From Hyphomicrobiales bacterium (GTDB taxonomy: Bacteria; Pseudomonadota; Alphaproteobacteria; Rhizobiales; Beijerinckiaceae): DNA of 47,310 nt. Location of the stretch: assembly GCA_003963405.1 (NCBI GenBank), contig RXIY01000074.1:1-47310 (forward strand), in the 5' to 3' direction. The position numbers were made by a program, and so were the translations under genes. Below the pieces are notes generated by a model. That model had not been told where the DNA came from. It was given only the letters and a program-made list of their open reading frames with translations, and ran no database searches. Shown here piece by piece: positions 1 to 47,310 of this stretch (its first letter is position 1; the number at the start of each line of letters is the position of its first letter).

Positions 1-2
1 CC

Positions 3-101
3 AAGTCGAACGAGGGCCTTGGCGCCGTCGGCAACTACGCCTCGCTCGCCAATTACACGGCGCTCGGCGGCGTGCTGAGCGTGTTCGCGCTGCCGAACTA
101 A
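3..101 (+). CDS. 3' end of an unknown protein (partial)
   Basis: Only the last 32 codons are inside the window, ending with TAA at 99-101. The tail is rich in Gly, Ala, Leu and Asn and ends in FALPN, with no motif I recognise. The frame is supported by the strong rightward terminator-like hairpin that starts 12 bases after the stop. The start and the function lie outside the window, and I do not assign a family. Confidence 0.5.
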
Positions 102-113
102 GTTTAAAAAGAA

Positions 114-138
114 GGGCGCCCGGTTTCGCCGGGCGCCC
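114..138 (+). terminator. Hairpin terminator after the first gene
   Basis: A perfect 10-bp stem (114-123 with 129-138) closes a 5-base loop, TTTCG, directly after the stop of the upstream gene. The sequence after the stem is not T-rich, so this is a strong hairpin rather than a textbook intrinsic terminator. Confidence 0.6.
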
Positions 139-151
139 GAAGCGCTGCGAG

Positions 152-187
152 AGGCGCCCATCATTTTTTGAGGGCGCCTTCTCTTTT
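152..187. terminator. Second hairpin between convergent genes
   Basis: Arms AGGCGCCC (152-159) and GGGCGCCT (172-179) enclose a 12-base loop containing six T. The plus-strand side is followed by TCTCTTTT. It sits between the convergent upstream gene and the lipoprotein gene and could stop transcription from either side. Confidence 0.5.
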
Positions 188-191
188 GATC

Positions 192-578
192 TCAATAGAA
201 GCCGGGTCCCCACGGACCCCAGGCGCCCCAATCCATCATCGCCTGCTGATTCATTTCCGCCGCCATCAACTGGTCGCTGGCGATGTTCTTGGCGATGCGC
301 ATCTGCTGGTAATTCTGAAAGGCGGCCTCATTGCCGACATAGACGCACTGGCATCCGGCGGCGTCGGCATAGACATAGAAGTTCTTGCCGTTCTTCACGT
401 GCAGAACGAGCTTGTTCTGCGGCATCGCCTTGAGATTGGCGAGTTTGGCCGGGCTGTCCGCGACCTTCATGTTGAATTGCGCCGCGGCCAGCATGTTTTC
501 GGTATCCTGTGCCCCGATGCTCGCGCAGGCGGAGAGGGTGAGAACCGCCCCGATCGTCGCCAATCTTTTCATCTGCAT
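192..578 (-). CDS. Small putative lipoprotein
   Basis: A 128-residue protein with a short lipoprotein signal: positive start (MKR), hydrophobic stretch, then a lipobox LSAC with Cys near residue 18, so it is probably anchored in a membrane facing the periplasm. The mature part is Ala/Gln/Met-rich and ends with Trp/Gly/Pro repeats (WGAWGPWGPGFY). A CQC pair lies in the middle. The ATG at 578 has a GGAG 4 bases upstream; the ATG at 572 is an alternative with wider spacing. No family recognised. It is convergent with the gene at the window start and separated from ybdD by about 140 bp. Confidence 0.6.
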   Translation of the reverse strand: MQMKRLATIGAVLTLSACASIGAQDTENMLAAAQFNMKVADSPAKLANLKAMPQNKLVLHVKNGKNFYVYADAAGCQCVYVGNEAAFQNYQQMRIAKNIASDQLMAAEMNQQAMMDWGAWGPWGPGFY

Positions 579-717
579 CCCACTCCATACTGTTGGAATT
601 TTCAATGTGCGGCGCAGCTTTCGCCCCGCGCCCGACAAAAAGCAAGCGCGGGGCCGCCGGAAGGCGCCCCGATTTGTCCGCCAGGACGAATCCGATCGTC
701 TCTCGCCGGCCCGCCGC

Positions 718-939
718 CTAACAGCAGCGAAACGCCCGCGCGCCGCCCGCGCCGAAGCGCGCATCCTCGCGCGCCCGGAAAAACTCCTCGCGCGTCATGA
801 CCGGCTGGTTCTCATGCGCGGCGCGCGCATGGGCGACATAGGCGTCGTAATCGCCCTGTCCGACCATCAGCCGCGCGCCGTCGCGCAGTTTCGCGGCGAG
901 TCTGGCGAGATCAAGCCCCGGCAGGCTGCAGCAATTCAT
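718..939 (-). CDS. ybdD: YbdD/YjiX family small protein
   Basis: A 73-residue protein matching the YbdD/YjiX family (DUF466), whose members are encoded beside CstA/BtsT-type transporters. Family features visible are the segment LMVGQGDYDAY, the motif MTREEFFRAREDARFG and the C-terminal FRCC. Its ATG lies inside the end of cstA, overlapping by 29 bases in another frame, which implies translational coupling. The role is not well defined; from gene pairing it probably assists or tunes the transporter. It is the last gene of the leftward pair. Confidence 0.85.
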   Translation of the reverse strand: MNCCSLPGLDLARLAAKLRDGARLMVGQGDYDAYVAHARAAHENQPVMTREEFFRAREDARFGAGGARAFRCC

Positions 940-2989
940 CTTCGCTCTCCCGCGTGGTGACGGTCTGCGCCGCGCGCGCGGCGCGAATGGCTCGCAACGC
1001 AAAGCCGAGAATGGCGAGGACCAGGACGATGTAGATCGCGCAGAGCGTCGCGTCGACATAGTCGTTGAAGATCACGCGGCGCATCTCCTCGAGCGTCTTG
1101 GCCGGCGCGAGCAGCTGGCCCTTGTCGAGCGCCGCGGCGAATTTGCGCGCATGCGCCAGAAAGCCGATGCGCGGATCCGCGTGGAAGATCTTCTCCAGTC
1201 CTGCCGTCATGGTGCAGATGTAGAGCCAGCTCGTCGGAACGATCGCGACAAAGGCGTAACGCTCCCGTTTCATGCGATAGAGCACCACGACGCAGAGCGT
1301 GAGCGCCATCGCCGCGAGCATCTGATTGGCGATGCCGAAGAGCGGCCACAGCGTATTGATGCCGCCCAGCGGGTCGATGACGCCCTGATAAAGAAAATAG
1401 CCCCAGCCCGTGACCGCGACGCCCGTCGCGACGAGATTGGGGCCCCAGGCCTGCGTCTCCCTGAAGGCGGGGACGAAGGTCCCGATCAGATCCTGAATCA
1501 TGAAGCGCGCGACGCGCGTGCCGGCGTCGATGGTGGTGAGGATGAACAGCGCCTCGAAGAGAATGGCGAAGTGATACCAGAAGGACATCGCGGTCGAGCC
1601 GCCGATGACGGAAGACAGAATCTTCGCCATGCCGACGGCGAGCGTCGGCGCGCCCCCGGTGCGCGAGAGAATGGTCTTCTCGCCCACCTCCTGCGCGACG
1701 CCCGCGAGCGTTTCCGGCGCGACGGCGAAGCCCCATGAGGAAATGGCCGCCGCCGCCGCCTCGGGCGTCGCGCCGATGACGGCGGGCGCGCTGTTCATGG
1801 CGAAATAGACGCCGGGCTCCAGCACGCTCGCCGCGATCAGCGCCATGATGGCGACGAAGCTCTCCATCAGCATGGCGCCGTAGCCGATGACGCGCGTCTG
1901 CGTCTCGTCGGCGATCATCTTGGGGGTCGTGCCGGAAGAAACCAGCGCATGGAAGCCCGAGACCGCGCCGCAGGCGATGGTGATGAAGAGGAAGGGAAAG
2001 ACGCTGCCCGCGAAGACCGGGCCGGTCCCGTCGATGAAGCGGCTCACCGCCGGCATCTGCAAATCGGGCCAGACGACGAAAATACCGAGCGCGAGCGACA
2101 GGATCGTGCCGATCTTCAGGAAGGTCGAGAGATAATCTCGCGGCGCGAGCAAGAGCCACACGGGCAGAACCGACGCGACGAAGCCATAGGCGATCAGCAT
2201 GAAGGCGAGCGTCTCGCCCTTGTAGCTGAAGAGCGGCGCGAGCGCCGCGCTCTCCGCGACCGTGCGCCCGAAAGCGATGCTGGCGATGAGCAGCGCGAAG
2301 CCGATGACGGACATTTCGCCGATGCGGCCAGGGCGGATGTAACGCCCGTAAACGCCCATGAAGACGGCGATGGGCAGCGTGGCGAAGACGGTGAAGGCGC
2401 CCCAGGGACTGTCCGCGAGCGCCTTGACGACGACGAGCGCCAGCACCGCGAGCAGGATGATCATGATCGAGAGAATGCCGACCATGGCGATGACGCCGGG
2501 GATCTCTCCCATCTCCGTCTTGATGAGGTCGCCGAGCGAACGGCCGTCGCGGCGCGTCGAAATAAAGAGGACGAGAAAATCCTGAACGGCGCCGGCGAAA
2601 ATCACGCCGGTGAGAAGCCAGAGCGTGCCGGGCAGATAGCCCATCTGCGCCGCGAGCACGGGGCCGACGAGCGGGCCGGCGCCCGCGATCGCCGCGAAAT
2701 GATGGCCGAACAGGACCCACTTGTCCGTCGGCACGTAATCGAGCCCGTCATTGCGCCGATGCGCGGGCGTGCGGCGGCGCGCGTCGAGGCCGAGCACCCT
2801 GTCCGCGATGAAGCGCGAATAGAAGCGGTAGCCGATGGCGTAAACGCCGATCGCTGCGGTGACGAGCCACATGGCGTTGACCGGCTCGCCGCGCGCGTTC
2901 GCGAGCGTATAGAGCGCGTAAAGCGCGAGCAGGAAAACAAGCGCCCAGGGGGCGAGGGCAAGCGGATGCTTTCTGGCGTGATCGGACAT
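911..2989 (-). CDS. cstA: CstA/BtsT-family carbon starvation transporter
   Basis: A 692-residue polytopic inner-membrane protein, close to the length of Escherichia coli CstA (about 700). The conserved family segment GHHFAAIAGAGPLVGPVLAA is present near residue 100, preceded by the YVPTDKWVLFG region, and many hydrophobic helices follow. E. coli members import pyruvate (BtsT, CstA) and were earlier tied to peptide uptake during carbon starvation; which substrate is used here cannot be read from sequence. The start at 2989 (MSDHARK) was chosen over an upstream in-frame ATG because the family begins near the first transmembrane helix. It is transcribed with ybdD. Confidence 0.9.
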   Translation of the reverse strand: MSDHARKHPLALAPWALVFLLALYALYTLANARGEPVNAMWLVTAAIGVYAIGYRFYSRFIADRVLGLDARRRTPAHRRNDGLDYVPTDKWVLFGHHFAAIAGAGPLVGPVLAAQMGYLPGTLWLLTGVIFAGAVQDFLVLFISTRRDGRSLGDLIKTEMGEIPGVIAMVGILSIMIILLAVLALVVVKALADSPWGAFTVFATLPIAVFMGVYGRYIRPGRIGEMSVIGFALLIASIAFGRTVAESAALAPLFSYKGETLAFMLIAYGFVASVLPVWLLLAPRDYLSTFLKIGTILSLALGIFVVWPDLQMPAVSRFIDGTGPVFAGSVFPFLFITIACGAVSGFHALVSSGTTPKMIADETQTRVIGYGAMLMESFVAIMALIAASVLEPGVYFAMNSAPAVIGATPEAAAAAISSWGFAVAPETLAGVAQEVGEKTILSRTGGAPTLAVGMAKILSSVIGGSTAMSFWYHFAILFEALFILTTIDAGTRVARFMIQDLIGTFVPAFRETQAWGPNLVATGVAVTGWGYFLYQGVIDPLGGINTLWPLFGIANQMLAAMALTLCVVVLYRMKRERYAFVAIVPTSWLYICTMTAGLEKIFHADPRIGFLAHARKFAAALDKGQLLAPAKTLEEMRRVIFNDYVDATLCAIYIVLVLAILGFALRAIRAARAAQTVTTRESEDELLQPAGA

Positions 2990-3121
2990 GTTCGGGCCTT
3001 GGGAGATTCCGCCCTCTCCCGCGCGTGGAGAAAGGGCAGGGTGAGCGGCGTTTGAAATGATGTATTTACGCTTCAACTAAACGCTCGCGCCAAGGAGCGT
3101 CTACAATTTCCGCTTGCCTGT

Positions 3122-3156
3122 CCCCGTCATGGCCGGGCTCGGCCCGGCCATCCACG
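3122..3156. repeat. REP-like dispersed palindrome
   Basis: Arms ATGGCCGGGC (3129-3138) and GCCCGGCCAT (3142-3151) with a 3-base loop, flanked by CCCGTC and CCACG. From memory this matches a very common dispersed palindrome of Rhizobiales genomes. It lies just downstream of metH (leftward) and could also end its transcript. Only one copy is in this window. Confidence 0.6.
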
Positions 3157-3170
3157 CAACCGCGAGAGGC

Positions 3171-6889
<3,719 letters not shown>

Positions 6890-6893
<4 letters not shown>

Positions 6894-7789
6894 GCGTTTA
6901 CTTTCTCGCGAACGGGACGGACGCCGAGGAGATGGCAGATCGCGAAGACCATATCGGCGCGATTGTTGGTGTAGAAATGGAATTCGTCGACCCCGGCGCG
7001 GGCGAGGCCCATCACCTGCTCGACGGCGGTGGTGGCGGCGACGAGCGCGCGGGTCTCGGGGTCGTCGTCGAGGCCCTCGAAGCGCTCGGCGACCCAGCGC
7101 GGAACGCTCGCGCCGGCCTTCGCCGCGAAACTGGCCACCTGGCGAAAATTGCGGATGGGCATGATGCCGGGAACGATCGGGATTTTTATGCCCCGCGCGC
7201 GGGCCTTGTCGAGGAAGCGGAAGTAGATGTCGTTGTCGAAGAAGAACTGCGTGATGGCGCGCGTCGCGCCGGCGTCGATCTTCGCCTCCAGCGCGTCGAG
7301 GTCCTGCTCGATCGAGGCGCTTTCGGGGTGGCCCTCTGGATAGGTGGAGACGGAAATCTCGAAGTCATGCAGGCGCCGGATGCCGCGCACGAGATCGGAG
7401 GAGCTGGCGTAGCCCTCGGGATTGGGTTCGAATTTCGTGCCGACGCCCGTCGGCGGATCGCCGCGCAGCGCAACGATGTGGCGCACGCCCGCCGCCCAAT
7501 ATTCCCGCAGGATGTCTTCGATCTCGGCTGCGGAGGAAGAGACGCAGGTCAGATGGGCGGCCGGCTTCATCGCCGTTTCGCGGGCGATGCGCTCGACGAT
7601 GGCGTGGGTGCGCTCGCGCGTCGAGCCGCCAGCCCCATAGGTGACGGAGACGAAATGGGGCTTCAGCGCCTCGAGGCGCTTGACCGACTCCCAGAGCTGT
7701 TTCTCCATTTCCGCGCTTTTCGGCGGAAAGAACTCATAGGATATCTTGAAACGCTTGCCGGCGGCGGTGGGGTGGAGCGCGTTGAACAT
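6890..7789 (-). CDS. metF: Methylenetetrahydrofolate reductase
   Basis: A 299-residue TIM-barrel flavoprotein that reduces methylene-tetrahydrofolate to methyl-tetrahydrofolate, the methyl donor for MetH. Family marks are the N-terminal [17 protein letters not shown], and [10 protein letters not shown], with the QFFFD segment near residue 190. The size agrees with bacterial MetF (about 296). Its ATG shares one base with the stop of the upstream regulator gene (TGATG), and its stop overlaps the metH start, so the three genes are translationally coupled. Confidence 0.96.
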
Positions 7790-8799
7790 CAGGCAATCTC
7801 ATAGGAAGACGCGGGAATCTTGTCGGCGATGATGCGCGGGTCGCGGGCGAGCCAGAGGGAAACGGTGAGCTTGGCCCCTTCCCGGACGTCCGGCGCGAGT
7901 TCGCGGTGCAGGACCGTCTCCAGCCCCGCCTGGGCGAGAAGCCCGGCGATCTCCTCTTTCGAAAAGCCAAGACGGCGATGGGCGTGCTTGTCGCGCAGCG
8001 CCTCTTCCTGATGGGGCGCGAAATCCACGACGAGAAGTCGGCCGCCCGGCGCCAGCGCGCGCGCCGCCTCGCGCAGGGCGCGGGCGGGGTCGTCGAGATA
8101 ATGCAGCACCTGATGCATGATGGCGAGATCGACGGAGTTGCGCTCGACGGGCGGCGCGTACATGTCGCCCTGCCGCAGCTCGATGTTGCGCAGCCCCGTC
8201 TCCTCCATCCGCCCGCGCGCCACGGCGAGCATGGCGGTGGAAAGATCGACGCCGATGGCGCGCTCGGCGCGCGGCGCGAAGAGCTCCAGCATGCGTCCGG
8301 CGCCCGTACCGAGATCGAGCACGCAGCGCAGAGGCTTGTCGCCGACGGCCTCGCGCATCGCCGCTTCGACGAGCGCCTCGGGCGCGTGCAGGGACCGGAT
8401 GTCGTCCCACTCGGCGGCGTGGGCGGCGAAATAGCGGGCGGCGTTTTCGGCGCGGGCGTGGCGAATGTCGGCGAGCCGGGCCTGATCCTCCGCGAGCACG
8501 GGGTCGCGCGGATCGAGCCAGGCGGAAAGATTGCGGGCCAGCGCCCCGGCGTCGCCGCCGGGCGCGAGGCGGAAGAAGGCCCAGGCCCCTTCGCGCCGCC
8601 GTTCGACGAGCCCGGCTTCGACCAGAAGCTTGAGATGCCGCGAGACGCGCGGCTGCGACTGGCCGAGAATGGCGACCACTTCGGTGACCGTCAGTTCGGA
8701 CTGCGCCAGAAGCGCGAGAAGACGCAGCCGCGTCTCTTCGGCGGCGGCGTTGAGCGCCGCGAGCGCTGGCTCCAGTCTGAGGCGATGCGGGGCGGTCAT
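7789..8799 (-). CDS. ArsR-family regulator fused to SAM methyltransferase
   Basis: A 336-residue two-domain protein. Residues about 10-95 form a winged-helix ArsR-type DNA-binding domain (TEVVAILGQSQPRVSRHLKLL as the recognition region). Residues about 120-320 are a class I methyltransferase fold with the SAM-binding motif LDLGTGAG at 161-168 and a second motif APGGRLLVVDF. No ArsR metal-binding Cys pair is visible. As first gene of the metF-metH operon, it probably senses SAM or S-adenosylhomocysteine and represses its own operon; that is inference from domain content and context (compare SahR-type regulators). The ATG at 8799 begins just upstream of the HTH and sits 11 bases from a palindromic operator. 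Confidence 0.88.
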   Translation of the reverse strand: MTAPHRLRLEPALAALNAAAEETRLRLLALLAQSELTVTEVVAILGQSQPRVSRHLKLLVEAGLVERRREGAWAFFRLAPGGDAGALARNLSAWLDPRDPVLAEDQARLADIRHARAENAARYFAAHAAEWDDIRSLHAPEALVEAAMREAVGDKPLRCVLDLGTGAGRMLELFAPRAERAIGVDLSTAMLAVARGRMEETGLRNIELRQGDMYAPPVERNSVDLAIMHQVLHYLDDPARALREAARALAPGGRLLVVDFAPHQEEALRDKHAHRRLGFSKEEIAGLLAQAGLETVLHRELAPDVREGAKLTVSLWLARDPRIIADKIPASSYEIA

Positions 8800-8810
8800 G
8801 GGCTTCTCGG

Positions 8811-8840
8811 TCAAGATATAAAGATATCTATATGCGTTGA
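8811..8840. promoter_or_regulatory. Candidate operator of the ArsR-metF-metH operon
   Basis: An AT-rich block in GC-rich surroundings, centred on GATATC: outer TCAA...TTGA arms, with AAGATAT repeated in tandem before the centre and CTATAT after it. It lies 12-41 bases before the regulator start. ArsR-family repressors bind such imperfect palindromes over the promoter, so autoregulation of the methionine operon is likely. Binding is inferred. Confidence 0.6.
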
Positions 8841-9012
8841 TCGAGAGGGAGGCAAGCGCCGCCGGGACGAGAAACGGCGTTCTGGAAACCGGAGCAATTA
8901 GTGGCTTGACGGGAATTGGAAGCGGGCGCATCCTTCTCTCATCGCACCCGTCTCCAGCACAGGCGAGGCGGGACCCCTCGGGCGGGACCTCGAGGCGAGC
9001 GCGATCAGGAAG

Positions 9013-9295
9013 CGCCGACGAACTCCCCTGTCGTCGGCGAAGCCGTCGGAAGCAAGGTTGAGAGGAGCATGACGCCACCGGGTCAGATTGCGTGACCGGC
9101 GTGTCGTTCCGGTCACATCGGGAAGTCAGGCTTAGCGCTGCCTGACGACTACCGAACCCTCCAGAGAGCTGCAACTTAACCAGGGTAGCCCGCCGCGAAG
9201 GCCAAGCAGCGGGCAGGCCCGACGTAGAGACTGGACCACCCAGACCGCTTCTCAAGGAAGCTTCGGCCCCGTGCGCTTCTAGCGACGGGGCCTTT
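9013..9295 (+). ncRNA. Candidate structured RNA of unknown class
   Basis: The stretch 8841-9391 holds no convincing gene. On the plus strand it contains successive perfect stems: 9013-9021/9031-9039 (9 bp), 9092-9099/9109-9116 (8 bp), 9125-9131/9140-9146 (7 bp), 9188-9193/9209-9214 (6 bp), then a terminator-like hairpin ending in TTT at 9295. GGTCA at 9081-9085 could pair instead with TGACC at 9093-9097, giving mutually exclusive folds. GTAGAGACTGGAC at 9224-9236 resembles the R/P7 element of group I introns, but the matching S element (ATAGTCC-like) was not found. RNase P, tmRNA and 4.5S RNA signatures were not found. The 5' end is unknown. Confidence 0.4.
9265..9295 (+). terminator. Rightward hairpin terminator
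   Basis: GGCCCCGT (9265-9272) pairs with ACGGGGCC (9285-9292), extended by CGCT/AGCG inside with one bulged G and a 3-base loop. TTT follows only on the plus strand. No protein gene on the plus strand ends here, so it probably ends the candidate RNA. Confidence 0.6.
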
Positions 9296-9391
9296 GGTCG
9301 TCGAGTCGCGCCGTCTGCGCGCCACCCCCCAATATGATCCATCGCGAGACGGGCTTTTTCCTCCCCCTTCGGATTGGTCAGGCTTCGCGAC

Positions 9392-9430
9392 AAAAAAACC
9401 CCCTCCGGTCCCGGACCGGAGGGGGTTTTA
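9392..9430 (-). terminator. Terminator of the CoA-transferase gene
   Basis: A near-perfect GC-rich stem (9399-9411 with 9413-9425) follows the stop of the leftward CoA-transferase gene. Read on the minus strand it is followed by seven T (9392-9398 are A), a classic intrinsic terminator. Confidence 0.9.
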
Positions 9431-9446
9431 TCACTGGTCCGGTCCT

Positions 9447-11408
9447 TTACGCCGGGGCCTTCTCTTCCTCGCTGGCGACGACCTGAAGGAAGGTCTCGGC
9501 CGCCTCGCGGCGCTCGAAGACATGCGGCTGCAGGCCGCGCTTGGCCATGGCCTCCTTCATCTTCATGCGGGCGAAGGCGCTCGTCGCGTAGCGCGTCGTC
9601 GTCAGATAATAATGCTGGCTCAGATATTCGATCATCTCGGCGTAATCATCATAGAGCGCCTCGTTGATCCGCGCGCCGTCGTGGTTCACGACGGAATTGA
9701 CGCGCTTGCCGACCTTCTGACACGCCGCGACCAGCGCATTGCGCATCTCGTCGATGTCCTTCTTGGTGCGCGCGTTCCAGCCCTCGAGATTGAGGAAGAG
9801 GATGTTGCGCGCCGGATCATAGCTGATGCGCTGATCGAGATTGAGATTGAGCAGATCGTTGATCAGCCCCATCGGCTCGTCGATGAAGATGCGCCGGTCC
9901 ATCAAATCCGGCTCATTGATGATCGGCTTGAAGTCCATGAAGGGCAGAATGTGCTTTTCGATGTCGATGCCCGGCGCGATCTCGACGAGCTCCAGCCCCT
10001 TGTCGGCGAGTTTGAACACGCAACGCTCGGTCACGTAATAGACCGGCTGCCGGCGCTTCTGGGCGAACTTGCCCGAGAAGGTGATCTGCTCGACGGAATT
10101 GAGAAACTTCTTGTTGCGGCCTTCCTGAAGGATGTTGACCTTGCCGTCGGCGATCTCGACGCGCAGGCCGCCATTGGTGAAGGTGCCGGCGAAGACGACG
10201 AGCCGCGCATTCTGGCTGATGTTGATGAAGCCGCCGCAGCCGTTCAGGCGCCCGCCGAATTTCGACGTGTTGACATTGCCCTGCAGGTCGCATTCGGCCA
10301 TGCCGAGGCAGGTCATGTCGAGACCGCCGCCGTCGTAGAAATCGAACTGCTGGTTCTGCTGGATGATGCTGTCGGCGTTCATCGCCGCGCCGAAGCTCGA
10401 CCCGGACGCCAGCACGCCGCCGATGGCGCCGGCCTCGGTGGTCAGGGTGATGTAGGGGGTGAGCTTTTCCTCATTGGCGACGGCGGCGATGCCCTCCGGC
10501 GCGCCGACGCCGAGATTGACGACGCCATTCGGCGGCAGCTCGAAGGCGGCGCGGCGGGCGATCACCTTGCGCTCGTCGAGCGGCATCTTGGCGAGCTTCT
10601 CGACCGGGACGCGCACTTCGCCGGCGAGCGCGGCATTGTACATGACGCCGTAGTTCATGCGGTGCATTTCGGGCTGATCGGCGACGACGACGGCCGAGAC
10701 CAGAATGCCCGGCACATGAACGTCCTTCGGCTTGATCGACCCCTGCTCGACGATGCGCTCCACCTGGGCGATGACGAGGCCGCCATTGTTGTGGGCGGCC
10801 ATGGCCTGGGCGAGATTGTCGAGAACGAGCGCCTCCTTCTCCATGCTGATGTTGCCGGAGGGATCGGCCGAGGTGCCGCGGATGAAGGCGACGTCGATCT
10901 TGGTGGCGATATAGAAGAGCCACTCCTCGCCCTGGATGTTGTGATATTTGACGATGTCCTCGGTCGTGACCTCGTTCACCTTGCCGCCGCCGAAGCGCGG
11001 ATCGACGTAGGTGTAGAGGCCGACCTTGGAGAAGAGCCCCGGTTGGCCGGCGGCGCAGGCGCGGTAGAGCTGGGAAATGACGCCCTGCGGCAGGTTGTAG
11101 CCCAGAATCTTGTTTTCCTGGGCGGCCTGCGCGACCTTCGGCATGCGGCCGAAATTGGCGGCGATCACGCGCTTCAGCAGCCCCTCGTGATGGAAGCGGC
11201 CGGTGCCCAGGCCCTTGGAGTCGCCCGCGCCGGCGGTCATGATGAGGGTGAGGTCGCGCGGATGCTGCGACTCGACGAAACGCTTCTCGAGGGCGGCGTG
11301 CAGCGCCTCGGGGATACAGCTCTGGACGAAGCCCGTGGTGGTGACGACGTCGTTGTCGCGGATGAGCGCAATCGCCTCGTCGGCGCTGATGACCTTGTTG
11401 TTCGCCAT
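9447..11408 (-). CDS. Acyl-CoA:carboxylate CoA-transferase
   Basis: A 653-residue family I CoA-transferase (YdiF / propionate CoA-transferase type, alpha and beta halves in one chain). It exchanges CoA between a short acyl-CoA and a free acid such as acetate through a glutamyl-CoA intermediate. The catalytic Glu is Glu325 in TTEAGAIGG; the N-terminal half carries TGFVQSCIPE, the C-terminal half NLGVGAPEGIA. It exceeds YdiF and Pct (about 520-530) by roughly 120 residues, a C-terminal extension from about residue 535. The ATG at 11408 begins MANNKVISADEAI, the normal family start. It is monocistronic with its own terminator. The physiological acid is not determinable. Confidence 0.85.
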   Translation of the reverse strand: MANNKVISADEAIALIRDNDVVTTTGFVQSCIPEALHAALEKRFVESQHPRDLTLIMTAGAGDSKGLGTGRFHHEGLLKRVIAANFGRMPKVAQAAQENKILGYNLPQGVISQLYRACAAGQPGLFSKVGLYTYVDPRFGGGKVNEVTTEDIVKYHNIQGEEWLFYIATKIDVAFIRGTSADPSGNISMEKEALVLDNLAQAMAAHNNGGLVIAQVERIVEQGSIKPKDVHVPGILVSAVVVADQPEMHRMNYGVMYNAALAGEVRVPVEKLAKMPLDERKVIARRAAFELPPNGVVNLGVGAPEGIAAVANEEKLTPYITLTTEAGAIGGVLASGSSFGAAMNADSIIQQNQQFDFYDGGGLDMTCLGMAECDLQGNVNTSKFGGRLNGCGGFINISQNARLVVFAGTFTNGGLRVEIADGKVNILQEGRNKKFLNSVEQITFSGKFAQKRRQPVYYVTERCVFKLADKGLELVEIAPGIDIEKHILPFMDFKPIINEPDLMDRRIFIDEPMGLINDLLNLNLDQRISYDPARNILFLNLEGWNARTKKDIDEMRNALVAACQKVGKRVNSVVNHDGARINEALYDDYAEMIEYLSQHYYLTTTRYATSAFARMKMKEAMAKRGLQPHVFERREAAETFLQVVASEEEKAPA

Positions 11409-11552
11409 GTCCTTCTGGGTTCCCCTCGAATCCGCTCTTGATTGCGCGGGCGCCCATTCGCGCCGCCGCCCGGCGGTTCCTGTGCTCAAATGACGGGCGC
11501 GAGCCTAGAGACCGCGTACACAAAGCGCAATAGCGACGATGCCGCAGGAAGG

Positions 11553-11933
11553 CTAGTCGCCGCGATAGACGCAGCCCTCGAAGCAGCTGTCCCGGAAAAT
11601 CCCGACTTCGGAGAGGCCCGGCGCGTCGGGCGCAAGCTCCCGCCAGACATAGAGGCAGAGGTTCTCGAGCGTCGGCTTGCCGAGCCCGTCCAGATCGTTG
11701 AGGAAGGAATGGTCGAGCTTTTCCCGCAGAACCGCGAGGCGGCGGCCGAGCTTGCCGAGGTCGATCACCCACTGCTCCTCGGGGTGGCGCTCGCCGCGCA
11801 GGCTCACGCGCACGCGGAAGGAATGGCCGTGCAGGTTGCGGTATTTGCCGCCGTCCTTGGCTTCCGGATCGTAAAGGGCGTGCGCCGCCTCGAAATAGAA
11901 CTCGCGGTAGACTTCGAACGTCGCCACCTTCAC
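11553..11933 (-). CDS. queD: QueD-family protein lacking the catalytic Cys
   Basis: A 126-residue 6-carboxytetrahydropterin synthase family protein, next to queE in the queuosine (7-deazaguanine) pathway. Zinc ligands His18 (EAAH), His35 and His37 (LHGH) are present, as are LDHSFLND and the C-terminal Glu-less ending FRDSCFEGCVYRG. The catalytic Cys that precedes the LHGH motif by four residues in E. coli QueD (CGRLHGH) is Tyr31 here (YRNLHGH). The GTG at 11933 overlaps the queE stop (GTGA) and is preferred; a GTG at 11927 is possible. It may use another residue or belong to a variant class. Confidence 0.8.
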   Translation of the reverse strand: MKVATFEVYREFYFEAAHALYDPEAKDGGKYRNLHGHSFRVRVSLRGERHPEEQWVIDLGKLGRRLAVLREKLDHSFLNDLDGLGKPTLENLCLYVWRELAPDAPGLSEVGIFRDSCFEGCVYRGD

Positions 11934-12562
11934 TTCACCCCGATCATCTTGTGGGTTTGCAGCGACAGGCGCCAGCGCGGATGCGCGAGGCAATAGTCGA
12001 CCGCGGCCCTCGTATTGCGCAGAATCTCCGGGCCGTCCATGGGCTGGAGCAGGAAATGGCCAAAGTCCAGCCCCTCGTAGAGCGACGGGTCGGCGCCCGC
12101 CTGCGGATAGACGAGCTTGAGCTCGTCGCCCCGGGTCTGCCTGAGCGGCGCTCCGGCCTTCGGCGAGACGCAGATCCAGTCGAGGCCGGGCAGGGCCTCG
12201 ATCGAGCCATTGGTCTCGACGGCGATCTCGAACCCTTCGCGATGCAGGGCGTCGATCAGGGGTGCGTCGATCTGAAGCATGGGCTCGCCCCCGGTCAGGA
12301 CGGCGAAGCGCCCCTCCCGCTCCGGCCCCCAGAGCGCGGCGAGACGCCTCGCCAGCGTTTCGGCGTCAGCGAATTTGCCGCCCGCCTCGCCGTCGGTCCC
12401 GATGAAATCCGTGTCGCAGAAGCGGCAGGCCGCGTCGGCGCGGTCGTCTTCGCGCCCGCTCCAGAGGTTGCAGCCGGCGAAACGGCAGAAGACCGCGGCG
12501 CGGCCGGCGTGCCGGCCCTCGCCCTGTAGCGTCTTGAAGGCTTCCTTGACTGAATAGGCCAT
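11930..12562 (-). CDS. queE: 7-carboxy-7-deazaguanine synthase
   Basis: A 210-residue radical-SAM enzyme that converts carboxytetrahydropterin into 7-carboxy-7-deazaguanine for queuosine. The FeS cluster ligands are Cys31, Cys46 and Cys49, the C-x14-C-x2-C spacing of the proteobacterial QueE class (CNLWSGRE...CRFCDTDF). LTGGEPMLQ is the substrate/SAM-binding stretch, and VSPKAG follows. The ATG at 12562 starts MAYSVKEAFKTLQGEG, the usual N-terminus. Its stop overlaps the queD start, giving a queE-queD pair; queC and queF are not in the window. Confidence 0.93.
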   Translation of the reverse strand: MAYSVKEAFKTLQGEGRHAGRAAVFCRFAGCNLWSGREDDRADAACRFCDTDFIGTDGEAGGKFADAETLARRLAALWGPEREGRFAVLTGGEPMLQIDAPLIDALHREGFEIAVETNGSIEALPGLDWICVSPKAGAPLRQTRGDELKLVYPQAGADPSLYEGLDFGHFLLQPMDGPEILRNTRAAVDYCLAHPRWRLSLQTHKMIGVK

Positions 12563-12666
12563 GGCTCCGGCCCCGCCGCGCGATGCTGTGCGCGCGGCCG
12601 CTCTATCGTTTCGCAGGCCGAAGGTCCAGCGCAAGCCCGAAGTCCCGCCGCCCTCCTCGCTGCTTC

Positions 12667-13044
12667 TCACCCGTTCTTGGGCAGTTCCTCGTCCTTGCCG
12701 TCGGGGTCGCCCTTGGGCTGGGGGCGCGGGTCGAGACTGCGGATGTAGGAGACGATGTCCTCGATTTCCTTCCGGGACAGGTGCATGTCCGGCATCGGCG
12801 GATGCGGGTCCATGAGGAAATTGCCGAGCTGCTTCCTGTCCGTGCGCCGTTTGGCGACATCGAAGAAGGAGGGCGCGTCGGCGTTGGCCGAGCTCTGGTC
12901 CTTCGAGACGACGTGGCAGCTCGCGCACCAGCGCTTGGCGATCGCCGCGCCTTTTTGCGCGTCCCCGGCTGCCGCCGGAACGGCGATGAGCGCCGCGGCG
13001 CCGGCGAGGCCCAGAAGGATCGAGGCGCGTGAAACAGAAGCCAT
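12667..13044 (-). CDS. Small periplasmic cytochrome c
   Basis: A 125-residue class I cytochrome c. A Sec signal peptide ends AVPAAAG around residue 27; the haem motif CASCH is at residues 40-44, and the axial Met is probably in PPMPDM. A charged, Pro-rich tail (KGDPDGKDEELPKNG) follows the last helix. The start at 13044 has AAGGA about 8 bases upstream; the upstream ATG at 13068 would add eight residues. It presumably carries electrons in the periplasm; the partner cannot be deduced from the neighbours. Confidence 0.85.
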   Translation of the reverse strand: MASVSRASILLGLAGAAALIAVPAAAGDAQKGAAIAKRWCASCHVVSKDQSSANADAPSFFDVAKRRTDRKQLGNFLMDPHPPMPDMHLSRKEIEDIVSYIRSLDPRPQPKGDPDGKDEELPKNG

Positions 13045-13242
13045 TCGTTTTGTCCTTTTTGGCGCCATGGCGGCCGCCGCGATTCGCCGCCCGGCGAGGC
13101 GCGATGTAAGCACAATTGGAGGGCTGGCGGAACGCTGACGCGCCTGCCGCCACGCACGCCCGTTCACAAGCGCCTTGCGCCGGACCTTCCGGATCGTCTT
13201 CGCAGGCGCGAAACACGAAGCCGGATCGCGGCTAGTGCAATT

Positions 13243-13271
13243 TTGCAACAGTTATTGTGCTCTTGTTGCAA
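13243..13271. promoter_or_regulatory. TTGCAACA inverted repeat upstream of exoR
   Basis: In the 462-base gap 13045-13506 no gene is apparent. The clearest element is TTGCAACA (13243-13250) and TGTTGCAA (13264-13271), perfect inverted octamers with a 13-base AT-rich spacer. The layout suits a dimeric regulator. Similar octamers lie before the peptide locus at 19397-19432. A role in exoR or cytochrome expression is inference. Confidence 0.4.
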
Positions 13272-13506
13272 CACCGCAGGAACATAAGCGGCAGGCGGGT
13301 TCCCGCCGGGCCAGAAGCCCCTTTTCAGCCATAAAAGCTACGATAAGGTCCCCTGGTCACTTGCTCATCCAAGGTGCGGGAAGACAGCCCGGCGGCCGGT
13401 CGCCGCAGGGGACGGGCGTCTGTTTCTCCAGACCCTCTGGATGTGGGGCGAAGCGGTTTTATTTTGCGTTGGGGGTCGCCTGTTTTCCAGGCGCCGGGGG
13501 TTCGGG

Positions 13507-14412
13507 ATGTCGGGTCGCACGATGGTTGCATGGGCGCATAAGAACGCAATCTCCGCCGCATCGCAAAAGCCGGGGCGCGCCATGCTGCCCGCGTGCCTGT
13601 TCGCGGCGAGCTTCGCCATGTTCGTGACGGCCTTCGTAGATCCGGCGCCGGCGCTCGACGCGCCCGCCGTTCGCGCGCCCGAAACGTCTCCCTTGCCCAT
13701 GTTCAAGAATCCCCGCGCGGCGTTGCGGGCCGGGCTCGAGAGCTATCATGCGGGCGACGCGAGCGCCTCCGTGGCCGCGCTGCGCTACGCCGCCGAGGGC
13801 GGCGAAGCCCTTGCGCAGTGGAAGCTCGGCCGAATGTACGCCGACGGCGACGGCGTCGGCCGCGACGACGCCAAGGCCTATGAATATTTCTCACGCATCG
13901 TCGAGCATTTCGCCGAGGCCGACCCCGATCCGCGCGAGCGCTCGATGGCGGCGAACGCCTTCGTCGCCGTGGGCCTTTATCTGAGGGACGGCGTCCCCTC
14001 TGCGAGGATCGAGCCCGACCTCGATCGCGCTTTCGAACTTTTCCGCTATGCCGCGACCTATTTCCGCAACGCCGACGCGCAGTATCACCTGGCGCGCATG
14101 TATCTCGACGGCGCGGGCGTGAAGAGGGATCTGCGGCAGGGCATGAGCTGGCTGGAGCTCGCCGCGCGCAAGGGCCATCCGCAGGCGCAGGCCGTGCTCG
14201 GCGGCCTCATGTATAGTGGCGAGGCCGGCGGCGGCGCGGCGCAGAAGGCGCGGGGCCTGATGTATCTGACTTTGGCCCGCGACGCGGTCGCCGGCGGCGC
14301 CGGCGAGCAGTGGATCATCGACGCGCAGGCGAAGGCGCTGGCCTCGGCGAGCGACGCCGACCGAAGGGCGGCCGTCGCCCTCCTCGAGGATTATCTGCGC
14401 GCCCGCAACTAA
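13507..14412 (+). CDS. exoR: ExoR-like periplasmic Sel1-repeat regulator
   Basis: About 301 residues. A basic N-terminus and a hydrophobic stretch (MLPACLFAASFAMFVTAFV) give a signal peptide for export; three Sel1-type repeats follow (ALAQWKLGRMYADGDGV, ADAQYHLARMYLDGAGV, PQAQAVLGGLMYSGEA). Repeat order, the opening LESYHAGDASASVAALRYAA and the closing DADRRAAVALL fit Sinorhizobium ExoR as I recall it. There ExoR holds the ChvG/ExoS sensor inactive in the periplasm and is cleaved in acid, releasing the response. Starts at 13507, 13522 or 13582 are all possible. Its stop overlaps the stop of the convergent hydrolase gene. Confidence 0.75.
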   Translation: MSGRTMVAWAHKNAISAASQKPGRAMLPACLFAASFAMFVTAFVDPAPALDAPAVRAPETSPLPMFKNPRAALRAGLESYHAGDASASVAALRYAAEGGEALAQWKLGRMYADGDGVGRDDAKAYEYFSRIVEHFAEADPDPRERSMAANAFVAVGLYLRDGVPSARIEPDLDRAFELFRYAATYFRNADAQYHLARMYLDGAGVKRDLRQGMSWLELAARKGHPQAQAVLGGLMYSGEAGGGAAQKARGLMYLTLARDAVAGGAGEQWIIDAQAKALASASDADRRAAVALLEDYLRARN

Positions 14413-15293
14413 TCGCGCGGCGCAGCGTCGCCCCTGAAGGTCACGGGGATCAGCAGGCGCCGCGCGCCGTCCGGCCCCGGCGGCGGAAAGCGCCCGGCGC
14501 GAATGTTCACCTGGATCGATGGCAGGAGAAGACGCGGCGCGGCGAGCCCCCTGTCGCGGCCTTCGCGCGAGGCGATGAATTCCTCCTCGCCGACGGCGTC
14601 GTTGATCTGCACATTCTTGGCCCGCTCCTCGGCGACGGTCGTCTCCCAGGCGTAGAAGTCGCGGCCCGGCGCCTTGTAGTCGTGGCACATGAAGAGGCGC
14701 GTTTCGGGCGGCAAGGCCAGCAGGCGGCGGATCGAGTGATAGAGGTCGCGCGCGTCGCCACCGGGAAAGTCGGCGCGCGCGGTTCCATAGTCCGGCATGA
14801 ACAGCGTATCGCCGACGAAGACGGCGTCGCCGATCCTGTAGGAGACGCAGGCCGGCGTATGGCCCGGCGTGTAGAGAACCTCGATGTCGAGCTCCCCGAG
14901 CGGGACATGCGCGCCGTCCGCGAACAGGCGGTCGAAATCCGCGCCGTCGGGAGCGATGTCGTCGGCGAGGAACTTCGGCCGGAACATGTCCTGCACTTGC
15001 GTGATGTGCTCGCCGATGCCGATCTTGGCGCCCGTGCGCGCCTTGACGATCTGGGCGCCCGAGAGATGATCGGCGTGGGCGTGGGTCTCCAGCGCCCAGT
15101 CGATCGTCAGGCCCTCGGCGCGGGCGACGTCCAGAACCACGTCGATCGAGCGGGAATCGGCGACGCCGCCGCCGGAGTCGAAGTCGAGCACGGGATCGAT
15201 GACGGCCGCTCTCTTGGTCGCCGGATCGGAAACGAGATAGGTGACGGTGAAGGTGGGTTCGTCGAAAAAGCCCCGTATATCCGGCTTCGGCAT
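14409..15293 (-). CDS. Blh-type metallo-beta-lactamase-fold hydrolase
   Basis: A 294-residue metallo-hydrolase resembling the beta-lactamase-like hydrolase (Blh) of BigR operons and the persulfide dioxygenase relatives. Metal ligands: THAHADH (His71, His73, Asp75, His76), His145 in GHTPAC and Asp162 in GDTLF; MPDYGTARADFPGG and MCHDY follow, all typical of this subgroup. Persulfide dioxygenases oxidise glutathione persulfide to sulfite. It is divergent from a TauE/SafE exporter with 106 bases between, exactly the pair found in BigR regulons. A candidate operator lies between them. Whether it is a dioxygenase or a hydrolase cannot be fixed by sequence. Confidence 0.85.
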   Translation of the reverse strand: MPKPDIRGFFDEPTFTVTYLVSDPATKRAAVIDPVLDFDSGGGVADSRSIDVVLDVARAEGLTIDWALETHAHADHLSGAQIVKARTGAKIGIGEHITQVQDMFRPKFLADDIAPDGADFDRLFADGAHVPLGELDIEVLYTPGHTPACVSYRIGDAVFVGDTLFMPDYGTARADFPGGDARDLYHSIRRLLALPPETRLFMCHDYKAPGRDFYAWETTVAEERAKNVQINDAVGEEEFIASREGRDRGLAAPRLLLPSIQVNIRAGRFPPPGPDGARRLLIPVTFRGDAAPRD

Positions 15294-15340
15294 GTTCTTC
15301 CCTCCATCTGGCCGAATTCCGACCTTGGCGCTTGCACAGG

Positions 15341-15381
15341 AGATATATGCGGGTTATCTAAATAAGCAAGTTCTAATGTAG
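15341..15381. promoter_or_regulatory. Divergent promoter with persulfide-regulator-like motifs
   Basis: The Blh-TauE gap is AT-rich here. It holds TCTAAATAAG (15357-15366) and TCTAATGTAG (15372-15381), 15 bases apart, and the imperfect inverted pair AGATA/TATCT (15341-15345, 15355-15359). Related TCTAAT-containing sites occur before the HiPIP/bigR and sqr genes, so a BigR-like repressor probably acts here. Inference from shared motif and gene content. Confidence 0.5.
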
Positions 15382-15399
15382 TGAGCGCCCCTTCCCGCC

Positions 15400-16188
15400 A
15401 TGCTGACGCCTTTCGTCCTGAAGATCGCCGCCGGCGCGCTCTCCGGCGTCTTGGTCGGCTTTTCGCTCGGCCTCGTCGGCGGCGGCGGCTCGGTTCTGGC
15501 CGTGCCGCTCCTCGTCTATTTCGTGGGCGTGCCGGACCCCCATATCGCCATCGGCTCCAGCGCCGTGGCGGTGGCCGCCAACGCTCTGGTCGGCCTGGCG
15601 CATTACGCGCGCGCGGGAACGATCAAATGGCGCTGCGCGGCGATCTTCGCCCTCTTCGGCGTCCTCGGGGCCTTCGGGGGCTCCACTCTGGGCAAGCTGA
15701 TGAATGGGGAGAAGCTGCTGGCGCTCTTTGGCGCGCTGATGCTCGTCGTCGGCGCCTTGATGTTCAGGGGCCGTGGCGGCGCCGGCTTTCCGCAGGTGCG
15801 GCTCAATCGCGAGAACTTCCCGCGCCTCGCCGGCCTGGGCGCGGCGACGGGCGCGCTCTCGGGCTTTTTCGGCGTCGGCGGCGGCTTTCTCATCGTGCCG
15901 GGGCTGATCTACGCGGCCGATCTGCCGATCATCAACGCCATCGGCTCCTCGCTCGTCTCGGTTTCGGCCTTCGGCGTGACGACGGCGGCGAATTACGCCC
16001 GCTCGGGCTTCGTCGACTGGACCCTCGCCACGAGCCTCCTCGGCGGCGGCGTCCTCGGCGCGCTCCTCGGCGCGGCGGCCGCGCGGCGCCTCGCGCCGAA
16101 ACGCGGCGCGCTCGCCGCGATCTTTGCCGGGATCGTCGTCGTCGTGGCGATCTATGTGATCGTCAGGGCCGTCGCCGCGCTCGCCTGA
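15400..16188 (+). CDS. TauE/SafE-family sulfite/organosulfonate exporter
   Basis: A 262-residue inner-membrane protein of the TauE/SafE family, with about eight hydrophobic segments in two homologous halves; each half carries the glycine-rich turn (LGLVGGGGSVLAVPLLV near residue 23 and GFFGVGGGFLIVPGLI near residue 152). Members export sulfite, sulfoacetate or related anions. Beside a Blh-type hydrolase it would remove the sulfite made from persulfides. The ATG at 15400 is 19 bases from the TCTAAT-type motif. It ends back to back with xthA, the two stops lying in TGATCA without a gap. Confidence 0.88.
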   Translation: MLTPFVLKIAAGALSGVLVGFSLGLVGGGGSVLAVPLLVYFVGVPDPHIAIGSSAVAVAANALVGLAHYARAGTIKWRCAAIFALFGVLGAFGGSTLGKLMNGEKLLALFGALMLVVGALMFRGRGGAGFPQVRLNRENFPRLAGLGAATGALSGFFGVGGGFLIVPGLIYAADLPIINAIGSSLVSVSAFGVTTAANYARSGFVDWTLATSLLGGGVLGALLGAAAARRLAPKRGALAAIFAGIVVVVAIYVIVRAVAALA

Positions 16189-16971
16189 TCAGGCGATCTC
16201 CGCCACGACCGGCACATGGTCGGAGGGCTTGTCGCCCGCGCGCAGGCTTTTCACGATCTCGACGTTTTTGAGCCTGTCCGCCGCCTGCGGCGACAGCAGC
16301 AGATGGTCGATGCGGATGCCTTTGTTCTTCTGCCAGGCGCCCGCCTGATAGTCCCAGAAGGTGTAGAGCCCGGCGTCGTCGGTGACGGCGCGCAGCGCGT
16401 CGGTGAAGCCGAGATTGACGAGGCGTCGGTAGGCCCTTCGGCTTTCCGGCAGGAACAGCGCGTCGCCTTCCCAGGCCGCGGGGTCGTGAACGTCGCGCGC
16501 CTGCGGGATGATGTTGTAATCCCCCGCCAGCACGGTCGCCTCCTCGAGCCGCAGCAGCCCCGCCGCATGGGCCGTCAGCGCCTCCATGAAGGCGAGCTTG
16601 TAGGGATATTTCGGCGTCTCGGGCGGATTGCCGTTCGGCGCATAGATCGAGGCGACGCGGACCGCGCCGCTTTCGCCGTCGGAGATCACCGCCTCGATGT
16701 AACGGGACTGGCCCTCGTGATCGAAGCCGGGAAGGCCCGAAAACGATTCCGCGATCGGGTTCTTGGAGAGGATGGCGACGCCGTTGAACGTCTTCTGCCC
16801 GTGCAGGACGACATTATAGCCGGCGTCTTCGACCTCCATGCGCGGGAAGGCCGCTTCCTCGCATTTCAGTTCCTGAAGGCAGAGCACGTCCGGCGCGGTG
16901 TCTTTTAGGAAGGCGAGCAGCGGCGCAAGTCGCTGCCGCACCGAGTTCACATTCCAGGTGGCGATGCGCAA
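16189..16971 (-). CDS. xthA: Exodeoxyribonuclease III
   Basis: A 260-residue AP endonuclease / 3'-5' exonuclease of base excision repair. Visible active-site motifs: IATWNVNS (N-terminal Asn), LQELKCEE (metal-binding Glu), the GDYNI pair (Asp/Asn), and SDHVPV with the catalytic His. No ATG stands near the conserved N-terminus; the TTG at 16971 (MLRIATWN after initiation) has GGAG 7 bases upstream and is the best start. The gene follows a cytochrome c'-like gene by 44 bases and may be cotranscribed. Confidence 0.92.
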   Translation of the reverse strand: MRIATWNVNSVRQRLAPLLAFLKDTAPDVLCLQELKCEEAAFPRMEVEDAGYNVVLHGQKTFNGVAILSKNPIAESFSGLPGFDHEGQSRYIEAVISDGESGAVRVASIYAPNGNPPETPKYPYKLAFMEALTAHAAGLLRLEEATVLAGDYNIIPQARDVHDPAAWEGDALFLPESRRAYRRLVNLGFTDALRAVTDDAGLYTFWDYQAGAWQKNKGIRIDHLLLSPQAADRLKNVEIVKSLRAGDKPSDHVPVVAEIA

Positions 16972-17015
16972 GAGGGGCTCCGGGCGGATGGCGGGGGCGC
17001 GCCCGCCGCCGCAGA

Positions 17016-17528
17016 TCAGTCGAGCCGATAAGCGGCGTGGCAGGCGTTGCAGGCTTGCACGACCTGGCCGAGCTCGGCAAGCGCCGGCCGCAGATCGCCG
17101 CCCTGTTTCACCTTCGCGGCCTCTTCCGCGAATTTCGACGCCTGAGTGTGCATGGTCATGCCGAGCGCGCGCATGTCCTGAGGCATGTGGCTCGCCATCA
17201 TCATGGGCATGTCGCCGTGCGCGCCGGATTTGGCGTCGGGCTTGCACGCCGCCGCGCCCGGCGAATTCGCGCCGAGCCGCGCATCGGCGATTTTCGCGGC
17301 CGCCTCCCCGTCGCCCTTGGAGAGCGCGGCGAGAATCTCCGCGACGGCCTCCTGATGGGCGCGCATATTGGCGAGCATCTTCGCCTTCATCGGATCGGGA
17401 ACGTCGACCTCGGTTCGCGTGTCCTTCATCATCTGCGACATGTGCATGCGCTCGTGCCCGGCGTCCTCGGCCAGCGCCGCGCCCGCGGCGGCGAGGGCGC
17501 AGACGGCGGCGGCGAAAATCCTTTTCAT
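17016..17528 (-). CDS. Cytochrome c'-like haem protein
   Basis: A 170-residue exported protein with a signal peptide (cleavage after AGAALA, residue 20). The haem site CNACH is at the very C-terminus (160-164), followed by AAYRLD, the arrangement of cytochrome c' four-helix bundles. It lacks the usual length match (about 125-150) because of a Met/His-rich insert around residues 95-125 (HGDMPMMMASHMPQDM), which might bind copper. Cytochromes c' bind NO or CO and protect from nitrosative stress; that function is only inferred. It lies next to a copper-type membrane protein gene. Confidence 0.8.
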   Translation of the reverse strand: MKRIFAAAVCALAAAGAALAEDAGHERMHMSQMMKDTRTEVDVPDPMKAKMLANMRAHQEAVAEILAALSKGDGEAAAKIADARLGANSPGAAACKPDAKSGAHGDMPMMMASHMPQDMRALGMTMHTQASKFAEEAAKVKQGGDLRPALAELGQVVQACNACHAAYRLD

Positions 17529-17596
17529 GTCGAAGTCTCCTTTTCCAGCGTCGTCAGACTACCGCGCGGCCCCGCGCTTTGCGCCATGGCGGATCG

Positions 17597-19228
17597 TCAC
17601 GGCCCCGGCGGCAGCCGCAAGACCTGCCCTGCCTTCAAGACCTGCCCCGCCTTCAAGACCCGCCCCGCCTTCACGCGGCCCTTGCGCAGGCCGGGATTGG
17701 CGGCGGCGATGTCGCGCCAGCGCCCGGCGTCGCCATAGAGCCGGCGCGCGACGCTGGCGAGCGTATCGCCGCGCCGCACGACGTAGCGGCGTGGCGTCTC
17801 GGGGGCGGCCGGCCGCGTCTCGGCCGGCGGCGCCGCCGTCGTGGCGGCGGCCGCCTCGGGCGCGGACGCGGGCGCTTCGCCGGGCTCCACCACGTCGAAC
17901 TCGCCGCGGATCATGCCCATCCAGCAGCTCCAGGGGATGACGCCGCTTTGCGTCGGCGTGAACTCGATCGTCTGAAGGCCGGGCTTCAGATCGAACTCGA
18001 GCCCCAGCGCGGGGACGACGATGCGGTTGTTGCAGCTCGTGAGCTCCGTGGCGTCGATCACCCATTTGACTGGCGCGCCCCTCGTCAGCGTGAAGCGGGA
18101 AGGATGGTAGCCCAGTCCATTCGCCTCCATCTCGATGATCTGCACGGCGGACGCCGGCGGCGGGGCCGGGGCTTCGGCGCGCCGGATGCGCGCGGCGATC
18201 GAGGCGAGATCGGCGCCGGAGCCGCTCAGGATGAGGCCGCGATTGATCATCACCGCGCCGAGCGCCACGACGATGACGCCCGAGGCGCGCAGCAGTCGAT
18301 GCGTGAGCGCGCTCGAGAGCATCGAGGCGACGGCGCCGAAGGCGAGCATCACCGGCAGCGTGCCGAGGCCGAAGGCGAAGAGCATCTTGGCGCCCTCGAC
18401 CGCGCTGCCCGTTCCCGCCGCCATCACATACATGGCCTGAAGCGGGCCGCAGGCGATCATCAGCCCGTTGAGGAGGCCAATGACGAAGGGCCGATGGCGT
18501 CCGCTCGCCTCCCGAAAGATCCAGCGCTGCAGCGGCGCCGGCAGGCCGAGCCGGAATCGCCGCAGCGGCGCGAAGAACCCCAGCATGTTGAGGCCGAAGA
18601 CGATGAGGAACAGGCCCGCCGCCACGCCCGCCGCGCCGCGCAGCAGCGGCGTAAAGGCGACGACGGCGCCGAGCGCGCCGAACAGCGCGCCGATCGCCGT
18701 ATAGGAGAGCGTCTTGCCGGCCGCGAAGGAAAGATGGGCCAGCGCGGGGGCGCGCCCCGCCCTGGCCTCCGCCGTCGAATAGCCGACGACGAAAGCGCCG
18801 CACATGCCGACGCAATGGAAGCCCGTGACGAGGCCCAGCACGAAGATGAGCCACAGGCTCATCCGCCGGGAGACGTCCGGCGCGCCGCTGTCGCCGATCC
18901 AGCGCGTATCGATGAAAACGAGCGCGGCGAGCAGGAGCAGCGCGCCGGCCGCGAGCGCGAGACGCGCGGCAAGCGGCCGCTGCGGCCGGTTCTCCTCCTC
19001 GACGCGATAGCCGAGCGCCTCGATGCTGCGGCGGATGACGGCGCAATCGACTCGCGCCGGATCATAGTCGACGACGACCGTTTCGGTCGGATAGGAGGCC
19101 GTCGCGCGGCGAACGCCTTCGAGCTTGCGCAGGCGCGCCTCGATGACATGCTCGCATCCATGGCAGTGCATGCCGCGGGCTCTCAAGCTGACGCTGGCGC
19201 ATGTCCCGCTTGTCTCTGCGTTACTCAA
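17597..19228 (-). CDS. HMA-DsbD/SafE-like-cupredoxin-like-LysM membrane protein
   Basis: A 543-residue four-part protein. Residues 10-75: HMA metal-binding domain with MHCHGC (20-25). Residues 90-335: polytopic DsbD_2-type transmembrane domain with Cys139/Cys143 (FHCVGMC) and Cys260 (ACGP), the thiol pair of the CcdA/DsbD fold. Residues 362-447: cupredoxin-like domain with Cys399 and SCWMGM (Cys435). Residues 482-538: LysM-type domain (RYVVRRGDTLASVARRLYG). HMA-DsbD_2 proteins are linked to copper delivery or cytochrome oxidase assembly. The LysM end is unexpected and finishes in three hexapeptide repeats. Initiation is probably the TTG at 19228, as no ATG precedes the HMA domain. Confidence 0.85.
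   Translation of the reverse strand: MSNAETSGTCASVSLRARGMHCHGCEHVIEARLRKLEGVRRATASYPTETVVVDYDPARVDCAVIRRSIEALGYRVEEENRPQRPLAARLALAAGALLLLAALVFIDTRWIGDSGAPDVSRRMSLWLIFVLGLVTGFHCVGMCGAFVVGYSTAEARAGRAPALAHLSFAAGKTLSYTAIGALFGALGAVVAFTPLLRGAAGVAAGLFLIVFGLNMLGFFAPLRRFRLGLPAPLQRWIFREASGRHRPFVIGLLNGLMIACGPLQAMYVMAAGTGSAVEGAKMLFAFGLGTLPVMLAFGAVASMLSSALTHRLLRASGVIVVALGAVMINRGLILSGSGADLASIAARIRRAEAPAPPPASAVQIIEMEANGLGYHPSRFTLTRGAPVKWVIDATELTSCNNRIVVPALGLEFDLKPGLQTIEFTPTQSGVIPWSCWMGMIRGEFDVVEPGEAPASAPEAAAATTAAPPAETRPAAPETPRRYVVRRGDTLASVARRLYGDAGRWRDIAAANPGLRKGRVKAGRVLKAGQVLKAGQVLRLPPGP
17619..17672. repeat. Three 18-bp tandem repeats in the LysM coding end
   Basis: Three near-identical 18-base units (17619-17636, 17637-17654, 17655-17672) encode the hexapeptide KAGQVL/KAGRVL three times at the C-terminal end of the LysM domain. 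One such unit is normal for a LysM end, so the extra copies look like slippage expansion that keeps the frame. Confidence 0.85.
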
Positions 19229-19396
19229 CGTCTCGGGTTTTCCTTCCCCAGAAAGTCCGTCGCCCGGGCGGCGGCCGATCCGATTGATCGGATTTTATGA
19301 CTTTTTGCGGCCCGCGTCCCCTTTTCGATCCTTTTCAAGCAGAAACCGCCTCACCTGTTCAATTTGCGAGAGCGCGCGCCTTGCGGGTCCTTGTCC

Positions 19397-19432
19397 TGTT
19401 GCAAAACTCCAAAAACTTGGTAAATGCAACAA
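19397..19432. promoter_or_regulatory. TGTTGCAA / TGCAACAA inverted repeat before the peptide locus
   Basis: TGTTGCAA (19397-19404) and TGCAACAA (19425-19432) are inverted arms; a further TGCAAC follows at 19435-19440. The AT-rich stretch 19229-19500 otherwise holds no gene and must contain the promoter of the peptide genes. The octamer matches the exoR-side repeat at 13243-13271. Confidence 0.4.
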
Positions 19433-19500
19433 AGTGCAACTTGTCGCCGCCGGAATTCTTGTCTAGGTTGCGTTTCTTTTAATGCAATCGGAGCGTGTCC

Positions 19501-19698
19501 ATGGCAGACGAGAAGGTCGGTGGAAACGAACTGCGCCAGCCCGAAAAGGGGGGCGCGTTTCTTTCCGACGCGGAGCGTCGCGAAGCATTGAAGAAGATTG
19601 GCCGCTACGCGGTCTATGCGTCCCCCTTGATGGTCGGGCTCTTGAAGGCCGACAAGGCGCGCGCGGACATTCCTCCAGGATCGATCCCACCTGAATAG
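19501..19698 (+). CDS. Candidate precursor peptide 1
   Basis: A 65-residue peptide. Residues 21-58 form the block shared with the next peptide (LSD..ERREA.KKIGRY, then A.YA.PLMVGLLKAD). It combines a twin-Arg basic segment with a hydrophobic stretch and ends with an A-x-A site (ARA, 53-55), leaving a ten-residue tail DIPPGSIPPE. The N-terminal 20 residues differ from the paralogue. The ATG at 19501 has GGAG with 7-base spacing. Position before a PqqD-like/HPr-kinase-like gene suggests a modified peptide precursor; the alternative is a small exported or membrane-associated peptide. No family name is assigned. Confidence 0.7.
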   Translation: MADEKVGGNELRQPEKGGAFLSDAERREALKKIGRYAVYASPLMVGLLKADKARADIPPGSIPPE

Positions 19699-19775
19699 TG
19701 GCGACTCCCGAGGCGAGTTCGACTCGTAGTCGGCTCGTGAGTCCGGTCTCGCTGTTTCCTGTTGGTCTGTCGATG

Positions 19776-19791
19776 TTCCCGCGCGCGGGAA
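19776..19791. other. 16-bp perfect palindrome between the two peptide genes
   Basis: TTCCCGCGCGCGGGAA lies midway between peptide 1 and peptide 2. It can form a short hairpin without a T tract. It may attenuate or process the transcript so that peptide 1 is made in excess; that is speculative. Confidence 0.35.
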
Positions 19792-19832
19792 TCTGTGTGG
19801 TTCGTGGGTTTCCTCCGAGCGGAGCAATCAAA

Positions 19833-20017
19833 ATGATGGATGAGGAAAAACAGCAGACGACGCCTGTCAGGGAGGCCGCCTCTCTTTCCGACGTCGAGCG
19901 TCGCGAGGCGCAAAAAAAATTGGCCGTTACGCAGCCTATGCGGCTCCCTTGATGGTCGGCCTCTTGAAGGCGGACGCGGCGCGCGCGGGCATTCCTGTGG
20001 CGTCTGGCGATACATAG
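19833..20017 (+). pseudogene. Candidate precursor peptide 2, frame broken at an A8 run
   Basis: Start ATG at 19833 with GGAG 8 bases upstream. In the written frame it stops at 19952 after 39 codons. Adding one base at the run of eight A (19912-19919) restores a 61-residue peptide ending at TAG 20017, whose residues 18-54 match peptide 1 almost position by position and which also ends with ARA plus a nine-residue tail, GIPVASGDT. Both halves are well conserved, so the lesion is recent, a sequencing error, or bypassed by slippage on poly-A. Listed as pseudogene because the reading frame is interrupted as given. Confidence 0.6.
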
Positions 20018-20232
20018 CAGCGTATGTGAAAGGTGCTCGAGCCGGTATGGGCTCGTTTCCGAGTGCAGGACCGAGCGTGCAGTCGGTTTGGGACGTCGGT
20101 CGCAGTATATCGGGCTGGCGACGTTCGCGCGCCTTCCCTGCGGAATCGCTCCCTGACCACTGATCACGCGAACAGGGCGGAAAGGGTGCGATGGCGCTTT
20201 TTTGAGCCTAGACGCCCCGTCGGCGATTCCAG

Positions 20233-21420
20233 ATGAACATGCGCAGTCGCTCGATCGAATCCTGGTTCCTGGACGATCACCTGTTGATCGCCTCGCTCGA
20301 AGACCGTGCGCTCAGACTATACAACGCGACTGCCGCGGGCTTGTGGCTCCTCTTGTCGGAAGGCCCCCAGAGTCGCTCAGAACTCGCTGACCGTTATGCG
20401 AGCCTGTTTGGGATCGACAGCGCCAGAGCAGACCGCGATGTCGAGGCGCTCCTCTCGGAATGGGAAGAGATCAAAATCATCACGGGTCGGGCGGAGGGCC
20501 GAATAAGGCCCGCGACAGAAAGCTCTCCGGTCGAAACGGTTTCCCGTCGCCATCCGTCCGACGTTCCCGATCGGACAAAGATATTTTCGAAGGACTTTCA
20601 ACTTCAGAATACAGCCTTTCGGGTCGAGGTCAGCAAATCCGACGGCATGGACACGCCGTTGGAGGCGACGCGGCTCGTTGCGATGCTCGCGGGCTTTCCG
20701 GCGGCTCGCGACGAGCCATCCACGACGTTCGAGGCAATCTTTGGAAGCGCGTCCGTTTATGTCAATGAAGGAAACGGCTCGATTTCAGCCTGGAGCGACA
20801 GCATCGGGGCGGTCGCCGCGGTTCTGTCGAAAATATGTGAGACGGCCTATCCCGAGCGGCGGCTTCTCGCCGGGCTGCACGCGGCCTCCGTGGGGCTGGG
20901 CAAGGCGCTGATCCTGCCAGGGGTTTCGGGCGCCGGCAAAAGCACGCTTTCCGCTTATCTCTCCAGCCAGGGATGGCGCTACTTCGGCGACGACGTCATC
21001 GGCGTCGACGACGAGTCGTCCGTGACGCCCTTGCCGACCTCCGCCAATCTGAAGGATGGCAGCTTTTCGATTCTCGCCGACATGCACCCGCGCCTCTCGA
21101 CCCTCGATGCTTTGGCGTTCGGCGCCAAAACAGTGAAATATCTGCCTTTGCCTTGCCAGGTCGACGGACCGGAAGATTTGAAGGTGGCGGGGTTCGTGTT
21201 TCTCAAATACGCGCGAGGGAGCGAAACCGACCTGCAAACGATCGGAACCGTCGAGGCGCTCCAGAGGCTGATCGAAGCGCGCATTTGTCTCAGCAAGGAC
21301 ATCTCGATGAACGGAATGGGCAAATTCGTCGCGATGATCCACGAAACGCCCAAATACGCTTTGGTCTATTCCGATCTTAAAGAGGCCGAGTCATGCCTGA
21401 GGTCGCTCATCCCGATTTGA
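20233..21420 (+). CDS. PqqD-like (RRE) domain fused to HPr-kinase-like protein
   Basis: A 395-residue fusion. Residues about 10-85 look like a PqqD-type winged-helix peptide-recognition domain (LEDRALRLYNATAAGLWLLL, then an acidic helical end). Residues about 120-395 resemble HprK-related kinases: LHAASVGLGKALILPG leading into Walker A GVSGAGKST (230-238) and GDD (252-254). HPr kinases phosphorylate Ser on a protein; related enzymes in peptide clusters phosphorylate a Ser of the peptide. Upstream peptides are the obvious candidate substrates. I recall a TIGRFAM-defined 'HPr-rel-A' system with separate PqqD and kinase proteins; here they seem joined. GC is clearly lower than in flanking genes. 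Confidence 0.75.
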   Translation: MNMRSRSIESWFLDDHLLIASLEDRALRLYNATAAGLWLLLSEGPQSRSELADRYASLFGIDSARADRDVEALLSEWEEIKIITGRAEGRIRPATESSPVETVSRRHPSDVPDRTKIFSKDFQLQNTAFRVEVSKSDGMDTPLEATRLVAMLAGFPAARDEPSTTFEAIFGSASVYVNEGNGSISAWSDSIGAVAAVLSKICETAYPERRLLAGLHAASVGLGKALILPGVSGAGKSTLSAYLSSQGWRYFGDDVIGVDDESSVTPLPTSANLKDGSFSILADMHPRLSTLDALAFGAKTVKYLPLPCQVDGPEDLKVAGFVFLKYARGSETDLQTIGTVEALQRLIEARICLSKDISMNGMGKFVAMIHETPKYALVYSDLKEAESCLRSLIPI

Positions 21421-22484
21421 CGAGGCTCAAATGGCTCGGTCATGCCTTGTCGCCCTATGGAGACAAGGACTGGGTTTGCCGGAACATCTCTCGCGATGAA
21501 CAGGACTGGCGTTTCCTGATCGGCGTCGGCAGCCGGCATTTTGTTCTTCCGGCGCTCCATCGCGCGCTCGTCGCGGAAAAGATGGAAACGGAGCCGCCAG
21601 ACGACGCGCGGGAGGCGCTGGAAGGAGTCTATCTCCTGAATCGGGAGCGCAACCGTGCTCTCCGCGCGCAAATGCTGGAATTGAGTCATTTGCTGAACGG
21701 CCTCGGCGTGGCGCCTGTTTGGCTGAAAGGCGCGACGACGCTCCTGAACGAGGATTGGGCCGCCAGCGCCCGCATGATGGTCGATCTGGACTTCTGGATC
21801 GAGGACGAGCGGGCCTATGACAACATCCTCGCCACCTTCGATCTCGACGGTTACCAAACCTGTGAGGGCGATACCGGGGAAAATCATCTCGAACATCACC
21901 ACTTTGCCCCGAGATACAAGAAGGGGCGGCCTGCCTCGGTCGAGTTCCACAAAAGCCCCTGCGAGTTGAAGTTCCAGGATCTTCTCGACGGCGCACGCGC
22001 AATCGATCGCGTCGAGTGGATCGCGTGGGAGGGGACGGAGATCGGCCAGCTCTGCGCCGTCGACCGGCTGATGAACAGCTACCTTCAATGCATCAGTTTC
22101 CACGCGGACGTGAACAGGCCAGACGACCGCCGCCTGACGGCCGTCGCCCATTTTTCGAAAACGCTCGACTTTCTGGAGAGGTTCGCTGCCTCTCAGACGT
22201 CCACGAAGGATGAGTTTTTCCAACGCCTGCGCGCCGGGCGTCGAATGTCGGACGCACGAAAGTTTTTTTCGATCCTGAAACTCTATTTCGGTCTGGAGGC
22301 CGGCCTCGACGTCGACGCGTCCTTCCTAAAATCGATTGTTTTTGCGACCAGACACCCGAAATTTGTCTATGCGAGGTACATGGCGGGGCATGCCTGGAAA
22401 ACAGTGATCGACGGTCGTCTGGGGCCACCGGGCGCATGGTGGACCAAGATTTACCGGCACGCGCGGAATTTCCACGAACGGTGA
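21393..22484 (+). CDS. Nucleotidyltransferase-family protein of the peptide locus
   Basis: A 363-residue protein of the NTP_transf_5 type (PF14907). The hallmark is LKGATTLL (111-118) followed by ARMMVDLDFWI with the metal-binding DLD at 131-133. The rest is helical with no membrane segment. The gene starts 28 bases before the kinase-fusion stop, so the two are coupled. Family members occur in peptide-maturation and polysaccharide loci, and their reaction is generally undefined; transfer of a nucleotide to a peptide or cofactor is conceivable. It is the last gene of the locus and converges with the YgaP-type gene. Confidence 0.7.
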   Translation: MPEVAHPDLTRLKWLGHALSPYGDKDWVCRNISRDEQDWRFLIGVGSRHFVLPALHRALVAEKMETEPPDDAREALEGVYLLNRERNRALRAQMLELSHLLNGLGVAPVWLKGATTLLNEDWAASARMMVDLDFWIEDERAYDNILATFDLDGYQTCEGDTGENHLEHHHFAPRYKKGRPASVEFHKSPCELKFQDLLDGARAIDRVEWIAWEGTEIGQLCAVDRLMNSYLQCISFHADVNRPDDRRLTAVAHFSKTLDFLERFAASQTSTKDEFFQRLRAGRRMSDARKFFSILKLYFGLEAGLDVDASFLKSIVFATRHPKFVYARYMAGHAWKTVIDGRLGPPGAWWTKIYRHARNFHER

Positions 22485-22624
22485 GGCCAGGCTGGTCGGG
22501 ATCGGCGGCGACATGTTCGTCGGACGCTCTGGGGCGCAAACCGCGACGGTCGCTCGACCGCCACGATTTGACGCATGCGTTTCGGCCAGCTCACGCGCTT
22601 TGGCCCGAGCTGGCCGTTTCAGCC

Positions 22625-22810
22625 TTATCGGCCGAGCGTGTTCATGCCCAGCAGCTTGTAGGCCGGGCAGAAATTGATGAAGGCCGTCGCGAGCGGCACA
22701 AGGCCGATGAGGCCCCACCAGCTTTGCGGACCGATGAAAACAAGACTGAGGAGAAGAACGCCCGCGACGATGCGGATCATCTTGTCTGTCCTGCCGACAT
22801 TGGCTTCCAT
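22625..22810 (-). CDS. YgaP-type (DUF2892) small membrane protein
   Basis: A 61-residue protein with two hydrophobic segments and the family ending FINFCPAYKLLG. This matches the transmembrane module of YgaP (DUF2892), where it is fused to a rhodanese. The Cys before PAY is conserved in the family. The ATG at 22810 follows GGAGGG at 4-6 bases. It stands in the sulfide block, and a second copy lies at 23710. A role in persulfide handling or thiocyanate/sulfur passage is suggested by YgaP only. Confidence 0.8.
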   Translation of the reverse strand: MEANVGRTDKMIRIVAGVLLLSLVFIGPQSWWGLIGLVPLATAFINFCPAYKLLGMNTLGR

Positions 22811-22923
22811 CTTGCCCTCCTCATGATGTGTGCCGATGGGGCGAAAGGTTGCGCCTTCCCGTGCAGGGCTCAAAGGACTTTGTCACAAAAGCGCCTGCGG
22901 CGCGCTGTCGCTTCAGACGCCTT

Positions 22924-23175
22924 CTAGCCCCAAAGATTGCACCAGCCGCGCGCGCTCACCGGCCCCTTGATGACGCCGCAGCCCGACGGCGGCTCGAACC
23001 AGGAGCAATTGGCGCAGCGCTGGCGCCCATTGGGCGACGCGCGATAGGCGGCCGCCGACTGGCTGGTCTTGGCTCGCGCCGGGGCCGCGCCGAAAAACGC
23101 GCCGAGCCCTGAAAAAACAGCCGTCGCGCCAAGGAGCGCGAGGACGCCGCGCCGTCCGTGATCGCTTTTGCGCAT
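22924..23175 (-). CDS. High-potential iron-sulfur protein with Tat signal
   Basis: An 83-residue protein. Twin-Arg signal (GRRGVLALLG, residues 8-17) with cleavage near APARA (residue 35). The mature part has Cys54, Cys57, Cys66 and Cys79, that is C-x2-C-x8-C-x12-C, with WFEPPSG and a final CNLW: the HiPIP signature binding a [4Fe-4S] cluster. Folded export by Tat fits. HiPIPs carry electrons in the periplasm to oxidases or from c-type donors. The start at 23175 has GGGGAGG 5 bases upstream. It diverges from bigR, with a TCTAAT-type motif 60 bases before its start. Confidence 0.88.
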   Translation of the reverse strand: MRKSDHGRRGVLALLGATAVFSGLGAFFGAAPARAKTSQSAAAYRASPNGRQRCANCSWFEPPSGCGVIKGPVSARGWCNLWG

Positions 23176-23234
23176 GAGAACCTCCCCGCCCAAAGCGACG
23201 CCGACCGCCGCGCCGGCGTCTTTAATTCGCTTTG

Positions 23235-23335
23235 TCTAATGTAAGCGCGCCGGCCGCGCCCAAGAATGCGACAAATCGAGCCAGGCAGGCCGGCGGCGCG
23301 CTGCTTGACTTATATATTCGAAAATCATAATTTAG
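23235..23335. promoter_or_regulatory. Divergent HiPIP/bigR control region
   Basis: Two TCTAATTTAGA-like sites lie here: TCTAATGTAAG (23235-23245) nearer the HiPIP gene, and TCATAATTTAG (23325-23335) 6 bases before the bigR start. TTATATATTCGAAAATCATA between them is strongly AT-rich for this genome. Autoregulation by BigR over the second site is likely by analogy with BigR/SqrR. The GC-rich part between holds nothing I recognise. Confidence 0.5.
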
Positions 23336-23340
23336 CGGTC

Positions 23341-23694
23341 ATGAATATGCGTCTCGCCGAACTCGCGCCCAAAGCCGCCGAGGCTGAGAGCTTCCTCAAG
23401 GCCCTCGCCAACCGGCACCGGCTGATGGTGCTGTGCGAATTGCACAAGGGCGAGCATTCGGTCACCCGTCTGCAGGAGGCGGTGGGGCTGAGCCAATCCT
23501 CGCTCTCCCAGCATCTGGCGCGGCTGCGGGAGGACAAGCTCGTCAAGACGCGGCGCGAATCCCAGACGATCTATTATTCCCTCGCCAATGAGAACGTCTC
23601 GCGGATCATCGGCCTCCTCTACGAGCTCTTCTGCGCAGGCGAATGCGACGCGCCGCCGCAAAGGAAGCCGCGCGCGGCGGTCGCCAAAGGCTGA
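23341..23694 (+). CDS. bigR: BigR/SqrR-type persulfide-sensing ArsR regulator
   Basis: A 117-residue ArsR-family winged-helix repressor. The recognition helix region is QEAVGLSQSSLSQHLARL (45-62). Cys32 (VLCEL) and Cys98 (ELFC) are 66 residues apart, exactly the spacing of the two redox Cys in Xylella BigR and Rhodobacter SqrR, which form a persulfide-derived bridge and release DNA; Cys102 is extra. There is no metal-site motif. It heads a rightward set (membrane protein, Crp/Fnr) leading to sqr. Targets are probably its own promoter, sqr, the HiPIP gene and the Blh-TauE pair. Confidence 0.9.
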   Translation: MNMRLAELAPKAAEAESFLKALANRHRLMVLCELHKGEHSVTRLQEAVGLSQSSLSQHLARLREDKLVKTRRESQTIYYSLANENVSRIIGLLYELFCAGECDAPPQRKPRAAVAKG

Positions 23695-23709
23695 ACAAGG
23701 AAAATCCAC

Positions 23710-23910
23710 ATGAGCATCGATCAGATTGTCATGGCTTTCGCGGGCGCGATGGTGCTGCTCAGCGTGACGCTGGCGCATTTCGTCTCTCCCTGGTGGCTGC
23801 TGCTTGCCGTCTTCGTCGGCCTCAACATGTTTCAGGCAGCCTTTACAGGGCTTTGTCCTTTGGCGATGATGCTGAAGCGTTTCGGCGTCCGGCCGGGCGC
23901 AGCTTTCTAA
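23710..23910 (+). CDS. YgaP-type (DUF2892) small membrane protein, second copy
   Basis: A 66-residue protein with two hydrophobic helices and FTGLCPLAMMLKRFG near the end, the Cys-Pro signature of the DUF2892 module. It lies 15 bases after bigR with AAGGAAA before the ATG and 10 bases before the Crp/Fnr gene, so the three are one unit. It differs clearly from the copy at 22625 and is not a recent duplicate. Confidence 0.8.
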   Translation: MSIDQIVMAFAGAMVLLSVTLAHFVSPWWLLLAVFVGLNMFQAAFTGLCPLAMMLKRFGVRPGAAF

Positions 23911-23920
23911 ACGGGCTTCG

Positions 23921-24595
23921 ATGGGCTTCATGCCGGATTGGATCGAGGATATTCCCCTCCTTAGCCGGCTGGACGAGCCGGCGAAGGGGCAGCTGCGCGA
24001 GGCGGCGATCCGCAAGCAGATTCCGCGCGGCGCGGTCCTGTTTCGTCCCGGCGATCAGTGCGTGCATTTCCCGCTGATCGCCGCCGGCACGGTGCGGGTC
24101 CAGCGCGTGACCGAATCGGGGCGGGAAATCGTCCTCTACCGGGTCTCGAACAACGAGACCTGCATCCTCACCACGGCCTCGCTGCTCTCCGACGACGCCT
24201 ATTCGGCGGAGGGAATCGCCGAGACCGACGTGACCGCCTATATCGTCCCGTCCGAGCGTTTCGCCGCGCTGATGAACATGTCGGCGCCGTTCCGCGCCCT
24301 CGTCTTCGACGGCTATTCCAAACGCATCGCCACGCTGATGTCGCGCATCGAGGAAATCGTCTGCACGCGCATCAATGTACGTCTGGCGGAGCGCCTGCTG
24401 GCGCTCAAGGGCGCAGACAACCGCATCAACGTCACCCAGCAGGCGCTCGCCGCCGATCTCGGCACGGCGCGCGAAGTGGTGGGCCGCACGCTCAAGAGTT
24501 TCGAGCGTTCGGGCTGGGTCAGATTGTCGCGGGGCGGCACCGAAATCACCGACGCCAGGGCTTTGCGCGCCCTCTGCGACGCCGAGCGTGACTAA
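23921..24595 (+). CDS. Crp/Fnr-family regulator
   Basis: A 224-residue regulator with an N-terminal cyclic-nucleotide-binding-like beta-roll (RGAVLFRPGD..., 36-110), a long dimer helix and a C-terminal HTH (VTQQALAADLGTAREVVGRTLKSF, 171-194 in two parts). Cys47, Cys81, Cys148 and Cys219 are present, but not the N-terminal Cys cluster that binds FeS in Fnr. It might sense redox or persulfide through Cys. It sits between bigR and sqr and probably controls the sqr-cyd operon. An ATG at 23930 is an alternative start; neither has a clear ribosome site. Confidence 0.85.
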   Translation: MGFMPDWIEDIPLLSRLDEPAKGQLREAAIRKQIPRGAVLFRPGDQCVHFPLIAAGTVRVQRVTESGREIVLYRVSNNETCILTTASLLSDDAYSAEGIAETDVTAYIVPSERFAALMNMSAPFRALVFDGYSKRIATLMSRIEEIVCTRINVRLAERLLALKGADNRINVTQQALAADLGTAREVVGRTLKSFERSGWVRLSRGGTEITDARALRALCDAERD

Positions 24596-24611
24596 GTCGC
24601 AGTTATAATCT

Positions 24612-24622
24612 TCTAATTTAGA
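24612..24622. promoter_or_regulatory. Palindromic TCTAATTTAGA site upstream of sqr
   Basis: Perfect 5-bp arms around one central T, 61 bases before the sqr start and inside an AT-rich stretch (24603-24639) in a GC-rich genome. It is the best copy of a motif also seen at 15357, 15372, 23235 and 23325. It is the proposed operator for the persulfide regulator. Confidence 0.55.
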
Positions 24623-24682
24623 TAATTTGAATATATAAGGAGCGTCGCGGCGACGGCAGCGGCTCCTGGGAGGAATATCCGA

Positions 24683-25963
24683 ATGGCTCATATTGTAATT
24701 CTCGGCGCCGGCATTGGCGGCGTGGCGGCGGCGATCGAAGTGCGCGACGGGCTGAAGAAAGAGCATAAAGTCACCGTCGTGTCGGATCTGCCGAACTTCC
24801 AGTTCACGCCCTCCAATCCCTGGCTCGCGGTCAACTGGCGCAAACCCGATGAGCTGAAGGTGCCGCTCGCGCCTGTCTTCAAGAAGAAGAACATCGGTTT
24901 CACCGATGTGGGCGCGAAGAAGGTGCATCCGGCGGAAAACCGCATCGAGCTCAACAATGGCGAGAGCCTCGCCTACGACTATCTGGTGATCGCGACGGGG
25001 CCCAAGCTCGCCTTCAGTGAAATTCCGGGGCTGGGGCCGCATGGCGGACACACTCATTCGATCTGCACCTTGCAGCATGCCGAGGTCGCCTCCAAGGCCT
25101 GGGACGACTTCTGCAAGGATCCGGGCCCCATCGTGATCGGCGCGGCGCCGGCGGTCTCCTGCTTTGGCCCGGCCTATGAATACGCCATGATCGTCTCGAC
25201 CGATCTGCGCCGACGCGGCATCCGCCACAAGGTGCCGATGACCTTCGTCACCGCCGAGCCCTATATCGGCCATCTGGGCCTTGGCGGCGTGGGCGACACC
25301 AAGGGAATGCTCGAATCGGCCTTCCGCGACCGCGACATCAAATGGATCACCAACGCCAGGACGACCGCCGTCGAGCCGGGCGTGCTGAAATGCGACGAAC
25401 TCAACGAGGACGGCTCGGTGAAGAAGGCGCATGAGCTGCCGTTCAAATTCGCGATGATGATGCCGGCCTTCACGGGCATTGACGCGCTGATGGGAATAGA
25501 GGGCCTCGTCAATCCGCGCGGCTTCGTGCTCATCGACAAGAACCAGCGCAACCCGAACTTCCCGAATGTGTTCGGCGTCGGGGTCTGCGTGGCGATACCG
25601 CCCGCCGAACCGACCCCGGTGCCGACCGGCATGCCGAAGACGGGCTATATGATCGAATCCATGGTGACGGCGACCGCACACAACATCGCGGCGCTGATCA
25701 ACGGCAAGGAAGCCAAGGAAGAAGGCACCTGGAACGCGGTCTGTCTCGCCGACTTCGGCGACCGCGGCGTCGCCTTCGTCGCGCAGCCGCAGATCCCGCC
25801 GCGCAACGTCAACTGGTCGAGCGAAGGGCGCTGGGTGCATCTCGCCAAGGTCGCCTATGAGAAATACTTCCTGCGCAAGGTGCGCAAGGGCCAGAGCGAG
25901 CCGGTCTATGAGCGTTACATCATGAAGCTTCTCGGCATCGAGCGGCTGCGCAACGCGCTCTAG
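24683..25963 (+). CDS. sqr: Sulfide:quinone oxidoreductase
   Basis: A 426-residue FAD enzyme oxidising sulfide to polysulfide/persulfide and reducing membrane quinone. The Rossmann motif GAGIGG is at 8-13, and VIATGP follows at 102-107. The three redox Cys are Cys128 (SIC), Cys160 (AVSCFGP) and Cys354 (AVCLADFGD); the first two share numbering with the Acidithiobacillus type I enzyme as I recall it. The C-terminal part has the family's amphipathic helices. An AGGAG-like site precedes the ATG. It leads a tight run of genes ending with a rhodanese at 34030. Confidence 0.95.
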   Translation: MAHIVILGAGIGGVAAAIEVRDGLKKEHKVTVVSDLPNFQFTPSNPWLAVNWRKPDELKVPLAPVFKKKNIGFTDVGAKKVHPAENRIELNNGESLAYDYLVIATGPKLAFSEIPGLGPHGGHTHSICTLQHAEVASKAWDDFCKDPGPIVIGAAPAVSCFGPAYEYAMIVSTDLRRRGIRHKVPMTFVTAEPYIGHLGLGGVGDTKGMLESAFRDRDIKWITNARTTAVEPGVLKCDELNEDGSVKKAHELPFKFAMMMPAFTGIDALMGIEGLVNPRGFVLIDKNQRNPNFPNVFGVGVCVAIPPAEPTPVPTGMPKTGYMIESMVTATAHNIAALINGKEAKEEGTWNAVCLADFGDRGVAFVAQPQIPPRNVNWSSEGRWVHLAKVAYEKYFLRKVRKGQSEPVYERYIMKLLGIERLRNAL

Positions 25964-26003
25964 CAAGCGCCGGCGCCGGGCTCTTTTGGAGGTTTTGAAT
26001 CAG

Positions 26004-26165
26004 ATGGCGCGAAGAAGGCTGAGACGGGAGCTCGCGGCGGCGATCTTCTTCAAGATCGCGGCGATCTTCCTGCTCTGGTTCTGGTTCTTCGGCCCGGCGC
26101 AACGCGTGCATGTCACGCCGGCGGACATGGCCGCGGCCCTCGCCCGGGGGCCGCAGCCGCATTAA
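26004..26165 (+). CDS. cydP: CydP-like small subunit of the bd oxidase
   Basis: A 53-residue protein: basic N-terminus (RRRLRRELAAAI), one hydrophobic helix (FFKIAAIFLLWFWFFG) and a short polar tail. It matches the small CydP proteins encoded before cydA in many proteobacteria. GGAGG lies about 11 bases before the ATG. It is 40 bases after sqr and 19 before cydA. Function in assembly or stability of the oxidase is inferred from position. Confidence 0.75.
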   Translation: MARRRLRRELAAAIFFKIAAIFLLWFWFFGPAQRVHVTPADMAAALARGPQPH

Positions 26166-26184
26166 GCATTCGAAAGCGAGCCTC

Positions 26185-27765
26185 ATGTTCGACCATCTCG
26201 ACGTCGTCACGCTCTCCCGCCTGCAATTCGCGCTGACCGCGCTCTATCACTTCCTGTTCGTGCCGCTGACCCTCGGCCTCTCGCTCATCATCGCGATCAT
26301 GGAGAGCGTCTATGTGATGACCGGCCGCGAGATCTGGCGCGACGCGGTGAAATTCTGGGGCACGCTGTTCGGCATCAATTTCGTCATGGGCGTCGCGACC
26401 GGCGTGACCATGGAATTTCAGTTCGGCACCAATTGGGCCTATTACTCCCATTACGTCGGCGACATTTTCGGCGCTCCGCTCGCCATCGAAGGGCTCATGG
26501 CCTTTTTCCTCGAGGCGACCTTCGTCGGACTCTTCTTCTTCGGCTGGGATCGGCTCACCAAGGTCCAGCATCTCATCGTCACCTGGTGCGTCGCGCTCGG
26601 CTCCAATTTCTCGGCGCTGTGGATTTTGATCGCCAACGCCTGGATGAGCAATCCGGTCGGCGCCGCCTTCAATCCGCAGACCATGCGCATGGAGCTGACC
26701 TCCTCCCTCGAGGTGATGTTCAATCCCGTCGCCCAGTCCAAATTCGTGCATACGGTGAGCGCCGGCTATGTGACGGGCGCCGTCTTCGTCATGTCGGTCG
26801 GCGCCTATTACATTCTGCGCCAGCGCCATGTGGACATCGCCCGCCGCTCGCTCACCGTCGCCGCGAGCTTCGGCCTCGCCTCCGCGCTTTCGGTCGTCGT
26901 GCTCGGCGACGAGAGCGGCTATACGGCGGGCGAGAACCAGAAGATGAAGATCGCCGCCATCGAGGCCATGTGGGAGACCGAGCCCGCGCCCGCCTCCTTT
27001 ACGCTGTTCGGCCTGCCCGATCTCAAGACCCAGACGACGAAATATGAAGTGACGGTGCCCTATGTGCTGGGCCTCATCGCCACGCGCTCCCTCGACAAGC
27101 CCGTCGAGGGAATCAAGCCGCTCGTCGAGCGCAACGAGGAGCGCATCCGTCACGGCTTGCCCGCCTATAAATGGCTGACCGAACAGGGTGGCCGGCCCAA
27201 TGCGCGGGTGCCCGCCGAGCTCGAGGATTCGATGCGCGACGCCGGCTATGCGCTGCTGCTGAAGCGCATCCGCGGCGACATCGAGAACGCCACGCCGCAG
27301 CAGATCCACGAGGCCGCGCTCTCCACCATTCCAGACGTCCCCGTGCTGTTCTGGAGCTTCCGCATCATGGTGGCGCTCGGCTTCTATTTCATCGCGCTCT
27401 TCGCCGTCGCCTTCTATCTTTCCAGCCGGCGCCGCTGCGGCCGTCCCTGGTTCCTGCGGCTTTGCATGTTGAGCCTGCCGCTGCCCTGGATCGCGGCGGA
27501 GCTCGGCTGGATCGTCGCGGAATATGGCCGTCAGCCCTGGATCATCGACGGCGTGATGCCGACCTTCCTCGGCGTCTCCGGCGTGCCGGCCTCCAATGTG
27601 CTGGCGAGCCTTCTCGCCTTCGTCGCCTTCTATACGGCGCTCGCCGTCGTCGATGTGGCGCTGCTCGCAAAATACATCCGCAAGGGACCGCATGGCGAAG
27701 AGGCGCATGCGCCGGGCGCGGGCGCGCTGCCCGAGGCGCAGCCCGCCTATGACGCTTCACGCTAG
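26185..27765 (+). CDS. cydA: Cytochrome bd ubiquinol oxidase subunit I
   Basis: A 526-residue, nine-helix haem protein that oxidises quinol and reduces oxygen without pumping protons. His22 (LYHFLFVPLT) is a haem ligand region; GWIVAEYGRQPW and the long Q-loop (starting METEPAPASF, carrying the EERIRHG segment) put it in the long-loop class of E. coli CydA (522 residues). The bd type resists sulfide, in contrast to haem-copper oxidases, which fits co-transcription with sqr. The start at 26185 gives the standard MFDHLDVVTLSRLQFA. Confidence 0.96.
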   Translation: MFDHLDVVTLSRLQFALTALYHFLFVPLTLGLSLIIAIMESVYVMTGREIWRDAVKFWGTLFGINFVMGVATGVTMEFQFGTNWAYYSHYVGDIFGAPLAIEGLMAFFLEATFVGLFFFGWDRLTKVQHLIVTWCVALGSNFSALWILIANAWMSNPVGAAFNPQTMRMELTSSLEVMFNPVAQSKFVHTVSAGYVTGAVFVMSVGAYYILRQRHVDIARRSLTVAASFGLASALSVVVLGDESGYTAGENQKMKIAAIEAMWETEPAPASFTLFGLPDLKTQTTKYEVTVPYVLGLIATRSLDKPVEGIKPLVERNEERIRHGLPAYKWLTEQGGRPNARVPAELEDSMRDAGYALLLKRIRGDIENATPQQIHEAALSTIPDVPVLFWSFRIMVALGFYFIALFAVAFYLSSRRRCGRPWFLRLCMLSLPLPWIAAELGWIVAEYGRQPWIIDGVMPTFLGVSGVPASNVLASLLAFVAFYTALAVVDVALLAKYIRKGPHGEEAHAPGAGALPEAQPAYDASR

Positions 27766-27777
27766 AGGAGAGCGGCA

Positions 27778-28917
27778 ATGTTCGACTATATGACGCTGCG
27801 CTTCATCTGGTGGGCGCTGCTGGGCGTGCTGCTCGTCGGCTTCTCCATCACGGACGGCTTCGATCTCGGCGTCGCCATGCTGCATCCCTTCGTGGCGAAG
27901 ACGGATGTCGAGCGGCGCGTCTCGATCAACGCCATCGGACCGGTGTGGGAAGGCAATCAGGTCTGGTTCATCCTCGGCGGCGGCGCCGCCTTCGCCGCCT
28001 GGCCGCCGCTTTACGCGGCGTCCTTCTCTGGCTTCTATCTCGCCATGCTGCTGGCGCTGGTCGGCTTCATCCTGCGGCCGGTCTCGATCGCCTTTCGCAG
28101 CAAGATCGACCATCCGCTCTGGCGCCGGGTCTGGGACTGGCTGTTCTTCGTCTCGGGCTTATTGCCGTCGTTCCTCTTCGGCGTCGCCTTCGGCAATCTG
28201 CTGCTCGGCGTTCCCTTTCACTTCGACCAGACCTTGCGCTTCGTTCACGAGGGCGGCTTCTCGAATCTCCTGCGGCCCTTCCCGCTGCTCTGCGGGCTGG
28301 TGAGCGTCGTCATGCTGCTCATGCAGGGCGGGGCCTGGCTCGCCGGCAAGACCGAGGGCGCGGTCTCGGTTCGCGCTAGGCGCGCCGGCGCGCTCGCGGC
28401 GCTGGCGCTGGTCGCGCTGTTTCTGGCGGCGGGCCTGTGGATCGCGACGGGCGTCGAGGGCTACCGCATCACGTCGACGGTCGATTTTTCCGGCCCCTCC
28501 AATCCTTTCGGCAAGGAGGTGACGCGGGGGACCGGCGACTGGCTTTTGAACTACGCGCGTTATCCGATCAGCGCCTTTGCGCCGGCGGCGGGCCTCTTCG
28601 GCGCGCTCGCCGCCGCCGTGCTGCTGGCGGCCGGCGTCAACCGCGCGGCGCTTCTCGCCTCGAGCCTCGCGACGGCGGGCGTCGTGACGACGGCGGGCTT
28701 CAGCCTGTTTCCCTTTCTGCTGCCCTCCTCCTCGCATCCCGATCAGAGCCTGACCGTGTGGGATTCGTCCTCCAGCCAGGGAACGCTCGGCCTCATGCTC
28801 GTCGCCGTGATCCTCTTCCTGCCGATCATCCTCGCCTACACCTCATGGGTCTATTGGGTGCTGCGCGGCCCGGTGACGACGGCGGCGATCGAAAAGAGCG
28901 ACGGGCATTACTATTGA
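27778..28917 (+). CDS. cydB: Cytochrome bd ubiquinol oxidase subunit II
   Basis: A 379-residue integral membrane partner of CydA, the same length as the E. coli protein. Family features are the start MFDYMTLRFIWW, SITDGFDLGV and the WEGNQVWFILGGGA segment, where the acidic residue lines the proton path. It follows cydA by 12 bases with AGAGGAG just before its ATG and precedes cydX by 16, so the subunits are made from one message. Confidence 0.96.
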   Translation: MFDYMTLRFIWWALLGVLLVGFSITDGFDLGVAMLHPFVAKTDVERRVSINAIGPVWEGNQVWFILGGGAAFAAWPPLYAASFSGFYLAMLLALVGFILRPVSIAFRSKIDHPLWRRVWDWLFFVSGLLPSFLFGVAFGNLLLGVPFHFDQTLRFVHEGGFSNLLRPFPLLCGLVSVVMLLMQGGAWLAGKTEGAVSVRARRAGALAALALVALFLAAGLWIATGVEGYRITSTVDFSGPSNPFGKEVTRGTGDWLLNYARYPISAFAPAAGLFGALAAAVLLAAGVNRAALLASSLATAGVVTTAGFSLFPFLLPSSSHPDQSLTVWDSSSSQGTLGLMLVAVILFLPIILAYTSWVYWVLRGPVTTAAIEKSDGHYY

Positions 28918-28933
28918 GAAAGGGAAGGCTGGC

Positions 28934-29035
28934 ATGTGGTATTTTTCCTGGATCCTCGGCCTCGGCCTCGCCTGCGCCTTCGGCATCCTCAACGCCATGT
29001 GGCTCGAACTCGACGACGACGACGAGCGTCGCTAG
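28934..29035 (+). CDS. cydX: Cytochrome bd small subunit CydX
   Basis: A 33-residue single-helix peptide: MWYFSWILGLGLACAFGI start, then NAMWLELDDDDERR. This is the CydX/YbgT pattern, which stabilises the haem site of the bd oxidase. AAGGGAAGG precedes the ATG. The acidic tail is typical. Found by reading the cydB-adaptor gap. Confidence 0.93.
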   Translation: MWYFSWILGLGLACAFGILNAMWLELDDDDERR

Positions 29036-29063
29036 TGAGCGCCGCCGCCGGCTGGGAGATTTC

Positions 29064-30028
29064 ATGAACCGCTTCCGTTTGATCCTTCCCTTGGCCTTTC
29101 TGGCGTGGGCGCCGATGGCCGCCGCCGGGGAAACGACCGTCCATGTCGCGCCCATCGACGACATGAAGGCGGTGGTCGCCTCGGTCGAGCCGGCCCATCA
29201 GCTCATCGCCCGCGCGCGCATCGGCGGCACGGTCACCTCGCTCAAGATCAGGGAGGGCGACACCGTCACGGCCGGCGGCGAGATCGCCGCCGTCGCGGAC
29301 CAGAAGCTCTTCTTGCAAATGCAGTCGCTCGACCAGCGCATCCGCGCGCAGCAGGCGCAGCGCGACAAGGCGAAGACGGATTTCGACCGGGCCCAGGAGC
29401 TGCTGCGCCGCGGCGTCTCGACCAAGGTGATGTTCGATCAGGCCAAGACCGCGCTCGACGTGGCGGAGCGCACGCTCTCCGCCCTCCAGTCGGACAGAAG
29501 CGTCATCGAGCAGCAGGCCGCGGAAGGCTCGGTGAAGGCGCCGGGGCCGGGCCGTATTCTGACGATCCCGGTCTCGGTCGGCCGCGTCGTCATGCCGGGC
29601 GAGACCATCGCCACGCTCGCCGAGGACAATTACATCCTGCGTCTCCAGCTCCCCGAGCGCCACGCGCGCTTCATGCGCGCGGGCGACCGCGTCGAGATCG
29701 GCGAGCGCGGCGTCAATACGGGCGCGGGCGCCCGCAAGGAAGGGCGCGTGCGCATCGTCTATCCCGAGATTCAGGGCGGCCGCGTGATCGCCGACGTGGA
29801 TGTGAAGGGGCTCGACAATTATTTCGTCGGCGAACGGGCGCGCGTCTATCTGACGACCGGCAAGCGCAACGCCATTCTCGCGCCGAAATCCGCCGTTTAC
29901 CGCCGCGCGGGCGTCGATTTCGTGAAGCTCGCCACCGGCGCCGAGGTGGTCGTGCAGACCGGCGACCCTCACGGCGACGCCGTGGAGATTCTTTCCGGCC
30001 TGCATGACGGCGACGTGGTGCTAACGCC

Positions 30029-30032
<4 letters not shown>
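29064..30032 (+). CDS. RND efflux periplasmic adaptor
   Basis: A 322-residue membrane-fusion protein of the HlyD/AcrA type. A signal peptide ends at about APMAAAG (residue 22). The barrel/lipoyl part has IGGTVTSLKIREGDTVTAGG (50-70), a coiled-coil hairpin spans about 85-150 (QSLDQRIRAQQAQ..., DVAERTLSALQS), and the second lipoyl part has VKAPGPGRI. GGGAG precedes the ATG. It overlaps the pump gene by 4 bases. It would link the inner-membrane pump to an outer-membrane channel; no such channel gene is in the window. Confidence 0.88.
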
Positions 30033-33294
<3,262 letters not shown>

Positions 33295-33298
<4 letters not shown>

Positions 33299-33663
33299 CG
33301 AACGACTGGCCCGAACTCGCCAAGGCGCTCAGCGCCGATCTGCGCAATCTGCGCCTCGGCGCCCCGGATGTGATGAAGGCGTTCGGCGCCATGGCGACGT
33401 CGGCCGGCGCCGCCGGCGCGCTGGACGCGAAGACAAAGGAATTGATCGCTCTTGCGGTGAGCGTCGCCGTGCGCTGCGACGACTGCATCGCCTTCCACGC
33501 CAAGGCCGCCGCCGGACGCGGCGCGACGCGCGAGGAGGTCATGGAGACGCTCGGCATGGCGATCTATATGGGCGCTGGACCCTCCGTGATGTATGCGAGC
33601 CACGCGCTCGCCGCCTTCGCGCAGTTCGACGCCGAAAAAGCCGCGTCGTCCCAGGCCGGCTGA
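33295..33663 (+). CDS. AhpD-like carboxymuconolactone decarboxylase-family protein
   Basis: A 122-residue helical protein with Cys61-x2-Cys64-x3-His68 (CDDCIAFH), the thiol-disulfide centre of AhpD-like members of the CMD family. Such proteins have alkylhydroperoxidase or disulfide reductase activity. The ATG overlaps the pump stop. Within a persulfide operon it could reduce peroxide or persulfide; no direct evidence here. The family is confident, the substrate is not. Confidence 0.85.
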
Positions 33664-33685
33664 AGCGAAAGAAAGGAAGAAGGCA

Positions 33686-34030
33686 ATGTTCTCAGGTCTG
33701 ATGTCGAAACTTGCGGGCGGCGGCGGATCGCTGCCGACGATCGAGCACGAGGATTTCGAGCGCGTGGTGTCGGACAAGTCCTGCGCCATCGTCGATGTGC
33801 GCGAGCCGAACGAATATGCGGCGGGCCATGTGCCCGGCGCGAAAAATCTGCCGCTGTCGCAGTTCGATGCGTCGCAATTGCCGCAGGGCCGGTGCGTCAT
33901 CATCTGTCAGGCGGGCGGCCGCTCGGCCAAGGCGCTGGCCAAGGCGATCGAAGCCGGCCGCAAGGACGTTCGCCACTATGCGCCCGGCACCGGCGGCTGG
34001 CGCGCCCGCGGCGGCGCGGTGTCCGCGTAA
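33686..34030 (+). CDS. Single-domain rhodanese
   Basis: A 114-residue sulfurtransferase. The catalytic Cys74 sits in the loop CQAGGRS (74-80), preceded by AIVDVREPNEYAAGHVPGA (34-52 region). Rhodaneses move sulfane sulfur from thiosulfate or persulfide to acceptors such as cyanide, thioredoxin or glutathione. The ATG at 33686 has AAGGAAGAAGG upstream. It closes the operon that starts at sqr and is followed directly by a strong hairpin. Confidence 0.9.
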   Translation: MFSGLMSKLAGGGGSLPTIEHEDFERVVSDKSCAIVDVREPNEYAAGHVPGAKNLPLSQFDASQLPQGRCVIICQAGGRSAKALAKAIEAGRKDVRHYAPGTGGWRARGGAVSA

Positions 34031-34040
34031 GGAGACGCGC

Positions 34041-34074
34041 CTTTCCCTCTCCCCGCGTCCGGGGAGAGGGAAGG
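34041..34074. terminator. Terminator between rhodanese and carbonic anhydrase genes
   Basis: TTCCCTCTCCCC (34043-34054) pairs with GGGGAGAGGGAA (34061-34072), a perfect 12-bp stem with a 6-base loop. It sits between convergent genes and can serve both. CTTTCG follows on the plus strand. Confidence 0.8.
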
Positions 34075-34080
34075 CTTTCG

Positions 34081-34668
34081 TCAGGCCGCCTTGCCGATCG
34101 CCGTCGCCTTGGGCACTTCGATCAGCTTGCCGGTCTTGACGTCGTAGATATAGCCGTAGATCGGAACATTCTTCGGCACGAGCGGATGCGAGCGAATGCG
34201 CGCCACGTCCTGCGCGACGCTGTCCTCCTGATTCTTGATCGTGTGCCATTTGATGAAATGGCCGGCCGCGCAGCCGCCGCCATGCTGCGGATTCGACCAT
34301 TTCAGCGTCGGCATGTCGAGCGCGGCGGTCGCGAGGCTGTCTTCGAGAAGATCGCCCATGACCTCGTCGCAGAAGAGCTCCATGCCGCAATTGGTGTGAT
34401 GGATCACGAACCATTCATTCGTGCCGAGCAGCTTGTGGGAAATGACCAGCGAACGAATGGCGTCGTCCGTGGCGCGTGCGCCGGCGTTGCGGATCACATG
34501 CGCGTCGCCTTCCGAGAGACCGGCGTATTTCGCCGGATCGAGACGTGCGTCCATGCAGGTGAGAATCGCGAAGCGCCGCGCCGGCGGCAGCGCGAGATCC
34601 CCCTTCGCGCCGAACCCCGAAACATAGGCCGCGTTGGCCGCCATGACCTCGTCGACGATCTTGCTCAT
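34081..34668 (-). CDS. Beta-class carbonic anhydrase
   Basis: A 195-residue zinc enzyme for CO2/bicarbonate interchange. Zinc and catalytic residues: Cys38, Asp40 and Arg42 (CMDARL), His91 and Cys94 (HHTNCGM). [13 protein letters not shown] is also typical. The short type resembles mycobacterial Rv1284-like enzymes; members of this branch also include CS2/COS hydrolases, which is worth noting beside sulfide genes, but no decisive residue distinguishes them by eye. It ends convergent with the rhodanese and diverges from a hydrolase gene across an AT-rich 193-base gap. Confidence 0.9.
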
Positions 34669-34813
34669 TTTCGTTTCCTCCCCGAAAGCGCCGATTGATT
34701 CCTTTTTCGCTTTCCAGGGGGCGAAGTCTCTGACGCTTCGAGACGCTTTTCAAGCAAGGTAAGAATATGCTTTTGGTGACAAAGTCGCTTGACCGGACGA
34801 CAATAGAAATATC

Positions 34814-34836
34814 GTAACGCGTCGCCTGCGCGTTAC
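34814..34836. promoter_or_regulatory. GTAACGCG inverted repeat in a divergent promoter
   Basis: Perfect octamers GTAACGCG (34814-34821) and CGCGTTAC (34829-34836) are separated by 7 bases and followed by TATATAAC, a possible -10 element for the rightward hydrolase gene. The gap 34669-34861 holds no gene. A repressor or activator site is likely; the regulator is not identified. Confidence 0.5.
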
Positions 34837-34861
34837 TATATAACATCGCTGCCGAAGGCGC

Positions 34862-35779
34862 ATGGCCCTCATCCTCAACATGGTCTTTACAGGAATGTCA
34901 GAGCTACCCGATCTCTTCCCTGGTTTCGCCGCGCATTGGATCGACACGCAGGCGGGAAAAATCTTCGTGCGCGCTCACGGCGCCGGGCCGGCGCTCCTGC
35001 TGCTGCACGGTTTCGGCGAGACCCATGTCGCCTGGCATAAAATCGCGCCGGCCCTCGCAGGGCGTTTTTCCGTCGTGGCGATGGATCTGCGCGGCTATGG
35101 CTGGTCGGCGGCGCCCGACAGCGAGAAGGGCGACGCCTATACGAAGCGGGAAATGGCCGGCGACGCGGTGAAGGTCATGGAGGCGCTCGGGCATGTGCAA
35201 TTCGCGCTCGCGGGCCACGATCGCGGCGCGCGGGTCGGTTTTCGCCTGGGGCTCGACCATCCCGGCCGGCTGACGAAGCTGGCGCTTCTCAATATCGCGC
35301 CGGTCGACGACGCCTTCGGCGCGGGGGATCTTCAGCGCATGGGGCGCGCGCGGCTTCTGTCCATGGAGGCTCCGCGCCCGGAGGAGCTCATCGCCCTCGA
35401 TCCGAAAGGCTTCCTCGACGACGCGCTGCAAAGCTCCACGAAGGAGAAGTCGCTCGACGCCTTCGGCGCGGCGGCGCTCGCCCATTACCGCGCCGCCTTC
35501 AACGAGCCCTCGCGCATCCACGCCTTTTGCGAGGATTACCGCGCCGGCGCCACGATCGACCGCGAGCTGACGCTCGCCGACAGGGCGGCGGGCAAGACGC
35601 TCGACGTTCCGACTCTCGTCCTTTACGGCGAGACGAGCTTCCCCGCCGAGGGGCCGTCGCTTTCCGACGCCTGGCGCGAATGGGGCGGGTCCGTTGCGAC
35701 TGAAAGCGTCGACAGCGGCCTCTACCTCATGGAAGAGGCGCCGGAGGCGACGCTCGCCGCGCTCGACCGCTTCCTCTGA
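34862..35779 (+). CDS. Haloacetate-dehalogenase-like alpha/beta hydrolase lacking its His
   Basis: A 305-residue alpha/beta-hydrolase-fold protein of the haloacetate dehalogenase/epoxide hydrolase branch: HGFGETHVAWHKIAPAL (49-65), DLRGYG (75-80), and the nucleophile Asp120 in GHDRGARVGFRL. In the family the last element reads SGHF followed by EEAP, the His being the catalytic base. Here it is DSGLYLMEEAP, with Leu287 in the His place. The enzyme may be inactive or changed in reaction. The start could also be 34895 (MSELPDLFPG). It shares a base with the patatin start (TGATG). Confidence 0.8.
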   Translation: MALILNMVFTGMSELPDLFPGFAAHWIDTQAGKIFVRAHGAGPALLLLHGFGETHVAWHKIAPALAGRFSVVAMDLRGYGWSAAPDSEKGDAYTKREMAGDAVKVMEALGHVQFALAGHDRGARVGFRLGLDHPGRLTKLALLNIAPVDDAFGAGDLQRMGRARLLSMEAPRPEELIALDPKGFLDDALQSSTKEKSLDAFGAAALAHYRAAFNEPSRIHAFCEDYRAGATIDRELTLADRAAGKTLDVPTLVLYGETSFPAEGPSLSDAWREWGGSVATESVDSGLYLMEEAPEATLAALDRFL

Positions 35780-36636
35780 TGCCGCAGCGCGGCGTCCTCG
35801 GCGGCCGCACCGTCGCCGTGGCGCTCGGCGGCGGCGGCGCGCGCGGACTCGCCCATATCAGCGTGCTGCAGGCGCTCGACGACATGGGCGTGCGCCCGGT
35901 CGCGCTCGCCGGCGCCTCCATCGGGGCGATCATCGGCGCGGCCTATGCGGCGGGCTTCTCCGGCGAGGCGCTGCGCGAACACACGGAGGCGGTGCTCGCC
36001 AATCGCTTGAAGCTCGCGCGCCGTCTGCTCTACGCGCGCGCGCGCGGGCGCAAGCGGCTGTTCAAGGGCGTCGGCCATCCCTTTCTCATCGACGGCGAGA
36101 GATTTCTCGACGCCTTCTGGCCCGAGGGCGTGCCGGAGCGGTTCGAGGATCTGCAAATACCGCTCACCGTCGTCGCGACGGATTTCCGGCGCCGCTGCGA
36201 GGTCGCCTTCACGAAGGGACTTCTGCGCCCCGCCATCGCCGGCTCCATGTCGGTTCCCGGCGTCGTGCGCGCGACGAAGACGGAGGCCGGCTATCTCGTC
36301 GACGGCGGCCTCGTCAATCCGCTCCCTTACGACCATCTCGCCGGCAAGGCGGACATCATAGTCGCGGTGAACGTCTCCGGCAACTTTGGCGCCGAAAGCG
36401 AGACGCGCGCGCCGACGGCGTTTCAGACCATGATGGTCGCAACGCAGATTCTCACCAATTCGATCAGCGCGCGCATGATCGAGGACAATCCGCCGGACGT
36501 GCTGATCGCGCCGGCGGTGCATCAGTATCTCGCGCTCGATCTCTTCAAGGCCGAACGCATCTTTTCGGCCGGCGACGCCTGCCGGGAGGCGCTGCGCGAG
36601 GGGCTCGCGCGGGCGGCGGCGAGGCTCGGGGCCTGA
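35779..36636 (+). CDS. Patatin-like phospholipase
   Basis: A 285-residue cytosolic or membrane-associated acyl hydrolase (RssA/patatin type). Motifs: oxyanion loop GGGGARG (17-23), nucleophile elbow GASIG with Ser47, and DGG with Asp175 of the Ser-Asp dyad. It is coupled to the hydrolase gene upstream (TGATG). The natural lipid is unknown. Confidence 0.9.
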   Translation: MPQRGVLGGRTVAVALGGGGARGLAHISVLQALDDMGVRPVALAGASIGAIIGAAYAAGFSGEALREHTEAVLANRLKLARRLLYARARGRKRLFKGVGHPFLIDGERFLDAFWPEGVPERFEDLQIPLTVVATDFRRRCEVAFTKGLLRPAIAGSMSVPGVVRATKTEAGYLVDGGLVNPLPYDHLAGKADIIVAVNVSGNFGAESETRAPTAFQTMMVATQILTNSISARMIEDNPPDVLIAPAVHQYLALDLFKAERIFSAGDACREALREGLARAAARLGA

Positions 36637-36653
36637 AAGGCGGGGACCGCCGC

Positions 36654-37100
36654 CTATCGTCTTTGCGCAAAGAACGCGCGCAGCATCGCCGCCGCTTCGC
36701 TCTCGCGCAGGCCGCCGTAGACTTCGGGGGCATGATGGCAGGTCGGCTGCGAGAAGAAGCGCGGCCCGTGCTCGACGGCGCCGCCCTTGGGGTCTTCCGC
36801 CGAAAAATAGAGCCGGCGAATGCGCGCGAAGGAGATCGCCGCCGCGCACATGGCGCAGGGTTCGAGCGTGACATAGAGGTCGCAGCCGACGAGCCGCTCG
36901 CTGCCGAGAATTCGGCAGGCATGGCGAATCGCCAGAACCTCGGCATGCGCCGTCGGGTCGCGATCGACGAGCGTGCGATTGCCGGCCGTGGCGATCACCT
37001 GGCCCGCGCGCAGGATCGCCGCGCCGACCGGCACCTCTCCCGCGCCGCCAGCGGCGCGCGCCGCGTCGAAAGCGGCGGCGAATGGGTCGATCCGCATCAT
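36654..37100 (-). CDS. tadA: tRNA-specific adenosine deaminase
   Basis: A 148-residue zinc deaminase converting A34 to inosine in tRNA-Arg. Active site: HAE (52-54, Glu54 general acid/base) and PCAMC (81-85) with the zinc Cys. NRTLVDRDPTAHAEV and the C-terminal family block (YGGLRESEAAAMLRAFFAQRR) match the usual size. It converges with the patatin gene and diverges from the pseudouridine synthase gene over 63 bases, a conserved tadA/rluB arrangement in alphaproteobacteria. Confidence 0.93.
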   Translation of the reverse strand: MMRIDPFAAAFDAARAAGGAGEVPVGAAILRAGQVIATAGNRTLVDRDPTAHAEVLAIRHACRILGSERLVGCDLYVTLEPCAMCAAAISFARIRRLYFSAEDPKGGAVEHGPRFFSQPTCHHAPEVYGGLRESEAAAMLRAFFAQRR

Positions 37101-37163
37101 GCCGCCCGCGTCATTTTCCTGATCCGCGCTTCAAAGCCATCCGCCCGCCTGCTATCAGAGATC

Positions 37164-39230
37164 ATGGCCGACAAGAAATCCGACAAGCGCCCCCGCGCGC
37201 CCGACGGCGATCGCCCCATGCGACGCCGCCCCTCCTCGAACGACGCCCCCGGCAGGAAAGCCGCCGGCGCGCCCTTCGGCAAGTCCAGAGCCGAAAAGCC
37301 CGGGCCGGCAAAGACGGCGAAGTCCGCCGGGAAGGGGAAAGACGCGGCTTTGCGCGGGGCGGGCAAGCGCGCGCGGCCGACGCCGGCGCCTGTCGAGAAG
37401 ACCAGCGCCTTCGAGGGCGAGCGCATCGCCAAGGCGATGGCGCGCGCGGGCGTCTGCTCGCGCCGCGACGCGGAGGACTGGATTCGCGAGGGGCGCGTCG
37501 CGGTCAATGGAACGGTTCTGACCTCCCCCGCCGTCAATGTCGGAGAGGGCGACAGGATCGAGATCGACGGCGCGCCGATGCAGGCGCGCGAGCGCACGCG
37601 GCTCTTTCTCTTTCACAAGCCGCAGGGGCTCGTCACCACGGCGAGCGATCCGGAAGGTCGGCCGACGGTCTTCGCCTTTCTCGAAGAGCGTTTCCCCGAT
37701 CTGCCGCGCCTCGTCAGCGTCGGCCGGCTCGACATCAATACGGAAGGGCTGCTGCTGCTCACGAATGACGGCGGCCTCGCGCGCACGCTGGAGCTTCCCG
37801 CCACCGGCTGGACGCGGCGCTACCGGGTGCGCGTCCATGGCGACATCGATCAGGCGAGGCTCGACGCGCTGCGCGAGGGCGTGACGATCGAGGACGTGAC
37901 CTATGCGCCGATCGAGGCGCGGCTCGAGCGCGTGCAGGGCGCCAACGCCTGGATCGCGCTGGGCCTGACCGAGGGCAAAAATCGCGAAGTCAAGCGCGTG
38001 ATGGAGCATCTCGGGCTCGACGTGACGCGCCTCATCCGCGTCTCCTACGGGCCGTTTCAGCTCGGGGACATCGCCGAGGGCGCGGCCGAGGAAGTCAAGC
38101 TCAAGGTGCTGCGCGACCAGCTCGGCAAGAGCCTCGCGGAGCTTGCGGGCGTCGACTTCGCGTCGCCCCTGCGCGAGACGACTCCGGCGGAGCAGCAGGA
38201 GCAGCGCGCGCGCATCGACAAGCGTGCGCGCAAACATGTCTCCGTGCTGCGCAAGCAGCGGGACGAACAGAGCGAAAAGGGGCCGCGCGCGCGCATCGAG
38301 CGCGGCGCCACGGCCGACCGCAAGGGCCGCGCCGTGGCGGTCGAGCGCGTAACGCCGACGCGGCGCCGGCCCGCGGCGGCGGAGGAGGCCCCGGCGTCGC
38401 GCAACGCCAGGCGCTTCGACGCCATGCGCGGCGGGGGCGATCGTCCGCCCCGCCGCGATGCGGCCGAGGCGACGGAGCGGCCGCGCGGCCGGGCGCGTGA
38501 AGAGGGCGCCCGTTCGCAAACGTTCGAGCGGCGCGGCGAGGGCCGTCGCTTCGACGCCGAGCGCAGCGGCGCGGACAGAGCCCCGCGCTCCCGCCCGCAG
38601 GGCGGCGAGGAACGCCGGTTCGAAAGCCGGCCGCCCCGGCGGGAGGCGCCGGAAGGTCGGGGAGCGCCGCGCGGCGCCCCTGGTGAGGGACGCGCGCCGC
38701 GCCGGCCGCGCGAAGAGGGCGCCCGTTCGCAGACGTTCGAGCGGCGCGGCGAAGGCCGTCGTTTCGACGCCGAGCGCAGCGGCGCGGACAGAGCCCCGCG
38801 CTCCCGCCCGCAGGGCGGCGAGGGACGCCGGTTCGAAAGCCGGCCGCCCCGGCGGGAGGCGCCGGAAGGTCGGGGAGCGCCGCGCGGCGCCCCCGGCGAG
38901 GGACGCGCGCCGCGCCGGCCGCGCGAAGAGGGCGCCCGTTCGGAGGCGTTCGAGCGGCGCGGCGAAGGCCGTCGCTTCGATGCGGAGCGTCCTGACAGAG
39001 CCCCGCGCCCCCGATCGCGCGACGCCGGCGCGCCGGAAGGCGGGCGCCGCGACTCGCGCGGGGCGCCCCGGAGCGGCCCGCCGAAAGGACGCGGCGGCCC
39101 GGCGAGGGGCGCGCCAAAGGGATCGGGCGAGGGGTTTGGCAGGGGTCCAGGCAAAGGGCCCGGCAAAGGCCCTGGAAAAGGATCCGGGAAGGGGCCGCGC
39201 GGCGGTCCGCGCAAGCCGCGCGGGGCGTAG
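37164..39230 (+). CDS. rluB: RluB/RsuA-family pseudouridine synthase with a very long repeat tail
   Basis: A 688-residue protein. Residues 1-80: disordered Lys/Arg/Pro/Ala-rich head. 85-132: S4 RNA-binding domain. 145-320: RsuA-type catalytic domain with catalytic Asp190 (GRLDINTEGLLLLTNDG) and the EGKNREVKRVMEHLGL block. From about 330 on: low-complexity basic tail, including two and a partial third copy of a 71-residue unit and an ending of Gly-Pro-Gly-Lys repeats. The enzyme isomerises uridine in 23S (RluB-like) or 16S rRNA; E. coli RluB is about 290 residues. The tail probably binds RNA or condenses with it. The start at 37164 is MADKKSDKRP. Confidence 0.88.
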   Translation: MADKKSDKRPRAPDGDRPMRRRPSSNDAPGRKAAGAPFGKSRAEKPGPAKTAKSAGKGKDAALRGAGKRARPTPAPVEKTSAFEGERIAKAMARAGVCSRRDAEDWIREGRVAVNGTVLTSPAVNVGEGDRIEIDGAPMQARERTRLFLFHKPQGLVTTASDPEGRPTVFAFLEERFPDLPRLVSVGRLDINTEGLLLLTNDGGLARTLELPATGWTRRYRVRVHGDIDQARLDALREGVTIEDVTYAPIEARLERVQGANAWIALGLTEGKNREVKRVMEHLGLDVTRLIRVSYGPFQLGDIAEGAAEEVKLKVLRDQLGKSLAELAGVDFASPLRETTPAEQQEQRARIDKRARKHVSVLRKQRDEQSEKGPRARIERGATADRKGRAVAVERVTPTRRRPAAAEEAPASRNARRFDAMRGGGDRPPRRDAAEATERPRGRAREEGARSQTFERRGEGRRFDAERSGADRAPRSRPQGGEERRFESRPPRREAPEGRGAPRGAPGEGRAPRRPREEGARSQTFERRGEGRRFDAERSGADRAPRSRPQGGEGRRFESRPPRREAPEGRGAPRGAPGEGRAPRRPREEGARSEAFERRGEGRRFDAERPDRAPRPRSRDAGAPEGGRRDSRGAPRSGPPKGRGGPARGAPKGSGEGFGRGPGKGPGKGPGKGSGKGPRGGPRKPRGA
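38496..39000. repeat. 213-bp tandem repeats in the rluB tail
   Basis: Units begin at 38496, 38709 and 38922, each 213 bases (71 codons), so the frame is kept. The first two are near-identical; the third matches for about 80 bases and then diverges. The unit opens with the codons for REEGARS and carries FERRGEGRRFDAE and RRFESRPPRREAPEGRG. The near-identity points to a recent duplication. Confidence 0.93.
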
Positions 39231-39233
39231 TCG

Positions 39234-39791
39234 ATGCGCATCGTCGGCGGCGCCCAGCGCGGGCGCGCGCTTGCCGCTCCGAAATCGCAGGCCATCCGCC
39301 CGACCTCGGACCGGCTGCGGGAATCGGTCTTCGACATTCTGGCGCATCGCTTCGGCGATCCGGCGTCGGGCGCGGCCGTGATCGACCTCTTCGCCGGCAC
39401 CGGCGCGCTGGGGTTCGAGGCTTTGTCGCGCGGCGCGGCCCGCGCGCTGTTCGTGGACGACGGCGCCGAGGCCCGCGCGCTTCTGCGCGCCAATATCGAG
39501 ACGCTCGGTCTGGGCGGCGTCACCCGCATCTTCCGGCGGGACGCGACCAAGCTCGGCCTCGCGCCTCCGGGCGAAGTCTTTTCGCTCGCTTTTCTCGATC
39601 CGCCCTATGGCAGAGGCCTCGCCGGCCCGGCGCTCGCGGCGCTGGTGGAGGGCGGCTGGCTTGCGAAAGGCGCGCTCGTCGTCGTCGAGGAAGCGGCCGG
39701 GGCGGAGATCGCCCTGCCCCCGGCGCTGACGGCGGAAGAGGAGCGCCGTTACGGCGACACCCAGTTTCTCTTCGCGCGACATGGGGCCTGA
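39234..39791 (+). CDS. rsmD: 16S rRNA (guanine966-N2)-methyltransferase
   Basis: A 185-residue class I methyltransferase acting on assembled 30S subunit particles. MRIVGG at the start and RPTSDRLRESVF (22-33) are family marks; SAM site DLFAGTGALG (51-60); catalytic DPPYG (122-126). It starts 3 bases after the rluB-type stop and is probably cotranscribed with it, a frequent rluB-rsmD pairing. It converges with mutS over a 9-base gap. Confidence 0.95.
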   Translation: MRIVGGAQRGRALAAPKSQAIRPTSDRLRESVFDILAHRFGDPASGAAVIDLFAGTGALGFEALSRGAARALFVDDGAEARALLRANIETLGLGGVTRIFRRDATKLGLAPPGEVFSLAFLDPPYGRGLAGPALAALVEGGWLAKGALVVVEEAAGAEIALPPALTAEEERRYGDTQFLFARHGA

Positions 39792-39800
39792 CGGGGGAAA

Positions 39801-42464
39801 TCAGGCCTTCGATTTCAGCTCGTAAAGCGCCGCCAGCGCCTCGCGCGGGCTCATCTGGTCGGGGTCGATGGCGGCGAGCGCCTCGCGCAGCGCGTCCCTC
39901 GGGGGCGCGGCGTCCGCGGCGCGCTTGAAGAGCGGCAGGTCGTCGATCAGCGTCTCGACCGGCGCGCGCCGGTCGGCGGCTTCGAGTTCGGCGAGGATGT
40001 CGTGCGCCCGCGCCACCACGCTCGCGGGGAGCCCGGCGAGCTGCGCCACATGCACGCCATAGGACCGGTCGGCCGCCCCCTGCACGACCTCGTGCAGGAA
40101 TACGACCTCGCCCGCGTGATCCGTCACCTTCATGGTGAGATTGACGAGCCGCTTCATGCGTCTCGCAAGCTGAGTCAGCTCGTGGAAATGCGTGGCGAAA
40201 ATCGCCCGCGACCGATTGACCTCGTGCAGATGCTCGATCGTCGCCCAGGCGATGGAGAGCCCGTCGAAGGTCGCCGTGCCGCGTCCGATCTCGTCGAGGA
40301 TGACGAGCGAGCGCGGCGTGGCGCAATTGAGGATCGCGGCCGTCTCCACCATCTCCACCATGAAGGTCGAGCGCCCGCGCGCGAGATCGTCCGAGGCGCC
40401 GACGCGCGAGAAGAGGCGATCGACGACGCCGATGCGGGCGGCGGCGGCCGGCACATAGGAGCCGGCCTGCGCCAGAAGCGCGATCAGCGCGTTCTGGCGC
40501 AGAAAGGTGGATTTGCCGGCCATGTTCGGGCCGGTGACGACGGCGATGCGGCCGGCCTTCTCGCCGGAGAGATCGCAGTCGTTCGCCGCGAAGGCCCGGC
40601 CCTGCGGTTCGAGCGCCGCCTCGACCACGGGGTGGCGCCCGCCGACGATCTCGAAATCGAGCGAGCGATCGACATGGGGCCGCGTCCAGTTGCGCTTCTC
40701 CGCGACCTCGGCGAGCGCGCTCGCCAGATCGAGCCGCGCGAAGGCCTGCGCGAGCGTCTGCAAGGGCTCCGCGCGCGCGAGCACCTCTTGCGCCAGCCGC
40801 TCGAAGATCGCGAGTTCGCGGGCGAGCGCTCGGTCCGCGGCGGAAGCGATCCGGCTTTGTAGTTCGACGAGTTCGCGCGTCGAGAAGCGCATGGCGTCGG
40901 CCATGGTCTGGCGATGGGTGAAGGTCGCGTCGAAGGGCGGGCGCAGCAGCTTCTCGCCCTGCGCCGCCGGCGTCTCGAGAAAATAGCCCAGGAAGTTGTT
41001 GTGCTTGATCTTGAGCCGCGTCCCCGTCTCCTCGGCGTATCGCGCCTGGAGCGAGGCGATGACGGTGCGGCTCTCGTCGCGCAGGCCGCGCGCCTCGTCG
41101 AGGTCCGCGTCATAGCCCGCGCGAATGAAATCGCCGTTGCGCTTGTCGGGCGGCGGGGCGTCGGACAGGCTCGCCATGATCTGCGAGGCGAGGGCGATGT
41201 CGGCCTTGTCGAGGACCTCCGCCTCGCGCGCGATCTCGGCGGGGGCCTCGGCGCCGGGGAACAGCGCGGCGATCTCCCGCGCCGCCGCGAGCGCGGCCCC
41301 GACGCTCGCGAGATCGCGCGGGCCGCCGCGTTGCAGCGAGAGGCGCGAGAGGGCGCGGGCGAGGTCCGGCGCACGGGAAAGCCGCGCGCGCAGCGCGGCG
41401 CGGCTCTCGGGCCGCTCCAGAAAGAAGCCGATGGCGTCCAGTCTTTCGCCGATCAGCACGGGATCGGTCGAGGGCGCGGCGAGGCGTTCGGCGAGGAGCC
41501 GCGCCCCGGCCGGGGTCACGCTCATGTCGACGACGGCGAGCAGCGCGCCCTCGCGCGCGCCGGAGTGCGTGCGCGCCACTTCGAGATTGGCGCGCGTCGC
41601 GGCGTCCATGTCGAGCGTCGCGCTGTCGCGCAGGCTCGCGGGCCGCGACAGCGCCGGGCGGCCGCCCTTCTGCGTGCGCTCCACATAGAGGATCGCCGTC
41701 GCCGCGGCGGCGAGCTCCGCCTCGCTCAGCGCGCCAAAGCCCTCGAGCGTCGAGACGCCGTAGAACGCCATGAGGCGGCGCGAGGCGTCGGCCACGTCCC
41801 GGCCGAGCGGCGCGACCGGCGCGGCGACGCTCGCAAAGGCGCCGGCCGCCGTCTCCTCGCGGCACAGGGCCTCGGCGGCGACGATCTCGCGCGGTTCGAG
41901 ACGCGCGAGGACGGACGAAAGCTCCAGAGTCGCGCAGTCGCAAACGGTGAAGGCGCCCGTCGAAATGTCGAGGCTCGCGACGCCATAGCGCCAGGCGCCG
42001 TCCGCGCCGCGCGCGCGGGCCACCGCGGCGAAGGCGTTGGCGCGCGCGGGATCGAGCAGCGCCTCCTCAGTGATGGTGCCGGGCGTCACGAGACGCACCA
42101 CGTCGCGGCGGACAACCGATTTCGCGCCGCGCTTTCGCGCCTCGGCGGGGTCTTCGATCTGCTCGCAGACGGCGACGCGATGGCCGAGCGCGATGAGCTT
42201 TTGCAGATAGTCGTTGGCGCGCTCGACCGGCACGCCGCACATGGGAATGTCTTCGCCCAGATGCTTGCCGCGCTTGGTGAGCATGATGCCGAGCGCGCGC
42301 GCCGCGACCTCGGCGTCGTCGAAGAACAATTCGTAGAAATCGCCCATGCGGTAGAAGAGCAGGCAGTCGCTGTTCGCCGCCTTGATCTCGATATATTGCG
42401 CGATCATCGGCGTCGCGCGCACGGCCTCGCCGGCGCGTGTCTGATCCAGGGCTTTCTGCGTCAT
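39801..42464 (-). CDS. mutS: DNA mismatch repair ATPase MutS
   Basis: An 887-residue full-length MutS. The mismatch-reading Phe-x-Glu is Phe43-Tyr-Glu45 (GDFYELF). Connector, lever and clamp regions run to about 600. ATPase: Walker [10 protein letters not shown] (645-653), Walker [11 protein letters not shown] (721-730), then ATHFHEL. The ATG at 42464 gives [12 protein letters not shown], with the mismatch-reading domain starting about 20 residues later. It stands alone, leftward. Confidence 0.97.
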
Positions 42465-42552
42465 GGCGCCATTCTGGTCACTGAAAATCGAACGGATGGT
42501 TCACTCTCCGCCCTGCGCCATCCGCGGGGCGCCCGCGATTTTGCAGGCGACA

Positions 42553-42584
42553 AAAGAGCCGCTTTCGAAAAAAAGCGGCTCTTT
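42553..42584. terminator. Bidirectional-type hairpin between DUF3303 gene and mutS
   Basis: AAGAGCCGCTTT (42554-42565) pairs perfectly with AAAGCGGCTCTT (42572-42583). It is the only notable element in the 150-base gap and would end the leftward DUF3303 transcript before mutS. Confidence 0.8.
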
Positions 42585-42614
42585 CTTACCGGCTCCCGCC
42601 GCGCGTTTCGAGGC

Positions 42615-42896
42615 CTAGTTTCTAAGACGCCCCATGACCTCGACGAGCTCGGCGTCCTCCACGACCGGAACGATGCTCATTTCGAACACGTCCAGCCATC
42701 TGGCCGCGAATTCGTTCAGGGCCGTGACGTCGTCGCTTTCGAGGAGCTCGAATCCCATGCTCATGTCGGCGCAATACCAGCGGCCGAGCAAAGTGACGCC
42801 CTTGGGAGGCTCGGCCCGGGTCTGCGCGAAGCGCGCCAGGGCCTTGTCGGCCGCGCCGTCCAAATTTCTCAGCGAGAATGTCTTGATGAATTTCAT
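42615..42896 (-). CDS. DUF3303-family protein
   Basis: A 93-residue soluble protein. LLGRWYCADMSMGFELLESDD (two adjoining parts, 36-56) and the following ALNEFAARW and VVEDAE segments fit the DUF3303 pattern, a small ferredoxin-like alpha/beta domain of unknown role. The gene has its own hairpin terminators on both sides, so it is expressed singly. AGGGGAA lies just ahead of its ATG. Confidence 0.7.
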   Translation of the reverse strand: MKFIKTFSLRNLDGAADKALARFAQTRAEPPKGVTLLGRWYCADMSMGFELLESDDVTALNEFAARWLDVFEMSIVPVVEDAELVEVMGRLRN

Positions 42897-42992
42897 GGGG
42901 ATTCCCCTCGGGTCGGTCGTCCCCCGCCGACGGATTGGCGGAAGCCTGCGGCGGAAATCGGAAAACGAAAGCGGCGCGCTGAGGGGGACGGC

Positions 42993-43017
42993 AAAAAGCC
43001 CCGGAAGTCGGGGCTTT
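42993..43017 (-). terminator. Terminator of the leftward micropeptide/membrane-protein unit
   Basis: AAAGCCCCG (42995-43003) pairs with CGGGGCTTT (43009-43017) over a 5-base loop. Read leftwards it is followed by five T, so it ends the transcript of the genes at 43042-44141. Confidence 0.85.
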
Positions 43018-43041
43018 CGCTCGAATTGGGGCGCTGCGCGC

Positions 43042-43122
43042 CTAGCGCCACAGGGCCAGGAGAATGATGATCGGGATCGGCACGCCGAGCAGCCAGAGCA
43101 GGATTGAACGACCCATTCCCAT
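43042..43122 (-). CDS. 26-residue hydrophobic micropeptide
   Basis: The sequence is MGMGRSILLWLLGVPIPI followed by IILLALWR: one transmembrane helix with a Pro-Ile-Pro kink. AGGAGGAGGAA lies directly before the ATG, an unusually strong ribosome site that supports real translation. It ends 25 bases before a terminator. Similar hydrophobic micropeptides occur in many proteobacteria; the function is unknown. Confidence 0.7.
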   Translation of the reverse strand: MGMGRSILLWLLGVPIPIIILLALWR

Positions 43123-43131
43123 TTCCTCCTC

Positions 43132-44055
43132 CTACCAGCGCGTCAGTTGCGCGAGGCCGATGTTCTCGTCCCGGTGGCGTCCGCCGAGCGCCGCGCCGCC
43201 CCAGGCCGAGGCGGCGGCGAGCAGCATGGCCGCCGCGGCGATGAAGCTGCCGATGATTCCGGCCTTGCGCGCCTTGTCGGCGAGCTCCTTGGCGCGGGCG
43301 TTGTCGTCCCGAACCTGCTGGGCGAGACCGTCCACCCGGGCGCGGGCGTCCTGCGGGGCGACTCCGGCCGAGGACAGCACGTTTTGCAGAAGACCGCGGT
43401 CCTCGTTGCTGATCTCGCCGCTTGCCTCGCTGCGCGCGACAATGCGCGAGACGATCTGGCGGGTGTCTGCGACATTGGCCCCGGTCATCGCGCCGGCTCC
43501 GACGCCGCCTCGCGCCGCGGGAGCCGCCGGAGCGGCGCCGTCGCCGCGCATCAGCAAGTCCACGCGGTAATCCACGGGGCTCGTCGAAACGCCGCTTTTC
43601 TGAGCCTGCTGGGTCGCCGCGTTCACCCCGGCCTTGCCGAGGTCATAGAGGGACGAGCCGGCCGCGAAGGCGATGATGAGAATGGAGACGCCCCAGACGA
43701 CGAGGCCATGCGCGCCGTCGCGCACTTCCGCCTCGTCGCGCGGCATCCCGGGATTGCGCGCCCGCAGCCGCCCGCAGACATAGCCGCCCGCCGCATAGCT
43801 CGCGACCGTGACCCAGAGCACCCAAAGGGCGAGCGCCAGCGCGTGGGTGAAGGGCGACGCGCCTTCATAGGGAGAGGCGAGGGACAGGCCGATCCCCGAG
43901 CCGAAAGCCGCCAGAACGAAGGTGATCGCGGTCGCGACCGCCACGCCCGCGAGAATCGCGCCCCAGTCGACCGCGGTCAGACGCGTAAGCCCCATGCTCT
44001 CTATCGGCCTCTCTGTCGGCGCCGGGGAGAGGCCCGGCCGAATGACGTCCGTCAT
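43132..44055 (-). CDS. Ala/Gly-rich membrane protein of unknown function
   Basis: A 307-residue protein. Hydrophobic helices lie near residues 30-55, 72-95 and 115-135, then a soluble helical region of about 120 residues (a polar, Gln/Arg/Ala-rich stretch with QQVRDDNARAKELADKARKAG), then a last helix near 270-290 and a charged end. AGGAGGG precedes the ATG at 6 bases. Micropeptide genes lie immediately on both sides, suggesting one cell-envelope unit. It might respond to envelope stress; no family is claimed. Confidence 0.7.
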   Translation of the reverse strand: MTDVIRPGLSPAPTERPIESMGLTRLTAVDWGAILAGVAVATAITFVLAAFGSGIGLSLASPYEGASPFTHALALALWVLWVTVASYAAGGYVCGRLRARNPGMPRDEAEVRDGAHGLVVWGVSILIIAFAAGSSLYDLGKAGVNAATQQAQKSGVSTSPVDYRVDLLMRGDGAAPAAPAARGGVGAGAMTGANVADTRQIVSRIVARSEASGEISNEDRGLLQNVLSSAGVAPQDARARVDGLAQQVRDDNARAKELADKARKAGIIGSFIAAAAMLLAAASAWGGAALGGRHRDENIGLAQLTRW

Positions 44056-44066
44056 GGCGAGCCCTC

Positions 44067-44141
44067 CTAGCGCAAACCGAGCAGCGACAGAATGGCCATG
44101 ACGATCACGACCAGTCCGACCAGATAGATGATGCTGTTCAT
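44067..44141 (-). CDS. 24-residue membrane micropeptide
   Basis: MNSIIYLVGLVVIVMAIL followed by SLLGLR: a single helix with a short polar end, a peptide type widespread in proteobacteria. AAGGAGG is 6 bases before the ATG. It is 11 bases upstream of the membrane-protein gene and shares its transcript. Confidence 0.7.
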   Translation of the reverse strand: MNSIIYLVGLVVIVMAILSLLGLR

Positions 44142-44310
44142 CGTCGCCTCCTTTGGGCGCGCGGTCGCTCGCGGCGCGCGCGAGACGCAGAAAACCCGGG
44201 GCGGGCGCGAATGTTCCGGCGCGCGGCAGGGAGCGGCGCGCCAACCTTGTGAAGCTTCTCGCTTCGGCGCTATGTTGCGGCGCGAAAAGGCGCCGGAAGG
44301 GCAACGGAAA

Positions 44311-46593
44311 ATGGCGACAGACAAGACCACGGGGCAGGAGCGCCCGATTTTCTCCGACAAGGAGGCGCTGCTCTTTCATTCGCGCGGCCGGCCCGGCAAG
44401 CTCGCCGTCGTCGCGACCAAGCCCATGGCGACGCAGCGCGACCTGTCGCTCGCCTATTCGCCGGGCGTCGCCGCGCCCGTGCTCGCCATCGCGCAGGACC
44501 CCTCGCTCGCCTTCGACTATACGACGCGCGGCAATATGGTCGCGGTCATCACCAATGGCACCGCCATTCTGGGGCTCGGCGACCTCGGGCCGCTCGCGGC
44601 GAAGCCCGTCATGGAAGGCAAGGCTGCGCTCTTCAAGCGCTTCGCCGACATCGACTCGATCGATCTCGAGGTCGACGCCAAAAGCGTCGAGGATTTCGTC
44701 AACGCCGTGCGTTTTCTCGGCCCCTCCTTCGGCGGCATCAATCTCGAAGACATCAAGGCGCCGGAATGTTTCGTGATCGAGGAGCGCCTGCGCGACCTCA
44801 TGGACATTCCTGTCTTTCACGACGACCAGCACGGCACGGCGATCATTTCGGCCGCCGGCCTCATCAACGCGCTGCGGCTCACGGGCCGCGACATCAAGAC
44901 GGCGAAGCTCGTCTGCAACGGCGCGGGCGCGGCGGGCATCGCCTGTCTCGACCTCGCCAAGGCGCTCGGCTTCGATCCGCGCAACGTCGTCCTCTGCGAC
45001 ACCAAGGGCGTCGTCTACCGGGGCCGCGAAGAGGGCATGAACCAGTGGAAGAGCGCCCATGCCGTCGAGACGACGGCGCGCACGCTCGCCGAGGCGCTGG
45101 AGGGCGCGGACATCTTCTACGGGCTCTCGGTGAAGGGGGCGCTGACGCCGCAGATGCTGAACGCGATGGCGGCGGACCCCATCATCTTCGCCATGGCCAA
45201 TCCGGACCCCGAGATCACGCCGGAAGAGGCGCGCTCTACGCGGCCCGACGCCATCGTCGCAACGGGGCGCTCGGACTATCCCAACCAGATCAACAATGTT
45301 CTGGGCTTTCCCTATATCTTCCGCGGCGCGCTCGACGTGCGGGCCAAGACCATCAACATGGAGATGAAGGTCGCCGCCGTTCATGCGCTCGCCGATCTCG
45401 CGCGCGAGGATGTGCCGGACGAAGTCGCCAACGCCTATCGCGGCGCGCGTCCGCGGTTCGGGCGCGATTATCTCATCCCGGCGCCCTTTGATCCGCGTCT
45501 CATTTCGGTGGTGCCGCCCGCAGTCGCGCGCGCGGCGATGGATTCGGGCGTCGCGCGCCGCCCGATCGTCGACATGAAGGCCTATCGTCACGAGCTTTCC
45601 GCGCGGCGCGACCCGATCGCCGGCCTCATGCAGACGATCTACGAACGCGTGCGCCGCGAGCCCAAGCGCGTGGTCTTCGCCGAGGGCGAGGAGCAGCAGG
45701 TGATCCGCGCCGCTCTGGCTTTCGTCAATCAGGGGCTCGGGACGGCGGTGCTCGTCGGCCGCGAGGACCGCGTGCGCCAGAACGCGGCCAACGCCGGCGT
45801 GGAGCTCGTCGAGGGCATCGAGATTCACAACGCCAAGCTTTCGAGCCGAAACGCCGTCTATGCGCAGTTCCTGTTCGAACGGCTCCAGCGCAAGGGCTTC
45901 CTGCTGCGCGACTGTCAGCGCCTGATCAATCAGGACCGCAATCATTTCGCCGCGGCGATGGTGGCGCGCGGCGACGCCGACGCCATGGTCACGGGCGTCA
46001 CGCGCAATTTCTCCAATGCGCTCGAAGAGGTGCGCCGCGTCGTCGATCACAAGCCCGGCCACCGGGTGATCGGCGTCTCGCTCATTCTCGCCAAAGGGCG
46101 GGTGGTGGTCGTCGCCGACACGGCCATCACCGAATTGCCCGAGGCCGAAGAGCTTGCGGAAATCGCCATCGAAGCGGCGGGCGTCGCGCGCCGCATCGGG
46201 CTCACGCCGCGCGTCGCCATGCTCGCCTTCTCGACTTTCGGCTATCCGCCCGGCGAGCGCACCGCCCGCGTCCATCAGGCCGTGCGCGTGCTCGACCAGC
46301 GCCGCGTCGATTTCGAATATGAGGGCGAGATGGGCGCGGACATTGCGCTCAACCGTGATCTGATGAGCGCCTATCCCTTCAGCCGGCTGAAGGACACGGC
46401 CAATGTGCTGATCATGCCCGCCTTCCACTCGGCGGCGATCTCGACGAAGATGCTGCAGGAGCTCGGCGACGCCACGGTGCTCGGCCCGCTGATCGTCGGC
46501 CTCGACAAGCCGATCCAGATCGTCCAGCTCGGCGCGACCGACACGGAGATCGTCAATATGGCGGCGATCGCAGCCTTCGGAATCGGGGGGTAG
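44311..46593 (+). CDS. maeB: NADP-dependent malic enzyme
   Basis: A 760-residue MaeB-type enzyme (E. coli 759), oxidising malate to pyruvate with CO2 release. The malic part spans about 1-430: SPGVAAPVLAI, VFHDDQHGTAI with the metal-binding Asp pair, and the NAD(P) loop CNGAGAAGIACLDLA. From about 440 a phosphotransacetylase-like domain follows (RVVFAEGEEQQVIRAA), which in this class regulates rather than catalyses, in part by acetyl-CoA. The ATG at 44311 follows ACGGAAA. It diverges from the micropeptide unit. Confidence 0.95.
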   Translation: MATDKTTGQERPIFSDKEALLFHSRGRPGKLAVVATKPMATQRDLSLAYSPGVAAPVLAIAQDPSLAFDYTTRGNMVAVITNGTAILGLGDLGPLAAKPVMEGKAALFKRFADIDSIDLEVDAKSVEDFVNAVRFLGPSFGGINLEDIKAPECFVIEERLRDLMDIPVFHDDQHGTAIISAAGLINALRLTGRDIKTAKLVCNGAGAAGIACLDLAKALGFDPRNVVLCDTKGVVYRGREEGMNQWKSAHAVETTARTLAEALEGADIFYGLSVKGALTPQMLNAMAADPIIFAMANPDPEITPEEARSTRPDAIVATGRSDYPNQINNVLGFPYIFRGALDVRAKTINMEMKVAAVHALADLAREDVPDEVANAYRGARPRFGRDYLIPAPFDPRLISVVPPAVARAAMDSGVARRPIVDMKAYRHELSARRDPIAGLMQTIYERVRREPKRVVFAEGEEQQVIRAALAFVNQGLGTAVLVGREDRVRQNAANAGVELVEGIEIHNAKLSSRNAVYAQFLFERLQRKGFLLRDCQRLINQDRNHFAAAMVARGDADAMVTGVTRNFSNALEEVRRVVDHKPGHRVIGVSLILAKGRVVVVADTAITELPEAEELAEIAIEAAGVARRIGLTPRVAMLAFSTFGYPPGERTARVHQAVRVLDQRRVDFEYEGEMGADIALNRDLMSAYPFSRLKDTANVLIMPAFHSAAISTKMLQELGDATVLGPLIVGLDKPIQIVQLGATDTEIVNMAAIAAFGIGG

Positions 46594-46633
46594 CAACGCC
46601 GAGCCGACCGGCTCTTTGCGTCAGAGAGTTTTT

Positions 46634-46654
46634 CGATCCGATGGAATCGGATCG
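46634..46654. other. Inverted repeat after maeB
   Basis: CGATCCGAT (46634-46642) and ATCGGATCG (46646-46654) form a perfect 9-bp stem with a 3-base loop, 41 bases after the maeB stop. No T tract follows. It may protect the mRNA 3' end or be a binding site. Confidence 0.5.
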
Positions 46655-46719
46655 AGGCTTCAGCTTATCGTTCCGTCGCGTTTCGGCGGAAAGCGCGCGA
46701 GCGGGTCCGCGAAAGAAGC

Positions 46720-46751
46720 AAAACCGCCGGGAGGCTTGGTCCGGCGGTTTT
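46720..46751. terminator. Hairpin between maeB and the small exported peptide gene
   Basis: AAAACCGCCGG (46720-46730) pairs with CCGGCGGTTTT (46741-46751), a perfect 11-bp stem with a 10-base loop and T4 at its end. It lies between convergent genes (maeB and the 46817 peptide), and 46594-46816 has no other gene. Confidence 0.75.
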
Positions 46752-46816
46752 GGCGGCTGGTTCTATTTACGCTGGCTCAGTCCCATTCGATCATGGTTCC
46801 CTCCACCGTGTCGTGA

Positions 46817-46918
46817 TCAGAAGCAAGCGTCGCAGAGCGCCTGCGCATGGGCCAAAGCCGTGCCGACCGCGAAGAAAATGCCCGCGCCGATCAGCGCGCC
46901 ATAAAGCTTCGTCATCAT
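46817..46918 (-). CDS. 33-residue putative exported peptide
   Basis: MMTKLYGALIGAGIFFAV then GTALAHAQALCDACF. It reads as a signal sequence with a possible A-x-A site (AHA) leaving a tiny tail with a CxxC pair, or as a single-helix membrane peptide. AAGGGAA precedes the ATG by about 8-10 bases. It lies between two hairpins. Family unknown and reality uncertain. Confidence 0.4.
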   Translation of the reverse strand: MMTKLYGALIGAGIFFAVGTALAHAQALCDACF

Positions 46919-47053
46919 GTTGCATGTTCCCTTCGGTTCGTCTTCGCCCTTCGATGAGGAGAAGATAACCGGGCGATCTGCGGGCCGATGTGCGGTCACG
47001 CACAGGGCGGCGCGCGCCGGTTCGAAGGCGTCTCGCTGGCGGAAGGGCAAAGA

Positions 47054-47088
47054 AAATGGCCGGTACGGGAACCCCCGTCCGGCCATTT
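47054..47088 (-). terminator. Terminator of hemA
   Basis: AAATGGCCGG (47054-47063) pairs with CCGGCCATTT (47079-47088), with an inner ACGGG/CCCGT stem. On the minus strand TTTTCTTT follows. It ends the leftward hemA transcript 25 bases past its stop. Confidence 0.88.
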
Positions 47089-47112
47089 CAGGACGCTCGA
47101 CGGCTCGCGCGG

Positions 47113-47310
47113 CTATTGCGCGGCGAGCTTGATCTCGGGATAGGCGCAGCGTTCGGCGCTCTTTTCGTCGACATGCAGATGCGACGGCGGCTCCACGAAG
47201 GGGATGCCGAGCGTGTGCCAGACATCGACCAGCGCCTCGACCAGATGGGCGATATGGTCCTGCGTGTGGCGCGGCGTGGGCGTGATGCGCAGGCGCTCCG
47301 AGCCCTTGGC
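47113..47310 (-). CDS. hemA: 5-aminolevulinate synthase (C-terminal part)
   Basis: Only the last 65 residues are in the window; the gene continues beyond 47310. They include RITPTPRHTQDHIAHLVEAL, the characteristic C-terminal part of the glycine/succinyl-CoA-using ALAS of alphaproteobacteria, and end KLAAQ with TAG. This PLP enzyme makes the first haem precursor in the C4 pathway. Haem demand in this window is high (bd oxidase, cytochromes c), but no direct link is seen. Confidence 0.9.
   Translation of the reverse strand, partial: AKGSERLRITPTPRHTQDHIAHLVEALVDVWHTLGIPFVEPPSHLHVDEKSAERCAYPEIKLAAQ

Follow-up and report, generated by a model that had tools for sequence, protein, structure and literature searches.

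A candidate linear phosphopeptide cassette with Tat-like leaders and a fused RRE–HprK-like kinase in a Hyphomicrobiales bacterium

What do two short related genes, a protein that joins a PqqD-like domain to an HPr-kinase-like domain, and an overlapping nucleotidyltransferase gene do together? An earlier note on this DNA proposed that the two peptides are substrates of the enzymes beside them. We followed up this proposal in the whole 47,310-nucleotide stretch of DNA (the window), where all genes of the cassette lie on the forward strand. The cassette is carried by an inserted segment of ~3.4 kb (approximately 19181..22624, no strand assigned), delimited by comparison with congeners and with a second genome of the same species, G800: the segment is absent from the congeners read and present at 99% identity in G800. 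Its GC content is 0.59-0.61, compared with 0.65-0.71 upstream and 0.61-0.66 downstream, and no sigma-70-type promoter was found between 19200 and 22800. Contig C57 of the same genome holds a second cassette, made up of a further peptide, fusion and nucleotidyltransferase.

Peptide 1 (65 residues, 19501..19698), defined by its frame and by the family profile, consists of a Tat-like leader that may double as a leader for an RRE, followed by a short tail (residues 56-65) in which Ser61 is the only serine. The twin arginines R26 and R27 (19576..19581) are invariant in the 21-row family alignment. Further on, the stretch Y-A-S-P-L-M (19615..19632) is a near-match to the RRE-binding motif [Y/W]xxPx[L/V/I/A/F/Y], with methionine at the last position falling outside the published consensus. 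Residues 53-55, A-R-A (19657..19665), resemble a signal-peptidase site and immediately precede the tail. Tat substrates carry a twin arginine, then an uncharged stretch of at least 13 residues, then A-x-A; peptide 1, with R26-R27, an uncharged run of 13 and A53-R54-A55, fits this pattern, and it matches neither of the Tat-signal models TIGR01409 and PF10518 nor TIGR02811. Peptide 2 (19833..20017) is its paralogue, with a broken frame: translation starting at 19833 runs for 39 residues to a stop at 19952, and the stretch homologous to peptide 1 resumes in another frame at 19916-20017. The switch sits at a run of eight A (19912-19919), a possible slippery stretch. Programmed frameshifting was considered and rejected: the RNA past this run is no more structured than shuffled sequences (z 0.64), and the G800 copy is intact at 62 residues. 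Peptide 2 is thus best read as a broken allele or a sequence error. Both peptides belong to one family, as the earlier note held, and only the first is intact in the window. A whole-genome search with the family profile, whose 21 rows include peptide 1 itself, returned peptide 1 at 2.1e-14 and the second half of peptide 2 at 5.3e-6.

The family, for which we found no dedicated Pfam or NCBIfam model, shares a layout of RR..L...G, a stretch like the lasso-type motif YxxPx[LV], a Tat-like uncharged run, A-x-A and a variable tail. The alignment takes 21 of 26 strongly matching frames. A wider set of 75 distinct leaders was drawn from 80 matches by removing three that lack RRxxL and two repeats; the 75 include at least two frames that are truncated or broken. 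The strict RRE motif occurs in 39 of these 75 leaders against 1.33 expected in shuffles, a count that is not independent of the profile, because the profile that found the leaders includes the Y and P columns. The other 36 lack the motif, and 29 of them carry a pattern A-x-[A/T]-x-S that peptide 1 does not have; a first count on 21 hand-picked class II segments was repeated on all 75 leaders. An uncharged run of at least 13 residues is present in 73 of the 75. Curated models for twin-arginine proteins detect the 21 aligned members unevenly at E up to 5: TIGR01409 matches 8 (best E 2.2e-4) and leaves 13 without a match, TIGR02811 matches 6 (best 4.5e-6) and PF10518 a single one. The resemblance to the small proteins of TIGR01409 (TAT_signal_seq) and TIGR02811 (formate dehydrogenase region TAT target) lies in the twin-arginine front; unlike those proteins, the family has the additional Y/P motif and a linked kinase. 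Could such peptides be relics or chance finds, short fragments resembling Tat signals that are decaying next to enzymes whose role lies elsewhere? In favor of this, the present strain has a disrupted peptide 2, the Ensifer adhaerens pCasidaAB copy is interrupted at a different place, and the weaker profile matches fall largely in frames of 350-450 residues, as ordinary Tat signals would give. We regard this explanation as quite unlikely: peptide 1 differs from its G800 copy at one residue of 65, G800 has an unbroken peptide 2, and peptide and kinase occur together across the genus and the phylum, as detailed below.

The fusion (395 residues, 20233..21420) bears out the architecture read by the earlier note. 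Residues 31-83 (20323-20481) form a PqqD-type RRE domain matched by PF05402 (E 1.5e-7, 32.1 bits, cut-off 23.4), and residues 215-392 (20875-21408) an HprK-like kinase domain matched by TIGR04352 (E 2.6e-20). A profile of eight fusion-type proteins places the front half nearest the lasso-peptide B1 proteins TfuB1 (4e-10) and TbiB1 (5e-9) and the back half nearest HPr kinases. The kinase retains H216, K236, D253, D254 and K274. Its structure model (mean pLDDT 73.8, pTM 0.74) resembles PEP carboxykinases and HPr kinases with modest TM-scores; such a likeness is expected for this kinase fold. The next gene (21393..22484) overlaps the fusion gene by 28 nt, again as previously noted, and encodes a 363-residue nucleotidyltransferase-like protein of the NTP_transf_5 type (PF14907, E 4e-20) that retains K112, G113, R127, D131 and D133. 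Its structure model is too poor to be informative (mean pLDDT 60.2), with the best Foldseek match at E 1.1e-3 and none at E <= 0.001.

We think it rather probable that the product of the cassette is a linear peptide that carries phosphate and is exported. In the fusion, the front domain would act as an RRE and bind the peptide leader around Y-x-x-P, and the attached HprK-like kinase would add one or more phosphates to a tail serine, Ser61 in peptide 1. Serine phosphorylation is our best guess for the modification, the kinase having kept H216, K236, D253 and D254. By analogy with PsmN, the NTP_transf_5 protein might then place a sugar or a nucleotide on the phosphate, so that, most likely, an exported linear peptide would be phosphorylated on serine and then glycosylated or nucleotidylated. 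The leader would double as a Tat-like signal (RR, the 13-residue uncharged run, A-R-A), with the general Tat pathway and signal peptidase providing export and trimming. A Pfam scan of 18 window frames between 3174 and 28914 returned no SipW-like signal peptidase, no MsbA-like exporter and no asparagine-synthase-like cyclase or B2 protease, in line with the absence of cyclase, protease and exporter recorded in the earlier note. A Tat-like signal ending in A-x-A may account for the missing exporter and protease, and general export of this kind would explain why none of the three dedicated functions is seen. A cyclase and protease might instead be supplied in trans: contig C40 of the same genome holds an apparent lasso cluster, where asparagine-synthase-like and B2-like frames, recognized by eye, lie near an HprK-like kinase, a PqqD and an NTP_transf_5 gene (locus L026). 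That the peptides are processed there is, in our judgment, very improbable, given the lack of either enzyme among the 18 window frames and the twin-Arg signal of the family leaders; we know of no such signal in lasso leaders.

Peptide and kinase tend to occur together across genomes. Of 98 genomes in one related genus, peptide and full-length fused kinase are both present in 18 and both absent from 78; one genome has just the peptide and another just the kinase (Fisher p 1.7e-17, a value inflated by shared ancestry within the genus). The count takes 19 full-length kinase matches (E < 1e-50); G729, whose two matches are partial (~1e-21) and which lacks the peptide, is scored as neither. In the kinase-only genome, a weaker, window-like peptide adjoins the kinase. 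A PF14907 match adjoins the kinase in all 19 fused-kinase genomes of the genus surveyed (in G768 with two internal stops), a check in which the genomes lacking peptide and kinase were represented by the first 20 of 78. The peptide genes of this genus are often far from the kinase, with up to six peptide matches per genome. In 397 genomes of the phylum, a kinase match (E <= 1e-10) is present in 14 of 14 peptide genomes and in 93 of the 383 others. Such kinases are common, and at the level of the class NTP_transf_5 matches occur in 61 of 289 genomes.

Proximity depends on which kinases are considered. Of the 27 fused or fused-type kinase loci examined, 18 have, by our reading, a family peptide gene no more than ~3 kb away; the 18 include one broken peptide (L024) and one weak match (L194), and the 27 omit L161, L162 and L164, which are the same places as L061, L062 and L066, as well as proteins with PqqD behind the kinase. 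Among the matches listed, the 87 typed HprK-like kinases have a profile-detected peptide within 3 kb in 21 cases and within 45 kb in 27; this set excludes most frames of ~140-190 residues, taken as housekeeping HprK. Thus, fused kinases are not found mainly without a peptide neighbour, and typed HprK-like kinases as a whole, among the matches listed, are. By eye, the 87 also include kinases of lasso clusters, and HPr-rel-A kinases that adjoin longer Tat-like proteins missed by the profile. Seen from the peptide side, 11 of the 43 strong peptide matches typed (E <= 4e-8, omitting the peptide 2 half-match and weaker ones) have no typed kinase within 45 kb among the kinase matches listed. PF14907 was typed for 73 of 75 matches, omitting two below the cut-off. 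Two genomes depart from the pattern: in G157, several peptide matches are accompanied by only a single weak match to the kinase profile (4.3e-7), and in G753, which has the peptide, nothing matches the kinase at E <= 1e-20; neither genome has a PF14907 match. The proximity at 18 of 27 fused-type loci and the co-occurrence across genomes, even where the genes are far apart, indicate that the peptides are probably the substrates, as had been proposed.

The same neighborhoods can be read differently, with the kinase and nucleotidyltransferase acting on a sugar or polysaccharide precursor and the peptides travelling along as unmodified, Tat-exported matrix mini-proteins. In G083, G131, G238, G312 and G314, kinase and peptide are ~37-40 kb apart with PF14907 between them; in G314, the only one whose intervening DNA was read, chain-length determinant, ligase and glycosyltransferase-like frames were recognized by eye. 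In addition, three loci that are close relatives of one another have rmlA, rmlC and rmlD next to the fused kinase. We nonetheless judge this alternative unlikely, for three reasons. First, the fusion has at its front an RRE of the lasso-B1 type, a kind of domain that binds peptides. Second, the nearest characterized systems with the same gene trio modify peptides. Third, the Pfam scan of 18 window frames returned no polysaccharide gene. As general partners, the dTDP-rhamnose genes were rejected, the full rmlA, rmlC and rmlD set occurring in 3 of 22 loci, all of one lineage, with a weak RmlA in a fourth. Heptose genes were likewise set aside: they are conserved neighbors inside one subgroup only and not independent evidence.

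For the peptide-modifying cassette that we favor, the closest precedent is the system of linear polyphosphorylated peptides (LPP, lppABKSDN), described as limited to Bacillota (Popov et al. 2026, PMC13381572). LPP and the cassette have in common a short precursor with a conserved front and variable tail, an RRE, an HprK-like kinase, a YxxP-type leader motif and the lack of a cyclase; LPP loci, too, often lie among polysaccharide genes. LppK phosphorylates Ser3 of the linear core (PMC13381572). LPP also has an uncharacterized NTP transferase, LppN; that of the cassette belongs to PF14907. Our nucleotidyltransferase step is weakly founded, because deletion of LppN had no visible effect in a heterologous system (PMC13381572). 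The two differ in that the RRE of LPP is discrete and ours fused to the kinase, and in that LPP has its own dedicated signal peptidase, SipW-like, and an exporter, MsbA-like, whereas the 18 scanned frames hold neither and the leader here is Tat-like. Nor do the window peptides carry the LPP leader motif YxxPxVLxHQxIxFETxxS, having only Y-A-S-P-L-M and Y-A-A-P-L-M. The earlier suggestion of a compact class stands insofar as no cyclase, protease or exporter was found; a compact linear phosphopeptide class had, however, already been published as LPP (PMC13381572).

Phosphorylated lasso peptides offer a second precedent: PadeK (paeninodin) and ThcoK phosphorylate the C-terminal serine of the lasso precursor, and PsmK and PsmN of pseudomycoidin carry out phosphorylation and then hexosylation (PMC9266682). 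As in these systems, an HprK-like kinase would act on a precursor serine, with a nucleotidyltransferase homologue tied there to the hexose on phosphoserine. Unlike in these systems, neither a macrolactam cyclase nor a B2 protease turned up in the 18 frames scanned, and the precursor here has twin arginines and A-x-A, with the candidate serine not at the last residue. The HPr-rel-A system, which the earlier note had mentioned as one of separate parts, has the same three enzyme types, but its PqqD-family chaperone is separate and ours is fused. By the curated threshold the fusion does not belong to it: the window kinase scores 72.7 bits, far below the TIGR04352 equivalog cut-off of 200. Sphingomonas parapaucimobilis shows the separate arrangement, with chaperone, kinase and nucleotidyltransferase annotated behind a small-protein gene that appears Tat-like by eye.

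The peptide family is a candidate substrate for the proteobacterial kinase/nucleotidyltransferase set, for which no product was named in PMC full-text searches judged by titles and abstract openings. More tentatively, we suggest a class of proteobacterial linear phosphopeptides whose Tat signal is also the RRE leader and whose core is freed by the general signal peptidase, with one kinase/nucleotidyltransferase set serving several scattered peptide genes and giving phosphorylated or phospho-glycosylated surface peptides. If true, linear phosphopeptides would reach beyond Bacillota, a Tat signal would act as an RRE leader, and dispersed precursors would be modified in trans and overlooked by mining on gene neighborhood alone. 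The recurrence of related cassettes in other bacteria turns a guess from one sequence into a testable peptide-modification system. A role in anti-phage defence was rejected, PADLOC giving no match for the fusion, the nucleotidyltransferase or peptide 1. Short exact peptide patterns confirmed no relatives of the window fusion in viral contigs or genome contigs; on plasmids, relatives amounted to 12 records, each below 60% identity.

The cassette (19501-22484) comprises, in order, peptide 1, peptide 2, a fusion of an RRE (a lasso-B1/PqqD-type recognition domain) with an HprK-like kinase, and an NTP_transf_5 (PF14907) nucleotidyltransferase. Peptide 1 has 65 residues, and the fusion (395 residues) and the nucleotidyltransferase (363 residues) are encoded by overlapping genes, an overlap that the earlier note had described. 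Its claim of two paralogous peptide genes stands as to the family membership of both, but peptide 2 is broken in the window, where the frame stops after 39 residues and the homologous tail lies in a different frame, 3' of an A8 run. In G800, a genome of the same species in which the entire segment is present (99% identical), peptide 2 is unbroken (62 residues) and both enzymes are full length. Between the two genomes, peptide 1 differs at 1 of 65 residues, the fusion by six silent changes and six changed codons in 395, and the nucleotidyltransferase by five silent changes and four changed codons in 363. For the two enzymes, this small sample is at most consistent with mild constraint.

When eight fusion-type proteins are combined into a profile, its front half matches TfuB1 (4e-10) and TbiB1 (5e-9), both lasso B1 proteins, and its back half HPr kinases, which bears out the proposed joining of a PqqD-like domain to an HPr-kinase-like one. 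The predicted structure of the fusion (mean pLDDT 73.8) resembles PEP carboxykinase and HprK folds. A six-row alignment has no substitution at H216, P-loop K236, D253 or K274, and the fusion also has D254; by motif only, this fits the His-Lys-Asp-Asp set given for lasso kinases in PMC9266682. In the nucleotidyltransferase, K112, G113, R127, D131 and D133 are kept and invariant across six rows, and the structure model is poor. At locus L030 (G045, 2437-3636), an RRE-kinase fusion has its catalytic His and P-loop replaced (alignment A1) and is possibly a pseudo-kinase. At L065 (G256, 3903-6194), nucleotidyltransferase, RRE and kinase-like domain occupy a single 764-residue frame with a P-loop that looks degenerate by eye.

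The peptide profile was seeded with four peptides adjoining such kinases and grown over the loci collected until it held 26 strong frames. Among 21 aligned peptides, R, R, L and G are invariant and P nearly so; no model specific to the family was found in Pfam or NCBIfam. The Tat-signal models TIGR01409 and TIGR02811 match eight and six of the 21 at E up to 5, a threshold at which peptide 1 of the window matches neither. In 73 of 75 distinct leaders, the twin Arg is followed by 13 or more uncharged residues in a row. The RRE-binding motif [Y/W]xxPx[L/V/I/A/F/Y], described for the leaders of lasso peptides and of the linear polyphosphorylated peptides (LPP) in PMC13381572 and sought here only after it was known from that paper, occurs in 39 of the 75 (1.33 expected from shuffles), a count that is not independent of the peptide profile because the profile that found the leaders holds the same Y and P columns. 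Peptides 1 and 2 carry the near-matches YASPLM and YAAPLM. A-x-[A/T]-x-S is found in 29 of the 36 leaders in which the strict motif is absent, and peptide 1 is one of the seven with neither.

At least one Ser or Thr is present in all 43 tabulated tails, and every third residue is Ser in some; given tail length, this is suggestive only. Ser61 is the sole Ser in the tail of peptide 1, and the tail of peptide 2 has a Ser equally far from A-R-A (residues 53-55 of peptide 1). At L190-L193, peptides whose tails have SRPSYSRP-like repeats, with Ser at short regular spacing, lie beside kinase-PqqD proteins and may be multi-site substrates. YSRPS-like repeat peptides adjoin a kinase that ends in a PqqD domain in genomes of family f195, which we take to be Xanthomonad-like. 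A sub-family whose tails contain at least two Cys, for example PSPC...C (L131, L135-L144 and others), is mostly found 37-40 kb from a kinase or with no kinase near, and some of its members lie near an HldE-like PfkB/cytidylyltransferase gene and MmcB. At L029 (G052, 2685-3452), a peptide-type leader precedes a long Gly/Ser/Arg region; by eye, the C-terminal part is PepSY-like and a two-component pair adjoins. At L024 (Ensifer adhaerens pCasidaAB, 6739-7073), the peptide gene is frame-broken at a site different from the window's, and the RRE and kinase parts are also in separate frames.

To the earlier note's question whether similar peptides adjoin this kinase type, the answer is yes for most fused kinases and no for most of the typed kinase matches taken together. 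A family peptide lies within ~3 kb at 18 of the 27 fused or fused-type loci read, including L024 with its broken peptide and L194 with a weak match. None lies that near at L018, L030, L063, L065, L066, L074, L197, L199 and L201 (9/27); L066 runs off its contig end, and for L197 and L199 peptides occur elsewhere in the genome. Of the 87 typed kinase matches, 21 have a profile-detected peptide at a distance of up to 3 kb, a number that rises to 27 when the limit is 45 kb. Class-wide (289 genomes), 43 strong peptide matches fall in 31 genomes, with a typed kinase match within 3 kb for 24, within 45 kb for 32 and none that near for 11. By genome, peptide and PF14907 occur together in 27, peptide only in 4, PF14907 only in 32 and neither in 226. 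Across the phylum (397 genomes), a kinase match at E <= 1e-10 is present in 14/14 peptide genomes versus 93/383 others. Full-length fused kinases (E < 1e-50) occur in eight phylum genomes, seven of them with profile peptides; G525, which has such a kinase, yielded no peptide at the profile cut-off and none in the 15 kb around the kinase.

In 98 genomes of one genus, counted without regard to kinship, peptide and full-length fused kinase are both present in 18, peptide only in G753, kinase only in G756 and neither in 78, the last including G729 with two partial kinase matches near 1e-21. In G756, a weaker window-like peptide adjoins the kinase (2e-6, local scan). There are one to six peptide genes per kinase, some distant, as in G375 (~52 kb and 2.1 Mb away). 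A PF14907 match adjoins the kinase in all 19 fused-kinase genomes of this genus; in G768, the match beside the kinase has two internal stops and a second lies 45 kb off. The peptide-only genome G753 has no PF14907 match, and 2 of 20 genomes taken from the 78 have a weaker one. At L196 (G722, 7306-16955), HlyD-type and ABC-transporter genes lie a few kb away from two dispersed peptides.

The segment carrying the cassette is, judged by sequence comparison, an insert. The flanking genes are 57-148 bp apart in 5/5 congeners, chosen because both flanks were visible in the flank search, versus ~3.4 kb in the window. Among the matches listed for 35 other-species genomes, the flank pieces are 57-174 bp apart in at least 22, kilobases apart in G031 and on separate contigs in G014; both flanks are not shown for the remainder. 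The GC content of the segment is 0.59-0.61, versus 0.65-0.71 upstream and 0.61-0.66 downstream. With the fusion as query, 35 of 36 same-genus genomes (G800 lying outside this set) gave no match and one a weak match (6.3e-4). The neighbours scanned, namely a DsbD_2/HMA/LysM protein, a YgaP-like membrane protein, HiPIP, regulators, a Pyr_redox_2 flavoprotein and cytochrome bd, are unrelated to the cassette. The adjoining region 22625-28917, with YgaP-like, HiPIP, ArsR-type and Crp-type regulator, Pyr_redox_2 flavoprotein and cytochrome bd genes, is likely a sulfur or respiratory cluster.

The window system has the same enzyme types as LPP (Popov et al. 2026, PMC13381572), which combine a YxxP leader with a linear core phosphorylated on Ser3; features of LPP's own are a discrete RRE, signal peptidase and exporter. 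LPP are said there to be restricted to Bacillota, and the word start "proteobacter" is absent from the main text. The window system departs from LPP in several defining features and also falls below the TIGR04352 cut-off, and for these reasons we file it as a system that would work like LPP rather than as an LPP member. The second step, in which the nucleotidyltransferase would add a sugar or nucleotide after Ser phosphorylation, is the least certain, because the homologue PsmN (of PsmK/PsmN) is linked, directly or indirectly, to hexose on phospho-Ser (PMC9266682) and LppN deletion had no visible effect (PMC13381572). Among the papers listed by a literature search restricted to non-subscription journals, mostly judged by titles and abstract starts, none dealt with this proteobacterial peptide-kinase pairing.

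The window's own genome holds a second complete cassette on contig C57 (L025/L157, ~1373-3924), with a peptide ending ASAQSINPPPPDPN, an RRE-kinase fusion ~21% identical to that of the window, and NTP_transf_5. On contig C40 (L026, 2873-9847), NTP_transf_5, PqqD and an HprK-like kinase accompany frames that by eye are asparagine-synthase-like and B2-like, an apparent lasso-type cluster. HprK-like kinase, PqqD and NTP_transf_5 also occur together on contig C99 (L159, 5398-14148), where frames judged by eye are radical-SAM-like, chain-length-determinant-like and perhaps asparagine-synthase-like.
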